64,000 bases of DNA from Cryobacterium sp. CG_9.6. Lineage in GTDB: Bacteria; Actinomycetota; Actinomycetes; Actinomycetales; Microbacteriaceae. Below, one piece after another: positions 1 through 64,000 of the stretch; position 1 is the first letter of the stretch; each line of letters starts with the position of its first letter. The DNA lies in the NCBI RefSeq assembly GCF_029893365.1, contig NZ_JARXUZ010000001.1:744001-808000 (forward strand), in the 5' to 3' direction. Both the position numbers and the translations under genes were made by a program. The notes beneath the pieces are model-generated. The model did not search any database. It saw only the letters and a program-made list of their open reading frames with translations, and was not told the origin of the DNA.

Positions 1-1521
1 TACAGCCGTGGCGGTTGACGCGAGGATTGCGGTGTACAGGAGCACCCACACAATCCAGCCGAAAGGTGGCAACCATTGGGGGTTTGTGAACATATCGACC
101 CAGAATTGGTCTGTCCGGAGTCCCGTGACGTATCGCCGGAGGGGCCAGATGAATGCCACGAGGTGGCCAAAAGTGGCAGCTGAAAGAACGACGACGAGCA
201 CCCGATTGATCCGCGGTGGCCACGTACGCCCGAGGGAGCGGTCAAGAGACCTTCCCGCCGTGAGCATAAAAAGGAGGAACAGTGCCAAGTTGTATCGACC
301 TTGCCAGATGTAGCCGCTCTCAGTGACGATGAGCGCCTGGAATAATGGCGGGAGCAACAGAAGGGCCAACGCAGCGAGCAGTGCGGCGGTAGCAGCGCGA
401 CCACGGCTGAAGGCGAGAACACTGATGACAAGGCAACCGGTCAACGTCCCCCAGACCCACAGAACGACTCCAGGTGAAGGTGTATCTAACCACCCGAAGT
501 AGCCGATCAGACCGGTCGTGTACTCGAAGGTCTTGTCCATCGTGACCTCGAAGCCTTGGCTGAAGGTAGCACCTGCTCCGCCGAATGGCGTCGTTGAGAG
601 GGCATCAACGGTCGAGATCCACCAAAGGGCGTATCCCGTCGCGATGGCGATGACACCGGCACCGATCCAGGTGAGCGGCTGCCGAAGCACAGCGACAAAT
701 CGGCCGAAACGATACGAAATTATGGCAAGAACTACTGCAGCGAGCAAGAATGCGAGGGATAGCCCGCGTGCATTTGCCAAGAGTGCTGCTGCAATTGTGA
801 ACCAGACAGTCGTACTGACGGATTGGCGCGCTCGGCCACTTTGTTCCAGCAGAAGGGCAAGATTGGCAAATACCGCGCCGGAGGCAGCAATTTCAAGAGA
901 ATTTGGATTCACGGAAGCGTTGAGGTAGAGCACCATCGGCGTGATCGCTACGCCAGCGGCAGCGATTGACCAGCGACGACTGCTGAGTCTAGACAGAGCT
1001 TGGAACATGCTGGCCAAGAGAAGACAACTCAGTGCTGCACTGATCATTCGCATGGTGTAAAAACCAAGTTTGCCGTCGAATACGAGTGAAGGTAATCCCG
1101 TGATCGCGTAGTACACGGGGTTGTAATAAGCGGCGCTTGTCGATACTGAGGTCGGGTTCGTCACGTCGACTAAGTTGATCGCCGCACAGCTGGGTGCAAC
1201 ATCGGCTTGAAAGGCAAAGCACGTTAACTCGTGGCTTAGCGCTACCCATTTGGGAACAACGACCTCGGGGAAAGGACTGTCTGAAGTGACGGTACCCGTG
1301 AGTTCACCACGGACGACAGCTGCGGCCTTGATGGCATGTGAGGGTTCATCTGGAACGCTCATGAGGGGCGAAGCGACAACCCAGCACCCACTGAGCGCTA
1401 GGAGCACCACAAATGCGAATAAGAAGACCCGCCACGATGCCGGGCCGCTGGCGGAAGGCTTGTTCAGGAGCAAGAGGCTACGCATCGAGAGCCCTCGGTC
1501 CGGCGAGTTGACACGAGACAT
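1..1521 (-). CDS. DUF2142 family membrane protein, partial (3' end outside window)
   Basis: Reading the minus strand from the ATG at 1521 gives an open frame of 507 codons with no stop before the window edge, so the C-terminus is missing. The protein starts MSRVNSPDRG, has a first membrane segment at about residues 35-50, then the motif SVPDEPSHA, which corresponds to SVPDENAHA in the complete DUF2142 protein at 3265-4941. Other shared patches are YNPVYYAITG, YFGWLDTPSP and WQGRYNLALF. DUF2142 proteins are polytopic and thought to be GT-C type glycosyltransferases that use polyprenyl-phosphate sugars; the acidic pair in PDE would be the catalytic/metal site (inference). It is the last gene of a minus-strand run GT2-DUF2304-GtrA-DUF2142, which fits a module where a lipid-linked sugar is made, flipped and transferred. 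GAAAGG lies upstream of the start. Confidence 0.85.
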   Translation of the reverse strand, partial: MSRVNSPDRGLSMRSLLLLNKPSASGPASWRVFLFAFVVLLALSGCWVVASPLMSVPDEPSHAIKAAAVVRGELTGTVTSDSPFPEVVVPKWVALSHELTCFAFQADVAPSCAAINLVDVTNPTSVSTSAAYYNPVYYAITGLPSLVFDGKLGFYTMRMISAALSCLLLASMFQALSRLSSRRWSIAAAGVAITPMVLYLNASVNPNSLEIAASGAVFANLALLLEQSGRARQSVSTTVWFTIAAALLANARGLSLAFLLAAVVLAIISYRFGRFVAVLRQPLTWIGAGVIAIATGYALWWISTVDALSTTPFGGAGATFSQGFEVTMDKTFEYTTGLIGYFGWLDTPSPGVVLWVWGTLTGCLVISVLAFSRGRAATAALLAALALLLLPPLFQALIVTESGYIWQGRYNLALFLLFMLTAGRSLDRSLGRTWPPRINRVLVVVLSAATFGHLVAFIWPLRRYVTGLRTDQFWVDMFTNPQWLPPFGWIVWVLLYTAILASTATAV

Positions 1522-1565
1522 GCAGAGCCTTTCGAATGTTGAGCGTGTTTTCTAGAGGATTATCG

Positions 1566-2021
1566 TCAGGAAAGTCTGGGAGGGGCTACAGCATCAACGT
1601 CGCGGGTTCGCGCGAAAACCCAATAACGGAAAACAAAGTAGTTCCAAGCCGTTGTGACAATTGTTGCTGTGATCTTTCCGATCCCCCATCCCAAACCCGT
1701 TAGGTCTACGAGCCAGACGATGCCCACAGTGGCGAGTGTGTTGAAGGAGAGCAGGATCAGGTATTTGACAAGTGTGCGACCATGCCCTGCCCGCGATCCG
1801 AACGAGAAGGCGCGTTGGAGGGAGTAGTTGAATGCGAAAGTCAGGAGGAATGCTGATGCAGTCGCAAGCCACAATTTCCAACCCAATACCTGGTGGAAAA
1901 GCCCGAGTAACCCGATATCAATGAGAAAACTCAAAGCCCCGATTGTCAGATATCGGAAGGCGCTGTGGTGATAAAGGTCCACTAATCTTCGTCGAGTGAT
2001 CGTCGTGCGTCTAGACGTCAT
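1566..2021 (-). CDS. GtrA family membrane protein (putative lipid-linked sugar flippase)
   Basis: A 151-residue protein with four hydrophobic segments (about 22-42, 49-68, 83-105, 112-135) and the GtrA signature pattern: FRYLTIGALSFLIDIG near the N-terminus, FAFNYSLQRAFSF in the middle, and TTAWNYFVFRYWVF at the C-terminus. GtrA proteins are small four-helix membrane proteins proposed to flip undecaprenyl- or decaprenyl-phosphate sugars. The frame is open to 2066, but the ATG at 2021 is preferred: it has AGGGAAG at a good distance and does not overlap the upstream DUF2304 gene, which ends at 2026. Four bases separate the two genes, indicating an operon with the GT2 at 2413-3132 that would make the lipid-linked sugar. 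Confidence 0.9.
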   Translation of the reverse strand: MTSRRTTITRRRLVDLYHHSAFRYLTIGALSFLIDIGLLGLFHQVLGWKLWLATASAFLLTFAFNYSLQRAFSFGSRAGHGRTLVKYLILLSFNTLATVGIVWLVDLTGLGWGIGKITATIVTTAWNYFVFRYWVFARTRDVDAVAPPRLS

Positions 2022-2025
2022 GAAG

Positions 2026-2406
2026 TCACTTCCCTGGTGATCGTGGGTCGTTTCCGAGGTATTCACTCAGGATGGAAAGTCGTTGCTCCATCAGCGCTGT
2101 GTGCTCGGCAAGAGAGCGGGTCTTCTCCTCGAGCGTCGTGAGTTCAGAGCTGTGTTGAACGGTGACAAAGAAAAGAATGATTATGCTCACGAAGAAGACG
2201 AGATTGCTGGGTACTTCAACGCCCACGAGGGACGATGCCCACTCCAAGGTCTCTGGGAAGATGCTAACGACGACTGAAAGCAAGGCAGCCAAGAGCCACC
2301 AGAATGCGTGGCGTTCGCGAAATTTCTGGCGCCGCAGCATTTCAATCACCGCGAGCAAAGCGACGCTGGCAGCGGCTATTGCAAATACATGAGACACAGG
2401 ATTCAT
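2026..2406 (-). CDS. DUF2304 domain-containing membrane protein
   Basis: A 126-residue protein with three hydrophobic segments (about 5-23, 32-50, 68-84) followed by a charged helix (about 89-118) with coiled-coil character (TTLEEKTRSLAEHTALMEQ). This is the DUF2304 layout. The family is often next to dolichol-phosphate-mannose-synthase-like GT2 enzymes and is thought to help them at the membrane; its exact role is not known. Here it lies 6 bases after the GT2 stop and 4 bases before GtrA, so the three are surely co-transcribed. Confidence 0.85.
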   Translation of the reverse strand: MNPVSHVFAIAAASVALLAVIEMLRRQKFRERHAFWWLLAALLSVVVSIFPETLEWASSLVGVEVPSNLVFFVSIIILFFVTVQHSSELTTLEEKTRSLAEHTALMEQRLSILSEYLGNDPRSPGK

Positions 2407-2412
2407 TCTCCG

Positions 2413-3132
2413 TCAGCCTTTGCTCGAGATTGGCGTGCGCCATAACGCTATGACAAGAGCCATGCCCGCCCGGCCCAAGTAGACAGCACTCTTCCAAGGA
2501 TTATGCGACGGCACGCCGCCAGCTCTTGGTCGCATTTCTACAGGGACTTGGGCCACAGAGTATCCGGCACGCGAGGCGAGAACGAGAGATTCGATGGTGT
2601 CACCCAGGTACTCCGCAGGATAATTCACTGCGAACAATCGGACCGCACGTGGCCCAGCAGCCTTAAAGCCACTTGTGACGTCAGTCAGTGGGGTGTGCGC
2701 TATGCGGCTAATTACGGTGGAGAGAAACTTCATGGCCCACTTTCTCGGACCACTGACCTCGTAGTCGCCGCTTCCTGCAAATCTTGCGCCAATAACTATA
2801 TCGACGGCGTCAAGGCGCGCAAGGAGGTCAGGCACATTCCGTGGGTCATGTTGGCCATCCGCGTCCAGTTGAACAACATTTTCGAAACCGTTTGCCAGAG
2901 CGTAGCGAAAGCCGAGGCGCATTGCTCCGCCAACACCTAAATTGAACGGCAGGTTCAGCACCGTGGCCCCAGCGGCTGACGCAAACTCTGCAGTCTTATC
3001 CGTGGAACCATCGCTCACGACGAGGCACGAGACACCTGGAAGTGTTGTTAGCACCTCCGTCACGACCGCACCCACGACTACTTCCTCGTTGAATGCGGGC
3101 ATCACAATTAGCGTGTGTTCGAGTGACGGCAT
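2413..3132 (-). CDS. Glycosyltransferase family 2 (polyprenyl-phosphate sugar synthase type)
   Basis: A 239-residue cytoplasmic GT2 of the dolichol-phosphate mannose synthase type. Visible motifs: VMPAFNEEVVVGAVV at about residue 9, SDGSTDKT near 40, and the metal-binding stretch LDADGQHDP near 89. No C-terminal membrane helices are present, so membrane attachment may come from the DUF2304 partner. The expected reaction is transfer of a sugar from a nucleotide donor to polyprenyl phosphate. The frame is open to 3159, but the ATG at 3132 is preferred: TAGAAT lies 7 bases before it, a -10 element placed as in leaderless actinobacterial mRNAs. It is the first gene of the GT2-DUF2304-GtrA-DUF2142 run. 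Confidence 0.9.
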   Translation of the reverse strand: MPSLEHTLIVMPAFNEEVVVGAVVTEVLTTLPGVSCLVVSDGSTDKTAEFASAAGATVLNLPFNLGVGGAMRLGFRYALANGFENVVQLDADGQHDPRNVPDLLARLDAVDIVIGARFAGSGDYEVSGPRKWAMKFLSTVISRIAHTPLTDVTSGFKAAGPRAVRLFAVNYPAEYLGDTIESLVLASRAGYSVAQVPVEMRPRAGGVPSHNPWKSAVYLGRAGMALVIALWRTPISSKG

Positions 3133-3264
3133 ATGAATTATTCTAGTGAGGGCGAACAAGGGTCATTCGCGCAGTCGGCAGGGTTAGACGATGGCAGTTC
3201 TTGAGCCTCGGATACTCTGTAATCAGCGCGACGTGCGTCAAAGATTCGGCGGGAGCCTTGAAGC

Positions 3265-4941
3265 TTGCCAATAACATCTCTTCCTTTCTCTGAGCGGTTG
3301 TCGATATACGCGTCTCGCGGAGGGTCGTCACCCCGAATCTTCTTCATGGCCTTTCTCTTCTTTGCCCTCATGTCGACGGCTTGGGCGCTAGCAAGCCCCA
3401 TATTCTCTGTTCCCGACGAAAATGCCCATGCGGCCAAGGCGATAGCGCAGGTCCGCGGCGATGTCTTCGGACATCAGGTTCCCGGAGTGAAGTACACCGT
3501 CGTTGATCTTCCGCCGGAATACTCCTACAGCCAGACCATTGTGTGTTTTCTGTCTAAGCCGGAGATTCCGGCTGCATGTGAATTCGAACTCGGAGATAAC
3601 GGCGGTCAACGCTGGTTTCCCACGTGGGTGAGTTCATATAACCCGCTCTATTACTACGCCGTCGGCTGGCCCACTTTGATCCTTGACGGCTCGGCAGGCA
3701 TCTACGCCATGCGAATGGTGAGCGGGCTGCTTTGCGCGGCGTTTGCTGGGTTGGCATTCCAGGTGGCGATGTCTGCACGGCGATCCCGGTGGATGCCTCT
3801 TGGCCTTGCTTTTGTGTTCACCCCCATGATCACCTATCTGTCGGGCTCGGTGAACCCTAACGGCATTGAAATAGCTGCGGCCGCGGCGCTGTGGATCTCA
3901 CTGCTACGACTGTTGCAGCAGTTCGAGGGTAGTGACGACGGAAGCGCGTCGCTCCTTTCGCGTCGCTACCTGTGGTTTGCCGTCACTCTTTCCTCTGTTG
4001 TACTCGCTACTGCTCGGTCGCTGGGGCCGCTCTGGCTTGTGCTTATTGTTCTGATCTGTTTTTTCGCCTCAGGCTGGCACACAGTTCGAAAGCTGTTCTC
4101 AACGGGCTCTAGTTATACAGGCTTAGGAATCGTAGCTGTGGGTGGAGTTTTTTCCATTACCTGGACGCTGAGCGGTGGAAGTCTCTCAGGGCAGGCTGAA
4201 GCGTCGGATGCACCCCTCGTTGGCGCATCATTCTTGCAGGGGTTCGCTACGATCCTGCGGTCAACACCCGATTACGTTGTTCAGGCAATCGGCTTCTTCG
4301 GTTGGGTCGACACGCCCCTGCCCGAACGTGCATATTGGCTATTCATCGCCGCTTTCGCCATTCTTATACTTCTCGCGTTCGCTGTAGCTGGTCGACGCAA
4401 TCTACTTGTCCTGGCTGTTGTCATCAGTGCAGCTATTCTGGTGCCTCCGTTGGTGCAGGGCTACAGCGTGAGCCAAACGGGGATCATCTGGCAGGGGCGC
4501 TACGCTCTTTTCCTCTACGTAGGTGTTGCGATTCTCGCAGCGTGGGTGCTATCGGGCAAAGACGGTCACCATCTATGGAATTTGGCGCCGCGGCTGACCG
4601 TTTTTGCTGGCAGTAGCCTGGCCGTGTATGGATGTATTGCGTTCTTTATGGTGCTCAAACGCTACGTAGTCGGTCAGGCACAGGGAGTCGACGCCATGTT
4701 CAACACTCCGGCCTGGCAACCTCCACTGGGATGGATGTTTCTGATGGTCGCCTTTGCCATCACGTCTTTCGCATTTGTGATGTGGTGCACTCGGCTGGCT
4801 GTTCTCTCTGACTCCGGCGGGGTCGGTAGGGCCGAGAAAACGACAATCTCGGCCGTCGGTGAGGTGATCCCGGCCGTGACGACCGGTGGGAATAACTCTC
4901 GAGGAGCGAAAAAGAACGGAGCGTCTGCAATCGATGCCTGA
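3265..4941 (+). CDS. DUF2142 family membrane protein (putative GT-C glycosyltransferase)
   Basis: A 558-residue polytopic protein starting at a TTG with GGGAG nine bases upstream; this start gives the same spacing to the conserved SVPDENAHA motif (about residue 50) as in the divergent paralogue at 1-1521. At least ten hydrophobic segments are visible; a hydrophilic stretch around residues 55-120 should be extracytoplasmic. Shared family patches include YNPLYYYAVG, SVNPNGIEIAAA, FFGWVDTPLPE and WQGRYALFLY. The family is thought to transfer sugars from polyprenyl phosphate outside the membrane (inference). The gene is divergent from the GtrA module and overlaps the next GT4 gene by 8 bases. An ATG at 3346 is an alternative start but would remove the first part of helix 1. 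Confidence 0.85.
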   Translation: MPITSLPFSERLSIYASRGGSSPRIFFMAFLFFALMSTAWALASPIFSVPDENAHAAKAIAQVRGDVFGHQVPGVKYTVVDLPPEYSYSQTIVCFLSKPEIPAACEFELGDNGGQRWFPTWVSSYNPLYYYAVGWPTLILDGSAGIYAMRMVSGLLCAAFAGLAFQVAMSARRSRWMPLGLAFVFTPMITYLSGSVNPNGIEIAAAAALWISLLRLLQQFEGSDDGSASLLSRRYLWFAVTLSSVVLATARSLGPLWLVLIVLICFFASGWHTVRKLFSTGSSYTGLGIVAVGGVFSITWTLSGGSLSGQAEASDAPLVGASFLQGFATILRSTPDYVVQAIGFFGWVDTPLPERAYWLFIAAFAILILLAFAVAGRRNLLVLAVVISAAILVPPLVQGYSVSQTGIIWQGRYALFLYVGVAILAAWVLSGKDGHHLWNLAPRLTVFAGSSLAVYGCIAFFMVLKRYVVGQAQGVDAMFNTPAWQPPLGWMFLMVAFAITSFAFVMWCTRLAVLSDSGGVGRAEKTTISAVGEVIPAVTTGGNNSRGAKKNGASAIDA

Positions 4942-6097
4942 ACCGCGCGTCGCCATCGCCTACGACTGCCTTTTCCCCACCAACAGCGGTGGGGGCGAGC
5001 GCGTCTACCGTCGTTTGGCCGAGGTGTTTGTGGAGCGGGGAAGCCATGTTGACTATCTCACGCGGCAGCAGTGGGAGGCGGGGTCTGCGCCTGCGGCCAC
5101 GTTCTCGGTAGTGCCGGTGTGGCACGGCGATATTTACGACGCCGCCGGCACCCGCCGTCCGCGCAGCGCCGCCCTGTTTGCGCTCGCGCTGTTTCGATAC
5201 TTCGTGCGCCACCGAGCGCAGCACGACATCGTCGTTGTCTGTGCCCTGCCGGTGCTGAACGTTTTCGCCGTGCAGCTTGCCCTCCTTGGCACCCGGAGCT
5301 TCATCGTGTCGGACTGGCTGGAGGTGTGGGATTGGCGCAAATGGCGACGCTACTCCGGAGCCGCAGTGGGAACCATCGCCTTCCTGCTGCAGCGTGTAGC
5401 CCTTCACCTGGGCCACCTGCACACGGTGAACAGCACGTTCACGGGCAGTCGCATTCGCCATTATCGACGCGGTGCCCGGCCCGTGACTCTCGGCCTTGTT
5501 GATGTGGCAGGCAGCGCCACGGATGCCCCCACAGCGCGTCCCGCAGAGCCGTCTCTCGTCTTCGTTGGCCGTCACATTCCCGATAAGCGGCTCCGTGACC
5601 TTCTGCCCGCGTTGGTGATCGCCCGCACCTCCATCGAAAGCCTCACCCTCGACATCGTGGGAACGGGGCCGGAAACGGCGGCCGTCACCGCACGCATCCG
5701 TGAGCTTGGCCTTGATGACTGCGTGACCCTGCACGGTCGCGTGGCCGAGCCGGAACTGCAACGCCTGGTCTCCAGTGCCCGCGCACTGGTGAATCCGTCC
5801 GAGCGCGAAGGCTTCGGTCTGGTCGTAGCCGAGGCGGCCGCGCTCGCCACGCCGAGTGTGGTGGTGGCCGGGGTGAACAACGCGGCCGCCGATCTCGTTG
5901 TTGACGGCGTAAACGGATTCGTCGCATCCTCCATTGATGCGCAGACGCTAGCGGATGCCCTCGTGCGCGTTGTCGAGGCCGGGGAGCCGCTGCGCAAGTC
6001 GACCCGCGACTGGTTTGCCCGTGCCCGGGTGACGAGCGGATTGGGTCAGTCGGTTGATGCGATCACCCGGGCTTACGAGTCGCGCAGGGCCCGCTGA
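4934..6097 (+). CDS. Glycosyltransferase family 4
   Basis: A 387-residue GT-B fold enzyme. The N-terminal half carries NSGGGERVYRRLAEVF, the glycine-rich acceptor-side loop of GT4 enzymes; the C-terminal half has LVFVGRHIPDKRLRDL and the E-x7-E region EREGFGLVVAEAAAL that binds the nucleotide sugar. It should add a sugar to a lipid-linked glycan on the cytoplasmic face. The frame is open to a GTG at 4886, but the ATG at 4934 gives a normal GT4 N-terminus (MPEPRVAIAYDC) and an 8-base overlap with the DUF2142 gene, suggesting translational coupling. Its 3' end overlaps that of the convergent GT4 gene by 25 bases. Confidence 0.92.
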   Translation: MPEPRVAIAYDCLFPTNSGGGERVYRRLAEVFVERGSHVDYLTRQQWEAGSAPAATFSVVPVWHGDIYDAAGTRRPRSAALFALALFRYFVRHRAQHDIVVVCALPVLNVFAVQLALLGTRSFIVSDWLEVWDWRKWRRYSGAAVGTIAFLLQRVALHLGHLHTVNSTFTGSRIRHYRRGARPVTLGLVDVAGSATDAPTARPAEPSLVFVGRHIPDKRLRDLLPALVIARTSIESLTLDIVGTGPETAAVTARIRELGLDDCVTLHGRVAEPELQRLVSSARALVNPSEREGFGLVVAEAAALATPSVVVAGVNNAAADLVVDGVNGFVASSIDAQTLADALVRVVEAGEPLRKSTRDWFARARVTSGLGQSVDAITRAYESRRAR

Positions 6098-7167
6098 AAA
6101 GAGGCGACGGTGCCGTGCGCTGAACGCTCCCAGGAGAACAGTTGGGCTTGCTTCGTGCCAGCAGCCCCGCGCTCAGCCAGCAGCTCGGGCGAGTGAAGCA
6201 GATGTGTGATCGCCGTCGCCAGCTCGGCGGCGCTACTCGCGTGCACGTAGGTAGCGGCGTTGCCAGCGATTTCCCGCAGCACCGGAATGTCGGCGCACAG
6301 AACCGGACACCCGAGCGCCATGGCTTCCAGCACGGGAAGGCCGAAACCCTCGAACGACGTGGGAAAAACGAACAGCGTGGATTCGGCGTAGAGCGTCTCC
6401 AGCTCGGCCGTACTGAGCCAGCCACGCAGTGAAACGGAGGCCTGCAGACCCAAACGGGCCACGACGGGAGCGAGCGGGTCGGCTCCGTGACTGCCCGTAA
6501 TCACGAGGTGAGGTCGCGTCGCGGGGGGGATAAGTGCGAGTGCGTCGAGAAGCGTCTCAAAGTTCTTGTGGGGCATACGGTTACCCACGGCCAGAAGCTG
6601 GTCGGGGCGGCGCACAATCGCACGGCCCGACGCACCGCTACGAACCTCACCGGCGAGAGGAACGACATCCACTCGCTCGGGCGGAGTTCGGAGAAACCTC
6701 ACGATATCGTCCCGTGAAGCCGCACTCGGGGTGAGCACCCGGCGCGCGGTGCGTGCTGCCAGGCGAATCATGGCCCGCAGCACGTGCGAGTAGGCCCCCG
6801 GAACATATTCCGGATGCCGAAACGGCAGCAGGTCGTGCACGGTCAGCACCACGGGCACGCGCGACCACGCCGGTCCGAGATTAGCTGGGCAGTGGATCAG
6901 CTGGGCACCGGTTCGACGAGCGAATCCGGCCACGCGAAAGAGCTCGCCGAGAGCCCACTGGATGCGGTCCTCGCCGCTGATACCAGAGTCGATGATCTCG
7001 CCGGGGAACCATGATGTATCGGTGGCGGCGAGTTCGCTTGACGCCAGGCCCACGTAGGTGAGGCCATCCGCTCCCGGTGTGATGCGGCGGTAGATCTCGC
7101 GCACATAGGACTCCATGCCGCCCTTCGTGCCGGTGAAAAAGAGCAGGTCCACGAGTATTCGGGTCAT
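6073..7167 (-). CDS. Glycosyltransferase family 4
   Basis: A 364-residue GT4 enzyme. TKGGMESYVREIYRRI near residue 14 is the N-terminal glycine-rich motif, ADQLLAVGNRMPHKNFE-like sequence opens the C-terminal Rossmann domain, and FPTSFEGFGLPVLEAMALG holds the E-x7-E donor site. The open frame runs on to 7911, but that part lies antisense-frame to the flippase gene and is not coding; the ATG at 7167 starts 2 bases after the flippase stop. It is the last gene of a three-gene minus-strand operon (GT2 at 8318, flippase at 7170, GT4), the usual set for building and exporting a lipid-linked oligosaccharide. Confidence 0.92.
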   Translation of the reverse strand: MTRILVDLLFFTGTKGGMESYVREIYRRITPGADGLTYVGLASSELAATDTSWFPGEIIDSGISGEDRIQWALGELFRVAGFARRTGAQLIHCPANLGPAWSRVPVVLTVHDLLPFRHPEYVPGAYSHVLRAMIRLAARTARRVLTPSAASRDDIVRFLRTPPERVDVVPLAGEVRSGASGRAIVRRPDQLLAVGNRMPHKNFETLLDALALIPPATRPHLVITGSHGADPLAPVVARLGLQASVSLRGWLSTAELETLYAESTLFVFPTSFEGFGLPVLEAMALGCPVLCADIPVLREIAGNAATYVHASSAAELATAITHLLHSPELLAERGAAGTKQAQLFSWERSAHGTVASFQRALRDS

Positions 7168-7169
7168 GG

Positions 7170-8321
7170 TCAGCGCGCCACCGTTGCGTGCGGCAGGCGC
7201 AAGATTCGACGCCGCGCCACCTCGTAGAGAACGCCAGAAAGGAGTTCCGCGATCATGAGAGCGGCGAAGATGAGCACGAGACTGCCGGTCGTGAGGGCCG
7301 CACTGGCCAAACCGAAGGCCACAACGGAGCTGGCCGCTCGCAGGAGGGTCACGAGCCGGGCGTGGCCCATTCGGCGCAGAGCGGTGAAGGGCAGCGTGGG
7401 CGCGAGGGACGCGGCTCTCCACGCACACGCCACCAGAAGGGGAACCAGCGTGTTCTGCACCGTCCACGCCTCGCCAAACAGCAGAGAAAAGAACCCGAGT
7501 GCTTCCATGACCAACAGGGCAATAACAGCAAGAACAAGAGACCCCGTTGACACCCAAATGTCCGAGGTGGAATGGGCCTTGAGTAGCCGAAGTCGCAGAA
7601 AATTGAGCGGGATGGCGAGCAGCCCCGACACGGTGGAGATTGCGGTGAAGAGCACCGCACCGGCCGGCCCGAGAAAAGCCAAAATCAGTGTGTTCAGCAG
7701 CGGGAAGACAATTCCGGTGATGCCCACATCGGCTACCACCCAGCCGGTAGCCGAGCGTTCCGGCCGGCTCGCTCGGTGCGCAACCGGGAAGGCACGCACC
7801 ACGGTGGCGATCACTATTCCGGCCAGAAGCGGAAGCAGGCTCCAGGTGGCGCCTGAGAACGCAGACACGACGCCCATCAGTGCTCCGAGCCCCACGCCAG
7901 CGCATGCCCACACCTCACGGACATCCAGCCGTTCGGCCACCGAGACGCCGCGGCCTACTTCGAGCGCTGCAACGAGAACAGGGAGGCCCAAGCAGAGGGC
8001 GATCGCACTCGTGTAGTTCAATGCCACGAGGAGCGCGGTCAGGAGAGCGGCGACGGCGAGCCAGCGCGGAAAGGTGACCCGGCGTTCGGTGGTGCGTGAG
8101 CTTAGGCGCGACTCGACGATGGCGGCGAAGGCGAGTTGCCCCACAAAGGTGGCCACCATGATCGCCACGGCGATGAATCCACTCTCTTCCAGAGTGAAAA
8201 CCCGGGCGGCAATGGCCAGTGTTGCCGCGGGAATGACAGCGAGGGAGATGCCGCCAGCGAGCGAAATTGCAGACAGCGCAACGCCTTTCGCGCGCGACGA
8301 GGACGAACTCACCGACGTCAC
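7170..8321 (-). CDS. Wzx-like polysaccharide flippase / polytopic membrane protein
   Basis: A 383-residue protein with about eleven or twelve hydrophobic segments spread over the full length and a short charged N-terminus (MTSVSSSSSRAKG). The first helices (residues 15-60) with ARVFTLEESGFIAVA resemble the N-terminus of oligosaccharide flippases of the MOP superfamily, in which a loop with a Glu/Gly pair follows helix 1. It is somewhat shorter than typical Wzx (about 420). It overlaps the upstream GT2 gene by 4 bases (ATGA) and is 2 bases from the downstream GT4 gene. Role by context: flipping a lipid-linked glycan. The family call rests on topology and neighbours rather than a catalytic motif. 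Confidence 0.72.
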   Translation of the reverse strand: MTSVSSSSSRAKGVALSAISLAGGISLAVIPAATLAIAARVFTLEESGFIAVAIMVATFVGQLAFAAIVESRLSSRTTERRVTFPRWLAVAALLTALLVALNYTSAIALCLGLPVLVAALEVGRGVSVAERLDVREVWACAGVGLGALMGVVSAFSGATWSLLPLLAGIVIATVVRAFPVAHRASRPERSATGWVVADVGITGIVFPLLNTLILAFLGPAGAVLFTAISTVSGLLAIPLNFLRLRLLKAHSTSDIWVSTGSLVLAVIALLVMEALGFFSLLFGEAWTVQNTLVPLLVACAWRAASLAPTLPFTALRRMGHARLVTLLRAASSVVAFGLASAALTTGSLVLIFAALMIAELLSGVLYEVARRRILRLPHATVAR

Positions 8322-9271
8322 CGCCGAGGTCGCCGTCGATAACCGCCAACACGTAACTGCAGGGATTCGATCAGGCCGATGGATCGGTCGATTCCCGGGG
8401 CACGTGACGGTCGAGTCGAGGCGGCGCGTCCTGCGCGCCAGCCTGCCAGTCGACCGCGGGTCGCAGCCAGGTCATGTGAGAGCAGGAGGTCCCCACCGCA
8501 GACTATGAGCTCGGTCGTGAGGGCGCGCACGCCGTGACGACCACGCATGATTCCCCACGCACGCAGAAGATAGCCACGTCCGAATCCGGCACGTTCACGT
8601 TGCCGAGCCGACCCGCGACCCGAGGTGGCGCCGCCGAGATGCACGCCACGGGCATCCGTCACCGCCGTCGTGTGCCAGCCAGCCGCATTGAGCCGCAGCG
8701 CGAGGTCAAGCTCTTCGCCATACATAAAGATGCCCTCATCGAGGAGTCCCACAGCGTCGAGGGCGCGTCTGCGATAGGCAGCCACGGCACCGTAGGGACC
8801 AAGCAGGGTGGGCTCAGGAATGGTCAGATCAGCCAGGGTGGCACCGTGGTACCGAACATAACCGGCAACGGTGGGGTCAGCGCAGAGGCCCACGGCATCG
8901 ATCGTTCCGTCGGGCTGAAAGAGCAGCGGAGCAGCGCTGCCGAGCTCAGGGTTGACCGTAAACGGTGCAATCAGGAGTTCCAGGAGGGTCGCATCCGCTT
9001 GCACATCATTGTTGAGCAGAACAACGATGTCGCCGGTTCCCGCCGTGATGCCGTGGTTGCAGGCTGCCGCAAAACCGCTGTTGCGTTCGAGGACGATGAG
9101 AGTGACCTCGGGGTAACCGGCTGTGATTTGCGCGGCCGTGTCGTCCGGGCCGGCGTCGTCAACCACGATGACACGATGGGCGATGCTCTGCCGACGCAGA
9201 TGGTCGAGGCAGTCTTTGGTGAGTGCCCAGTTGCCGTAGACCGGAACGATGACGTCAACGGTGAGACTCAT
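8318..9271 (-). CDS. Glycosyltransferase family 2 (rhamnosyltransferase-like)
   Basis: A 317-residue GT2 of the large cell-wall type. Motifs: VIVPVYGNWALTKDCLDHLR at residue 8, DDAGPDDT near 38, LLNNDVQADATLLE near 88 (the donor/metal site), and FMYGEELDLALRLNAAGW near 185, typical of rhamnosyl- or galactofuranosyl-type transferases. The C-terminal 80 residues are Arg-rich and may be membrane-associated. It is the first gene of the minus-strand operon and diverges from the GT2 at 9362 across a 90-base gap. Confidence 0.9.
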   Translation of the reverse strand: MSLTVDVIVPVYGNWALTKDCLDHLRRQSIAHRVIVVDDAGPDDTAAQITAGYPEVTLIVLERNSGFAAACNHGITAGTGDIVVLLNNDVQADATLLELLIAPFTVNPELGSAAPLLFQPDGTIDAVGLCADPTVAGYVRYHGATLADLTIPEPTLLGPYGAVAAYRRRALDAVGLLDEGIFMYGEELDLALRLNAAGWHTTAVTDARGVHLGGATSGRGSARQRERAGFGRGYLLRAWGIMRGRHGVRALTTELIVCGGDLLLSHDLAATRGRLAGWRAGRAASTRPSRAPGIDRSIGLIESLQLRVGGYRRRPRR

Positions 9272-9287
9272 CTGTGCCTGACCTCCT

Positions 9288-9317
9288 TTGAAGCTACTGC
9301 TGAACGACCGGTATGAT
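9288..9317 (+). promoter_or_regulatory. Putative promoter for the GT2 gene at 9362
   Basis: TTGAAG at 9288-9293 and TATGAT at 9312-9317, separated by 18 bases, 45 bases ahead of the ATG at 9362 and pointing into it. AAGGA at about 9344 followed by a small GGAC/GTCC hairpin precedes the start. Seen by eye only. Confidence 0.5.
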
Positions 9318-9361
9318 GATTACGCTCAGGAACCAGCGATTAAGGACAAGTCCTCCGTTAC

Positions 9362-10531
9362 ATGATTATCTCAGAAGCTATCGAACTGACGATCCTCATG
9401 CCGTGCCTGAATGAAGCGGAAACGCTGGCCGTGTGCGTGACGAAGGCGCTCGGGTATCTCGAGCGCAGCGGCGTTGTCGGTGAGGTGTTGATCGCCGATA
9501 ACGGCAGCACGGATGGGTCACAGCAGATCGCCGAGGCGCTCGGCGCTCGGGTGGTGGCGATTTCGGAGAAAGGCTACGGCAGCGCACTCAACGGTGGCAT
9601 CGAGCACGCCCGCGGTACCTATGTGATCATGGGCGACGCCGACGACAGCTACGACTTCAGCAGCCTCGACGGGTTCGTGGAACGACTGCGTGCCGGGGAT
9701 GAGCTGGTGATGGGCAACCGCTTTCGCGGTGGAATTGCTCCCGGAGCGATGCCGCCCCTGCATAAGTACCTCGGAAACCCGGTGCTGTCGTGGATCGGAC
9801 GTTCGCTGTTTCGGTCACCGATCAAGGACTTCCATTGCGGGCTCCGCGGGTTCAACCGTCAGTCGATTCTCGATCTTCACCTGCAGACCACAGGGATGGA
9901 GTTTGCAAGTGAGATGGTCGTGAAGTCCACGCTTGGTGGTACCCGCGTCAGTGAAGTTCCCACCACGTTGAAGAAAGACGGCCGTAGTCGACCGCCGCAC
10001 CTTCGTTCGTGGAGAGACGGATGGCGCCACCTCCGTTTTTTGTTGATCTTCAGCCCCCGGTGGTTGTTTCTCATTCCAGGAACGGCCGCATTCACGCTCG
10101 GAATTGCGGGTGTGGTTCTGCTCGCCTTCGGGCCAGTGGTAGTTGGTGAGGTGGGGTTCACCTTTTCCTCGCAGATGTATCTGGCAGCACTTACGGTAGT
10201 CGGCTATCAGTCCGTGCTGTTCGCGATCCTCACCAAAATCTATGCCCAGCATGAGGGATTCCGCATTCCGCGCAGTCGCAGTTTTGAGCGCCTCGAGAAG
10301 CGCATCAGCCTCGAGAGCGGTGCGATTGTGGGTTTGGTGTTGTTCCTCGTGGGTCTGGGCATTGCCGTGGCACAGTTCTCGGGCTGGGCGGCTGCAGGCT
10401 TCGGCGAGCTTGAGGCGGGGGCTACGCTGCGACTGGCCATACCCTCGGCACTCCTCATGATGCTCGGAGCGCAAACCATCATGGCTGGCCTGTTTCTGGG
10501 TGTGCTCTCGGTCGGTGTGAAGCGACGATAA
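9362..10531 (+). CDS. Glycosyltransferase family 2 with four C-terminal membrane helices (GtrB-like)
   Basis: A 389-residue protein with a GT2 domain in the first ~230 residues (MPCLNEAETLAVC, DNGSTDGSQQI, and GDADDSYDF as the metal site) followed by four membrane segments in the last ~155 residues. This is the layout of polyprenyl-phosphate glucosyl/mannosyltransferases such as GtrB. HCGLRGFNR around residue 160 is also typical of this group. It would load a sugar onto the polyprenyl carrier for later transfer by GT-C enzymes such as the DUF2142 proteins nearby. It is followed after 2 bases by another GT2 gene. Confidence 0.9.
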   Translation: MIISEAIELTILMPCLNEAETLAVCVTKALGYLERSGVVGEVLIADNGSTDGSQQIAEALGARVVAISEKGYGSALNGGIEHARGTYVIMGDADDSYDFSSLDGFVERLRAGDELVMGNRFRGGIAPGAMPPLHKYLGNPVLSWIGRSLFRSPIKDFHCGLRGFNRQSILDLHLQTTGMEFASEMVVKSTLGGTRVSEVPTTLKKDGRSRPPHLRSWRDGWRHLRFLLIFSPRWLFLIPGTAAFTLGIAGVVLLAFGPVVVGEVGFTFSSQMYLAALTVVGYQSVLFAILTKIYAQHEGFRIPRSRSFERLEKRISLESGAIVGLVLFLVGLGIAVAQFSGWAAAGFGELEAGATLRLAIPSALLMMLGAQTIMAGLFLGVLSVGVKRR

Positions 10532-10533
10532 CG

Positions 10534-11520
10534 ATGACCGTGTCTGTTGCCCTGTGTACCTACAACGGTGCCACGTACCTTGCGGAGCAGGTGCTCAGCA
10601 TCCTGAATCAAACCATGCCGCCCACTCAGATTGTGGTGTCGGATGATGGCTCCACCGATGAGACGCTTCAGGTTCTTGACCAGGTGCTCTCAGCGTGGTC
10701 TACGGCGCATCCGGGCGATACCCTCGAGGTGATGTTGCTGCGCAATGCTACAGCCCTGGGTGTAACGGCGAATTTCGAACAAGCGCTCGCAGCCTGCACC
10801 GGCCAACTGATTGCCCTCAGCGATCAGGACGATGTGTGGGTGCCCGAGCGTCTTGAGCAGATGGCGGCGGAGTTTGACCGTCGACCCGCGTTGCAGCTGC
10901 TGCATGCGGATGCGCGGCTCGTGGATGAAGCCGGTAACCCTCTCGGTTACTCGCTGTTGAGCACGCTGGGAGTATCGACAACAGACCTGACGGCAGTCCA
11001 TGAGGGGCGTGCACTTGATGCGCTGTTGCGCCGCAACATTGTGACCGGGGCAACGATGATGGTGCGCCGTGAGCTGGTTGCTCGTGCCCGGCCCTTTCCG
11101 CCGGCCTGGGTGCACGACGAATGGCTGGCCGTTGTGGCGGCAGCGACGGGGCTTGTTGATCTGCTCGAGAAACCGCTCACGGATTACCGGCAGCACGGCA
11201 GTAATCAGATCGGTGTGACGACTCTGGATGCCTCGGGCAAGCTGGGGCGCCTCCGTGCGCCTCGCTCCGCCCGCAATGCCCGGCTGTTGGCCCGAGCCAC
11301 TGCTTTGCAGGATCGTGCGCCTGCATTGGACCCAGCACCATCGGACCTGGTGTTGCAGACGATTGCGGCCAAGGTGGCGCACGAGCAGATGCGGTCCGGG
11401 CTGGCTCCCGCGCGGCTATTCCGGATTCCGCCGATTCTGCGAGCCTGGCGCGCCGGGAACTACACCCGCTTCGGTCTTGGTCTGCAAGACGTGCTTCGAG
11501 ATCTGGTGCAACCCGTCTGA
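10534..11520 (+). CDS. Glycosyltransferase family 2
   Basis: A 328-residue GT2 with ALCTYNGATYLAEQVLSIL at residue 5, VSDDGSTDETLQ near 35, and LSDQDDVWVPERLEQM near 93; the SDQDD pattern is typical of cell-wall rhamnosyltransferase-like enzymes. WVHDEWLAVVAA near residue 190 is the acceptor-side motif. The start is 2 bases after the preceding GT2 stop, so the two are co-transcribed. The acceptor and sugar cannot be told from sequence. Confidence 0.9.
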   Translation: MTVSVALCTYNGATYLAEQVLSILNQTMPPTQIVVSDDGSTDETLQVLDQVLSAWSTAHPGDTLEVMLLRNATALGVTANFEQALAACTGQLIALSDQDDVWVPERLEQMAAEFDRRPALQLLHADARLVDEAGNPLGYSLLSTLGVSTTDLTAVHEGRALDALLRRNIVTGATMMVRRELVARARPFPPAWVHDEWLAVVAAATGLVDLLEKPLTDYRQHGSNQIGVTTLDASGKLGRLRAPRSARNARLLARATALQDRAPALDPAPSDLVLQTIAAKVAHEQMRSGLAPARLFRIPPILRAWRAGNYTRFGLGLQDVLRDLVQPV

Positions 11521-11523
11521 TGG

Positions 11524-11545
11524 CGTGGGGCAGCGGTCTCCCACG
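11524..11545 (+). terminator. Possible terminator hairpin after the GT2 operon
   Basis: CGTGGG at 11524-11529 pairs with CCCACG at 11540-11545, directly after the stop at 11520. There is no T-run, so it may be only a 3'-end stabilising hairpin. Confidence 0.35.
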
Positions 11546-11608
11546 TAAACTGCAAGGCATTGCCGTGCGGTCTCGTCTGCCGGCGCTTCAGACCGAGAGG
11601 GAGTGACC

Positions 11609-11833
11609 ATGCTCGATAATCAGCCATCCCGACGTAACCCGATGGACGAAGAGGCCCGACGCCGCAAGCTGCAAAGAGGTGTGCTCGTTGCCGGGGGTGC
11701 GTTCGTACTCGTCGTGATCGCCTTGATCGTCACCGTGCTTCTGGTGAGCTCGGGGCAGCGCGAATCCGAGTCCACGCAGACCCCCGCGGCTCACAGCATC
11801 ATCGACGGGAACGGCGCCGTTCTCACGGTGTAG
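11609..11833 (+). CDS. Small single-pass membrane protein, unknown function
   Basis: A 74-residue protein with a charged N-terminus (DEEARRRKLQRG), one strong membrane helix at about residues 27-50 and a short Ser/Thr-rich tail, likely outside. The ATG at 11609 is preferred over the GTG at 11603 because GAGAGGGAG lies 6 bases upstream. I do not recognise a family. It lies alone between the plus-strand glycosyltransferases and the convergent ligase genes, and could be a small accessory protein of the polymer locus. Confidence 0.6.
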   Translation: MLDNQPSRRNPMDEEARRRKLQRGVLVAGGAFVLVVIALIVTVLLVSSGQRESESTQTPAAHSIIDGNGAVLTV

Positions 11834-11883
11834 CACAGAGGTGCGGGCGTGCTGGGGGCCGCGCGCGGCATCCGCTGAGAGAG

Positions 11884-13173
11884 CTACTCGCTTTTGAAGG
11901 CGAGAGCGCTGCGCCAACTCATACCCTGGGCGGCCTTCACAGCGCAGATGCAGAGTAAAAGCCAGCCGAACTCCACGAGGATGGTGCTTTCGGCGGCGCT
12001 ATTGACGAGCAGCGCCACGAGGATGAGTGTGGGCCACACGTACACAATCGACCGCTTGGTACTGGCGAGCAGCCACGAGCGCGCGAGGGCCAGTGTTACG
12101 AGCACGAGGAACGCCAGAAAGCCGATGAGGCCGAGCTGAAAGTACACGTCCAGGTAGGCGTTCAGGCCCGACGCGTGCACGCGGCCGGTGGTGAAATCGA
12201 GCCAGCCGTAGGGCGTGGCGCTGCTGGGCCAAATACCAGCCCAGCCCCAGCCCTCGAGCGGATGCAGCTTCACGAGTCGCCACATCTCGGTCCAGAGGGT
12301 GGTGCGCACCTCAAACTCGCTGCCGGCGTTGAGCTGGCCGATGATCACACCACGACCAAACCAGACCGCCACGCCAGTGAGCAGGGCCGTACCGAGGACG
12401 ACCAGCTGGAGCCGCCAGCGGGATGCCGCCGGTGTGCGGCGCAACCAGGTGAGGGCGAGCGTGGCCAACACCACGACGAGGCCCACCACCAGAATCACGG
12501 GTGAGCGGGCGAAGAGCACACAGATGGCGGCGAGCCAGAGGGAGCCGATGCCTTTGCCACGCGGAAGAGAGCGTGCTCGGAGCTCCACGGCAAAGGTGAT
12601 GAGGGCGATGAGCGCCACGAGGCCGAAGATATTCCGTGAGCCGAATACGCCCTGAAGCGGACCCAGATTGGCGATATCACCGGTGATGTTGAGGAAGGTG
12701 ATGGGCAGGTCGAGCAGCGCGCCCGAGAGCACCTCCAGAAAGAGGGAGAGGCCCAGCAAGACGCGCAGCACGTCGCCGGTAGCCCGCACCACTTGAAACG
12801 TGTCGCGAACGAGCGCCACATAGATGGCGAGAAAACCGAACGCAACCTGGTAACCGACACCGGCGAGCGTATGGAGGGCGTATCCGCTCCACACCGCTGA
12901 GAGCGCGCACCACGCCACGAACACGATGATCGACAGGGGCAAAAGCCCGTGCCACTCGACGATGGGCCGGCGAGCGAGGAGCGAGAGTGTGGCGAGAACG
13001 ACGAGACCCATGACGATGCCCACGAGGCCGGCCCATCCCATCATGCTGCGCAGCAGATGGGTGGAGAAGGCGGTGCCGATGATGACCGTCGTCAGCGACG
13101 CCGCGAACTTGGGCGAGGCGAGCACGCGCTTGACACCCTCGGGCAGGGTCGGGGGAGTGCGCGATGAGGTCAT
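11884..13173 (-). CDS. O-antigen ligase family (Wzy_C) membrane protein
   Basis: A 429-residue polytopic protein with about ten to twelve membrane segments and a large outside loop before the last helices. The loop starts with TTLWTEMWRLVKLHPLEGWGW and goes on to NAYLDVYFQLGLIGF, the pattern of O-antigen ligase / Wzy proteins (PLxGxG and an H/N-x-Y-L region). GSRNIFGLVALIALI near residue 185 is the usual helix after the first loop. Such proteins polymerise or ligate glycans on a lipid carrier. It lies 25 bases after the related gene at 13199-14500 and shares the same motifs in order, so the pair is a tandem, well-diverged duplication. The ATG at 13173 has no clear ribosome site; TAAATT nine bases before it may give a leaderless mRNA. 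Confidence 0.85.
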   Translation of the reverse strand: MTSSRTPPTLPEGVKRVLASPKFAASLTTVIIGTAFSTHLLRSMMGWAGLVGIVMGLVVLATLSLLARRPIVEWHGLLPLSIIVFVAWCALSAVWSGYALHTLAGVGYQVAFGFLAIYVALVRDTFQVVRATGDVLRVLLGLSLFLEVLSGALLDLPITFLNITGDIANLGPLQGVFGSRNIFGLVALIALITFAVELRARSLPRGKGIGSLWLAAICVLFARSPVILVVGLVVVLATLALTWLRRTPAASRWRLQLVVLGTALLTGVAVWFGRGVIIGQLNAGSEFEVRTTLWTEMWRLVKLHPLEGWGWAGIWPSSATPYGWLDFTTGRVHASGLNAYLDVYFQLGLIGFLAFLVLVTLALARSWLLASTKRSIVYVWPTLILVALLVNSAAESTILVEFGWLLLCICAVKAAQGMSWRSALAFKSE

Positions 13174-13198
13174 GGACTTACTAATTTACCCGTTGCAC

Positions 13199-14500
13199 CT
13201 AGGGCATGGGTGCAGGCGTGCCCTGCTGTCGCTTGGTCATGACGGCCATCACCACGAGCAGCACCCATCCGTATTCGATCAGCAGTCGACTCTCGGCCAC
13301 GCTCTGTGCCAGCAACGCGGCCATGATCAGCAGGGGCAGCAGAGCGGATGCCGCAAACGGTGCGTCGTCCTTCACGCCCAGCCGTGGGCGATCGATCGCA
13401 AGAAACCAGGCCCGCCACAGGGTGGCCAGCACGAGAGCCACAAACACCACCAGGCCCACAATGCCGAGTTGCAGCCACACATCGAGCCAGGCATTGTGCG
13501 CTTGCAGGTAGGTCACGCCCTTGCGCACGGCGAGACCCTGGAACGGTTCCACCCATGGCACCCAGTAGCTCACCCAGCCCCACCCGAATGCTGGGCGTTC
13601 ACTGGCGAGCTCGGTGACGCTGTGCCAAATGTCGAAGCGACCCGTGAGGTCATCGCTCTTGCCCAGCAGTTGAGTAAGAAGTGGAAAGAACGCCAGTATT
13701 GCTGCCACGCCGGTGACAACGGATGCCGCCGCCACGATATACACGGGCCGCCGCGCCTGGTGATGCACGCTCCGGGCCCACAGGGCGAAGACCAGGGCTG
13801 CGAGCACAACGAGGGTGGCGAGCGTAACCGTCGACGACCGGGTGAGCAGCAGGGTGACGATGGCGAGAACGAGCCAGATGATGCCCCAGCCGCGTTTGAC
13901 GGTGCGGGCGGCAAGCTGCACCGCAAAAACGATCACGGCAATGAGGGCAATGAAACCCAACAGGTTGCGGTTGGCAACGATGCCCTCGATAGGGCCGCCG
14001 TCGAGCAGGAGCCCCCGGGACCAGTAGAACGCCAGCGGAATCTTGCCCTCGTATTCCACGAAGAAGGGAAGCACGGGCTGTTGAATCACCGCGGCGACGA
14101 ACAGTTCGAAGGCGAGAGACAGCGCCAAAATGTAGCGGAGGGCGACGGAGAGGGTGCGGAGTAGTTCCGCCCAGGTGAGGACGAGGGCCACGAACAGGGC
14201 TGCGATCGTGGTGATCCACTGCAACCCCACGCCGAGCAGGCTGGCTCCCGGGTAGAACGACCAGAGAATCGACAGGGTCGCCAGCAGCATGAAGATGATG
14301 AGGGCCTTGGGGAACCGGCGCCACTTCCAATCGGGCCGTTCGGTAATGAGGCCCACCACGCTGCCGACAAGCACGATCGCCACGACGGCGCCGAACCCCC
14401 ACCATCCGCCGAGGTTGCGCCAGAACTGGCCGGCCAGAACCGAGAACAACACAAACGTCGCAAACGTGCGAACGACGAAACGGCTGCGGACGGCGGACAT
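13199..14500 (-). CDS. O-antigen ligase family (Wzy_C) membrane protein
   Basis: A 433-residue polytopic protein (MSAVRSRFVVRTFATFVLF at the start) with about eleven membrane segments. Motifs match its neighbour: VANRNLLGFIALIAVIVFA, then in the large loop FDIWHSVTELASERPAFGWG and QAHNAWLDVWLQLGIVG, and near the end ESRLLIEYGWVLL. The open frame extends to 15178, but that part is a translation of a tandem repeat array (family A) and shows only repeated Asn-Thr-Thr-Thr-Gln/Pro-rich sequence, so the ATG at 14500 is the start. Probably co-transcribed with the ligase gene downstream. Confidence 0.87.
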   Translation of the reverse strand: MSAVRSRFVVRTFATFVLFSVLAGQFWRNLGGWWGFGAVVAIVLVGSVVGLITERPDWKWRRFPKALIIFMLLATLSILWSFYPGASLLGVGLQWITTIAALFVALVLTWAELLRTLSVALRYILALSLAFELFVAAVIQQPVLPFFVEYEGKIPLAFYWSRGLLLDGGPIEGIVANRNLLGFIALIAVIVFAVQLAARTVKRGWGIIWLVLAIVTLLLTRSSTVTLATLVVLAALVFALWARSVHHQARRPVYIVAAASVVTGVAAILAFFPLLTQLLGKSDDLTGRFDIWHSVTELASERPAFGWGWVSYWVPWVEPFQGLAVRKGVTYLQAHNAWLDVWLQLGIVGLVVFVALVLATLWRAWFLAIDRPRLGVKDDAPFAASALLPLLIMAALLAQSVAESRLLIEYGWVLLVVMAVMTKRQQGTPAPMP

Positions 14501-14585
14501 GGTCCTAACGTTACCGTTCGTCGCGTCCGTGCAGGCGCTGGCCGACGTGGGCGGGTCGGCCTGTTGCCGAGCGGATGCCGGCGGC

Positions 14586-15065
14586 CTTCGCGGGTTCCCC
14601 GCGGCCCGGACGGTGTGATTGTCGCTGGTCACCGTGGTGGGTGGGTGGGTCTGTCTGGTTGCCTGGTGGTGTTTGGTCCTTCCGGGTGGCGGGGAGGGTG
14701 CGATGGGCGTCGGTGACGTGGGTGGTTGGGGGCTGTCCGGTTGTGTGGTGGTGTTTGGTCCTTCCGGCGGGTCGGGAGGGTGTGAATGGCGCCGGTGACG
14801 TGGGTGGCTCGGGTTTGTCTGGTTGCCTGGTGGTGTTTGGTCCTTCCGGGTGGCGGGGAGGGTGCGATGGGCGCCAGCGACCGGGGTCGGTTGGGGTCTG
14901 TCCGGTTGTGTGGTGGTGTTTGGTCCTTCCGGGTGACCCGGAGGGTGTGATGGGCACCGGTGACGCGGTCCACCTAGGTCTGCCCGGTTGTGTGGTGGAC
15001 CTTTTTGCCTGCCTGGCGGTGTTTGGTCCTTCCGCGCGGCCGGGACTGTGTGATTGTCGCCGACG
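14586..15065. repeat. Repeat family A, array 1 (six ~82-bp hairpin units)
   Basis: The gap 14501-15135 contains no gene. It holds six tandem units. The conserved tail GTGYGATKGGCGC begins at 14614, 14698, 14780, 14862, 14945 and 15048, so the steps are 84, 82, 82, 83 and 103 bases. Ahead of each tail is an imperfect 21-base hairpin; the best one, ending at 14945, pairs CCTTCCGGG with CCCGGAGGG around a TGA loop. The units in this array also share GTGGTGTTTGGTCC just before the hairpin. The same unit and period recur at 16190-16750 and 23640-23950. Confidence 0.85.
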
Positions 15066-15135
15066 TGCGGTTGCCTGACGGAAGCCGGCGGACGACCGGT
15101 GCGGCGGTGCGCACCGGAGGTCTGTGACAGTGTTG

Positions 15136-16080
15136 TCAGTGCTGGGCGGCATCCGGAGTCTGAGGCGGCACCACCCACCCGCGGTTGGTCAGGCGTTTGG
15201 CGAGGCGCACGGTGAGCGGAACGGGGGCCTTGAGATCGTCGTCGGTGAACTGGAGCGCTTGCCAGCCCTCGTCCTCAACGCGGCCGAGGCGGGTAATGTC
15301 TCGGCGCCACTGGGACCGATCGGTGCGGTGATGATCCCCCTGGTATTCGAGCAATACCTTGAATTCCGGGTAGGCCAGGTCTGCCCGGGCGAGGAAGCGC
15401 CCAGCGTTGTCGAAGATCTCAAAGTTGCAGACGGGTTCCGGAAGCCCGGCGAGCACAATGATCATCCGGAGCTCAGACTCCTTGGGCGATTCCGACCCGG
15501 CCCGGAGGTACGGAAGCGCGAGTCGTGCACTGGACAATCCGCGGCGGCGTTGAGAGCACTCGCCGACCCCTTGGGTGAGGTCATCCATGCTCAGAAGCGG
15601 ATGCGTGCCGCCGATGAGAAAGTCGCCCACGGTCACGAGTTCAACCACAGAGAGCTGCGCGGCGAGGTCGAGCCAGGTGCGCACGGGGCTGGTGAATCGA
15701 AGGTCACCGTGATGGATCAGATCGCCGGTGCCGATTTTCAGGCTGTGGCCGGTGACGTTATGCGCTGTAAGCGCTCGGGCGGGCGCGTGGACGCCGACGT
15801 GCAAAGGAAGGACGCTCAGGCACCGCACGGGGAGGGGGAACCCGAGAAGAAGCGCAGCGGTCTCGTGGCTGAAGAAGGCGGTTGGGGGCATCCGCTGCAG
15901 AAGTGCGCGGCAATAGGCGTGAGTTGAGCCGTCGAAGGCACCTGCCGAACGAACGCCCCAGAATGGACTCGCGAGGTCACGGCCGTTGAGGCGCGAGCGT
16001 CCGATGCCGGCAAGCTGGCCGTCAGCGACGAGGAATGACCGGTCGACGAGCTCGGGTGGAAGGGAAACGCGGGGCTTCAT
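15136..16080 (-). CDS. DUF559 / Vsr-like endonuclease-domain protein with N-terminal winged-helix region
   Basis: A 314-residue protein. The C-terminal ~110 residues carry the PD-(D/E)XK-like pattern of DUF559 proteins: ESELRMIIVLAGLPEP, then RADLAYPEFKVLLEYQGDHH and DRSQWRRDITRLGRVEDEGW; the Asp in RADLAYP and the Glu in LEYQGDHH would be active-site residues. The N-terminal half (MPPTAFFSHETAALLLGFPL near residue 60) resembles the winged-helix region of AbiEi-type antitoxins that is often joined to this domain in Actinobacteria. Function is unknown; DNA repair, DNA cutting or mobile-element roles have been proposed for the family. The frame is open to 16962 but this is repeat DNA; the ATG at 16080 fits the family. 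It is bracketed by repeat family A on both sides. Confidence 0.8.
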   Translation of the reverse strand: MKPRVSLPPELVDRSFLVADGQLAGIGRSRLNGRDLASPFWGVRSAGAFDGSTHAYCRALLQRMPPTAFFSHETAALLLGFPLPVRCLSVLPLHVGVHAPARALTAHNVTGHSLKIGTGDLIHHGDLRFTSPVRTWLDLAAQLSVVELVTVGDFLIGGTHPLLSMDDLTQGVGECSQRRRGLSSARLALPYLRAGSESPKESELRMIIVLAGLPEPVCNFEIFDNAGRFLARADLAYPEFKVLLEYQGDHHRTDRSQWRRDITRLGRVEDEGWQALQFTDDDLKAPVPLTVRLAKRLTNRGWVVPPQTPDAAQH

Positions 16081-16189
16081 GTCGTTGATGATGCCGCCCT
16101 GCGCGCGCACGATGCGGGTTATGTACAGATGGGGTTTATTTCGGCGCGGCCCGTTGCTTGGGGAGGGACGGGGCCCGCGCGCTGGGTTG

Positions 16190-16750
16190 CGGAGTTCGTG
16201 CGTTCCCGGTGCCTGGGAAGGTGCGATTGGTGCTGGCGAAGTGACAGGGCGGAGTGGGTGGCGGAGTTCGCGCCTTCCCAGTGCCTGGGAGGGTGCGTTT
16301 GGCGCGGGCCGGGTGGTGGCGAGGTGACAGGGCGGAGTGGGTGGCGGAGTTCGTGCCTTCCGGGTGCGTGGGAGGGTGTGATTTGCACGAGCCAGGTGGT
16401 GGCGAAGTAACAGTGCGGGATTGGTGGCTGCGTTCGCGCGTTCCCGGTGCCCGGGAGGGTGTGATTGGCGCGGCCAGGTGATGGTGAGGTGACAGGGCTG
16501 ACTGGGTGATGGCGAATGCATCTTCCGAGCGGGTGCGACATGCGCCGAAAGCGCCCGATGGCAGGTCGTGAGGGTGTGATTGGTGCGGGCCGGGTGGTGG
16601 CGAGGTGACAGGTTGGGTGGGTGGTGGCGTTTGCACCTTCCGAATGTGCGGGAGGGTGTGATTGACGCCGCTCGGGTGGTGGTGGGGTGGCCGGGACGGG
16701 TGGGTGGCGGAGTTCGTGCCTTCCTGTGAGGCGGGAAGGTGCGATTGGCG
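16190..16750. repeat. Repeat family A, array 2 (seven ~82-bp hairpin units)
   Basis: The gap 16081-16774 holds no gene. Seven tandem units have the tail GTGYGATTGGCGC starting at 16221, 16293, 16377, 16459, 16574, 16657 and 16739 (steps 72, 84, 82, 115, 83, 82). The hairpin ahead of the second tail pairs CCTTCCCAG with CTGGGAGGG around TGC; the fourth pairs TTCCCGG with CCGGGA. Between hairpins the units share GGTGACAGGGCGGAGTGGG and GGCGGAGTTCGTGC. Same orientation and period as array 1. Confidence 0.85.
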
Positions 16751-16774
16751 CCAGGCTGGCCGTGGCGGAGACGA

Positions 16775-17215
16775 CTACTGGGCGGCGTTTCCTTCGGCCA
16801 GATAGGCGAGTCGCTGCAGGGTTTCCGTGTTGCGGATGTGCAGGGCGGGGTCGGTGAGCAGTCGGGGAACCAGCCGTGCCGAGCCCGCGACCGGGTATTC
16901 GCTGAGTCGCACGAGGCATCCGTTTGGGTGATTGTGCACGTCGATGGCCACGTTTGCCTCACCGATGGGCCAACCTCGGGCCTTCAGCAAGACGTGGCGG
17001 GGCGGATCCCACTCGAGCACGCTCGTGGTGTCGTTGATGAGCGCGGGCCAGACTCCCACCGAGTGGTGCAGGGCGCTGCCCGGGGCGGGCCAGTCCTCGT
17101 CGACAGCGCGCATGCGCGAGGCTCCGACAACCCAACTGGGATACAACCACGCATCGGCGAAGACCTCGAACACGCGCTCGGGCTTGCAGGTTAAGACGCG
17201 GTAGTTGACGGCCAT
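16775..17215 (-). CDS. SRPBCC (START-like) family protein
   Basis: A 146-residue protein with the polyketide cyclase / START-like pattern: VNYRVLTCKPERVFEVFADA at the N-terminus, WLYPSWVVGASRMRAVDEDW, and SVLEWDPPRHVLLKARGWP in the middle, a fold that forms a hydrophobic ligand cavity. It has no signal peptide. The frame is open to 17347, but the ATG at 17215 is the usual start for the family and lies 2 bases after the oxidoreductase stop, so both genes form one operon. The pairing with a phytoene-desaturase-like enzyme suggests a lipid or isoprenoid ligand (inference). Confidence 0.85.
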   Translation of the reverse strand: MAVNYRVLTCKPERVFEVFADAWLYPSWVVGASRMRAVDEDWPAPGSALHHSVGVWPALINDTTSVLEWDPPRHVLLKARGWPIGEANVAIDVHNHPNGCLVRLSEYPVAGSARLVPRLLTDPALHIRNTETLQRLAYLAEGNAAQ

Positions 17216-17217
17216 GG

Positions 17218-18675
17218 CTAGGTCGCGATGCTGGGGGCAAGGGACGGGGGCTGGCGGATGCCGTGCTCGTGGCGGAGAGCGCTGAGGGCCGCGCGATAGC
17301 CCGGGAGGCCCGTGACGCCGGGCCCGGGGGGCGTCGATGACGAACACAGATACACGCCCGGCAGGGGAGTGCGCCAGGGATCGGTGGACAGTACCGGCCG
17401 CGCGATCAGCTGGCCAATGGAGACGGCACCGGCCGCGATGTCGCCGCCCACGTAATTGGGGTTTCGGTTCTCGAGGTCAACGGCGGTGCGGCTCGCGGAG
17501 CCGAGGATGGTGTCCCGAAAACCCGGGGCGAACCGTTCGATCTGGCGGGTGATGCTCTCGGTCTGGTCTTCCTGAGAGCCGCGCGGCACGTGCGTGTAGG
17601 CCCACAGCACGTGCTGGCCGGCGGGCGCGCGGGTGGAATCGAGCACGCTCGGCTGCGACACCAAGACATAGGGTGCGGCGGCGTGCTGGCCGCGGGACAC
17701 TGCATTTTCAGCGCGGGCGATCTCGGCTCGCGTGCCTCCCACGTGCAGGGTCGGTGCCTGGTGGAGCTCGGGTGCGCTCCACGGAACCGGGCCGGAGAGC
17801 GCGTAATCCACCTTGGCCACGGCGTTGCCGTACTGGAATCGGGACAGCTTTTTGGCGTAGGCGGGCGGCAGATCAGCCATTTTCGCGAGAGCCTGCGGGG
17901 CGATGTCGAGGAGCACAATCGAGGCCGGCGGCAGGTCGGAGAGGCGTCGCACGTGGGTGTCCGTCACGATCTCCCCGCCGTGCGCAAGGAGGTCGTCGAC
18001 GAGCGCGCCCGCGATGGCGCCGCTACCGCCGACAGGAATCGGCCAGCCGCGAGCGTGTGCGTGCAGGGCGAGAACGAGTCCGGCGCCCGCGGTGGACAGG
18101 CTCGGTAGATTCTGAATCGCGTGGGCAAACGCGCCCGTGAGCAGCGCGGGGGCTTCCTCGCCGCGAAACCGCAGGTTCCAGGTGCCGGTGCCCTGTTCGA
18201 GCACCCGCAACCCGAAACGTGTGACGGCCAGCGGATGCCGCGGCACGCGCAGCAGGTGATTCCCCGTGAACTCGGCGACGGCATCCACTTGGCGAAGCAG
18301 TGGGCGGAAGAGGTTGAGCCAGGCGCGCCCGTCGACGGGGCCGAGGGCGGCGGCGGTGCGTTCGAGGTCGCGGTAGGCGATGCCGGCGCGTCCGCCCGCG
18401 AGGGGGTGACCGTAGGAGATGTCGGGAACGAGCATCTTGACGCGGTCGGTGATGCCGAAGCGCTGGAAGAACTCGGAGGCGAGAGCCATGGGGTGCACGG
18501 CGGAGCCGATGTCATGGTGAAAGCCGGGGAGGGTGAGCTCGGCCGTGCTTGCGCTCCCGCCCACGATGGAGTTCTTTTCGTAGACGCGCACGGAGAGGCC
18601 CGCCCGGGCCAGAGTCACCGCGGCGGCAAGCCCATTGGGCCCGGAGCCCACAACGATCGCGTCTACGTCGCTCAT
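17218..18675 (-). CDS. Phytoene-desaturase-like NAD(P)/FAD-dependent oxidoreductase
   Basis: A 485-residue flavoprotein. The FAD-binding Rossmann motif AIVVGSGPNGLAAAVTLARA is at residues 5-24 and is followed by the Glu of VRVYEK. VGGSASTAELTLPGFHHDIG matches the PYROXD2/CrtI-like group, and the C-terminal PLPGVYLCSSSTPPGPGVTG with GYRAALSAL is the conserved second FAD-contact region. Substrate is unknown; such proteins in Actinobacteria are usually annotated only as oxidoreductases. The ATG at 18675 begins MSDVDAIVVG and is preferred to the one at 18696. No carotenoid genes are in the window. Confidence 0.88.
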   Translation of the reverse strand: MSDVDAIVVGSGPNGLAAAVTLARAGLSVRVYEKNSIVGGSASTAELTLPGFHHDIGSAVHPMALASEFFQRFGITDRVKMLVPDISYGHPLAGGRAGIAYRDLERTAAALGPVDGRAWLNLFRPLLRQVDAVAEFTGNHLLRVPRHPLAVTRFGLRVLEQGTGTWNLRFRGEEAPALLTGAFAHAIQNLPSLSTAGAGLVLALHAHARGWPIPVGGSGAIAGALVDDLLAHGGEIVTDTHVRRLSDLPPASIVLLDIAPQALAKMADLPPAYAKKLSRFQYGNAVAKVDYALSGPVPWSAPELHQAPTLHVGGTRAEIARAENAVSRGQHAAAPYVLVSQPSVLDSTRAPAGQHVLWAYTHVPRGSQEDQTESITRQIERFAPGFRDTILGSASRTAVDLENRNPNYVGGDIAAGAVSIGQLIARPVLSTDPWRTPLPGVYLCSSSTPPGPGVTGLPGYRAALSALRHEHGIRQPPSLAPSIAT

Positions 18676-18740
18676 ACCTGGTGTCGTCTCTCGCAAGTCA
18701 TACCCGCGACGGTACTACACCCGGCTGCGGCTGGCTTGAG

Positions 18741-18835
18741 TTGCTAGTTCAGGAGATCGGGGTGGTCGGGGGCAACCGGTGTCCGGAATCACGCGGGTGC
18801 CGTGCGGCTGGTGAGCGGATCTCCTGAACTAGCGA
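18741..18835. repeat. Repeat family B, copy 1 (palindromic ~95-bp element)
   Basis: Perfect 16-base inverted arms GCTAGTTCAGGAGATC (18743-18758) and GATCTCCTGAACTAGC (18818-18833) enclose 59 bases. The gap 18676-19096 has no gene and is filled mostly by this and copy 2. A REPIN-like layout. Confidence 0.85.
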
Positions 18836-18941
18836 CGGGGGAGGCCGGTCAGGTGCCGGCGGGGCTGCACACGGGGGGCTGCCGGGGAGTGCCGGGGGCT
18901 GGCGCGGGGTGCTCGATGCGGGGTCTTGCCCCGGGCGTGTG

Positions 18942-19036
18942 TTGCTAGTTCAGGAGATCGGGGTGGTCGGGGGCAACCGGTGTCCGGAATCACGCGGGTG
19001 CCGTGCGGCTGGTGAGCGGATCTCCGGAACTAGCGA
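18942..19036. repeat. Repeat family B, copy 2 (palindromic ~95-bp element)
   Basis: Same element as 18741-18835, arms 18944-18959 and 19019-19034 with one mismatch in the right arm (CCGGAA for CCTGAA). The interior is the same base for base by eye, which points to recent duplication or conversion. Five more distant copies sit at 44.5-45.3 kb. Confidence 0.85.
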
Positions 19037-19096
19037 CGGGGGCGGGGGAGGGTGGAAGGATCGAGGGAACGGGCCCGCCAGCCCCGCCCGAGGCGC

Positions 19097-20263
19097 CTAA
19101 ATGAAGGCGGCCTCGCCGGTGATGGCGCGCCCCACGATGAGGGTGTTCATCTCCTGCGTGCCCTCGTAGGAGTAGATGGCCTCAGCGTCGGAGAAGTGGC
19201 GGGCCACGTTGTACTCCAGCACGATGCCGTTGCCGCCGAACAGCTCGCGGCACCACGCGACGGTCTCGCGCATGCGGCTGGTCGTGTATGCCTTCGCGAG
19301 GGCCGAGTGCTCGTCGCGCTGGGTGCCCTCGTCGAGCATCTGCGAGACGCGAACGACCATGCCGAGGCTCGCCGTGATGTTGCCGAGGCTCTTCACCAGC
19401 AGATCCTGCACGAGCTGGTGGCCGCCGATCGCCTTGCCAAACTGCATGCGCGTCCCGGCATATGCCACTGCGGCGTCGTAGGCGCCCACCGCGATGCCCA
19501 CGGCAGCCCACGACACCTCCGCGCGGGTGAGTCGCAGCACCTTGGCCGTGTCCTTGAAGGAGTTGGCGTTCTGCAGGCGCATGCTCTCGGGAACCAGCAC
19601 GTTCTCGAGCGTGATGTCCGCGTTCTGCACGCTGCGCAGGCTGATCTTGCCCTCGATCTTGGTGGCCGTGTAGCCGGGGGTATCGGTGCGCACCATGAAA
19701 CCTTTCACCTGGTCGTCGGCCGTGTCGCGCGCCCAGATGATGGTGATGTCAGAGAATGTGCCGTTGCCGATCCAGCGCTTGGCACCGTTCAGCACCCAGC
19801 TGTCGCCGTTGCGGGTGGCCGTGGTGCGGAGCCCACGCGCCGCATCACTGCCCGAGAGCGGTTCGGTGAGGCCGAATGCCCCGGTCAGCTCACCCGACGC
19901 AAACTTGGGCAGCCACTCCGCGCGCTGCTCCGGCGACCCGCACACCGCAATGGAACCGCCCACTAGTCCGGTTTGCACGCCCACAAACGTGGAAACGGAT
20001 GCGTCCACTCGCGCCAACTCGAGCGCCACGAATCCTCGGAACACTGCCGAATTCTCGAACGGGGCCAGCTCGGGCCAGGCGTAGGAATACACTCCGAGAT
20101 CGGCCAGGGGCTTGATGACCTGGGTGGGGAAATCGGCCCGCTCCCAGTATCCGTTTGCGATCGGGTGCACCTCGGCGTCCAGGTAGGCGCGCAGTTCGGC
20201 GAGGGCTTTCTGCTCCTGGTCGGTGAGGATGTTCTGGTAGCCAAAGAAGTCGCTCGTGGTCAT
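19097..20263 (-). CDS. Acyl-CoA dehydrogenase (glutaryl-CoA dehydrogenase-like)
   Basis: A 388-residue flavoenzyme that would oxidise an acyl-CoA at the alpha-beta bond using FAD. Motifs: GAFGLTEPLSGSDAARGL near residue 130 (FAD/substrate loop), WVLNGAKRWIGNG near 156, RMQFGKAIGGHQLVQDLL near 275 and YSYEGTQEMNTLIVGRAITG at the C-terminus, where the Glu in YEGT is the catalytic base position of glutaryl-CoA and related dehydrogenases. CAGGAG precedes the ATG. Divergent from manA. No partner decarboxylase or electron-transfer flavoprotein gene is near, so the substrate is not settled. Confidence 0.93.
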   Translation of the reverse strand: MTTSDFFGYQNILTDQEQKALAELRAYLDAEVHPIANGYWERADFPTQVIKPLADLGVYSYAWPELAPFENSAVFRGFVALELARVDASVSTFVGVQTGLVGGSIAVCGSPEQRAEWLPKFASGELTGAFGLTEPLSGSDAARGLRTTATRNGDSWVLNGAKRWIGNGTFSDITIIWARDTADDQVKGFMVRTDTPGYTATKIEGKISLRSVQNADITLENVLVPESMRLQNANSFKDTAKVLRLTRAEVSWAAVGIAVGAYDAAVAYAGTRMQFGKAIGGHQLVQDLLVKSLGNITASLGMVVRVSQMLDEGTQRDEHSALAKAYTTSRMRETVAWCRELFGGNGIVLEYNVARHFSDAEAIYSYEGTQEMNTLIVGRAITGEAAFI

Positions 20264-20406
20264 CTGGTGCTCCTGCGGTCGGGTTCACCTGGCCGTCTGC
20301 GACCGGGTGAAACATGCTGGCAAACGTGTGCGATCCTACGGGGACGCCGAGGCTCCACCAAACGGGTTGGTAGTTTGGTCTAAAACGCCGAGGGAAAGAG
20401 TCAGCC

Positions 20407-21705
20407 ATGTTTGTGGGCATCACCAATACGCCTCGGAATTACGCCTGGGGGTCGCAGACGGCCATTGCCGATCTGCTGGGTCATGCAGCATCGGGTCAAC
20501 CGGAGGCCGAACTCTGGCTGGGTGCTCACGCTGGATCGCCGTCACTGATCGATGATCCGAGCACAGTCGGCGGAGCCACCGATCTCGCCGAGTGGATCGG
20601 AGCCGCACCCGAGGCCGCGCTGGGGACTGCGCTCGCCGCCTCCGTCGCCACCGATTCGCTGGCCGGCCCTGCACCGCGACTGCCCTTTCTGCTCAAGATT
20701 CTCGCCGCTGATCGGCCGTTGTCGTTGCAAGCGCATCCCACGTCCGAGCGGGCGCGGGCGGGTTTCGAACTCGAGAACGACTCGGATGTTCCTGTAGGCG
20801 CCGGCAACCGCAACTATCGTGACCCGTTTCACAAACCTGAGCTTATTTTTGCGCTGAGCGACACCTTTGAGGCGCTCAGCGGTTTCCGTGATCTCACCGA
20901 GGTGCGTCGCATCATTGGTGAACTTCGTGCGCTCGACGTGGCAACCGATAACCCGCAGCCGGGCGCTCTCGACGCGCTCGAGAGCCGACTTACCGGCCCG
21001 GATGCCGTGAGCGATACCGTGGACTGGCTGCTCCGTGATGGCCGTGGCGGTGACTCCGGCGAGGTGAAGTGGCTCGTCGAGCGGGTGGTGGCGCTCGCCC
21101 ACCATGCGGTGTTCCTGGCAGCGGGTGGCGCCGTCATCAGCTTCGCGACCGAACTCGCCACGGTGCAAGCGCTGGCAGCCGAGTACCCGGGAGACCCGGG
21201 CATCGTGATTGCGCTGCTCGTGAACCGCGTGTCACTCAAGCGCGGCGAGGCCCTGTACTTGCCAGCCGGCAACATCCACGCCTATCTATCGGGCCTCGGC
21301 GTGGAGGTGATGGCAGCGTCAGACAACGTGCTGCGCGGTGGCCTCACCCCGAAACACATTGACATTGATGAGCTCCTCGCGGTGCTGGACTTCACCCCCG
21401 TGGCGCCGCCCTACCTGGTGCCCATTATCGAGTCCGAAGGTGTCTCCGTCTTTCGACCGGATGTCGCCGACTTCCAGTTGGTGCACATTGTGGCGTCGGC
21501 GAGCAGTGCGCCCGCGCCAGAGATGCGCCAGTTCGCGCTGACCGGTCCCGGAATTGCCATCTGCACGTCGGGTGGGTTCTTGGTGGCGGGATCCGGGGCA
21601 TCCGTTACGTTGAAACGCGGCCAGGCCGTGTACGTGACCCCCGACGAGGGCGTGCTCACGTTTGCCGGCGCAGGCGAGGTGTTCCTGGCCACCACGAACA
21701 CCTGA
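20407..21705 (+). CDS. manA: Mannose-6-phosphate isomerase, class I
   Basis: A 432-residue type I phosphomannose isomerase that interconverts fructose-6-phosphate and mannose-6-phosphate, feeding GDP-mannose. Visible signatures: ITNTPRNYAWGSQTAIADL at the N-terminus, LSLQAHPTSERARAGFE (zinc-ligand Gln and His), YRDPFHKPELIFAL (zinc-ligand Glu), and YLPAGNIHAYLSGLGVEVMA with SDNVLRGGLTPKHID (catalytic Arg region). GAGGGAAAG lies upstream of the ATG. In mycobacteria manA lies near whiB2, manB, DUF3499 and sahH genes; here whiB, DUF3499 and ahcY are all within 30 kb but the manB neighbour is not seen. Confidence 0.95.
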   Translation: MFVGITNTPRNYAWGSQTAIADLLGHAASGQPEAELWLGAHAGSPSLIDDPSTVGGATDLAEWIGAAPEAALGTALAASVATDSLAGPAPRLPFLLKILAADRPLSLQAHPTSERARAGFELENDSDVPVGAGNRNYRDPFHKPELIFALSDTFEALSGFRDLTEVRRIIGELRALDVATDNPQPGALDALESRLTGPDAVSDTVDWLLRDGRGGDSGEVKWLVERVVALAHHAVFLAAGGAVISFATELATVQALAAEYPGDPGIVIALLVNRVSLKRGEALYLPAGNIHAYLSGLGVEVMAASDNVLRGGLTPKHIDIDELLAVLDFTPVAPPYLVPIIESEGVSVFRPDVADFQLVHIVASASSAPAPEMRQFALTGPGIAICTSGGFLVAGSGASVTLKRGQAVYVTPDEGVLTFAGAGEVFLATTNT

Positions 21706-21947
21706 TTCGGCACCGCTTCGGAGCCGCGGGGGCTGACGGTGGGCTGACCGCGTCCGGAACGAGCGAGTGAAGCGGATGCTGCGACACGCGTTGGTGGCCC
21801 TGGCCGCGGGTTGCCTGGTGCTTGGATCGGCGATGTGGCGGCGGGCACCCGCCGGCCCGGTGCCAGCACGCGGTTGGTGTCGGAGGCGGCGGCTAGTCTG
21901 GGGGAGCGCGCGCGTCGGGCCGTGCTAAAGGTAGTTGTGAGGGTGAA

Positions 21948-22922
21948 ATGGCCTGGTTGGTCACTGGTGGAGCCGGATACATTGGGTCGCACGTTGTGCG
22001 AGCCTTTTTGGCCGAGGGTATGAAGGTCGTTGTTCTCGACGATCTGTCGAGCGGCCACGCGGAGTTCGTGCCTTCGGACGTGCCCTTTGTGCGCGGAGAT
22101 GTGCTCGACGGCGAGCTGCTGATGAACCTGTTTTCCGACCACGAGATTGATGGCGTGGTGCACGTCGCCGGCTTCAAATATGCGGGAGTGTCGGTGCAAC
22201 GCCCGCTGCACACGTATAAGCAGAACGTGACCGCCACAGCTACCCTTCTCGCGGCGATGGACGCTGCCGGTGTCGCCCGCATCGTGTTCTCCTCGAGCGC
22301 CGCCGTCTATGGCACCCCGCGCACCGATCTGGTGACCGAAGACACGGTGAAGAACCCCGAGTCACCGTATGGGGAGTCCAAGCTCATTGGCGAGTGGCTG
22401 CTGCGCGACCAGGGTATTGCCGCCGGATTGCAGCACACGTCGCTCCGCTACTTCAACGTTGTCGGCTCCGGTTCCCCTAACCTGCGCGATACCAGCCCGC
22501 ACAACCTGTTCCCGCTGGTCTTTGCCGCTCTGAGCGACGGTCGCACACCCCGCATCAACGGCACGGACTACGCGACCCCCGATGGCACCTGTGTGCGCGA
22601 CTACATTCACGTCGCCGACCTGGCCACGTCACACGTAGCTGCGGCCCGGCGTCTGGCTGCCGGCGACACCATTGCTCCGGTCTATAACCTCGGAAGCGGT
22701 GACGGTGTGTCGGTCGGCGAGATTATGACGACGGTGGCGGCCGTGACGGGCATCGACTTTGTGCCGGACCTGGGTCCTCGCCGCGCGGGCGATCCCGACC
22801 GCATCGTGGCCTCGGGTGAGCTTGCAGCCCGCGACCTCAACTGGAAAATGCGCCACACCCTCGAGCAGATGGTGCGCAGCGCTTGGGACGCGGAGCAGGC
22901 GGCCGTCGCCGCCACGGCCTAG
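21948..22922 (+). CDS. galE: UDP-glucose 4-epimerase
   Basis: A 324-residue short-chain dehydrogenase-type epimerase that interconverts UDP-glucose and UDP-galactose. LVTGGAGYIGSHVV at residues 4-17 is the NAD-binding glycine motif, SSSAAVYG carries the active-site Ser, and SPYGESKLIGEW the YxxxK pair. GSPNLRDTSPHNLFPLV and CVRDYIHVADLA are typical of bacterial GalE. GAGGGTG precedes the ATG. The product would supply UDP-galactose for the surface polymer genes to the left and the large glycosyltransferase to the right. Confidence 0.93.
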   Translation: MAWLVTGGAGYIGSHVVRAFLAEGMKVVVLDDLSSGHAEFVPSDVPFVRGDVLDGELLMNLFSDHEIDGVVHVAGFKYAGVSVQRPLHTYKQNVTATATLLAAMDAAGVARIVFSSSAAVYGTPRTDLVTEDTVKNPESPYGESKLIGEWLLRDQGIAAGLQHTSLRYFNVVGSGSPNLRDTSPHNLFPLVFAALSDGRTPRINGTDYATPDGTCVRDYIHVADLATSHVAAARRLAAGDTIAPVYNLGSGDGVSVGEIMTTVAAVTGIDFVPDLGPRRAGDPDRIVASGELAARDLNWKMRHTLEQMVRSAWDAEQAAVAATA

Positions 22923-23157
22923 GTATATGCGGGGCGCGTGACTGGCCTGATCGGCGTTTCTCTCCCCGTTCGGTTCCTGCGAATTGGGGTGCAATCACAG
23001 CGCATTCGGGCGTTCTGGGCCATAATCGGCTCAGAGCCAGCCGGTCGGCGGTGTCGAGGTTTTCTCCCTGCTCGGCAGGGACCCCCCAAAAGGCCGAGTT
23101 GAATTATTGGGCGCGTCGCAACTCTCGATCGAGTATTGAGGGTTTACGATTCACGAC

Positions 23158-23186
23158 TTGACGAAATGTAACTACAACGGTGTAAT
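23158..23186 (+). promoter_or_regulatory. Putative whiB promoter
   Basis: TTGACG at 23158-23163, a 17-base spacer and TGTAAT at 23181-23186 point at whiB, leaving about 40 bases of leader. The gap 22923-23234 otherwise shows only AT-richer sequence than average. Confidence 0.6.
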
Positions 23187-23191
23187 TAGGG

Positions 23192-23216
23192 GGTGACACG
23201 CAACCAGGGTGTCACC
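23192..23216 (+). promoter_or_regulatory. Inverted repeat at the start of the whiB leader
   Basis: GGTGACAC (23192-23199) and GTGTCACC (23209-23216) are perfect 8-base arms around a 9-base loop. They begin at the likely transcription start, so this may be an operator or a 5'-end mRNA hairpin. Confidence 0.55.
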
Positions 23217-23234
23217 TGATCAGTGGGAGACGAT

Positions 23235-23552
23235 ATGGCTATACCTGATTATCGTTCTGGAGTCCCCGAGGACTGGTTCGTCGATCCTGTTCGTCTGGGT
23301 GTTCCCGGCGTACGACAGGAACAGGGGGAAGGCAACCCGCTCTCTTGGCAGACAGATTCGTTGTGTGCTCAGACCGACCCCGAGGCGTTTTTTCCGGAAA
23401 AAGGTGGGTCTACCCGCGATGCGAAGAAGATCTGCGCATCGTGTGAGGTTCGCTCGCAGTGCCTGGAATACGCACTCGCCAATGATGAGCGTTTCGGCAT
23501 CTGGGGCGGGCTTTCCGAACGTGAGCGGCGCAAACTGCGGAAACGCGCCTAA
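23235..23552 (+). CDS. WhiB-family iron-sulfur transcriptional regulator (WhiB2-type)
   Basis: A 105-residue protein with the four cysteines that bind a 4Fe-4S cluster: Cys44, Cys67, Cys70 and Cys76 (spacing C-x22-C-x2-C-x5-C), followed by the FGIWGGLSERERRK turn and a basic C-terminus (KLRKRA) that contacts DNA or the sigma factor. WhiB2/WhmD proteins control cell division genes in mycobacteria and streptomycetes. The ATG at 23235 is preferred to a GTG at 23223 because GGGAG lies 5 bases before it. It has its own promoter and an inverted repeat in the leader. Confidence 0.93.
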   Translation: MAIPDYRSGVPEDWFVDPVRLGVPGVRQEQGEGNPLSWQTDSLCAQTDPEAFFPEKGGSTRDAKKICASCEVRSQCLEYALANDERFGIWGGLSERERRKLRKRA

Positions 23553-23639
23553 CTTTTGCGAATTGTCGCGGCTGGGTGCTGATCCGGCTCGTGGTGGGAC
23601 CGGCTGGCTCGGGTTGTCTGTTGTAGTGACGGGGCATCC

Positions 23640-23950
23640 GGTGGCGCACATTACTTCTTCGCAGTGCTGCGGAGGGTGTGATTGGCGCCGGTCGGGGCAG
23701 AGATGACGCGATGAGGCATCCGCTGGTGGACATCGCTTCTTCGGAGGGTTCCGGAGGGTGTGATTGGCACCGGTTGAGGACGTGATGCCCCGTCACACGC
23801 GCTCACCGGCGCGCATTACTTCTTTGTGGCGCATCCGAAGGTGTCATTGGCTCCGGTGTTGAGCTCGGGGTCGCGAGATGCGGCATCCGGTGGCGGAGAT
23901 TGCTTATTCGGGGTACGCCGGAAGGTGCGATTGGCGCCGGTGGTGAGCCC
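23640..23950. repeat. Repeat family A, array 3 (four ~82-bp hairpin units)
   Basis: The gap 23553-24034 contains no gene. Four units have tails starting at 23677, 23759, 23841 and 23925 (steps 82, 82, 84). Here the sequence ahead of the hairpin is GCATCCGGTGGCGCAYATTRCTTCTT rather than the GTGTTTGG of array 1 (each written by consensus over copies). The second hairpin pairs TTCTTCGGA with TCCGGAGG. Same orientation and period as arrays 1 and 2. Confidence 0.82.
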
Positions 23951-24034
23951 GGGGTCGCGCGACGCGGGCTTATTTCAAGGCGCGCCCTCCTGCCTGACCC
24001 TCGAAGAGGATCTCCGACCTAGGCTGTCTACGTT

Positions 24035-27000
24035 ATGCAACCGCGAGTAACTGCCATCCTTGTCGCCCGAAACGGGGCGAAACACCTTGAGCGAACTCTT
24101 GAGGCGCTCGCTCGTCAAACCCGCCAGCCCGACATCGTGATCACCGTCGATTGCGGGTCAACGGATGCGACGGCGAAACTTCTGGGTGACTCTGGGCCGA
24201 CGCAATTTATTGCGGCATCTGCTGACCTGAGTTTTTGGGCAGCATTGGCCGCGGCCGTTCGCGTGATCGCAGCCCCCGAGCATGACCGTGAAATGTTGTG
24301 GCTGCTCGCGCAGGACAGTGCCCCCGAACCCGGAGCGCTCGCGGCGCTTCTGGCCCAGCTCGAAATCTCTCCCTCGGTGGCCGTGGCCGGACCGAAAATC
24401 ATGGAGTGGGTGGCCGGCGAATACATTCACGAATTCGGTCTCACCATGACTCCTGGGGGATCCACCGTGACGCTCGTGGAGAGCGAACTCGACCAGGGAC
24501 AGCACGACGGGCTCAGCGACGTGCTCGCGGTGAGCGCTGGTGGCATGCTCGTGCGCCATACGGTGTGGAATGAGCTTGACGGATTTGATCCCGCTCTCCC
24601 CGTCATTGACGATTCCCTTGATTTTTGTGTGCGTGTTCGACTCGCCGGGTATCGAGTATCCGTGGTCGCCGCCGCCCGGGCGGCCTCTGCGGGTGCCGGG
24701 GTGGCAGGCGCGAACGAGTCCTCGCGAGGACGCCCCCGACGTCGCCGCGTGCGTGCGGAACGCTCCGCTCAACTGCATCGACGCCTCGTATACTCGGCCG
24801 GATGGGCGCTGCTCTTTCACTGGCTCTCCCTCGTTCCCCTCGCGTTCCTGCGCTCGATCGGTCAGCTGCTCAAGAAGGAGCCGGGCGCAGTCCTAGGTGA
24901 ATTTGCTGCCGCGTTCGGGGCGGCCTTCCACCTCGGCCGCGTGGCCAGAGCCCGCCGGCGCTTGGCGTCGACGAAGAAGCTCGGCTGGACCTCGATCGCC
25001 AGTCTGCGCGTGACCAGTGCGGAAATGCGCCGCCGGCGCGCCCTGCAACGGGAAGCGAGCCTGGCCGGAATTCGTGGTGATCGCCCCGAAATTCGGTTCT
25101 TTGCCAGCGGCGGTGCGTGGACTCTGCTCGCGAGCGGGCTGCTCTCCGCGATTATCTTCGCCCCGCTGCTCAACGCCCGCTCTCTCACGGGCGGTGGGAT
25201 GCTGCCGCTCTCGGATAACGTGACCGAACTCTGGAGCAGCGCTACCTACGGCTGGCGCGATGTGGGGCTCGGCTTCGTGGGCGCGGCCGACCCGTTCAGC
25301 GCCGTGCTTGCTGTCCTCGGCTCCCTCACCGCGTGGGCACCCTCCTTCTCGCTGGTTCTGCTCTACCTGCTGGCGCTCCCTCTGGCCGCACTCGGTGCCT
25401 GGATGGCCGCCACCCGCTTCACCGAACGCGGCGCACTCCGCGCCATCGCTGCGGTTCTCTGGGTGCTGGCCCCCACCTTTTTGAGCGCACTCTCGACCGG
25501 GCGCCCCGCCGCGATTCTGGTGCATCTGTTGCTTCCGTGGCTGTTTTTTGCGGGATTCTCGGCGGCACGATCGTGGTCGGCTTCGGCATCCGCTGCCCTG
25601 CTTTTCGCCGCAATTGTGGCATGCTCACCGTCGCTCGCGCCCGCACTGCTCGTGTTGTGGCTGATTGCCGTGGCGACGAGCGGACGCAGCGTGATGCGGT
25701 TCATTGGCATTCCGCTTCCTGCCCTCGCCCTCTTTGCGCCACTGATTGTGGAACAGGGGCTGCGCGGAAACTGGCTCGGCCTTTTTGCAGACCCGGGGCT
25801 GCCGCTCTCCACGGCACCCGTGAGCGGACTGCAGCTCGCGCTCGGTTTTCCCTCGGGCGGGCTCGGCGGCTGGATCGCACTGCTGGACGACCAGGGAATT
25901 CCGGGCGTCACCGCCGACATTCTTGTGCCCGTGCTGTTGATTCCCCTCGCGCTGCTGGCGCTCACCGCGCTGCTGCTCAATGGTGCGCGCAGCGGTGCAG
26001 TTGCCCTGCTCCTGGCCGTGCTCGGCCTCGGTACGGCTCTCGCCGCGAACCACCTCTTTGTGGCATCGGTCGGTTCCGACACGATCAGCGTCTGGTCGGG
26101 TGCCGGGTTGAGCCTGTACTGGATGGGTCTCGTGGGCGCGGCGGTCATCGCACTACGTGCTCTTCGCCGGGTGGCGTTTGCGCCCGGAATCACCGCTGTG
26201 ATCGCCCTGACCATCGTGGCTGTGCCGTTGTTGGCCGCGTATCCGCTGCAGACCTCGCTCGTTAATAAGGGGCTTGACCGCACGCAGCCGGCATTCATTG
26301 ACGCCGAGGCGCAGATTAACCCGCGCGTGGGCACGCTGCAGATCACCCCGCAGGTCGACGGCGGAATTCGAGCCGTGGTGATGCGCGGATCCGGAGCCGT
26401 TCTCAACCAGCAATCCACGCTGGAGAGCACCGACCAGGTACCCACGCAAGAGCAGCGCGAGTTGGCGACCCTGGCCGGAAACCTGGCCTCACGCAGTGGC
26501 CTTGACGCGGCTCAGGGGCTGGCCGACTTCGGCATCCGCTTTGTCGTGTTGCAGGCAGCGGGAGGCAGTCCCGAGGCCGAGGCCACGGCGATTCGCACCG
26601 CGACGGCGCTGGATGGCAATGCCGCGCTCGCGCCCGTGGGCGACACGAGCTTCGGGCGTCTGTGGCAGCACGACGTGTCGGCTGCCGAGCGCGCGTCCGC
26701 CGAGATTCCGCCAAATGCCGGTGGCTTGTATGGTCTGCTGGCGACCCTTGCGGCTGTGGTCGTGATCGGCATCACCGTGTTGCTCTCCATTCCCACCGGT
26801 GCCGGGCGCGAAGCCGTTCGGCAGGCCAACCGCGACGCCGTGCGCCGCGCCGCCCGAGAGAACGCGCGGCTGGCGAAGGCTAAGCCCCGGCGCCGGCGTT
26901 CCAAGACGGTAGCGGATGCCGCGGTGCCCGCAGCCGTGACACCTGGTGTCCCCGGAACCCCGCTTGAACCTGCCGTGTCGCTAGTGTCTCGCAGGGAACT

Positions 27001-28612
27001 GTCGGCGGCGTCGAAGGCTGATGCGAGCGCTGCCAAGACGGCAGCGAAGACCGATGCGAGTGCTTCGAAGGCTGCGACGAAGACCGAAGCAACTGCTGCC
27101 AAAGCTGCCTCGAAGGATGAAGCAACTGCTTCGAAGGCTGCGTCGAAGACCGAAGCAACTGCTGCCAAGGCTGCGACAAAGACCGATTCGAGTTCCGCTA
27201 AGGCAGCGACCAAGTCTGATGCGAGCGCTGCCAAGGCTGCGTCGAAGGATGAAGCACTTGCTGCGAAGGCCGCGACGAAGACCGAAGCAACTGCTGCCAA
27301 GGCCGCGACCAAGTCTGATGCGAGTGCTGCGAAGGCCGCATCGAAGGATGAAGCAACTGCTGCGAAGGCCGCGACGAGTGCCTCGAAGAAGGATGCCGCG
27401 GCGGCGTTGAAGTCCGCTGCGGTGTCTGCACGGGCGTCGAGAACCGCCGCCAAGGTTGCGGCCAAGGGTGACTCGGCTGTGTCCACAGCTACAGCCGCAG
27501 CCGCTGCGCTCGCTGTCTCGGCCGCGGCTCAGCTGGCTAACACGAACGCTAAGACAGCCACGGGTGCCGACACCTCGGCGGGCAGCGACCACGATCGGCC
27601 TAGTCCTGATCAGGGTGACACGAACGTCACAGCCCCACGTGAGGCGAGCGATCAGGCCGCGGCGGACACCCGCAACGAACCCGCGGGTCCCTCCACGGAT
27701 TCCGACGCCGACGCCCACACCCCCGTCGATCCTGCCTCGGATAACACGGACACCGCTTTTGCACGGACGCGTCCCGTCGAACCGGCTTCGCCGATTGTGC
27801 AGCCAAGCGCCGAACCAGCGCGAAAGCCGGCGCCATCAAACACGGACCGGTGGGCGCCTCCCGCCCGTGAGGCGACGCCCAACACCCCGCTGCCGACGCT
27901 TCCGGAGTGGAGGCTTACCGACCCGACGCCTGCTGGCCAGGCGTCTGCTGACCCGGCGCTTGCCGACCGGGGGCCTGCCGACTCGAGGAGTGTGGATCGG
28001 ACGTCCGCTCCGGCGACGCCCGCGGAGCCGAAGAGTGCCGAGTCGAAGAGGCCGGAACCGATGCCCGCTGAGCAGACGACTGCGGAGCCGACGACTGCTG
28101 GGCAAAGGCCTGCTGGGCAGAGGACAGCGGAGCCGACATCCGTGGAGCCGAAGAGTGTCAACCCGACGCCTGCTGACTTGAGGAGGGCGGAGTCGCCGCC
28201 CGCGCAGCCGACACGCGGGGAGCCTGCGCCCGCAGAGCCGACCCCAGCGGAGCCGAGGAATGCGGAGCCGACATCCGCTGGCGTGAGGAGTGCGGAGCCG
28301 ACGCCCGCTGAGACGACCCCTGCGGCGCCGAAGTCCGCGGAGCCGACCCCCGCGGCACCGACGCCCGCAGAGCGGACGCGCCAGCCCGAAGCCGCGCAGC
28401 CCTACATTTCTCCGTGGGCGCCCCCCGCCCGGGACGCTTCGACACCGGGTGAGGCATCGCTGCCGCCGGCAGGTCCGCGCAGATCAACCTTTGAGTCACC
28501 GTCTGACCGAGCCGCACGTGTGCGTCCGCGGGCACCGATTCCGCGACCGTTGCCCCCGACCGTCCCTGACGAGACCCCGACCACGCCCGAGGAGGCCGAC
28601 AATGCCCAGTAA
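24035..28612 (+). CDS. Very large membrane glycosyltransferase (GT2 domain) with 11-residue-repeat and Pro-rich tail
   Basis: A 1525-residue protein. Residues 1-210 are a GT2 domain (ILVARNGAKHLERTLEAL, VDCGSTDATAKLL, DSLDFCVRVRLAGYRV). About a dozen membrane segments follow between roughly 245 and 735, then an outside domain of about 150 residues (starting ALTIVAVPLLAAYPL, NKGLDRTQPAFIDAEAQI), and a last helix near 905-925 (LLATLAAVVVIGITVLL). The cytoplasmic tail is basic (ARENARLAKAKPRRRRSKT), then carries eleven 11-residue repeats at 995-1115, an Ala-rich stretch, and a Pro/Ala/Glu-rich region at about 1220-1450. GT2 proteins of this type lie next to whiB2 in many Actinobacteria and are thought to work on envelope glycans; the long tail is unusual. 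It overlaps the DUF5719 gene by 11 bases. Confidence 0.88.
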   Translation: MQPRVTAILVARNGAKHLERTLEALARQTRQPDIVITVDCGSTDATAKLLGDSGPTQFIAASADLSFWAALAAAVRVIAAPEHDREMLWLLAQDSAPEPGALAALLAQLEISPSVAVAGPKIMEWVAGEYIHEFGLTMTPGGSTVTLVESELDQGQHDGLSDVLAVSAGGMLVRHTVWNELDGFDPALPVIDDSLDFCVRVRLAGYRVSVVAAARAASAGAGVAGANESSRGRPRRRRVRAERSAQLHRRLVYSAGWALLFHWLSLVPLAFLRSIGQLLKKEPGAVLGEFAAAFGAAFHLGRVARARRRLASTKKLGWTSIASLRVTSAEMRRRRALQREASLAGIRGDRPEIRFFASGGAWTLLASGLLSAIIFAPLLNARSLTGGGMLPLSDNVTELWSSATYGWRDVGLGFVGAADPFSAVLAVLGSLTAWAPSFSLVLLYLLALPLAALGAWMAATRFTERGALRAIAAVLWVLAPTFLSALSTGRPAAILVHLLLPWLFFAGFSAARSWSASASAALLFAAIVACSPSLAPALLVLWLIAVATSGRSVMRFIGIPLPALALFAPLIVEQGLRGNWLGLFADPGLPLSTAPVSGLQLALGFPSGGLGGWIALLDDQGIPGVTADILVPVLLIPLALLALTALLLNGARSGAVALLLAVLGLGTALAANHLFVASVGSDTISVWSGAGLSLYWMGLVGAAVIALRALRRVAFAPGITAVIALTIVAVPLLAAYPLQTSLVNKGLDRTQPAFIDAEAQINPRVGTLQITPQVDGGIRAVVMRGSGAVLNQQSTLESTDQVPTQEQRELATLAGNLASRSGLDAAQGLADFGIRFVVLQAAGGSPEAEATAIRTATALDGNAALAPVGDTSFGRLWQHDVSAAERASAEIPPNAGGLYGLLATLAAVVVIGITVLLSIPTGAGREAVRQANRDAVRRAARENARLAKAKPRRRRSKTVADAAVPAAVTPGVPGTPLEPAVSLVSRRELSAASKADASAAKTAAKTDASASKAATKTEATAAKAASKDEATASKAASKTEATAAKAATKTDSSSAKAATKSDASAAKAASKDEALAAKAATKTEATAAKAATKSDASAAKAASKDEATAAKAATSASKKDAAAALKSAAVSARASRTAAKVAAKGDSAVSTATAAAAALAVSAAAQLANTNAKTATGADTSAGSDHDRPSPDQGDTNVTAPREASDQAAADTRNEPAGPSTDSDADAHTPVDPASDNTDTAFARTRPVEPASPIVQPSAEPARKPAPSNTDRWAPPAREATPNTPLPTLPEWRLTDPTPAGQASADPALADRGPADSRSVDRTSAPATPAEPKSAESKRPEPMPAEQTTAEPTTAGQRPAGQRTAEPTSVEPKSVNPTPADLRRAESPPAQPTRGEPAPAEPTPAEPRNAEPTSAGVRSAEPTPAETTPAAPKSAEPTPAAPTPAERTRQPEAAQPYISPWAPPARDASTPGEASLPPAGPRRSTFESPSDRAARVRPRAPIPRPLPPTVPDETPTTPEEADNAQ
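27017..27379 (+). repeat. 33-bp minisatellite encoding eleven 11-residue repeats
   Basis: In frame with the large glycosyltransferase (residues 995-1115). Consensus of the 11-mers is [TSD][DE]A[TS]AAKAA[TS]K, for example TEATAAKAATK, DEATASKAASK and SDASAAKAASK. The 33-base units are highly alike at DNA level, so copy number could vary by slippage. The 11-residue period and the A-A-K-A pattern resemble group 3 LEA protein repeats. Confidence 0.88.
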
Positions 28613-30062
28613 CTCCGCACCGGCTCGTGTCGGCAAGCGCGCGCTCACCGCCACCGTTGGCCTCGTGGGGATCGCCCTCACCGTGGGGCTCGTTGGCGGC
28701 GGCATTCTGCTGCCCGTGCCCACGATTGAGGCCTCTGCGATGTCGGAAGTCGTCATTCCAATGCCCACTGTGCAGCAACGTGTTTGTCCGGGACCCGTGC
28801 TGAATCTGGCTGAGGATTCGAGTCAGGCGCAGGCGGCGACATCCGTTGGTCAGGCCGAAGTCGTGTCGTCCGCTCGGGCCACCGCTGCGAGCGAGGATGC
28901 CCTCACCGTGCCCACGAGCGACCTCACGGCGGTCGACAATACGTCGGGAACGGGGGCGCCCCTGTTGCTCAGCCTGCCCGCTGAGCCCGGTGCCACCACG
29001 GCGCCACTGATTGCCGGCAGTCAGTCGCAGGTCGTGGCGACCGAAACAATTGCCGGCTTCACGGCGGCCGCGTGCGCCGAGGCCACGAGTGATGCCTGGC
29101 TTGTGGGCGGGTCAACCGACGTGGGCCGCACGAGCCTGGTGCTGCTGAGTAACCCGACGACCGTTCTCGCCACGGTGGATCTCACCGTGTTCGGTGAAAC
29201 CGGTGCGGTGGATGCTCCCGGTGCGACGGGAATTCTCGTGCAGCCCGGGGAGCAGCGCGTGATCTCGCTCGCGGGGCTCGCGCCCAACCTTCGATCGCCC
29301 GTTGTGCACGTTGAGTCGCGCGGCGGACAAACCACGGCAACGCTCGAGCAGAGCAGTATTCAGGGTATTGAGCCCGGCGGCGTGGAACTCATTGCCCCCT
29401 CGACCGGCCCGAGCCTTCGCCAGGTGATTGCCGGGGTGCGGCTGCTGGTACCACCCGCGGCCGATGCGAACGGCACGGATGCCGGGGTGGCCGAGGGCAC
29501 GCCAAGCGTTCGCATTCTCGTGACGGGCATCGAGCCGGCCACCGTTCAGGTGGGTGTCGTCAGCTCAACGGCTGGTGCGGACGGAACCTCGAACGAGGTT
29601 GAACTCGCGCCGGGCGTCGTCACGGAGGTTGCGCTGCCTGAGCTCACCGAGGGGACATTCTCAATTGATGTCACCTCCGATCAGCCGATCGTGGCGGCAG
29701 CTCGCACCGAAACCGTGGGAACAGCGGGCAAGGATTTCTCCTGGTTCACGGCATCCGAAACACTCACTGATGATTTCTTGGTGAGCGTTGCTCCCGGCCC
29801 CGGCCCGGTTCTGCACCTCGTCAACCCACTGACAGCGGATGCCCGCATCTCGCTCGCACCGGAGGGTGGCACCCGCGCAACGGTGGCAGTGCCGGCCGGT
29901 GCCCAGGTGGACCTGCCGCTCGTGGCCGGAACGAACTACGTCGTAACCGGTGTGGAGTCGGTTGTGGCAGCGGTGGGGTATTCCGGGGATGGAGCGCTGT
30001 CGTCGTTCACGGTGCGACCCGCCGGTCCGCTCGCGGCTCCGATTACCGTGTACCTGCGCTGA
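28602..30062 (+). CDS. DUF5719 family secreted/membrane-anchored protein
   Basis: A 486-residue protein with an uncleaved-looking N-terminal helix at about residues 17-40 (VGLVGIALTVGLVGGGILL) and a long outside part rich in beta-strand pattern (Val/Thr/Gly), including CPGPVLNLAE near 63 and repeated SLVLLSNPTTVLATVDLTV-type sequence. DUF5719 proteins regularly follow the large GT2 gene near whiB2 in Actinobacteria; their role is unknown, perhaps as a cell-surface partner of the transferase. The frame is open from 28290, but GAGGAGG 6 bases before the ATG at 28602 fixes the start, which overlaps the GT gene by 11 bases. Confidence 0.88.
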   Translation: MPSNSAPARVGKRALTATVGLVGIALTVGLVGGGILLPVPTIEASAMSEVVIPMPTVQQRVCPGPVLNLAEDSSQAQAATSVGQAEVVSSARATAASEDALTVPTSDLTAVDNTSGTGAPLLLSLPAEPGATTAPLIAGSQSQVVATETIAGFTAAACAEATSDAWLVGGSTDVGRTSLVLLSNPTTVLATVDLTVFGETGAVDAPGATGILVQPGEQRVISLAGLAPNLRSPVVHVESRGGQTTATLEQSSIQGIEPGGVELIAPSTGPSLRQVIAGVRLLVPPAADANGTDAGVAEGTPSVRILVTGIEPATVQVGVVSSTAGADGTSNEVELAPGVVTEVALPELTEGTFSIDVTSDQPIVAAARTETVGTAGKDFSWFTASETLTDDFLVSVAPGPGPVLHLVNPLTADARISLAPEGGTRATVAVPAGAQVDLPLVAGTNYVVTGVESVVAAVGYSGDGALSSFTVRPAGPLAAPITVYLR

Positions 30063-30079
30063 CCAGTGCCGCTGGGTGG

Positions 30080-30182
30080 GCCGGCTGGTGCCGCGTGGCG
30101 GGCACTTTGTCGCTCGGGGCACTCGTTTGCTCGCTGGGCACTTGTTCAAACGAGTGCCCGGCGGTCAAACGAGTGCCGCGAC
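30080..30182. repeat. Repeat family C, solitary unit
   Basis: Directly after the DUF5719 stop: GGCACTCGTTTG pairs with CAAACGAGTGCC, with GGGCACTT and a second copy AAACGAGTGCCGCG nearby. The same motifs make up the array at 41.9-42.8 kb. It could act as a 3'-end structure for DUF5719. Confidence 0.75.
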
Positions 30183-30280
30183 GGTTGGGGCGGGCTTGAG
30201 CGCACCGCGGATGGCCCCCGGTTGAGATATTCCCCTGTGGATAACTCCCGCGCGGCCTCGATGTGCCCTACATTGACCGC

Positions 30281-30850
30281 ATGCGCATACTTGTTCGTAG
30301 AATTCTGGCCGGCTCGGCGGTGCTCACCGCGCTGGCACTAGCCGGATGCGCCGCAGCCCCGATCCCGACCTGGACGAACAGCCCTGACCCGGTCGTGGCG
30401 CCGGTTTTCGCCTCGAACGATGAGGCTCTCGCCGCTGCCGTGACGTCGTACGAGGCGTACGGCGCCATGTCGAACCAAATCACAAATGAGGGCGGAGTGA
30501 ATCCCGAGCGCATCACTGATTTTGTGAGTGATGCTTACCTTGCCGTGGTGCTTGGCTCATTTGCAAGCGTTCAGGATGATGGCCTAGTTGGCTCTGGATC
30601 GTCAGCCTTCGACACCGTTTCCTTGGTGAGATACGACGATGATTCTGCTGCATCGGCCTCAGTGCGCGTGTACCTTTGCCTCGATGTGACAGACGTCGTT
30701 TTCACTGATTTGGGCGGGAACGTGACAACCCCACCGGAAAGACGGAACCGAATTCCGCTTGAAGTCTCACTAATATCAAGCCCGAGTGCGTCGACGAAGC
30801 TCGTAGTGGACAAGGAGGAAACATGGCCAGGCAACGATTTCTGCTCATAG
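30281..30850 (+). CDS. Lipoprotein, unknown function
   Basis: A 189-residue protein with a lipoprotein signal peptide: basic MRILVRR, hydrophobic core and lipobox LALAGC with Cys23, where lipid would be attached. The mature part is acidic, with no motif I recognise; two Cys (in YLCLDV and near the C-terminus NDFCS) could form a disulfide. The ATG at 30281 fits the signal peptide better than the upstream start at 30263. It overlaps the next secreted protein gene by 28 bases, so the two are likely made together and may act together at the cell surface. Confidence 0.82.
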   Translation: MRILVRRILAGSAVLTALALAGCAAAPIPTWTNSPDPVVAPVFASNDEALAAAVTSYEAYGAMSNQITNEGGVNPERITDFVSDAYLAVVLGSFASVQDDGLVGSGSSAFDTVSLVRYDDDSAASASVRVYLCLDVTDVVFTDLGGNVTTPPERRNRIPLEVSLISSPSASTKLVVDKEETWPGNDFCS

Positions 30851-31671
30851 GACTGGTTGCTTTGACCGTGGTTGCCTTTTTGTTTGCCGGTCCCCCGGCC
30901 TTCGCATGTACAACTTCGGATTACGCAGCCGGTAGATGCACTGGGGCTAGCAGTGACGGCAAGGTAGTCACTGTCAAGGCGGACGGGAGGGCCTCGACAC
31001 CGGGAGTGAGAGGTGACTTTGGGCCACAACCGCAGCGAAGTGGAAACAAGGGGACAGGGACGCCAGCGGCACCACCGCCGGTGTTTGTCCCGGCGAAGTT
31101 TGGGATTGGGGGGTCGTTCGGCAAGCCGACCGTGGTTCCTGTGCCGGCCGTGCCGTTGCCGGTGTGTGCGTCATGCACCGCGCCGTCGATCACGACGGTG
31201 AGTGATCTCGCCGGGTTTGCGCCGATGGTTCCCACCCAGTCGGTGGAGCCCAATGGGTTGGCGCTGGTGGGGTTGGCGGCGAATTTTGTGGCGGACGCAT
31301 CCGTTCATGTGGTGTCGGGAACATTGCTCGGCAGCGTGGCCGAAGTGCGCTTTACGCCGGCGGCGTTTCGCTGGAATTTTGGTGACGGGGGTACGCGCTC
31401 GTCGGTTTCGGGCGGGGCAAGCTGGGCCGACCTCGGCGTTCCGGAGTTCTCCGATACCGATACCAGCCACGTTTACGAGGAGCGTGGTGATTTTGTGGCC
31501 GGACTGACGGTGGATTACACCGCTGAGTATCGCGTGGGTGGCGGTGGGTGGATCGCGGTGAGCGGCGCGCTCTCGGCGACAGCGGATCCACTCACGGTGG
31601 CGGTGCGGCGCATCAAGACAGTGTTGGTGGCGGAGGACTGCATCCAGAATCCGGCCGGAGTGGGCTGCTGA
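30823..31671 (+). CDS. Secreted protein with PKD-like domain
   Basis: A 282-residue protein with a clear signal peptide (MARQRFLLIGLVALTVVAFL, cleavage likely after PAFA near residue 29). A Pro-rich linker (residues 65-115) is followed by a PKD-type beta-sandwich signature: FRWNFGDGGTRSSV near 187 and TSHVYEERGDFVAGLTVDY near 221. PKD domains mediate protein or glycan contacts outside the cell. AAGGAGG six bases before the ATG is a strong ribosome site inside the lipoprotein gene. No sorting signal or anchor is seen. Confidence 0.87.
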   Translation: MARQRFLLIGLVALTVVAFLFAGPPAFACTTSDYAAGRCTGASSDGKVVTVKADGRASTPGVRGDFGPQPQRSGNKGTGTPAAPPPVFVPAKFGIGGSFGKPTVVPVPAVPLPVCASCTAPSITTVSDLAGFAPMVPTQSVEPNGLALVGLAANFVADASVHVVSGTLLGSVAEVRFTPAAFRWNFGDGGTRSSVSGGASWADLGVPEFSDTDTSHVYEERGDFVAGLTVDYTAEYRVGGGGWIAVSGALSATADPLTVAVRRIKTVLVAEDCIQNPAGVGC

Positions 31672-31689
31672 AGCGGCCCGAGAGCCGGG

Positions 31690-32655
31690 TTAGCGGTGGC
31701 GATGGTCCACGAAGGAGAGTCGCGGTCCATGGCGGGGTTTCTGGGCGGTGCCGCTTACCTCGAGTAGGCGCACGACGCGATAGCGATGCGGGCGCCACTT
31801 GTGCATGGCCTCCACCATCTGCGCATCGGTGAAGGACCGGCCGAAGAGTGAGTGCCCCACCACATCGGCGAGATGATAATCGCCCACCGACAGGGCATCG
31901 GCGTCCCCAAAAGCGCGCTGCGCCACCTCGGCGGCGGTCCATACGCCAATTCCCGGCACGACGCGGAGGCGAGCGGATGCATCGGCTGTGCTCAGCGTTG
32001 CGGCAGCCTCAAGTTGGCGGGCAAGCCCAAGGCACACCTGCACGACCCCGGCGCGCCGGGGGTCAACGCCGGCCTTGTGCCATTCCCAGGAGGGAATGAG
32101 CTGCCAGGTTCGAGTGGACGGAACCACCATCATTCCCCGCGGTGCCGGGCCGGGAGCCGGCGTGCCATAAGCGCTCACCAGTCGCCGCCAGGAGGCCATC
32201 GCCTGCACGCCGATCACCTTCTGCTCCAGAATGGCGGGGATGAGCGATTCCATCACCCGGCTGGTGCGGGGGATGCGGAGTCCCGGCCAGCGTCGGTGGG
32301 CGTCGTTCAGGCGGGCGTCGTCGGGGGTGAAAGTCGATGGGTCGTCGAGAGCGCCGGCCATGTCCGGTGCCACGGCCACAGCGGCACGGGCACCCGCGCC
32401 CCAGGCCTCGCAGCGGATGGTGTGCAATCCGGTTTGCGTGAATCGCAGGGACGCTGGGCCGTCGGGGGTGAGTGTCGTGCGCCAAATGGCGCCATCAGCG
32501 GCGACGCCATGCGTGGGGTCGTAGGCGCCGTGGCGCAGCGTCGATAGTGTGAGGGCCAGGGTCGTGGCGAACGGAGCCTGCCAGGTTGAGGAGGCATCGG
32601 CGCGCTGATCCGACGCGGCGGTGCCGTCATTCGGGTGGGGCGGGGAGGCATCCAT
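31690..32655 (-). CDS. AlkA-like DNA-3-methyladenine glycosylase (HhH-GPD superfamily)
   Basis: A 321-residue protein. The C-terminal ~190 residues hold the HhH-GPD fold: VMESLIPAILEQKVIGVQA near 138, the helix-hairpin-helix LRVVPGIGVWTAAEVAQRAF near 235, and ADALSVGDYHLADVVG with the catalytic Asp. Such enzymes remove alkylated purines from DNA. The N-terminal ~125 residues resemble the AlkA N-domain (LTLSTLRHGAYDPTH, IWRTTLTPDGPASLRF). The frame is open to 32793; the ATG at 32655 is chosen because AAGGA lies 5 bases upstream and the longer version would run towards the divergent mtnP start. Confidence 0.88.
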   Translation of the reverse strand: MDASPPHPNDGTAASDQRADASSTWQAPFATTLALTLSTLRHGAYDPTHGVAADGAIWRTTLTPDGPASLRFTQTGLHTIRCEAWGAGARAAVAVAPDMAGALDDPSTFTPDDARLNDAHRRWPGLRIPRTSRVMESLIPAILEQKVIGVQAMASWRRLVSAYGTPAPGPAPRGMMVVPSTRTWQLIPSWEWHKAGVDPRRAGVVQVCLGLARQLEAAATLSTADASARLRVVPGIGVWTAAEVAQRAFGDADALSVGDYHLADVVGHSLFGRSFTDAQMVEAMHKWRPHRYRVVRLLEVSGTAQKPRHGPRLSFVDHRHR

Positions 32656-32814
32656 CGTGTCCTTCGGGTGTTCCCTCCAAGAATAGGTACGCGCGCTGAC
32701 AGTGCCATGATCGCCCACCTCGACCGACACGGTTCGCTGACCCCCGAAAGAGACCACCCGGGCACGGAGCGTGAAAGACTGACGGAACACCACTGCGACG
32801 TCTGGGAGCCATCC

Positions 32815-33720
32815 GTGACCATCACCACCCCCGCGAAAGCGAGGGTCGCCGTCATCGGCGGCTCAGGACTCTATGAACTCTTCGACGAGAGCCAGTCCAC
32901 CACCCACCAGATCGCCACGCCCTACGGAACCGCCGAGGTCACCATCGGTGAGCGCGCCGGCCGCACGGTTGCCTTTCTCCCGCGGCACGGCACCGGGCAC
33001 AGCGAGGCACCGCACCTCATCAACTACCGTGCCAACATCTGGGCGCTCGCCTCGATCGGCGTGCGCGCCATCATCTCGTCCGCCGCGGTGGGCGGCGTGA
33101 GTCCCGAATACCCGCCGGGAATTCTGGTGGTGACCGACCAGTTCATCGACCGCACCACGGGCCGCGCCGACACCTTCTTCGACCGCGGTTCCGTGCAGCA
33201 CCTCGCTGCGGCCGACCCCTTCGACCCCACTCTGCGCCGCATCGCCATCGCGGCGCTCACCGACCTCGGCGAGGACTTTGCGCCCACGGGCACGGTCGTT
33301 GTCATTCAGGGTCCGCGCTTCTCCACCCGCGCCGAGTCCGTCTGGTACCGCTCCATGAGCGCCCACATTGTGAACATGACGCAGTACCCCGAAGTCGTGC
33401 TTGCCGCCGAACTCAACATGGGCACGGTCAACCTCTCGTTCGTCACCGACGCGGACGCCGGCCTCGCTCCGAGTGAGAACATCGAAGCGGATGCCGCCGA
33501 GCCCGCGTCCCACACCGAAGACGTGGTCTCCGCGTCTCTCGTGTTCCATCGGTTGCGGGCGGCGCAACCGCGCATCCTCCGGGCCATCGACGCGATTCTT
33601 CGCGGGATGCCGGAGAACTTCGAACCGCGGGAACTGATTGCCAGTGCCGCGGTGACTGCTGCGTTGGCGCGCGAGGCCATGAATCTCGACGAGGCATCCG
33701 CGGGGGTACACACCTCATGA
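32815..33720 (+). CDS. mtnP: S-methyl-5'-thioadenosine phosphorylase
   Basis: A 301-residue purine nucleoside phosphorylase family protein that would split methylthioadenosine to adenine and methylthioribose-1-phosphate. Motifs: VAVIGGSGLYELFD near residue 10, FLPRHGTGHSEAPHLINYRA near 56 (MTAP-type phosphate site), VVIQGPRFSTRAES near 164, and NMTQYPEVVLAAELNMG near 190. The usual TDYD at the purine site reads TDADAG here, a small departure. The start is a GTG at 32815 with GGGAG seven bases upstream. It overlaps the epimerase gene by 4 bases. Confidence 0.9.
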   Translation: MTITTPAKARVAVIGGSGLYELFDESQSTTHQIATPYGTAEVTIGERAGRTVAFLPRHGTGHSEAPHLINYRANIWALASIGVRAIISSAAVGGVSPEYPPGILVVTDQFIDRTTGRADTFFDRGSVQHLAAADPFDPTLRRIAIAALTDLGEDFAPTGTVVVIQGPRFSTRAESVWYRSMSAHIVNMTQYPEVVLAAELNMGTVNLSFVTDADAGLAPSENIEADAAEPASHTEDVVSASLVFHRLRAAQPRILRAIDAILRGMPENFEPRELIASAAVTAALAREAMNLDEASAGVHTS

Positions 33721-34778
33721 CACACCTTCTGGTGACCGGTGGCGCCGGCTTCATCGGCAGCGCCATTGTGGAGCAGGCGCTCGACCGCGGTTGGCAGGTG
33801 CGCGTGATCGATTCGCTGCGCGCCGACGTGCACGGCGCTCCTCCCGAGATCGACCCGCGCGTGGACTTCATTCACGGCGACGTCACGAAACCCCGCGATG
33901 TCGAGGCCGCCCTCGACGGAATCGACGTGGTCTGCCACCAGGCTGCCAAGGTAGGCCTCGGCGTGGACTTCGCTGATGCCCCCGACTACGTCGCGAGCAA
34001 TGAGGTGGGCACGGCCGTGCTGCTGGCGGCCATGGCCGTTGCCGCAGTCGACCGGCTGGTGCTGGCGTCGTCGATGGTGGTCTACGGCGAGGGCAGCTAC
34101 CTGAGCCATCACGGCTCGGCCCGCCCCGGACCCCGCCGGGCGATCGACCTGGATAATGGCCGGTTTGACCCGGTGGATGAGGTGACCGGCGACCGCCTAC
34201 ACCCCGCTCTGATCTCGGAGGACGACCCGCTCGACCCGCGCAACGTGTATGCCAGCACGAAGCTCGGCCAGGAGTATCTCTCCACGGCGTGGGCTCGGTC
34301 CACGGGTGGGCGTGCCATCGCGCTGCGGTACCACAATGTGTACGGGCCGGGTATGCCGCAGAACACGCCCTATGCCGGCGTCGCCTCGCTGTTTCGCTCC
34401 GCCCTGCAGCGCGGCGAGGCCCCGCGGGTGTTCGAAGATGGCGCCCAGCGCCGGGACTTCGTGCATGTGCGTGACATCGCATCCGCCAACCTGGCTGCCA
34501 TCGACTTCACCCACAACGCCCCGGCCGAGCTCTTTCGCCCGTTCAACGTGGGTAGTGGAACCGTGCACACCATCGGCGAAATGGCGGTGGCCCTCGCGGC
34601 AGCAGCGCACGGCCCCGCACCTGTTGTAACGGGGGAGTATCGCCTCGGCGACGTGCGCCACATCACCGCGTCGTCGGCACGCCTCCGCAGCGAATTACAG
34701 TGGATGCCCGCCGTCACCTTCGAGGACGGCATGCGAGAGTTCGCCACGGCTCCGCTCCGCGCGGCGGTGCAGCGCTAA
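33717..34778 (+). CDS. NAD-dependent epimerase/dehydratase
   Basis: A 353-residue extended short-chain dehydrogenase. LLVTGGAGFIGSAIVEQAL at residues 4-22 binds NAD; LASSMVVYG carries the Ser and NVYASTKLGQEYL the YxxxK pair. RYHNVYGPGMPQNTPYAGVA matches UDP-glucose 4-epimerase / dTDP-glucose dehydratase relatives. The actual sugar nucleotide is unknown. It is translationally coupled to mtnP (ATGA overlap) and convergent with the histidine kinase, whose stop lies 10 bases away. It may supply sugars for the glycosyltransferases at 36-44 kb. Confidence 0.88.
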   Translation: MTHLLVTGGAGFIGSAIVEQALDRGWQVRVIDSLRADVHGAPPEIDPRVDFIHGDVTKPRDVEAALDGIDVVCHQAAKVGLGVDFADAPDYVASNEVGTAVLLAAMAVAAVDRLVLASSMVVYGEGSYLSHHGSARPGPRRAIDLDNGRFDPVDEVTGDRLHPALISEDDPLDPRNVYASTKLGQEYLSTAWARSTGGRAIALRYHNVYGPGMPQNTPYAGVASLFRSALQRGEAPRVFEDGAQRRDFVHVRDIASANLAAIDFTHNAPAELFRPFNVGSGTVHTIGEMAVALAAAAHGPAPVVTGEYRLGDVRHITASSARLRSELQWMPAVTFEDGMREFATAPLRAAVQR

Positions 34779-34788
34779 CGAGGTGGCC

Positions 34789-35697
34789 TCAGGCGGCCCC
34801 GGCTGTGGACACGGGAAGCAGCACCTCGAATCGGCAGCCGTCGGTGGTGTTGCGCACCGAGACCTGTCCGTGGTGCGCCGCCACAATCCCCTGCACAATC
34901 GCCAGTCCGAGGCCGGCACCGCCGCTGGGGAGGCCGCTCTCACTCGGGGTGCGCGGGCCGCTCGCCCGCCAGCCGGCCTCAAAGACCCGGGCCAGATCGG
35001 CATCCGCTATGCCACCCGCGGTGTCCTGCACCGAGATCGCGGCACGCCCCGCGTCGTAGCGGGTGGCCGAGACCACGATGGGGCTACCCGGTGTGGAGTG
35101 TTGAATCGCGTTCATAACGAGGTTACCCACCACCCGCGACAGCTCGCGGGGATCCGCCACAATGGTCAAACCGCTCTCACCCTCAAAACTCAGGTCGAGC
35201 TGTTTGGCCGCGGCCACGGGAGCCAGCTCGGCCACGGCATCGCTGATCAGGTCGTACAGCGACACGGTCTCCCACGACAGCCGCAGCGCTCCCGCGTGAA
35301 TGCGCGACAGCTCGAACAGGTCGTCGACCATGCCGGTGAGCTGATCCACCTGACCGCGAAGCTGGCGATAGTAGCGCCCCGGGTCAGGGGCCATGCCGTC
35401 CTCGAGCGCCTCCGCCATGGCGCGAATCCCCGCCAGCGGCGTGCGCAAATCATGCGAGATCCACGCCACCAGTTCGCGGCGGCTACCCTCCAGCCGCCCC
35501 TCACCCTCCCGGGCGTCGGCCAGCGCGCGAGCGAGTTCTGCGCGCACCTCGGCCAGAGCAACCGAGTCGGCGGTTTCGTCACGCTCGGTACCTCGAGAGC
35601 GGATGCGGCGAGCCCGCACCATAAGCAGCCCCAGTCCCAGCACCGCGAGTACCGCTGCGCCCAGAAGAGCGGCGTTCACCAGCTCGCCCGGTGTCAT
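34789..35697 (-). CDS. Sensor histidine kinase with one membrane helix
   Basis: A 302-residue kinase. A single membrane helix lies at about residues 6-26 with no outside sensor domain, so the signal is probably sensed at or within the membrane. HisKA motif [20 protein letters not shown] holds the phosphorylated His; [10 protein letters not shown] is the N box, [19 protein letters not shown] the G1/F region and [19 protein letters not shown] the G2 box. It overlaps the response regulator gene by 4 bases (ATGA), so the two form a pair. The frame runs on to 35745 but this is inside the regulator gene. Confidence 0.92.
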
Positions 35698-36443
35698 GCG
35701 CCGGGCTCCGCGGTGCCCGGATCGAACCGGTACCCCACGCCCCACACCGTGTTGAGCAGCAGGGGACGAGCCGGATCCACCTCGATTTTTTCGCGCAGTC
35801 GGCGCACGTGCACGGTCACGGTGGAGAGATCACCGAATTCCCACCCCCACACCGACCGCAGCAGGTCTTCGCGGCTGAGCACCTTGCCCGGGCGCCAGAT
35901 GAGGTAGGCGAGCAGATCGAACTCCCGACCCGTGAGCACGAGGGCCGTGCCGCGCAGCCGCACCTCATGCGCCGAGAGATCGAGCGTGAAGTCGCCCGCC
36001 GTCAGCACACCGTCGGGAAACGCCTCCGGTCGGGTGCGCCGCAGCACGGATTGCACCCGCAGCACGAGCTCGCGCGGGGAGAAGGGCTTGGTGAGATAGT
36101 CATCCGCGCCGGCCTCGAGGCCCTCGATGCGGTCCTCCTCCTCGCCAAGCGCGGTGAGCATGATGATGGGGACCGGCCCGGCGGCGCGCAGGCGCCGGCA
36201 CACCTCAACGCCGTCGAGAAGCGGCAGCATCCGATCCAAAATCACCAGATCGGGCCGTTTGACCTCGGCCTGCTGCAGACCACTCGGCCCATCGGATGCC
36301 TGATCAACGTCGAAGTCGGCGGCTTGCAAATACCGGCACACCACTTCGGACACCATCGTGTCGTCATCGATGACGAGAACACGGAGCCCGGCCAGGGCAT
36401 CAGCGGGCGGAGGTCCAAAGTAGTGGGAGGGTGTCACCCTCAC
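35694..36443 (-). CDS. OmpR-family response regulator
   Basis: A 249-residue two-domain regulator. The receiver domain starts at about residue 20 ([15 protein letters not shown]) with the acceptor Asp in [13 protein letters not shown] and the conserved Lys in [10 protein letters not shown]. The C-terminal winged helix ends in [15 protein letters not shown] and [11 protein letters not shown], typical of OmpR/PhoB proteins. The start is a GTG at 36443. It is transcribed away from the GT2-DUF2064-methyltransferase operon across 98 bases, so those genes are plausible targets. Confidence 0.94.
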
Positions 36444-36541
36444 AGGATAAGACAGGCAACTGGCAGGGCTGACGCTCGCGCCACCACATCCCGGGTGGTC
36501 CTAACAGGGTTTCACCAGATTTTCCCGCCTACAGTCGATTT

Positions 36542-37210
36542 ATGACTTCGACCCGGGTAGATGTTGTTTTTCCCTGCCTGAACGAGGCGGGTGCGTTGCC
36601 GTGGGTGCTCACCCGGTTGCCGGAGGGCTATCGCGGCATCGTGGTGGACAACGGTTCCACCGACGGATCAGCCGATGTGGCGCGTCAGCATGGCGCTCTT
36701 GTGGTGCACGAGTCCCGTCGCGGGTTCGGGGCGGCCGCGCACGCCGGACTCCTGGCCGCCACGGCCCCCATTGTGGCTTTTTGCGACGCCGATGCGTCGA
36801 TGGATCCGCAGGAACTGCCGCGTCTGGTGGATCCGATCGACGCCGGCACCGACGATCTCCTGCTCGGCCGGCGGCGCCCCACGACCCGCGGATCGTGGCC
36901 CATCCACGCCCAAATAGCAAATACCTATCTTTCTTGGCGACTGCGCCGAATAACACATGTGAACATCCATGACCTCGGCCCCATGCGGGCCGCCCGGCGC
37001 GACGCGCTTCTTTCTCTCGACCTACAGGATCGGCGGAGCGGCTACCCGCTCGAGATGTTTCTCCGTGCCTCCGACGCGGGGTGGCGCATCCGCGAACTCG
37101 ATACGTCCTATGCCCCGCGGGTGGGACGCAGCAAGGTGACCGGCACCGTTCGCGGCACGCTCACCGCCATCGCCGACATGTCCACGCTGTTGCGGGAGAC
37201 CCGCTCATGA
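36542..37210 (+). CDS. Glycosyltransferase family 2
   Basis: A 222-residue compact GT2: VVFPCLNEAGALPWVLTRLP near residue 8, VVDNGSTDGSADVAR near 34, and FCDADASMDPQEL near 80 as the metal site. No membrane helix. Related to polyprenyl-phosphate sugar synthases but shorter. The last 50 residues (YPLEMFLRASDAGWRIRELD) are typical. It overlaps the DUF2064 gene by 4 bases; GT2, DUF2064 and methyltransferase genes form a tightly packed operon. Confidence 0.9.
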   Translation: MTSTRVDVVFPCLNEAGALPWVLTRLPEGYRGIVVDNGSTDGSADVARQHGALVVHESRRGFGAAAHAGLLAATAPIVAFCDADASMDPQELPRLVDPIDAGTDDLLLGRRRPTTRGSWPIHAQIANTYLSWRLRRITHVNIHDLGPMRAARRDALLSLDLQDRRSGYPLEMFLRASDAGWRIRELDTSYAPRVGRSKVTGTVRGTLTAIADMSTLLRETRS

Positions 37211-37914
37211 CCGTTCTCGTCGTGATCGCCAAGGAATGCCTGCCGGGCAAGGTGAAGACCCGCCTGCACCCGCCGCTCACCCTGGAGCAGGCCGCCCTGC
37301 TGGCCGCGGCAAGCCTCGACGACACTCTCGCCGCTGTTGCCAGCCTGCCCGCCACCCGTCGGGTGCTGGCCTTCGACGGCGACGTCCCTCCCGCGGCCGC
37401 CGCGGGCTGGGAGATTCTGCCGCAGGTATCCGGCGGCCTCGACGAGCGCCTTGCCGCCATCTTCGACAGCTTCGACGAGCCCACCGTGCTCATCGGCATG
37501 GACACACCGCAGGTGACCGCCGCGCTCCTCGCCCCGGTCTTCGCCACCGATATCACGAACGTCCACACGGATGCCTGGCTCGGCCTCGCCGATGACGGCG
37601 GCTTCTGGGCGCTGGCCATGAAAAAACCGAATGGCGACCTCATTCGAGGTGTGCCCATGTCCCAGGACGATACGGGCTCGCGTCAACTCGCCAGGCTCAC
37701 GGATGCCGGCCTGCGCGTGGGTCAGTTGGCCCCCCTGATGGACGTGGACACGATCGACGACGCCCACATCGTGGCCGCCGTGGCACCGCATGGGCTTTTT
37801 GCTCAGGCGTTGGCCGAGGCGCTGCACCCCACACCCGCTGGTCGTCACGCCGCCGACCCCGCAGTCGCGGAGAAACTCGACGCGGCGCCCGTCTCGAAGG
37901 AATCTCGCTCGTGA
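37207..37914 (+). CDS. DUF2064 (TIGR04282-type) glycosyltransferase-like protein
   Basis: A 235-residue protein with a nucleotide-diphospho-sugar transferase-like fold: VVIAKECLPGKVKTRLHPPL at the N-terminus (the GxVKTRL pattern is the family hallmark), VLIGMDTPQVT near 95 and WLGLADDGGFWALAMKKP near 122. Family members are often next to GT2 and methyltransferase genes; the reaction is not established. ATGA overlap upstream and GTGA overlap downstream indicate coupled translation. Confidence 0.88.
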   Translation: MTVLVVIAKECLPGKVKTRLHPPLTLEQAALLAAASLDDTLAAVASLPATRRVLAFDGDVPPAAAAGWEILPQVSGGLDERLAAIFDSFDEPTVLIGMDTPQVTAALLAPVFATDITNVHTDAWLGLADDGGFWALAMKKPNGDLIRGVPMSQDDTGSRQLARLTDAGLRVGQLAPLMDVDTIDDAHIVAAVAPHGLFAQALAEALHPTPAGRHAADPAVAEKLDAAPVSKESRS

Positions 37915-38615
37915 CCCTCACCTCTGCGCGCCGCTACGGCACGTCCGCTCCCGCCGACGCCACCTTCGGGGCCGGCGGCGCCGAACCCTACGCCGAGGCT
38001 CTGCGCGGCACCTCCAACGTGCTGTACCTGCACGGGGTGCGCTCGCCGGAAGGCTCCGGGGCATCCGCTATGAATGCTGCCCGCTGGAGCGCCGACGCCG
38101 ACGCCACAGACATTTCGCTGATCGTGGCTGCCGCATCACCAGTGCTGGACATTGGCTGTGGCCCCGGCCGGATGGTGCGTGCGGCCATGGACCTTGGGCT
38201 CTCCGCCGTGGGCGTCGACGTGTCTGCGACAGCCGTGCGCATTGCGCTCGACGCCGGACTCACCGTGCTGGAACGATCCGTCTTTGACACGATCCCCCTC
38301 GAAGGAACCTGGCAAACCCTGCTGCTCGTGGACGGCAATATCGGTATCGGGGGCGACCCGCGCGCGATGATGGGCCGGTGCGCCGTGCTTCTGGCCCCGG
38401 GCGGCGTTGTCATCGTGGAGGTGAGCGGCGACCCGGATCACGAACTCCGATACGAGGGCACGCTCGAAGACGCCGAGGGGCGGCGGAGCGCGGCGTTCCC
38501 CTGGGCCGAAATCGGCACGCGGGCGCTGCGCCGGCACGCCGAGACGGCCGGTCTGCGGCTGGCTCAGGAGTGGCGAATCTCCGGCCGCTCGTTTGTGCGC
38601 TTCGTTCGCGAGTAG
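37911..38615 (+). CDS. Class I SAM-dependent methyltransferase
   Basis: A 234-residue methyltransferase with VLDIGCGPGRMVRAAMDLG (SAM-binding motif I, near residue 80), VGVDVSATAVRIA (motif II) and TLLLVDGNIGIGGDP (motif III/IV). The start is a GTG inside the DUF2064 stop. Substrate unknown; context suggests a glycan or lipid-linked intermediate. Its 3' end overlaps the convergent membrane-protein gene by 52 bases, in which the C-terminus codes for FVRFVRE. Confidence 0.9.
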   Translation: MTLTSARRYGTSAPADATFGAGGAEPYAEALRGTSNVLYLHGVRSPEGSGASAMNAARWSADADATDISLIVAAASPVLDIGCGPGRMVRAAMDLGLSAVGVDVSATAVRIALDAGLTVLERSVFDTIPLEGTWQTLLLVDGNIGIGGDPRAMMGRCAVLLAPGGVVIVEVSGDPDHELRYEGTLEDAEGRRSAAFPWAEIGTRALRRHAETAGLRLAQEWRISGRSFVRFVRE

Positions 38616-39076
38616 AACCACGCCGCCAGCCCCGCGGCGATGATGACCAGCACGAGCCAGAAGATCGCTAGGTTGAGCCCGTAATTCAGTGGCAGGACCG
38701 TGGGGTTGTCGGGCTTATAGTTCAGGGCCACCATGGCGGGCACCACGATGAGTGACATGATCGAGCCCACCACGATGAAGCCCTGCACCACCATGATCAC
38801 CGTGCCGCCCACACGCTGACCAGCGCGGCGGAGCAGCACACCCGCCATGAACACGATCGGCGCCAGAATGGCGTCGTGCAGAATAATGGCGGCGACGATC
38901 CAGAGCGCCACGCCCGAAATGCGGTTCACCCGCACGGTGTCGAAAAGTACGTAGCAGCCCCAGGCCAGCAGGCCCACGCCCAGCACAATCAAGCCCAGGC
39001 GGATGCCGCGTATCGCCCGCGTCTCGGCGGCCTCAGTGTGTACCGTGCCCGGTCGGGTGTTGAGCTGGTCACTCAT
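38564..39076 (-). CDS. Membrane protein, four helices, unknown function
   Basis: A 170-residue protein with four hydrophobic segments (about 26-46, 55-75, 86-110, 134-158) and a basic C-terminus (YSRTKRTNERPEIRHS). I do not recognise a family. It overlaps the upstream molybdopterin oxidoreductase gene by 4 bases (ATGA), so it is translated with it and may be an accessory subunit. The last 52 bases are shared, antisense, with the methyltransferase gene. Confidence 0.8.
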   Translation of the reverse strand: MSDQLNTRPGTVHTEAAETRAIRGIRLGLIVLGVGLLAWGCYVLFDTVRVNRISGVALWIVAAIILHDAILAPIVFMAGVLLRRAGQRVGGTVIMVVQGFIVVGSIMSLIVVPAMVALNYKPDNPTVLPLNYGLNLAIFWLVLVIIAAGLAAWFYSRTKRTNERPEIRHS

Positions 39077-40338
39077 GCGTCAATCGCCTCAATTCGGCTC
39101 AGCCATTTGGTTTGCAGCACGCCGGGACGACCCGGGGCGATCATGCGGGCCGGGTAGCCGTGCTCGAGGTCGAGCGTCTCCCCGTTCAGTTCCAGCGCCA
39201 CGAGCGTCAGCGGGTCACGGACGTATTCGTGACCCATCTGGGTTTTGCTGAAGCTGCCACGCTCTTCGAGGCTGATCAGGCGAAACGATGTGCCGGCATC
39301 CGCTTGGACAGCGTCGGCGAGGTCTCGCAGGCGCACACCACGCCAGGTGGCCATCTGACTCCAACCCTCCACGCACGCGATGGGCAGGCGCACCTCGGTC
39401 TGTTCCATGGCGAGCAGTTGGGGCCGGGTGAAGGTGCGCTCGGTTCCCGCGTACACGACGGTGAGGGCCCAGCCGGCGTTCTGGGCGGCATCCGCTACCT
39501 TGGCCTGCGCGGAGGTGCGGTTCACGGGGACGCCCTGCTGGCCGACGCCCTTCTTGCGCGCGCCGAACACATTGGTGGCGTCGAGGGGGGCAAACGTTTG
39601 GCCGGCTGTGAGGCCCACCACCGCGGTGACGCTCACGGCCACCGTGGTGAGGAAGCCGCGGCGACTGACGCGGCTGGTGGGGACGGGGGTGGCGTCAATG
39701 TAGTCGAGGAGGCGTCCGGTGATGCCGCCGGGGCGCGTGGTGCCCCAGAGGCGCACCTCTTCGAGGTTTTGCGAGCGATCGGGGTGCGCGGCCTCGGCGA
39801 GGTGTTCGGGTTCGTTGCCGTCGGGATCCTTGCGCCAATACCGGGTGATGAGCCGGAGTTTGACGCCGATGTGGATGATGAGCAGGCCGATGAGCACCCA
39901 GCTGAGCGCGAAGTGCACCTGGCGGAACGGAAACGGCCACGGGTACCACTGGTAGGTGTTGACGAGGCCGATGACGATTTGCACGAGGGAAATGCCCACG
40001 AACAGGGCGATGGAGGCGCGCTCCAGAAAGTTGACGAAGGATGTCACCGGGGGCCACGAGAAGAGCGCGGGGAAGACGATATAGAGCTTGGCGAGCAGCA
40101 GCGGAAAACAGGCGATGCCGGCGATGATGTGCGTGCCCTGAGTGAATTGGTAGAGGTAGGCGGGGCGCGTGGCGAACGTCATGCCGGGCAGCGGGTTTTG
40201 CAGAAAGTGACTGTAGAGGCCGGTGCCGAAGCAGATCAGGAAGGCGGCGCCGAGGAGCCGGCCGATGACCGTCGCCATTCGGGGGTTGCGCACCGGCGAT
40301 GCCAACGCTCGCTGGGCCTCGTACATTAGTCGCCGCAT
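39073..40338 (-). CDS. Molybdopterin-dependent oxidoreductase with N-terminal cytochrome-b-like membrane domain
   Basis: A 421-residue protein of two parts. Residues 1-~175 have four or five helices with His residues (GLYSHFL, QGTHIIAGI, QVHFALSW, LIIHIGVKL) that could bind heme as in b561-type proteins. A further helix near 230 (RRGFLTTVAVSVTAVVGL, twin-Arg-like after RVSRR) precedes a sulfite-oxidase/YedY-type domain: IACVEGWSQMATWRGVRLRD with Cys322 as the likely molybdenum ligand, and FSKTQMGHEYVRDPLTLVAL with HGYPARMIAPGRPGV at the end. The active site should lie outside the membrane. Substrate unknown; methionine sulfoxide repair or nitrate/sulfite chemistry are family options. The ATG at 40338 is chosen over the GTG at 40356 without strong evidence. 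Confidence 0.87.
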   Translation of the reverse strand: MRRLMYEAQRALASPVRNPRMATVIGRLLGAAFLICFGTGLYSHFLQNPLPGMTFATRPAYLYQFTQGTHIIAGIACFPLLLAKLYIVFPALFSWPPVTSFVNFLERASIALFVGISLVQIVIGLVNTYQWYPWPFPFRQVHFALSWVLIGLLIIHIGVKLRLITRYWRKDPDGNEPEHLAEAAHPDRSQNLEEVRLWGTTRPGGITGRLLDYIDATPVPTSRVSRRGFLTTVAVSVTAVVGLTAGQTFAPLDATNVFGARKKGVGQQGVPVNRTSAQAKVADAAQNAGWALTVVYAGTERTFTRPQLLAMEQTEVRLPIACVEGWSQMATWRGVRLRDLADAVQADAGTSFRLISLEERGSFSKTQMGHEYVRDPLTLVALELNGETLDLEHGYPARMIAPGRPGVLQTKWLSRIEAIDA

Positions 40339-40458
40339 GTATCCAGTCCACACCACGTTGGCGGGCGGAACGGGAGCAAAATATTACGGTTAGGTGACGT
40401 GGTGCCTGCCGTGCGTCCGGTGTAGCCGGTTGTCGCCAGAGTCGGGGAGGATGAGAGG

Positions 40459-41898
40459 GTGCGAATTGTTCTGGTCTCGGTGCTTCTGCTGCTGAGCACT
40501 GCCCTCACCGGGTACACCGTTTTCACCTACGACAACTTTCGGCCCGGCCCGGATTCGACGGCGCTCCTCGTGTGTACCGGCCTGTTATGGCTGCTGTTTG
40601 CGCTGGCGCTGCTGGCACTGCGCGGGGTGAGCGGGCGCGCGGTTGTGGTGCTGGTACTTGTGGGGTCGGTGGCTCTCGGCGGTGCCGCCCTGGCCGGGCC
40701 ACCGAACACCAGCACCGACTCCGCCCGGTATGCGTGGGATGGCATCGTGCAGAACGCCGGCATCTCGCCCTACGCCTACCCGCCCACGGACGATCGGCTG
40801 GATTCCCTGCGGGTGGAGTGGCTGTTCCCCGCGCCGGTGATCACCGCGGGCGGCGACGCCGTGTGCCCGGGTGAGCGCATTCATCGTGCGTACAAGGACC
40901 AGTCGGGCGAACTGCTCTGCTCGGCGCTTAACCGCTCCGATGTTCCCACGATCTATCCGCCGGCGAGCGAGATTTTCTTCGCCGGTGTGCGGGCGATCAC
41001 CGGACCCGGCCCGCAGTACTGGCCGCTGCAGCTCGCGGGGTTGCTACTGAGCGTGGGTACCACGGTGATGCTCCTGGTCGGGATGACGCGCCGGGGCATC
41101 GACCTGCGCTGGGCGGCCATCTGGGCGTGGTGTCCGCTCGTGGCGACAGAAGCCGTCAACAACTCGCACGTGGATATGCTCGGCGTGGTGTTCACGCTCG
41201 CTGCCGTGTTTCTCGTCAGTGCCGGGCAGCACTGGCGGGGCGGAATCATGCTCGGAATCGCCATCGCCACCAAGCTCATCCCGGTGATCGCCGCCCCCGC
41301 CATGCTCCGCCACCGCGGCTGGAAGGTGATCGTGGCGTCGATCGTCACCTTCGCGCTGCTCTATGTGCCGTACGTTCTGGCCACCGGGATCGGTGTGCTC
41401 GGCTACCTACCCGGCTATCTCAGCGAGGAGGGGTACCAGGACGGCTCACGTTTTGCCCTGATCTCGCTGTTCGCCCCGGGTGGGGCCGCGATTGTGGTGG
41501 CCGGTGTGCTGCTCGTCGGGATCGCGCTGATCGTGTTCTTCACGACTAATCAGGCGGAGCCCTGGGTGGGCCAGCTGGTGATGATTGGGAGCACGCTGCT
41601 CATCGTGAGTCCGCGCTATCCCTGGTACGCGCTGCTGCTGCTGCCGTTCATTGCTCTCAGCGGGCGGTGGGAGTGGCTCATGGTGCCGCTCGCGCTCAGT
41701 TTGCGCCTGCTCGAGCCGTCACTTGTGGTGACCCAGACCGCGATGGCGCTCGCCGCGATCGTGATCGTGCTGGTGTCGCTGCGCCGCGCGGGCCCCGGAG
41801 CCACCGGGCGGTTACTGCGTGCGCCCGGGGCCTGGCTCGGCCGCCGCCGCGCTGGAGCGCGACCCGGCGGCGGCCCTCAGGAGCCCACGCGGCACTAG
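40459..41898 (+). CDS. GT87-type (DUF2029) polyprenyl-phosphate mannosyltransferase-like membrane protein
   Basis: A 479-residue protein with about twelve membrane segments and a large first outside loop (residues 75-180) that holds STDSARYAWDGIVQNAGISP and IYPPASEIFF; the D-x-x-R-Y-x-W-D pattern is typical of actinobacterial GT-C enzymes of the GT87/alpha-mannopyranosyltransferase group, which take mannose from polyprenyl phosphate outside the membrane. VNNSHVDMLGVVF and AIATKLIPVIAAP are further family patches. Start: GTG with GGGGAGGATGAGAGG before it. It converges on the GT39-like gene, and the 0.9 kb between them is repeat family C. Confidence 0.87.
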   Translation: MRIVLVSVLLLLSTALTGYTVFTYDNFRPGPDSTALLVCTGLLWLLFALALLALRGVSGRAVVVLVLVGSVALGGAALAGPPNTSTDSARYAWDGIVQNAGISPYAYPPTDDRLDSLRVEWLFPAPVITAGGDAVCPGERIHRAYKDQSGELLCSALNRSDVPTIYPPASEIFFAGVRAITGPGPQYWPLQLAGLLLSVGTTVMLLVGMTRRGIDLRWAAIWAWCPLVATEAVNNSHVDMLGVVFTLAAVFLVSAGQHWRGGIMLGIAIATKLIPVIAAPAMLRHRGWKVIVASIVTFALLYVPYVLATGIGVLGYLPGYLSEEGYQDGSRFALISLFAPGGAAIVVAGVLLVGIALIVFFTTNQAEPWVGQLVMIGSTLLIVSPRYPWYALLLLPFIALSGRWEWLMVPLALSLRLLEPSLVVTQTAMALAAIVIVLVSLRRAGPGATGRLLRAPGAWLGRRRAGARPGGGPQEPTRH

Positions 41899-42795
41899 TG
41901 TGCGTGGCGGGCACTCCCTGTGATGAGTGCCGTGCGGCGGCTCCGCGCGTTCCGTCCGCGAGTGCGCCCTCGCGGCACTCGTTTGCGTGGCTGGCACTCC
42001 CTGTGATGAGTGCCGCGCGGCTAAACGCGTGCCGCGCGGCTAAACGCGTGCCGTGTGGCTAAACGCGTGCCGTGTGGCGGCTCCGCGCGTTCCGTCCGAG
42101 AGTGCGCCCTCGCGGCACTCGTTTGCGTGGCTGGCACTCCCTGTGATGAGTGCCGCGCCGTCAAACGCGTGCCGCGCGGCGGTTCCGCCTACTCCCGCCG
42201 CGAGTGCGCCGTCGCGGCATGAGTTTTGCTTTGCGGGCACTCCCTGTAACGAGTGCCGCGCTGCCAAACGAGTGCCGTGACCGTCGCTGCGGTGGGGCTG
42301 CACGCACTCCCGCCGTGGGTCTTTCCTCGCGGCACTGGTTTGCTTGGCGGGCACTCGATGTAACGAGTGCCAGTCAGCGAAACGAGTGCCGCGACCGCCG
42401 CCGCGCTTGTGCTGCGCGCGCTCTGGCCGCGGGTGCCCCCCTCATAGCCCTGGTTTGCGTGGTCGGCACTCAGTGTGATGCGTGCCGCGCAGCCAAACGA
42501 GTGCCAGCCAGCTCAACGAGTGCTGCGCAGCGTGACGCGTGCCGCGACCGCCGCCGCGCTTGTGCTGCGCGCGCTCCGGCTGCGGGTGCCCCTCGCGGCA
42601 CTGGTTTGCTTGGCGGGCACTCGATGTCACGAGTGCCAGTCAGCGAAACGAGTGCCGTGACCCCGCCGCACTGGGGCTCCGCGCAGTCCCGCCGTGAGTG
42701 CGTCCTCGCGGCACTAGTTTGTCTGGCGGGCACTGTGTGTGATGCGTGCCGCGCAGCGAAACGCGTGCCGCGACCGCAGTGCAGTGTCCGGTTCG
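41899..42795. repeat. Repeat family C array (seven to eight nested-hairpin units)
   Basis: The 910-base gap between the convergent GT87 and GT39 genes has no gene. Units start with CGCGGCACTSGTTTGC at about 41973, 42113, 42214, 42330, 42447, 42596 and 42709 (steps 101-149), with a partial unit at 41905. Each holds an inner hairpin GGCACTC-loop-GAGTGCC and ends with AAACGMGTGCCGCG, the inverse of its beginning, so the whole unit folds as a nested cruciform. GCGCGCTCYGGCYGCGGGTG-type spacers are also shared. Confidence 0.85.
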
Positions 42796-42808
42796 TGCCC
42801 CGACGGGG

Positions 42809-44389
42809 TTAGCGCACGTAGCGGAGCACGTTGACGCCGGTCAGGTTCCATTCCTCATCCACGTGCAGGCCCAGCACGGCAAGTTTGGCCGTGATGCTCG
42901 GACGCCAGTCCTGTCTGTCGCTCGTCACGAGCCACACCTCGTCCTTGTCCGCGATGCGGTCGGTCACCTCGGCCAGCGGAGACTGCGTCTCCCACAGCGT
43001 GCCCGCCTCGGCCGCCGCGGTCTTGAGCTTCACGTCGACGAGCCCAGCGAACGCATCCGGGTAGGAGAGCGCAATGATGCGTGTGGTTGCCGCCGGATGC
43101 TGCCGCACGGGTCCATAAATGATGGCGCCACTTAGAGGATGGGCCGCGCGCTCGGTGGCTACCAGTGTGGAGACCTCGCTCCACGATGAGTTTTGCTTGG
43201 CTTCGGGCATCCGCTGGGCCACGTATTGCGGGGCGGCGAGAGCCACGAGGGCCGCCATTGCGGCGACCTGCAGCCCGGTGCGGCGCAGGGCGGCGAGGGC
43301 CACGCCCATGAGCAGAGCCACGGCGGGGGCGCTGAACGTCAGGTAGCGCGGCGAGTAGAGCGGGGAGAGCACAAGGGAAGCGACGATGAGTCCCACGGTC
43401 GGAACGACGATCCATGGCACGGTAATCGCGAGCAGGCTCGGCGTCGACCCCGTGCCGCGTCCGCGATTGTGCCGACCCGAACGCACGAGCAGGGCGACGC
43501 CAGCGAGCATGAGCGCCCAGCCGGCCACAGCGAACAGGGGGTTGAGCGCAAACCACTGCCATACGACCACGTCGGGGATCGTTTGGGCGGCTATCGGGGG
43601 AATCCAGCTCACCTGTTTGCTCTGGGAAGACACGGTGAGCGCGAACGGCATGAGTAGCAGTGCTGAGGCAGCGGATGCCCCGAGCCAACCCAGTAGGCCA
43701 GCGGTCGCCGTTCGGCGCCTCCGTTCGGTGCCGCCGGAGCGGCGCTGGGCGAGCCAGGTCCATGCCGCGGTTACGCCGTGCGCTCCCACGAGAAGTGCGA
43801 GGTAGAGGAAGACTCCGGTGCTTGCGACAGCGAGCGTTCCGTATAGAACCCACCAGCGCACCTGGACGGTGCGGGCCGCGCCGTTGCGGCGCCAGGCGGC
43901 GAGAAAAACGAGGGTCAGGAGCACGGCGAGCATCGTGCCGAGCGCGAACGAGCGACCTTCGGCGCCGGCCCACGTCACACGGGGGAGCACGCTGAACGCA
44001 AGTCCTGCAAGAATCGCCGTGCGGCGAGAGGCGAGGGAACTCGCGAGCCACACCGTGAGCGCGGCGGCGGCACCGATCGCGAGTGCGGACGGGAGCCGCA
44101 GCGTGAACGGGGAGTAGGGCACAAGGTCGAACCACAGGTGCATACCTGCGTAATACAGACCGTGCACGAGGTCAACGCTGCCGAGCATGCGGGCCAGATC
44201 CGGCCAGCTGCGCGCCGTGGACGTGATTGTGGCCGCCTCATCAAACCAGATGGAGGGAACCCAGGAGAACATAACGGAGAGGAGCAACGCGATGGCGCCC
44301 ACGACTGCGGCGTCCCGCATGCGTGTGCCCCCAAATCGCCGAGGGGTCGACACGTATGGAGGCCGGGTGGTCTCGCGCAGTGCCGTCAT
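42809..44389 (-). CDS. GT39-like glycosyltransferase (membrane, GT-C)
   Basis: A 526-residue protein with about eleven membrane segments. The first outside loop has the acidic pair SIWFDEAATITSTARSW near residue 47, the catalytic DE position of GT39/PMT-type enzymes, followed by GLYYAGMHLWFDL. ASRRTAILAGLAFSVLPRV and YSPRYLTFSAPAVALLMG are typical family helices. The C-terminal ~120 residues are outside or soluble. It should transfer a sugar from polyprenyl phosphate to a glycan or protein. Transcribed towards family C repeats; its upstream side is the family B array. Confidence 0.86.
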   Translation of the reverse strand: MTALRETTRPPYVSTPRRFGGTRMRDAAVVGAIALLLSVMFSWVPSIWFDEAATITSTARSWPDLARMLGSVDLVHGLYYAGMHLWFDLVPYSPFTLRLPSALAIGAAAALTVWLASSLASRRTAILAGLAFSVLPRVTWAGAEGRSFALGTMLAVLLTLVFLAAWRRNGAARTVQVRWWVLYGTLAVASTGVFLYLALLVGAHGVTAAWTWLAQRRSGGTERRRRTATAGLLGWLGASAASALLLMPFALTVSSQSKQVSWIPPIAAQTIPDVVVWQWFALNPLFAVAGWALMLAGVALLVRSGRHNRGRGTGSTPSLLAITVPWIVVPTVGLIVASLVLSPLYSPRYLTFSAPAVALLMGVALAALRRTGLQVAAMAALVALAAPQYVAQRMPEAKQNSSWSEVSTLVATERAAHPLSGAIIYGPVRQHPAATTRIIALSYPDAFAGLVDVKLKTAAAEAGTLWETQSPLAEVTDRIADKDEVWLVTSDRQDWRPSITAKLAVLGLHVDEEWNLTGVNVLRYVR

Positions 44390-44509
44390 GGTTGCTGTCC
44401 TTTGGGGTTCGGAGGTTTTTGGGGCGTGCTCACCACGAGAATAACCCGGTGTTCCTGATATGTCGCCGGTATGGGGTCCCTTGGCGCCTGCTGTGGGGGC
44501 CTGCCGGTT

Positions 44510-45302
44510 GCTACTTCAGGAGATGTGCCGGGTCGGGCAGGTGTTGCCCGCGTAAACGCACGGCCACGCGGATGCCGGTGGGCCGGATCTCCTGAACTCG
44601 CAACACGCTGCCGCGGCACCGGGGCCAATGCGGGTGCGGCCGGGTGGTGGCCGGTCGCCCCCTGCGTGGTGGTTCCGGTTGCTAATTCAGGAGATGTGCC
44701 GGGTCGGGCAGGTGTCGCCCGCGTAAACACGCGGCCGCGCGGATGCCGGTGGGCCGGATCTCCTGAACTCGCGACACGCTGCCGCGGTGCCGGAGCCGGT
44801 GCGGGGCCAGTGCGGGTGTAGACGGGTGGTCGCCGGTCACCCCCTTGGGTGGTGCCGGTTGCTAGTTCAGGAGATGTGCCGGGTCGGGCAGGTGTTGCCC
44901 GCGTAAACACGGGGCCGGGCAGACGCCGGCGGCCGGATCTCCTGAACTAGCCACACACTGCCGCGGTGCCGGGGCCAGTGCGGGTGTGGACGGGTGGTGG
45001 CCGGTCGCCCCCTGCGTGGTGGTGCCGGTTGCTAGTTCAGGAGATGTACCGGGTCGGGCAGGTGTTGCCCGCGTAAACACGCGGCCGCGCGGATGCCGGG
45101 GGCCGGATCTCCTGAACTCGCAACAGGCTGCCGCGGAGCCCTGGCCAGGTCGTTGCTGGGATGCAGCCCGGTGCAGTTTCATCAGGCGCGTCCTGCGGGC
45201 TGGTGCCCGTTGCTACTTCAGGAGATGTGCCGGTCTGGGCAGGTGTTGCCCGCGTAAACACGCGGCCGCGCGGATGCCGGGGGCCGGATCTCCTGAACTA
45301 GC
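44510..45302. repeat. Repeat family B array (five palindromic units, ~180-bp period)
   Basis: The gap 44390-45392 has no gene. Five copies lie at 44510-44601, 44691-44772, 44871-44951, 45031-45121 and 45212-45302. Arms are GCTASTTCAGGAGAT and GATCTCCTGAACTMGC; inside is a small hairpin CGGGCA-loop-TGCCCG followed by CGTAAACRC and GCGGCCGCGCGGATGCC. The ~90-base spacers (starting near GCTGCCGCGG) are also alike, so the tandem unit is about 180 bases. The same arms with a different interior occur at 18.7 and 18.9 kb. Confidence 0.87.
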
Positions 45303-45344
45303 GACACACACTGCCGAGAAGCGCGGCGGGGCGGCGGGCACGAC

Positions 45345-45379
45345 GGAGGGGCCCGTCGCGGTGTGCGGCGGGCCCCTCC
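45345..45379 (-). terminator. Terminator-like hairpin after the lipoprotein gene
   Basis: Perfect 11-base arms GGAGGGGCCCG (45345-45355) and CGGGCCCCTCC (45369-45379), 14 bases past the lipoprotein stop. No T-run follows, common for high-GC terminators. Confidence 0.6.
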
Positions 45380-45392
45380 GGGTGGGACGGTG

Positions 45393-46070
45393 TTACTTGG
45401 TGGCGACGGTGATGGTGGCGATGCCGACGAGGAGCTGGTCGGCGACGGCGTCGGTGTTGAAGGTGGCGTTCAGGAGGCCGGCGGCCTCGGCGGAGATGTG
45501 CACGGTGGTGCCGGTGAGGATGGCGTTGTCGCCGTCCATCTGGAGGGGCTCAAGCGTTCCGCCGTAGAGGTTGAAGAGCAGAACTTGGGTGGCGGCGGAT
45601 TCGCCGTTGACGGCCACGTCACCGAAGAGTTCGGAGGTTCCGGGGTCGATGGTGAAGTTGGTCAGCTCCACGACCGTCTCGCCGGCGGTGAGGGAGAAGC
45701 CGGAGCCGTCGTGCTCGAGTGAACCCTGTACGTAGGGGCGCACGGTGCCGTTGGGGTCGAAGTAGTCAACGTTTCCGCCGGTGATGGGGAAGTGCAGGCT
45801 GCCCTCTTCCAGGGTTGCCGTTCCCACGGTGCCCGGGGTCAGGCCCAGGGTGCCGAGCGCGGCAGCGAAGTCCGCGTCGAGGAGGACGGACGTGTCCACG
45901 CCGGTGAGGGTGGGGATCGAGGCGAGGGGGGCCTCGGCGGTCGGGGCGCTGGAGGAGCTGGCAGCCGGCGCCGGGGTCGTGGTGGTGGTTCCGGTGGAGC
46001 AGGCAGCAAGGCCGGCTACGAGGATTCCGGCCGACGCGAAGCCGAGAAGAGTCTTGGAGAGAGTACGCAT
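45393..46070 (-). CDS. Lipoprotein, beta-rich, unknown function
   Basis: A 225-residue protein with a lipoprotein signal (MRTLSKTLLGFASAGILVAG, lipobox LAAC, Cys24), a Thr/Ala/Ser/Pro-rich linker (residues 25-55) and a compact domain with alternating strand pattern: LHFPITGGNVDYFDPNG near 113, FSLTAGETVVELTNFTIDPG near 143 and VLLFNLYGG near 185. Proteins of this look occur in Microbacteriaceae without known function; some resemblance to surface domains such as HtaA is too weak to claim. It has its own hairpin terminator and an inverted repeat 80 bases upstream, so it is probably expressed alone. Confidence 0.83.
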   Translation of the reverse strand: MRTLSKTLLGFASAGILVAGLAACSTGTTTTTPAPAASSSSAPTAEAPLASIPTLTGVDTSVLLDADFAAALGTLGLTPGTVGTATLEEGSLHFPITGGNVDYFDPNGTVRPYVQGSLEHDGSGFSLTAGETVVELTNFTIDPGTSELFGDVAVNGESAATQVLLFNLYGGTLEPLQMDGDNAILTGTTVHISAEAAGLLNATFNTDAVADQLLVGIATITVATK

Positions 46071-46147
46071 GAGATGAGTCCTTGTCTGTGGTGCTGTGGT
46101 GGGGATGGGGTTGAGGTCTGCATCGGGTTCGGTTCCACCCCTAAAAA

Positions 46148-46190
46148 GGTTTGGAACTCCCCCGATCTGTTACCGTTCCGTTACCAAACC
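46148..46190. promoter_or_regulatory. Inverted repeat with internal direct repeat upstream of the lipoprotein gene
   Basis: GGTTTGG (46148-46154) and CCAAACC (46184-46190) enclose GTTACCGTTCCGTTACC, where GTTACC is repeated 11 bases apart. It lies 78 bases upstream of the minus-strand lipoprotein start and may be an operator. Confidence 0.4.
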
Positions 46191-46442
46191 CAGCACACAC
46201 CCAGCCAAAAACCCCGGAAACGCGGGGAAGCGCGCCGAGAGGCCGGTGAGGCAAGCATCCGCTTGGAGGGGCACATGTGCACAATATGAGCGGTGCCGGA
46301 GGGCGGGTGTTTGGAACGGCCACGTCCGCTGCGACTCGACAAAGGGAGCTGCGCCTGCACGTTGCCCCAAGGCGGCGGCACAAGACGAATCGTTTGTGAG
46401 GCAATCCGGTGCGAGTGGGCGTCCGACATTGATCACCTGGCG

Positions 46443-46603
46443 ATCCACGCGGCCGAGACCGACCGTCTACCCAGCGGAGACCTAGCCGTCTACCCAGCGG
46501 AGACTCAGCTTCCCACCCAGCTGAACCCTAGCCGCCCACGCGGCCGAAACCCGACCGTCCATGCGGCCGAAACCCGACCGTCCACGCGGCCGAAACCCGG
46601 CCG
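46443..46603. repeat. Repeat family D: 23-bp tandem repeat, seven units
   Basis: Units of exactly 23 bases at 46443, 46466, 46489, 46512, 46535, 46558 and 46581. Two subtypes alternate in blocks: one reads like CGCGGCCGAAACCCGACCG, the other like CCCAGCGGAGACCTAGCCG. The last two full units differ by a single base pair or two. It lies between the metallopeptidase-family stop (46642) and the lipoprotein promoter region; the rest of 46191-46442 shows nothing I can name. Confidence 0.88.
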
Positions 46604-46641
46604 AGCGCACCCTCGAGCCCGCACCCGCGGTGCGACGACTT

Positions 46642-47088
46642 CTAGAAGTGGCGGAAGCGGTCGGGCGCAAGCTCCCAAGGGTCCTTGCCCAGGAGTTCGG
46701 CGATACCCCGGAAGACGCAGGTCTCAATAATCATGCGCTGGTGCATCTCATCATTGCGGTTCAACCGCGAGAGCCGCTGAATCGGCAGACGGTAGAAGAC
46801 AACGCGGCGCGACGCGGGGGAGACCATCCAGCGTTCGACGCCCACATCGGCAACCACGGCGTGCGGGCCAGCGGCGACTTCGAAGACGGCACCGGTCAGT
46901 TCATCGGGCCAGACACCTCGCAAATACTCCACAGTGGATGCCACGGTCATGTCGAACAGATCGATGCGCGTGCGCAGCGGCGGCAGAAACGGCCCGGTGA
47001 CTGAGCTGCGTGCGCCACGTCCGTGACGGTCTCGACCGCGACCGCGAACCGTGGGCTCGGGGATGGCGGATCGGCGTGATCTGGACAT
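46642..47088 (-). CDS. Metallopeptidase-family protein (Rv3259-like), without an HExxH motif
   Basis: A 148-residue protein. After a basic N-terminus (MSRSRRSAIPEPTVRGRGRD) it has FLPPLRTRIDLFDMTVASTV, VWPDELTGAVFEVA and the C-terminal RMIIETCVFRGIAELLGKDP, a pattern found in actinobacterial genes annotated as metallopeptidase family and located beside DUF3499. Zinc-dependent members of the wider family have HExxH at the place where this one reads IETCVFRG, so it is probably not an active zinc protease (inference). Divergent from DUF3499 over 133 bases. Confidence 0.82.
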   Translation of the reverse strand: MSRSRRSAIPEPTVRGRGRDRHGRGARSSVTGPFLPPLRTRIDLFDMTVASTVEYLRGVWPDELTGAVFEVAAGPHAVVADVGVERWMVSPASRRVVFYRLPIQRLSRLNRNDEMHQRMIIETCVFRGIAELLGKDPWELAPDRFRHF

Positions 47089-47221
47089 GGCCCAATCCTA
47101 CTTCTGTGTGCGGAGGGCGCCGCTGAACGGTCCCTGCCAATAAGAGTTCGCTGCACAGGCAACATCCGACGAGCCGCAGCGGCAGAGCGGATTGCCGGCG
47201 TGGCACCGTTAGCCTGAGGCC

Positions 47222-47455
47222 ATGTCAATAAGGTCCTGTTCTCGCGTTGCCTGCGGCGAGCCCTCTGTGGCCACGATGACCTTTGACTATGCCGATTCAA
47301 TGGCTGTTCTCGGGCCGCTCTCGATCGAGCACGATCCGCACAGTTTTGATCTCTGCCATCGCCACGCTGCCCTAACGACGGCGCCCCAGGGCTGGCAGCT
47401 GATTCGTCATCGCGTCTTCACCGACCCGTCGGGGATCACAGGCCCTTCGGACTGA
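47222..47455 (+). CDS. DUF3499 family protein
   Basis: A 77-residue protein that fits DUF3499: [20 protein letters not shown] at the N-terminus with two Cys, [20 protein letters not shown], and [17 protein letters not shown] with Cys and His. The C-C-C-H pattern suggests a bound zinc. In mycobacteria its counterpart Rv3258c lies between the metallopeptidase gene and manB. Here manB does not follow. Function unknown. Confidence 0.88.
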
Positions 47456-47808
47456 CCACTGGTCCCGCTGCCGGTCTCACACCGGATGCGGATTCCGCCC
47501 TCCGTGTCGAACCGCCGTCGAGTCGTGCCCACGGTCAGGAAACGCACGCAGGCCTCGCTGCCGGTCTGGCACCTTATTCGAGTCATGCCGACGGTTTCCT
47601 ACCGGCCTCGGGTCGTGCAGCCGCTCACGCAACGCAGGTGAAAGGGTGCCACTTTCGCACCATTCTCGGATGCGGGGGCTGGGTCGCGCGGCCAGTCTCG
47701 TGCCGCAGACAGCCCTGCGGGTACGGGAACGCGGGGCGGGCATCCGCTGAACCTGACAATATTCGTCACTTTCCCCAGCGGGGCGAAGGGGAATGCCAAG
47801 ATGAGGCC
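47456..47808. other. Intergenic region between DUF3499 and ahcY
   Basis: No gene found in 353 bases. It contains a weak internal duplication: GCTGCCGGTCT at about 47468 and again at about 47559, each followed by CGTCGAGTCGTGCC- or TTCGAGTCATGCC-like sequence. GGTGAAAG...CTTTCGCACC near 47636-47662 may form an imperfect hairpin. I see no S-adenosylhomocysteine riboswitch. Confidence 0.45.
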
Positions 47809-49296
47809 ATGACTGTTGCCACGACGTCCACATCCGCTTCCTTTTCATACAAGATTGCCGATATTTCGCTCGCGCAGGCTGGTCGACACCAGCTCCGCCT
47901 TGCGGAGAATGAGATGCCGGGCCTTATGGCCCTGCGCGCCGAATTTGGAGAGTCTAAGCCGCTGGCCGGTGCACGCATTGCAGGGTCGCTGCATATGACG
48001 GTGCAGACCGCCGTCCTGATCGAAACTCTCGTGGCCCTGGGCGCCCAGGTGCGGTGGGCCAGTTGCAATATTTTCTCGACCCAAGACGACGCGGCGGCCG
48101 CCATCGCCGTGGGCCCAACCGGAACAGCGGATGCCCCAGCGGGCGTTCCCGTGTTCGCCTGGAAGGGCGAGACCCTCGAGGAATACTGGTGGTGCACCGC
48201 GCAGATCTTTGATTGGAGCGCGGAGGCATCCGCTGCGGGGGAGACCTGGACCGGACCGAACCTCATTCTCGATGACGGCGGCGACGCCACCATGCTCGTG
48301 CACAAGGGCCGCGAGTTTGAGCTGGCACGGGCCGTCCCCGCGGATTCGGTGTCGGACAGCCACGAGTATGGCGTGATCCTCGCCGCGCTGCGCGTGTCGC
48401 TCGCCGCCTCGGCAGACCGCTGGACGCGAGTTGCCGCCGACCTTCTTGGCGTCACCGAGGAGACCACCACGGGAGTGCACCGCCTGTATGAACTTGCCGC
48501 CGGTAAGTCGCTGCTCTTTCCGGCGATCAACGTGAACGACTCGGTGACCAAGAGTAAGTTCGACAACAAGTACGGAATCCGGCACTCACTGCCGGACGGG
48601 CTGAACCGCGCGACCGACGTGTTGATCGGCGGCAAGGTTGTGTTCGTTGCCGGCTACGGGGATGTGGGCAAGGGGGCGGCCGAGGCCCTGAAGGGTCAGG
48701 GCGCGCGAGTGATCGTCAGCGAGATTGACCCGATCAATGCTCTGCAGGCCGCGATGGACGGGTTCCAAGTAGCCCGGCTCGAAAGCGTCGTCGAAGAGGT
48801 GGATATTTTCGTCAGCGGAACCGGTAACTTCAACGTCATCCGCACTGAGCACATGCTGCGCATGAAGCATCTGGCCATCATCGCCAACGTGGGTCACTTC
48901 GATAACGAGATCGACATGGCTGCCCTCGAGGTGCTGCCCGGTGCCGAAAAGGTTGAGATCAAGCCGCAGGTTGACGAGTGGCACCTGCCGAGTGGCCGCA
49001 GCATCCTCGTCCTGTCCGAGGGACGCCTGATGAACCTCGGAAACGCCACCGGTCACCCGTCGTTCGTGATGAGCAACTCCTTCACGAACCAGGTGCTCGC
49101 CCAGATCGAGCTCTACTGCTACCCCGAGAAGTACCCGGTGGGGGTCTATGTTTTGCCTAAGTACCTCGACGAGAAGGTGGCCCGACTGCACCTCGACGCG
49201 CTCGGTGTGGAACTCACTGTTCTCTCACCCGAGCAGGCCGACTATCTCGGCATCCCGGTCGAGGGTCCCTACAAGGTGGACCAGTACCGCTACTGA
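47809..49296 (+). CDS. ahcY: Adenosylhomocysteinase
   Basis: A 495-residue S-adenosylhomocysteine hydrolase, which splits SAH to adenosine and homocysteine with bound NAD and so relieves product inhibition of methyltransferases. [20 protein letters not shown] at the N-terminus, [20 protein letters not shown] near 61, [19 protein letters not shown] near 280 (NAD site), [13 protein letters not shown] near 363 and the C-terminal [10 protein letters not shown] are all diagnostic. The length and an inserted segment near residues 150-190 match the longer bacterial form. The open frame begins at 47638 but only the ATG at 47809 fits. Confidence 0.97.
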
Positions 49297-49302
49297 CGGT
49301 TG

Positions 49303-49725
49303 CGCTCTGCGCCGGTTCCCGTAGCGCTCGTCTGTCCCGCCACCATGTCCCTCACTGGTTCCACGATGCCTGGTCTCGTGGCGTGAAGCGGATGTTGTGG
49401 GCCATCTTGGTGCGACCGCGCCCGTTCTGGGTGAGCGCTACGGTTTCCGGTCGGGGGCGCGCCGTCAATCGGTGGCCGCTGCGCCGGTTACCGTAGCGCC
49501 CGCCGATTTAGTGCGCCGCGATGAAAGGGTCCGCCGGGTCTCTCGACCGATCGACTGACTGACCCTCCGGCCCGGTTTCGTGGCATGGGAGCGGATGTTG
49601 TGGGCCCGGTTGGTGTGGCCGCGCCCGCTCTGGGTGGGCGCTCCGGTTTGCGGTCGTGGGCGCGCGGTCAATCGGTGGCCGCTACGCCGGTTACCGTAGC
49701 GTCCGCCGATTGAGTGCGCCGTGGC
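49303..49725. repeat. Repeat family E: long direct repeats after ahcY
   Basis: Two ~140-base copies (about 49382-49520 and 49580-49722, period 203) share GCGGATGTTGTGGGCC, GTCAATCGGTGGCCGCT and CCGGTTACCGTAGCG. A shorter third copy of the end lies at 49306-49340. Between copies the closing pairs change together: GCGC...GCGC in one, ACGC...GCGT in the other. The rest of 49726-49900 has no gene. Confidence 0.75.
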
Positions 49726-49905
49726 GGAAACTCGGCGGGTGTGTATGGGCGGCGCGCCCGGGATGCGGGGAATTGGGGCTGGATTTGCGTGGGTGGGGGT
49801 TTGACCGTAATCTCATCTAAGTCACCCCACAGGTGCGGAAAGCTGCTTAGCTTTTCGGCCTCATGCGGGACCATTTCTATGCTGTGAAGATAGCCGCTGT
49901 TTGCC

Positions 49906-49935
49906 TTGTGTGAACGTTGTCTTCCGGTTTAGAAT
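49906..49935 (+). promoter_or_regulatory. Possible upstream rRNA promoter
   Basis: TTGTGT at 49906-49911 and TAGAAT at 49930-49935 with an 18-base spacer, pointing to the rRNA operon. Weaker than the promoter at 50021. Confidence 0.35.
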
Positions 49936-50020
49936 TCTATTCCCTCCTTCACTGGTTTCAGGTGAGTGGCGTGGGTTGTGTGGTGTGCTTCGGCGGCCCG
50001 GAACACGCGTTGTACTCGGT

Positions 50021-50049
50021 TTGACACGGGTGAGCGGAGTGGGTAAATT
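50021..50049 (+). promoter_or_regulatory. rRNA operon promoter
   Basis: Consensus -35 TTGACA (50021-50026), 17-base spacer and -10 TAAATT (50044-50049). The ~310-base leader that follows holds TTGAGAACTCAACAGCGTG at about 50109, similar to TTGAGAACTACACAGTGGA in the 16S-23S spacer, which are likely antitermination/processing signals. Confidence 0.75.
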
Positions 50050-50359
50050 AGACAAGTTGCCTCAGCGAGACCGCCCGATTGGGTGTGAAGCTGGGTGCGT
50101 CCGATCCTTGAGAACTCAACAGCGTGCACAATGTCAAATGCCAAAAACCTCGTGATTGTTGTATCCGTTTCTAGCGGGTGCGCAGTCAATGAGATTCCTT
50201 TGGAATATGAATTGAAAGTCCTGGTTTCGATCAGGCACTATAACAAAGCAAGTCAGTAATGATTTGTTCTTGCTAGTTTCAAACTTGCAGTTTCTTCGCC
50301 TATTCCGGCGGGTTTCTGCACTAGATGGGCGCTCAACTTATTGGGTAGCTATTCAAACA

Positions 50360-55489
<5,130 letters not shown>

Positions 55490-55613
55490 CACTTGAGTTT
55501 GAAGAAGCTGCTTTAGCGTCCACTATGTGGTTCTCGATGTACGGTCGAGAACAAACACACTCCCACGGGAGTGTTCTATAACTAAAAAATATAGGTTCGA
55601 ACCATCGAAAGAT

Positions 55614-55731
55614 GTTTCGGCGGCTATAGCAAGAGGGAAACGCCCGGTCACATTCCGAACCCGGAAGCTAAGACTCTTTGCGCCGATGGTACTGCAGGGG
55701 GGACCCTGTGGGAGAGTAGGACACCGCCGGA
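55614..55731 (+). rRNA. rrf: 5S ribosomal RNA
   Basis: TTTCGGCGGCTATAGC at the start, CCGAACCCGGAAGCTAAG in the middle and GAGAGTAGGACACCGCCGG at the end are the conserved 5S parts; about 118 bases. It follows 23S by about 125 bases. Confidence 0.94.
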
Positions 55732-55750
55732 CTTAACTTAGCAACAACAG

Positions 55751-55776
55751 AAAAGCCACCCCACGGGGTGGCTTTC
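55751..55776 (+). terminator. rRNA operon terminator
   Basis: GCCACCCC (55755-55762) pairs with GGGGTGGC (55765-55772), flanked by AAAA and TTT. A standard intrinsic terminator 20 bases after 5S. The remaining gap to 55915 shows nothing. Confidence 0.85.
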
Positions 55777-55915
55777 CTGCGTTAACCCCCACCGGGGCTT
55801 GACCAACCAGCAGGTGGACCAGCGACGGGGAACAGCCGCTCCGCTCGCCAACCACGCCTCGACGGCAGACCACCAGAGCGCATACTTACACCTGGGCGAG
55901 ACGGCGCGATAGCCC

Positions 55916-56776
55916 CTAGCGGTTAGGAAAGTCGTGGGGGAGGCCGTGCAGCACGGGAGATAAACGATCTAACCGCTCCTTCTCCAGAAGGAGCGCAGCA
56001 TATTCGCGATCACGACGAACGGCCGCGACGCCCACAAGGAATGCCTCGGCGGGGGCATCCGCTCGAGGTGAAACAAACGGAGCCACTTCAGCTGCGAGTG
56101 AGACCGCCAAGCGCTCCCTCGTGGTGGGCGTGAGCTTCGCCGACTGCTGCAGGAACTGCGCTACGCGGCGTGCCAGGGCATCGGGGAGGCGCGCCACATC
56201 CACGGTTTGGGACCACGGAAGGAGCGGCAGTGGAACACCGACTACAGGGGGTGCGTATACCGGCACTCGCTCGTGCTGGCTATACGTGCCCGCGAGCAGG
56301 TCGCCCATGCGCTGTGAGCGGGCATTGAGCAGTCCCACGGTGGCGGCAAGGCCACCGAGAGTCAGGTAGATTTCCAAAATTCCCGTGAGTGAGCGGATGA
56401 ATGCATGGCGGAGTGATATTGCTCCGCCGTCCATGCGCACGATTCGAGCCCCAATGGCGAGCTTGCCGAGGGAGCGACCGTGCGTGGCCGTCTCGACGAC
56501 CATCGGCGCGATCACGATGGAGAACACCACACTCGCGATCACGACTGCCTGCGCCAGCGCGGCATCCGGTGATCCACCAAGGAGAGTGAACGCGGAAAAA
56601 ATAACGAGGAGAAAGAGGATGCCGTAAGCCGCGATATCGATAGCAGTGCCAGCTCCGCGGAGGATGAGATTCGCCGGCCGCACGTCAAGGGCCACGGCCT
56701 CACCCGTGAGGAGGTCCTCAGTGGAGGGCTCGTCACGGTCACCGAACGGTTCTGTGGACTGCGGGCGCTGCACCAT
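55916..56776 (-). CDS. RDD family membrane protein
   Basis: A 286-residue protein with the RDD pattern: ALDVRPANLILRGAGTAIDI with the Arg and Asp of the first helix (near 32), three or four membrane segments up to about residue 165, and GRSLGKLAIGARIVRMDGGA (the GKxxxGIRV-type motif). The C-terminal ~110 residues are soluble and probably cytoplasmic. RDD proteins are linked to ion transport or are of unknown role. The ATG at 56776 lies only 17 bases from the divergent spoIIM-like start, so the two promoters must overlap the opposing genes or the mRNAs are leaderless. Confidence 0.88.
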   Translation of the reverse strand: MVQRPQSTEPFGDRDEPSTEDLLTGEAVALDVRPANLILRGAGTAIDIAAYGILFLLVIFSAFTLLGGSPDAALAQAVVIASVVFSIVIAPMVVETATHGRSLGKLAIGARIVRMDGGAISLRHAFIRSLTGILEIYLTLGGLAATVGLLNARSQRMGDLLAGTYSQHERVPVYAPPVVGVPLPLLPWSQTVDVARLPDALARRVAQFLQQSAKLTPTTRERLAVSLAAEVAPFVSPRADAPAEAFLVGVAAVRRDREYAALLLEKERLDRLSPVLHGLPHDFPNR

Positions 56777-56793
56777 GTCTACTATTGAAGCAG

Positions 56794-57789
56794 ATGGATC
56801 TTGACGCCTACACGGCTGCACACAAACACGAGTGGAACCGCCTCACCGAGCTTGGCTCACGGCGGCGGCTGTCGGGCGCGGAATCGGACGAACTGATTGA
56901 GCGTTATCAGGCGGGCGCGACGCAATTGTCCGCAATCCAGACCACGGCTGGTTCCACGGTGCAGGGTGACCGACTGTCCATCGGATTGTCCCGCGCTCGA
57001 TTAAGGTTTACCGGCACGAGCGCCAACCTGGTCTCAATGCTGCCCACCTTTTTTGCCCTGCAGTTGCCCGCTGCGCTGTATCGGCTGCGGTGGCTGACCC
57101 TGTCCGTCGCCGTAGCGACCTTTGTGATTGCGGGACTGTACGCCGTCTGGGCGTTGAGCGACCCGCAAGTGCTTGCGAATCTGGGCACAGACAAGCAGCT
57201 GGCACAGATCGCGAACGAAGACTTTGTGGGCTATTACTCGGACAATCCCGCGGCTTCGTTCACCGGTCTCGTGTGGACGAACAACGCGTTTATCGCTGCG
57301 CAGTGCATCGCCTTTGGCATTGTGGGCGTGTATGTCCCGTTTGTTATTGCGCAAAACGCTCAAAGCCTCGGGCTGACCGCCGCGGTCATGTTCTCTCAGG
57401 ACAAGGGCGACGTGTTCTTTCTGTACATCGCCCCGCACGGCCAGCTCGAACTGACCGCCATTTTCGTGGCCGCTGCCGCAGGACTGCGCATCTTCTGGGC
57501 GTGGATTGCCCCGGGTGCTCGCACTCGGGGGCAGGCTCTGGCGGAGGATGCCCGCGCGCTGTTTACCGTGGCCATCGGTCTCGTGCTCGTGTTACTCGTG
57601 TCAGGAATTATCGAGGGCTTTGTCACGGCTCAACCGTGGCCGTGGCCGGTCAAGATCGGTATCGGAACGCTCGCGCTGGCTGCTTTCCTCACGTACATGA
57701 TCGTGGTGGGTGGCCGGGCTACCCGGCTTGGTGAGACCGGCGACCTCGGCGAATTTGAGGCAGGAACCACTCGCATCTACGCTGCGTGA
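56794..57789 (+). CDS. Stage II sporulation protein M-like membrane protein
   Basis: A 331-residue protein of the SpoIIM/DUF95 family: an N-terminal soluble helix pair (LTELGSRRRLSGAESDELIE, RYQAGATQLSAIQTT) followed by about six membrane segments, with FVGYYSDNPAASFTGLVWTN and FLYIAPHGQLELTAIFVAAA (the HGxxE motif of the family). In non-sporulating Actinobacteria it lies next to RDD and the MoxR-DUF58 operon, role unknown. TACTAT at 56780-56785 sits 8 bases before the ATG at 56794, as in a leaderless transcript, which favours this ATG over the TTG at 56785. Confidence 0.88.
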   Translation: MDLDAYTAAHKHEWNRLTELGSRRRLSGAESDELIERYQAGATQLSAIQTTAGSTVQGDRLSIGLSRARLRFTGTSANLVSMLPTFFALQLPAALYRLRWLTLSVAVATFVIAGLYAVWALSDPQVLANLGTDKQLAQIANEDFVGYYSDNPAASFTGLVWTNNAFIAAQCIAFGIVGVYVPFVIAQNAQSLGLTAAVMFSQDKGDVFFLYIAPHGQLELTAIFVAAAAGLRIFWAWIAPGARTRGQALAEDARALFTVAIGLVLVLLVSGIIEGFVTAQPWPWPVKIGIGTLALAAFLTYMIVVGGRATRLGETGDLGEFEAGTTRIYAA

Positions 57790-57810
57790 GTAGGCGATGT
57801 CGCGGGGTTT

Positions 57811-57826
57811 CGACACGCGCCCTAGC
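57811..57826. repeat. Left part of a direct repeat split by the IS, with target duplication CCTAGC
   Basis: CGACACGCGCCCTAGC ends at the IS left end; the last six bases (57821-57826) are repeated at 58910-58915 on the right side, where the repeat goes on as GGGCACTGCTCAACCA. An intact copy of the whole repeat lies at 58980-59011. Confidence 0.85.
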
Positions 57827-58909
57827 TGTACTGAGTCATGAGGTTGGTGACACTCGGCTGAGCGGTGTCTGTCCGATTCCAGTGTGGATGCGTTCAGTGT
57901 TGTAGAAGTTGAGCCAGGGCGCAAGGGCTTGGGCGCGTTCGTGGTTGCTGGTGTATTTGCGGGCGTAGGCCCATTCGGTGGCGAGGGTGCGGTTCAGTCG
58001 TTCGACTTTCCCGTTCGTCCAGGGGCAGTGCGGTTTGATGAAGCGTTGCACGGCCCCGATCTTCGCGACGGCTTCTTTGAATGCGGTCGAGTTTCGGTAA
58101 GCGAAGGCATTGTCAGAGATGACGCGTTCAATCTGGGGGATGCCGTTTGCCGCGAAGAAGGCTGCGGCACGTTCGAGGACACCAGCAGCGGTGATGCCCT
58201 TCTCGTCGGGCTGGATTTCGGCGTAGGCGAGGCGGGAGTGATCGTCGATGACCGCGTGGACGTAGTCAAATCCCACGCGCCGAGACCCCTTTCGATGATT
58301 GCGGGGACTTTGGGTGGGGTCAGCGCGCCACCCGCCACCGTTCGGGATGCAGCCGAGTTTCTTCACGTCGATGTGTACCAGTTCGCCTGGCCGGTCGCGT
58401 TCGTAGCGTTCTGCGGTGGCGCGTGAAGATCGGATGACCGCGCCGGTGACGGGGTCCAGCCACGACAGGGGTGGGAGGTCGTAGCGAGTCAGTATTCGCG
58501 ACACGGTCCGTGCTGGCACTCCCGTCACCGCCGCGATGCGCAGGGGCCCATTCCGCCCCAGGAGACGGGCAACAACAACTTTCGCTTCTTGCGGAGCACT
58601 GGTCTTCGTCGGGCAATGGTGTGGCCGGGACGAGCGGTTCAGGAGCCCCGCGGTGCCCTCAGCGTGGTGCCGGTTAATCCAGCGGTGAGCGCATTGACGC
58701 GAGATGCCGAGCTCTTTAGCGACGTGTGAGACAGGGCGCCCGTCATTGATCACTCTGTCAATCAGTAAGGCCCTCCCATGAAGGGTCAAACGGGTATTAA
58801 TGTGGGGCATGAGAACCTCCGTTTTCGTGGCGACTTTGACATCACCACTGAAACCGGAGGTTCTCCTTTTTTCAACCCCGAACTGTCACCAACCTCTCGG
58901 CTCAGTACA
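57827..58909. mobile_element. IS481-family insertion sequence, complete (1083 bp)
   Basis: Terminal inverted repeats of 26 bases with 3 mismatches: left 57827-57852 begins TGTACTGAG and right 58884-58909 is its inverse, both continuing into GAGGTTGGTGACA. A perfect 6-base target duplication CCTAGC flanks it (57821-57826 and 58910-58915). One intact transposase gene fills the element. It sits between the convergent spoIIM-like and DUF58 genes and breaks neither. Confidence 0.93.
57836..58810 (-). CDS. IS481-family transposase
   Basis: A 324-residue DDE transposase. N-terminal helix-turn-helix: PVSHVAKELGISRQCAHRWI near residue 27, then a second one at TGVPARTVSRILTRYDLPPL. Catalytic residues: Asp in ELVHIDVKKLGCIP, Asp in VHAVIDDHSRLAYAEI, and Glu in WTNGKVERLNRTLATEW. 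Length and order match IS481 transposases, and the stop lies 9 bases from the IS end as is common. The frame is intact with no stop or shift, so the element may still be active. Confidence 0.95.
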   Translation of the reverse strand: MPHINTRLTLHGRALLIDRVINDGRPVSHVAKELGISRQCAHRWINRHHAEGTAGLLNRSSRPHHCPTKTSAPQEAKVVVARLLGRNGPLRIAAVTGVPARTVSRILTRYDLPPLSWLDPVTGAVIRSSRATAERYERDRPGELVHIDVKKLGCIPNGGGWRADPTQSPRNHRKGSRRVGFDYVHAVIDDHSRLAYAEIQPDEKGITAAGVLERAAAFFAANGIPQIERVISDNAFAYRNSTAFKEAVAKIGAVQRFIKPHCPWTNGKVERLNRTLATEWAYARKYTSNHERAQALAPWLNFYNTERIHTGIGQTPLSRVSPTS

Positions 58910-58979
58910 CCTAGCGGGCACTGCTCAACCAGCGAGAGGGGGTGAGCGTGCGGGTTCGGTTGTCGAGATTGTCGCGACA

Positions 58980-59011
58980 CGACACGCGCCCTAGCGGGCA
59001 CTGCTCAACCA
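58980..59011. repeat. Intact copy of the IS target repeat
   Basis: Same 31-base sequence as the one split by the IS: CGACACGCGCCCTAGC followed by GGGCACTGCTCAACCA. Between the two copies lies TTCGGTTGTCGAGATTGTCG, of no clear function. Confidence 0.8.
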
Positions 59012-59048
59012 ACGGATGCGGGGCGAGCAGGCGACCAGCGGGAGGGGG

Positions 59049-60356
59049 CTAGAGGCGGCCGGTGGCCTTCAGGAGGATGTAGCGGTCGGCGAGAGCAGGG
59101 GGCAGGTCGGCGGGGGAGCCCGTGACCACCTCGCCGCCCAGTTGCCGGATGGCGGCCGAGACCCGCGCCACATCGAGCATGGCTCGCTCGGCCGCAGCCG
59201 CCCGGTACACCTCGCTGCGCGTGGAACGTTGGGTGATGGCATCAGCTGCCACGGGGTCGATCACCGAGGCGACAACGACCGTGTGGCGGCGCGTGAGCTG
59301 CGGCAACATCGACAGTAAGCCAGTGGATGCCGCGGCAGCGTCGATCGATGTGATCAGCACGACGAGCGCGTGCTGGCTCGTGATGCTGCGAATCTGCGCC
59401 GGCACCCCCGCCCAGTCCATCTCGATGAGTTGGGGCTCGATCAGCGCCATCGTGTCCACCATTTGCGAGAGCAGAGCCGCGCCCTTGGCGCCGGCTACCC
59501 GACCGCGAACCCGGCGGTCGAAGGCCAGAAAATCAACCCGATCGCCCGCCGGTGCGCCCAGGGCCGCGAGCAGCAGGCTCGCCTCGAAGGCGGTGTCCAG
59601 GCGCGGCTCATCGTCAATGCGCACGGCCGAGGTGCGTGCGGTGTCGATGAGAATCACCACGCGGCGGTCGCGTTCGGGCCGCCAGGTGCGCACCATCACG
59701 TCGTTGCGGCGAGCCGTGGCGCGCCAATCGATGGAGCGCACGTCGTCGCCGCGCACATATTCGCGCAGGGAATCGAACTCGGTGCCCGGACCGCGCACCA
59801 TCACGCTGGTGCGTCCGTCGAGTTCCTTGAGACGCTGAATACGAGACGGAAGGTGTTTGCGGGAATTGAAGGGCGGCAACACGCGGATGCTGCCGGGTGC
59901 GCCGAGCGTGGCCTGCCGCTTCCACAGGCCGAGGGGACCGTGTGAACGCACCGTCACCTGGCCGACGCGGCGTTCGCCCCGGCGAAAGGGGGTGAGGTTC
60001 ACGGCCAGGCGCCGGCGTTCACCCGGCGGGATGGAGACGGTTGACCGGTTGTTTCCGGCACCGGCAGACGGCTGCCAGGCATCCCGAATGACAGCGTGCA
60101 GGGGGCGGCGACCCGTGTTGGTGACGAAGAGTTCGCTGGTGACCGTTTCGCCGAGACGCACGCGGGAGGGAAGCACTCGCTCAAGGCGAAGCGACCGTGG
60201 TGAGGCCGCACGCAGCACATCGAGGGTTCCGAGCAGAGCCGTCAGGAGCAACCACGCTCCGAGCACGGCAAACGCCCGCCCCAGAGTGCTGCCGAGCAGC
60301 ACCACGGGGATGACGCCGAGCGCCACCAGCACCACATACCGACCAGAGACTGTCAT
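59049..60356 (-). CDS. DUF58 domain-containing protein
   Basis: A 435-residue protein with two N-terminal membrane helices (about residues 7-25 and 28-46) and a cytoplasmic VWA-like domain. The DUF58 hallmark FDSLREYVRGDDVRSIDWRA near residue 200 is followed by TARRNDVMVRTWRPERDRRV and VILIDTART. In other bacteria MoxR ATPases with DUF58 partners act as a chaperone-like system for membrane or secreted proteins. It starts 3 bases after the MoxR stop and is the last gene of the operon. Confidence 0.93.
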   Translation of the reverse strand: MTVSGRYVVLVALGVIPVVLLGSTLGRAFAVLGAWLLLTALLGTLDVLRAASPRSLRLERVLPSRVRLGETVTSELFVTNTGRRPLHAVIRDAWQPSAGAGNNRSTVSIPPGERRRLAVNLTPFRRGERRVGQVTVRSHGPLGLWKRQATLGAPGSIRVLPPFNSRKHLPSRIQRLKELDGRTSVMVRGPGTEFDSLREYVRGDDVRSIDWRATARRNDVMVRTWRPERDRRVVILIDTARTSAVRIDDEPRLDTAFEASLLLAALGAPAGDRVDFLAFDRRVRGRVAGAKGAALLSQMVDTMALIEPQLIEMDWAGVPAQIRSITSQHALVVLITSIDAAAASTGLLSMLPQLTRRHTVVVASVIDPVAADAITQRSTRSEVYRAAAAERAMLDVARVSAAIRQLGGEVVTGSPADLPPALADRYILLKATGRL

Positions 60357-60359
60357 GGC

Positions 60360-61337
60360 TTAGATCGGAACCTGCACCTGCTGCAGCACCCCGCGCAGGA
60401 TCGCATCGACGGAAACACCCTCAAGTTCGGCCTCGGGCTGCAGCACGATGCGGTGCCGCCACACCGGCAGCACCATGGCCTGCACATGGTCGGGGGTGAT
60501 CGACTCGTAGCCGCTGAGCCAGGCCCACGCCTTGGCTGCGGCTAGCAGAGCCGTGGTGCCGCGGGGGCTCACTCCGAGCTTGACCGAGGGACTGCTGCGC
60601 GTAGCCCGGGCAAGGTCAACGACGTAGGCCAGAACGTCGGCGCTCGAGCCAACGGATGCCGCGGCCGCCTGAGCCGAGGCCAGCTCGGCTGCTCCGAGCA
60701 CCGGGGTCACCCCCGCGCCGGCCAAATCCCGAGGGTTGAAACCGGCGGCGTGGCGGCGCAGCACCTCTACCTCGTCGTCGCGCGCCGGCACATCCAGAAC
60801 GAGCTTGAGGAGGAACCGGTCGAGCTGCGCTTCCGGCAGCGTGTACGTTCCCTCATATTCGATCGGGTTCATGGTGGCCGCCACGATGAATGGGGTGGGC
60901 AGCGGGCGGGCTTCCCCGTCCACACTCACCTGACGTTCCTCCATCGCTTCGAGCAATGCGGATTGGGTCTTCGGGGGCGTGCGGTTGATCTCATCAGCCA
61001 GCAGGATATTCGTGAAGACGGGCCCGGCTCGAAACTCAAACTCGCCCGACTTTGCGTCGTAAATCAGGGAGCCGGTCACGTCGCCCGGCATGAGGTCGGG
61101 TGTGAACTGGATGCGCTTTGTGTCGAGGCTGAGCGCGTGGCTGAGCGTGCGCACCAGCAGTGTTTTCGCCACACCCGGCACGCCTTCGAGCAGCACGTGT
61201 CCCTGTGCCAGCAGCGCGATAATCAGTCCGGTGACGGCACCGTCCTGCCCCACGACGGCTTTGCCAACCTCGGCTCGAACCCGGGTGAGGGACTCGCGCA
61301 GGGAATCGGTGCTGATGTCGCTGGTGGAAGTGGTCAT
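60360..61337 (-). CDS. MoxR-family AAA+ ATPase
   Basis: A 325-residue ATPase: Walker A LLEGVPGVAKTLLVRTL near residue 53, Walker B NILLADEINRTPPKTQ near 111, sensor 1 FIVAATMNPIEYEGTYTLPE near 152, and the Arg finger region AQLDRFLLKL. It would couple ATP hydrolysis to remodelling of a target with the VWA-type DUF58 partner. It overlaps DUF4350 by 4 bases upstream. Confidence 0.95.
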   Translation of the reverse strand: MTTSTSDISTDSLRESLTRVRAEVGKAVVGQDGAVTGLIIALLAQGHVLLEGVPGVAKTLLVRTLSHALSLDTKRIQFTPDLMPGDVTGSLIYDAKSGEFEFRAGPVFTNILLADEINRTPPKTQSALLEAMEERQVSVDGEARPLPTPFIVAATMNPIEYEGTYTLPEAQLDRFLLKLVLDVPARDDEVEVLRRHAAGFNPRDLAGAGVTPVLGAAELASAQAAAASVGSSADVLAYVVDLARATRSSPSVKLGVSPRGTTALLAAAKAWAWLSGYESITPDHVQAMVLPVWRHRIVLQPEAELEGVSVDAILRGVLQQVQVPI

Positions 61338-62632
61338 GAGTCCATTCTGCCGTGAGGCGGGAGGTCGCGAGTCGCGGAGTCCTGCGGCGGGGTGCCGGCG
61401 GCACCGGGTGTGGTGGCGGCCTTTGTGAGTGCTTCGAGGTGGTGCAGGCGTTCCGCGAGCCGCATCAGATCCGCATCATTCAGCGGATGCTCCTGCTCGA
61501 GCACACCACGCACCTCAGCAACCGAGAGGCCCGTGAGCGCGGCCACGCCGTGCACGATGTCGTCCACCCGGGCGCTCCGCCCGAGGCCCACCTGTCGGGC
61601 CAGGCGCTGCAGCGTTCCGATCCGCAGGGCATCGAGGGCGCGCAGGCGGGTATTTCCCCGCGCGTAGAGGCGCGCTCGTCCCTCCATGGTTTCGCTCGCC
61701 TTCACGGTGACCGGCAGGTTTTCGGCCACGAGGGGGCCGAAACGTCGACCGCGCCAGAGTGCGGCGGTGACGGCCACAAGACCCAGCAGAATGATGGTGG
61801 GAGTCAGCCAGCCCGGGGACAGCTCGCCGATTGAGGGCGGACCGGTGCGCGCAATGTCCGCCAGCGTGGGCAAGTACCACACAACGGTGTCACCGGACCC
61901 GAGCAGATTGAGGGCGAGGGCCGCGTTACCGAAGTCGCCGATCGCCTCGTTGCTAAAGACCGACGTGTCGGGCACGAAGGTCATCGTGCCGTCCGCAGTG
62001 GTGCGTTCCACCAGGGAAAATGTGCTGTCGCTGCTCGGAAAACATCCCGTGAGCACTGCGTCCGAGGCGGGGACGCCCGTGGGAATGCCGAGAGTGTCGC
62101 CGCCCGGTGACAGCGAACCTGCCCGAGTCGCCGCCGGCACCGCGCACTGTGCGGTGAGGGAGCCGGCTGTTGATGCCCCACCGAATCCGATGTCGGGGGC
62201 CAGCGCCTGTAACGCCAGAAAGTCAGGCGCAGCAATCACGGTGCGCGGTGCCAGCGCACCCATCGCGGTGAGGCCGGCGGAATCGAGGTAGCCGTCACCG
62301 TCAAAAAAGAAAAGCGTAGCGGCATCCGCTTGCCGGGTCGCCGCGCGTGCCTCATCGAGGGTGTCGACGGGCACAACCGTGACATCCTGTGCGCGAAGCA
62401 CCTCTACCAGAGCCATGGCACCGGTCGGTGCCGGGCTGGTGGCCGCCAGGGGCACGCCCGAGGCTGCTCCGCCCCCGAGCACCGCGACCACGAGGGTCAC
62501 GAGCGCTGCGCCGACGGCGGCGATGATCCAGAACCGGCCCCGACGAAGCGTCGCGCGCACGGTGGGTGTCAACGCGATCGCATTGTCGGCGTTCGCGAGC
62601 GGATGCCGCTCCGTCACGGCCACGCCGCTCAT
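61334..62632 (-). CDS. DUF4350 domain-containing membrane protein
   Basis: A 432-residue protein with a membrane helix at about 33-53, an outside domain of about 210 residues (DUF4350, starting near SPAPTGAMALVEVLRAQDVT) and a second helix near 265-285 (TPTIILLGLVAVTAALWRG), then a cytoplasmic tail of ~145 residues. The usual D-G-D of the GATase-like fold is visible as LFFFDGDGYLDSAG. Overlaps both neighbours by 4 bases. Function unknown beyond the MoxR operon context. Confidence 0.9.
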   Translation of the reverse strand: MSGVAVTERHPLANADNAIALTPTVRATLRRGRFWIIAAVGAALVTLVVAVLGGGAASGVPLAATSPAPTGAMALVEVLRAQDVTVVPVDTLDEARAATRQADAATLFFFDGDGYLDSAGLTAMGALAPRTVIAAPDFLALQALAPDIGFGGASTAGSLTAQCAVPAATRAGSLSPGGDTLGIPTGVPASDAVLTGCFPSSDSTFSLVERTTADGTMTFVPDTSVFSNEAIGDFGNAALALNLLGSGDTVVWYLPTLADIARTGPPSIGELSPGWLTPTIILLGLVAVTAALWRGRRFGPLVAENLPVTVKASETMEGRARLYARGNTRLRALDALRIGTLQRLARQVGLGRSARVDDIVHGVAALTGLSVAEVRGVLEQEHPLNDADLMRLAERLHHLEALTKAATTPGAAGTPPQDSATRDLPPHGRMDS

Positions 62633-63312
62633 GAGTCCACCCGTTCGATGGGGGTTCCGGCGGAGGAAAGCACCACGGGGGCCACGCCGCGAAGGTCATT
62701 CTCGAGCGATTCGAGAGTGCGAAAATCGTTCTCTGCCCCGGCCACGCCGAGGTACCGCACGCGGTCGAAGATGTCGGCGGCGTCGAGCAGCCGGCGGCGC
62801 TGGGCCGGGAAGGCGGTCGCCGCATTTTCGGCAAAACCGTGCGCGGTCGTCCCCGGCGTCACGCTCACCACCGTGCGCTCGAACAGGTCGGCGGCAAGTG
62901 CACGAAAGATCTCCTCCGCGGCAAGGTTCCAGTCCCCGGCCTGGACCGCGGCTTGGGCAGCACGTCGCATCTCGGCGGCGCTCCGTCGATCGCCCACGCC
63001 GAACAGGTCGGTCGTTGCCCGTGCACGTCGGCGATTTCGGCGGGGAGCCCCGAAGATCAGCCACGCGGCACCGAGTGCGGCGAGCACAATGACCACCGTA
63101 ACCACGGCCACCCAGCCGCCCCAGCCGCTGCCGTCGGGAGCTTGCAGTGAGCCGAGCCAGTCGAAGAAAGACTGCGAGAGGCGGTCGAACCAGGTGGGCC
63201 GCGCCGCCTCGTACTGCGGCTTCAGCAGCTCATCCTGCAGCAACCGCTGAGCCTCGGGGCCATCGGGCGTCACCGGAATCTCGCCCGGCCAGAATGCAGC
63301 AGGACCCATCAT
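62629..63312 (-). CDS. DUF4129 domain-containing membrane protein
   Basis: A 227-residue protein with an N-terminal outside part (residues 1-60), one membrane helix at about 67-88 (VAVVTVVIVLAALGAAWLIF) and a cytoplasmic DUF4129 domain: AQAAVQAGDWNLAAEEIFRA, LFERTVVSVTPGTTAHGFAE. The pattern (helical repeat with GTT at the turn) is found in MoxR operons and transglutaminase-linked proteins. Overlaps the gene on either side by 4 bases. Confidence 0.9.
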   Translation of the reverse strand: MMGPAAFWPGEIPVTPDGPEAQRLLQDELLKPQYEAARPTWFDRLSQSFFDWLGSLQAPDGSGWGGWVAVVTVVIVLAALGAAWLIFGAPRRNRRRARATTDLFGVGDRRSAAEMRRAAQAAVQAGDWNLAAEEIFRALAADLFERTVVSVTPGTTAHGFAENAATAFPAQRRRLLDAADIFDRVRYLGVAGAENDFRTLESLENDLRGVAPVVLSSAGTPIERVDS

Positions 63313-64000
63313 GCCTGGGCGGTAACGCGCGCGGTGAGGTACGGATCGGCCACATCGGCCCCCGACTGAGCACTCTCCACATAGCGCGCGAGCTCCAGGT
63401 CGAGACCCTCCGTGCGCATGCGCAGATCGATGTAGATAAGGGCAAGGGTGGCCGAGGTGATCACGGAACCGATCGCTCCAGCCACAAGCGACACCGCAAT
63501 GTTGGCGGCGTATGCCAGAGCGGCCGGACCAAAGGCATCGAGCGCTGCCGTGGGGTCAATGAGCGACATCAGCCAGGTAAAGGCGAGCGTGAAGGGCGTC
63601 GTGACGATGGTCACGAGCGTATTCACAATAATCGTCACGAGCGCGAGCACCCCGAAGGTGCGCCAAAAATATCCTCGGGTGAGTGTCCACGAGCGCCGAA
63701 TCGCGGCCCGAACACTGAGTCGCTCGAGCACAATCAGGCTGGGCACAACAGATGTCTTCGTCCAGATCCACAGAACGGCCGCCACATACCCCAGACCGCC
63801 GACGATACCGGTCACAATGGCCAGGGTGATTCCGAGCGTGTCACCCAGAATGACAAACAGCACCACGATGCCCACAAGCACCGCGAGAGCACCGATCAGC
63901 GCAGCGGTGAGCAGCAGCGTCCAGAGCACGAGTGTCCAGAGGCGCGGTCGTGCTGCTTTCCAGAGCCGGCGCATGTTCAGTTTCTCGCCGAGTGTGCCGC
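63309..64000 (-). CDS. Glycerophosphodiester phosphodiesterase-type membrane-domain protein, partial (5' end outside window)
   Basis: The frame is open to the right edge: an ATG exists at 63974, but in-frame codons continue upstream (GTLGEKLNMRRLWKAARPRL), so the true start is outside. The visible ~230 residues hold about five membrane segments and the family patch VVPSLIVLERLSVRAAIRRS, followed by WTLTRGYFWRTFGVLAL. This domain occurs in the first gene of MoxR-DUF58 operons in Actinobacteria; no catalytic phosphodiesterase part is seen. It overlaps DUF4129 by 4 bases. Confidence 0.82.
   Translation of the reverse strand, partial: GTLGEKLNMRRLWKAARPRLWTLVLWTLLLTAALIGALAVLVGIVVLFVILGDTLGITLAIVTGIVGGLGYVAAVLWIWTKTSVVPSLIVLERLSVRAAIRRSWTLTRGYFWRTFGVLALVTIIVNTLVTIVTTPFTLAFTWLMSLIDPTAALDAFGPAALAYAANIAVSLVAGAIGSVITSATLALIYIDLRMRTEGLDLELARYVESAQSGADVADPYLTARVTAQA

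Follow-up and report, generated by a model that had tools for sequence, protein, structure and literature searches.

A nuclease-fold gene between tandem arrays of long extragenic palindromes in Cryobacterium

RESULTS

Three arrays of a palindromic unit

The window, by which we mean the whole stretch of DNA analysed (64,000 nucleotides from Cryobacterium sp. CG_9.6), contains three arrays of a repeated unit (Family A) and the following features:

14501..16774, no strand assigned, array-nuclease-array islet between O-antigen-ligase-like and polyketide-cyclase-like genes
14576..15065, plus strand, array 1, six 55-nt units starting at 14576, 14661, 14743, 14825, 14908 and 15011
15136..16080, minus strand, candidate partner gene of the repeats, lying between arrays 1 and 2; its 314-aa product combines AbiEi-like and Vsr/EDxHD-fold parts
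16184..16756, plus strand, array 2, seven units starting at 16184, 16256, 16339, 16422, 16504, 16619 and 16702
23639..23942, plus strand, array 3, four units starting at 23639, 23721, 23804 and 23888

An earlier note on this DNA had described 17 units in three arrays, all in one orientation, and the six, seven and four units that we located, all on the plus strand, bear this out. The step of mostly 82–84 bases given there also held, with measured steps of 85, 82, 82, 83 and 103 in array 1, 72, 83, 83, 82, 115 and 83 in array 2, and 82, 83 and 84 in array 3. The tail described as constant, GGGTGYGATTGGCGC, was present with at most three mismatches 22 times in the window versus 9.7 ± 3.2 times in shuffled sequences (largest count 18). 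The hairpin, previously given as 21 bases, is actually longer, about 44–55 nt. The unit is a quasi-palindrome of about 55 nt with a pitch of about 83 bp, built from an outer stem (TGGCG/CGCCA), a mismatch zone and an inner stem (ACCTTCC/GGRAGGGT).

The units of array 1 matched repeat model R1 with E values of 1.8e-11 to 2.9e-9, and this array ends 71 bp from the stop codon of the nuclease gene. The fifth unit of array 2 (16504, reaching to 16591) is interrupted by about 33 extra bases, and the last one is separated by 19 bp from the stop codon of a minus-strand gene at 16775–17215. The neighbours of array 3 are a glycosyltransferase gene (24035–28612, Pfam) and a short gene ending at 23552, which we take to be WhiB-like and which gave no match in a Pfam search; the orthologous gap in the closest relative (G016) has 17 bp and zero units. 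Tandem Repeats Finder by itself detected array 1 (82-bp period) and array 2 (83-bp period). When Rfam 15 was searched at gathering scores only rRNAs matched in the window, in agreement with the earlier view that no family like this has been described. A CRISPR array was considered and rejected, as the spacers are alike within an array and the repeats divergent.

A gene flanked by arrays 1 and 2

The earlier note makes no mention of the gene at 15136–16080. The homing endonuclease I-Bth0305I belongs to the family labelled EDxHD. The catalytic domain of the 15136–16080 product has a Vsr/EDxHD-type endonuclease fold (PDB 3r3p, 1cw0) and its N-terminal domain has an AbiEi fold (PDB 6y8q; an AbiEi profile search was also run). 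The product is probably a DNA-cutting protein and may spread the palindromes. It scored below the profile cut-offs for DUF559 (PF04480, E 0.2) and REase_MTES_1575 (PF18741, E 0.12), and a 46% identical protein from a relative (locus L306) matched PF04480 just above the cut-off. The PF04480 profile gave zero matches in this genome and thus failed to detect even the gene in the window; a zero in the closest relative is accordingly no proof of absence. Four nucleases searched against NCBIfam had no match, and a search of plasmid proteins returned four distant nuclease homologues (26–36%).

Twenty loci were compared with that of the islet; both flanks could be seen in 15 relatives, and none of these 15 has room for the islet at the orthologous place. 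The gaps measured 46–838 bp in those relatives versus 2.3–2.7 kb for the islet.

Palindromes and their bracketing of nuclease genes in relatives

Cryobacterium relatives carry dozens of dispersed palindromes, with arm sequences of the species' own, and a common palindrome sequence was present at about 50 loci. No arrays were seen among the matches listed for other genomes. A query palindrome first seen beside the nucleases of two relatives (G005 and G047) matched five or more times on each strand of nine genomes, with forward/reverse half-arm matches of 30/31 in G005 and up to 52/43 in others; 36 of the 57 genomes had zero matches, and a reversed-pattern control gave 1 match over all. Two of the 3/3 matches in G047 are presumably the bracketing pair, which leaves little dispersal in that genome. 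In two other relatives (G006 and G071) nearly all half-arms among the matches listed were facing pairs, which argues against their being insertion-sequence ends. A few G071 half-arms were without a partner among the matches listed, mostly near contig ends. In two of these, at the starts of contigs C32 and C35, half of a palindrome adjoins a sequence common to both. That sequence is less likely to be the parent of the palindromes than a different element that has inserted into them. The one comparison of G006 palindromes with candidate empty sites in G071 showed rearranged flanks and did not recover an insertion with a duplicated target. The genes that we checked beside or between the G006 and G071 palindromes proved unremarkable (peptidase C26, aminopeptidase P, DUF222-HNH, phosphoribosyl pyrophosphokinase).

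Among named genomes a pattern that included the Family A tail had 0 exact matches, own-type records possibly being excluded from that search. A scan for the core palindrome in named genomes gave at least 120 stretches, most of them, among the matches listed, without long arms; many of the long-armed matches listed are a Bacillus/Mesobacillus palindrome family. Viral contigs had 14 core-palindrome stretches, none of which paired beyond 9 bp outside the core, and plasmids and phages gave no DNA match to array 2. In the open-licence PMC literature we found nothing on these repeats, nor on DUF559 with palindromes.

Matched palindromes stood on both sides of the nuclease gene at 5 of 36 loci in relatives; among control genes this was so for 2 in a set of 111 (p 0.0099) and for 0 in a set of 301. 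The 36 loci are 34 of the 35 PF04480 matches (G021:C20 was left out) and two G071 loci, and a few of them show one gap only. A 37th nuclease locus, L306, was found via its palindromes, one whole and one interrupted; its gene and that at L206 are flanked partly or imperfectly. Searching by the core of the palindrome alone led to a Glaciihabitans contig on which a nuclease homologue is flanked by a pair of similar but imperfect palindromes (19/23 and 18/24 arm pairs). Nucleases with a common palindrome are each other's nearest (L306/L337 91%, L332/L345 84%, L317/L324 69%). Seven other close nuclease pairs (77–89% identical) have no common palindrome scoring at least 14, and bracketing is therefore not a fixed trait of the nuclease family. 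Genes other than nucleases were also bracketed, namely two controls, a peptidase C26 gene (L087) and aminopeptidase P genes (L305, L307).

Pairing of the stems

The earlier note had inferred selection on a fold from three copies with paired stem changes. All three stems exist, but as a set the copies pair no better than shuffled arms. Pairing in 53 copies was 74.3%, versus 74.5% with the 3' partners shuffled (334 of 500 shuffles as high). For the inner stem alone it was 57.5% versus 58.9%, and for the outer arms, with one unit taken from each of 13 arrays, 63.7% versus 62.3% (152/500). Selection on the fold is thus unsupported by the arrayed copies, which are without pairing excess. Copies outside large arrays (11, one of them from the two-unit pair at L098) paired at 68.8% versus 60.1%, and palindromes across species at 84.7% versus 61.2%; in these two tests and that of the outer arms the centres were chosen for maximal pairing, which favours the observed over the shuffled value, and the arrays still showed no excess. 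Covariation across species cannot separate RNA from DNA palindromes. An RNA array was rejected for the lack of covariation among arrayed copies and of a matching Rfam family.

Copies across the genome and their placement

Many genomic copies, the check that the earlier note had asked for, were indeed found. The model gave 111 matches on both strands of this genome. Taking the better strand of each element, we retained 75 elements, spread over 27 gene gaps, and discarded two matches at L035 as weak or partial. Of the 75 elements, 73 are intergenic, the model having been built without three initial matches inside genes (L039, L040, L043). Convergent gaps made up 12 of the 27 copy-bearing gaps versus 46 of 259 baseline gaps (p 0.0012), and in relatives 27 of 45 examined elements were placed convergently (p 3e-10 against the same baseline). 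At many loci, not all, copies lie 3–45 bp past stop codons. The orientation of arrays relative to the upstream gene appeared mixed by eye. Both flanks of 17 gaps were found in the closest relative and scored by eye, with one element in 5, none or a decayed remnant in 11 and one gap outside the scoring. The arrays are lineage-specific. Units within one array have common spacers, so local duplication occurs.

Their position past stop codons and between convergent genes, the strength of the hairpins and the palindromy kept across species would also suit bidirectional 3'-end hairpins (terminators without a U-run, or protectors of mRNA 3' ends) spread by recombination or gene conversion, the nuclease being a passenger. 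We consider this reading unlikely, though a serious competitor. The hairpins are without a T-run, and scanning 13000–25000 gave 10 terminator-like sites versus 6.8 expected, one of them a unit stem (16356–16375, tail GTGTGATTTG, without a real T-run) and two others just overlapping units. Convergent neighbours in the closest relative have a 33-bp gap without a palindrome (L099 compared with L267). Terminators would moreover leave unexplained the sequence common to about 50 loci, the whole-turn spacing described below and the matched bracketing of one gene family.

Spacing in whole helical turns

The helical phasing of units proposed in the earlier note was tested and is supported by both the steps and the array lags. 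Among the 42 steps below 130 bp, 32 were 82–84; the remaining ten (62, 72, 72, 72, 73, 85, 91, 93, 103 and 115) fell on a 10.5-bp lattice with a mean cosine of 0.80, a fit reached in 0 of 20,000 simulations, and the value was 0.78 once the step at the interrupted unit had been removed. The best lag was 82–83 bp in 12 of 15 arrays and 62, 72 and 93 in the other three, that is, whole DNA turns, mostly eight. Gaps above 130 bp (137, 145, 201, 213, 216 and 243) showed no phasing (mean cosine 0.06). Spacers are mostly unrelated between arrays, yet the pitch of about 83 bp is common to them. It was also kept between units of opposite orientation, at 83 from minus to plus in L035 and at 93 and 72 in L099. 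Whole-turn spacing and a pitch kept across orientations point to DNA. Of the three options that had been left open, an RNA array is therefore the weakest, and a hairpin-based mobile repeat is preferred to a protein-binding array.

The same whole turns, constant pitch over mostly unrelated spacers and tolerance of orientation would be seen if the arrays served as platforms to which a host protein that organises DNA (gyrase or a nucleoid protein) binds, amplified by unequal recombination and selected for helical phase by that function. This is in our judgement improbable. Most of the orthologous gaps that we examined in the closest relative hold no array, nor was one seen among the matches listed for other genomes, which speaks against a conserved chromosomal role. 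Drift of low-complexity sequence, or plain tandem duplication, local to this strain and with no system behind it, would fit the spacers common to units inside one array but is very improbable, being contradicted by the 75 dispersed copies, the relatives' own dispersed palindromes and the pitch common to arrays with mostly unrelated spacers. Least probable of all is that Family A belongs to the known REP/BIME repeats and owes its spread to a RAYT (Y1) transposase: extragenic palindromes past genes, in clusters and tandems, are described for REPs in PMC3733652, but the Y1 transposase (PF01797) was found in 0 of 57 genus genomes and detected in control genomes, the consensus of 53 copies has no GTAG/CGTC tag, and the palindromes span about 44 to over 70 nt rather than 20–40.

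DISCUSSION

A possible palindrome-spreading nuclease

Dozens of copies of the palindromes are scattered about, chiefly at the 3' ends of genes; their sequences vary from species to species yet stay palindromic, and here they are tandemly multiplied. The reading that we favour, tentatively and at slightly less than even odds, is that Family A is an array-forming, strain-specific branch of long extragenic palindromes in Cryobacterium, REP-like and spread by a cognate AbiEi/Vsr-fold nuclease. Mobilisation by the nuclease is an inference. The AbiEi-like part would recognise its own palindrome as DNA and the Vsr-fold part would nick or cut there, after which repair would copy the palindrome into new places. 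Copies would persist where they are harmless, past stop codons. If proteins on neighbouring units need one DNA face, arrays would grow and persist at whole-turn spacings, mostly eight turns. Such a system would operate as REP/BIME repeats do, except that the part of RAYT would fall to an enzyme unrelated to the known REP transposases.

A broader proposal, which we regard as rather doubtful, is that this is a new bacterial mobile system in which a homing-endonuclease-like protein, pairing an AbiEi-type reader of DNA with a Vsr-type cutter, seeds and multiplies its own long palindrome across the chromosome, with one palindrome per enzyme clade and cooperative one-face binding that quantises arrays in helical turns. 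If so, the genomic habit of REPs would have arisen with another enzyme, the palindromes being abundant and no Y1 transposase having been found in the genus, and a role would be suggested for DUF559-type proteins. Whole-turn array spacing would be a testable sign of protein assembly on DNA that can be read from sequence alone.

Comparison with known systems

Mycobacterial interspersed repetitive units are likewise tandem repeats found in actinobacteria, with units of about this length at many intergenic places, but they are not palindromic hairpin units. We know of no helical quantisation or bracketed nuclease in them. AbiEi itself is the antitoxin of a type IV toxin-antitoxin system (PDB 6y8q), whereas here an AbiEi-like domain is fused to a nuclease-fold domain and the gene neighbours O-antigen-ligase-like and polyketide-cyclase-like genes, not a toxin partner. 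Unlike those of the EDxHD homing endonuclease I-Bth0305I (PDB 3r3p) and Vsr (PDB 1cw0), the window gene is bracketed by palindromes, and its cutting activity is a prediction.

The closest likeness is to REP/BIME repeats with RAYT. Many bacteria have REP-like palindromes, for which a Y1 transposase is the proposed spreading enzyme (PMC2817692). As PMC2817692 and PMC3733652 describe them, REPs are dispersed extragenic palindromes, mostly past genes, in clustered, regularly spaced groups and of species-specific sequence, with the enzyme gene between two copies of its own palindrome. Family A is likewise dispersed and extragenic, mostly in convergent or co-directional gaps. REPs measure 20–40 bp with GTAG or CGTC at one end and RAYT genes are always flanked by two copies of their palindrome, whereas Family A palindromes are longer and without these tags, and flanking on either side is seen for the window gene and for 5 of the 36 genes in relatives but not for the others. 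The candidate enzyme here is of Vsr/homing-endonuclease fold with an AbiEi-like part, in a genus where no Y1 transposase was found, and, unlike in REP/BIME, the tandem pitch of Family A stays near eight DNA turns whatever the spacer.

Family A units and their place among the genes

The earlier note had described 17 hairpin units in three arrays of one orientation. The arrays are real, and all units lie on the plus strand:

14576-15065, plus strand, array 1, six units
16184-16756, plus strand, array 2, seven units
23639-23942, plus strand, array 3, four units

Each Family A unit is a quasi-palindrome of about 55 nt with the consensus CTGGCGGCGTTTGCACCTTCC..GGGAGGGTGTGATTGGCGCCAG, and an Rfam search returned no family for these units. 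The covariance-model search proposed in the note was performed with a model built from 53 copies and found many more in this genome (121 matches at E ≤ 10, whole genome, both strands); 75 elements, all from the fetched stretches, were retained after strand merging. According to our own codon-usage gene caller 73 of the 75 are intergenic, and the remaining two share one gap, where both overlap a predicted start extension. Element edges were found near stop codons at many loci (e.g. 3, 11, 14, 16, 19 and 26 bp), with exceptions at L041, L105 and array 1 (67-104 bp). The 27 element-bearing gaps comprised 12 convergent, 12 tandem and 3 divergent ones, a convergent share of 12/27 vs 46/259 for baseline gaps (p 0.0012). 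Among 45 elements examined in relatives, 27 were located between convergent genes, 14 between tandem and 4 between divergent genes (p 3e-10).

The window contains other repeats. A second family (GTGCCGCGCGGC / GGCACTCGTTTG) forms an array of ~102-140-bp units at 41927-42777 and has one palindrome at 30118-30177. The gene of a glycosyltransferase-2 protein (24035-28612, 1525 aa) contains 33/66/99-bp repeats (27014-27377) as well as 15-bp ones (27918-28379), and short tandem repeats of 23 bp occur at 46455-46603.

Stem pairing

The note had also proposed paired changes in the hairpin stem. For that stem, 74.3% of cells were paired in the 53 copies vs 74.5% with partners shuffled, and the inner stem alone likewise showed no excess. 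The outer arms, taken from one unit per array (n = 13), gave 63.7% vs 62.3% (152 of 500 shuffles as high), while 11 copies outside the large arrays gave 68.8% vs 60.1% and 22 elements of relatives 84.7% vs 61.2% (0/500 as high in both); in all three sets the centre was picked per element for maximal pairing, which favours the observed value. Because the excess over shuffles appeared only outside arrays, the palindrome is maintained in lone copies and across species and has decayed within arrays. The proposal of paired changes thus fails for the arrays but holds for the wider family of related palindromes.

Spacing of units

Steps between neighbouring units shorter than 130 bp measured 82-84 bp in 32 of 42 cases; the other ten were 62, 72, 72, 72, 73, 85, 91, 93, 103 and 115 bp. 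Relative to 83, these ten fell on a 10.5-bp lattice with a mean cosine of 0.80, a value that none of 20,000 uniform simulations reached (0.78 after removal of the step of an interrupted unit). A period of 10.4 gave the same result and one of 11.0 gave p 0.00045; steps above 130 bp showed no phasing (mean cosine 0.06, n = 6). In a model-free self-comparison of 15 arrays the best lag was 82-83 in 12 and 93, 62 and 72 in the remaining three. The pitch was maintained across opposite orientations in two places, L035 (at 83) and L099 (at 93 and at 72). A shared pitch may come from indel-poor drift of a common unit. The spacers of different arrays were hardly related (mean identity 0.359 vs 0.340 expected, p 0.026; one related trio, L041a, L041b and L048), so the pitch, judged from these spacers, is not simply passed on with one of them. 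We read the short steps as reflecting what would be a protein assembly on one DNA face.

Orthologous gaps in the closest relative

Both flanks of 17 gaps were located in G016, the closest relative found in our comparisons (~82% nucleotide identity, 34 of the larger alignments), and 16 were scored, L033 being left out. One element was present in G016 at five gaps (L035, L038, L046, L097, L098), and none or a decayed remnant at 11 (array 3, the array-nuclease-array islet of arrays 1-2, L031, L032, L037, L099, L100, L101 twice, L102, L105). The L035 gap spans 812 bp with eight recognised units vs 110 bp with one palindrome in G016, the L098 gap 175 vs 98 bp and the array 3 gap 408 vs 17 bp. A single flank was found for L034 and L036, and the fetched G016 stretches showed no counterpart of the gaps at L041 (two), L045, L047, L048, L103 or L104. 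The arrays are lineage-specific gains, or else losses in G016. A single G016 unit (L106, G016:C1:1526167-1526221), 89% identical to array 2 over 46 bp, lies in a divergent gene gap in which this genome has a unit too.

The wider family in relatives

At E ≤ 0.01 the model matched 17 of 60 genomes including this one, all of the same genus (37 of the 60), and gave no such matches in the 21 other genera searched. The palindromes of relatives mostly have the common core ACCTTCC..GGAAGGT and different outer arms. Half-arms of one type matched 50/51 times (forward/reverse) in G006 and 40/42 times in G071; among the matches listed nearly all formed facing pairs, and no tandem arrays were seen outside the window's genome.

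Two G071 contigs, C32 and C35, start with a common sequence (L306 1-395, L307 1-367) that is joined to a half palindrome at the latter's centre. This looks as though a different mobile element had entered palindromes of the wider family; a lone half-arm lies near the start of contigs C10 and C21 as well. In Bacillus massilionigeriensis and Mesobacillus maritimus, many dispersed palindromes GGGTGACAGGCACCTTCC..GGAAGGTGCCTGTCACCC have the core in common but other arms (L140, L147, L149, L150, L154, L164, L186, L215, L246). A DUF222-HNH gene (L309 297-1547, G006) adjoins one dispersed palindrome, and nuclease types besides the AbiEi/Vsr-fold one might associate with palindromes.

Palindromes beside nuclease genes

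For relatives of the probable nuclease gene that lies between arrays 1 and 2, we fetched 37 loci: 34 of 35 PF04480 loci (12 genomes), two G071 loci and L306. A long palindrome was present in 19/71 nuclease-adjoining gaps vs 6/70 other gaps of the same stretches (p 0.007). Both gaps contained one at 5 of 36 nucleases, L306 excluded (L317, L324, L332, L337, L346), and in all five the left and right palindromes match each other; control genes were bracketed in 2/111 cases in the same stretches (p 0.0099) and in 0/301 in 19 G016 stretches. At L306 one flank carries a whole palindrome; the other carries half of one, fused at its centre to foreign sequence also found at another contig start. A palindrome-core scan of named genomes (at least 120 stretches) yielded the Glaciihabitans contig L206, where a nuclease homologue (37%, 3204-4097) stands between two similar, imperfect palindromes (arm pairs 19/23 and 18/24, both under our score limit). 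Nucleases with the same palindrome were mutual nearest relatives (L306/L337 91%, L332/L345 84%, L317/L324 69%). The palindrome of L321 (nuclease 61-66% to L317/L324) differs, that of L328 (62-64% to L306/L337) looks similar by eye, and seven other close nuclease pairs (77-89%) had no long palindrome in common.

The L317/L324 palindrome had been seen beside those two nucleases only, and a search with it could have been negative. Its half-arm GCGRRAGCGGGTGAATCGTCG, without the ACCTTCC core, was searched in 57 genomes, two mismatches at most being allowed. Forward/reverse matches numbered 30/31 in G005 and 3/3 in G047, where the bracketing pair probably accounts for most of them. Five other genomes gave 52/43, 18/17, 17/18, 15/14 and 11/11, with fewer elsewhere and none in 36 of the 57; the reversed-pattern control gave one match across all 57. 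Given these many matches, the nuclease-side palindrome pointed to a dispersed palindrome family.

A candidate mover and its comparison with REPs

From these sequence comparisons we infer that the nuclease may move the palindromes and that its cooperative binding would produce the phasing. Against a role as mover, the majority of nuclease genes are not bracketed two-sidedly, some ordinary genes are bracketed too, and no precise insertion event could be reconstructed. The arrangement is reminiscent of dispersed extragenic palindromes (REPs) and their Y1 transposases (RAYTs), where the enzyme gene is flanked by its own palindrome (PMC2817692) and REPs occur after genes and in tandems (PMC3733652). 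The RAYT domain PF01797 was absent from all 57 genomes of the genus searched and, unlike the REP/RAYT system, the candidate enzyme is of a different fold.
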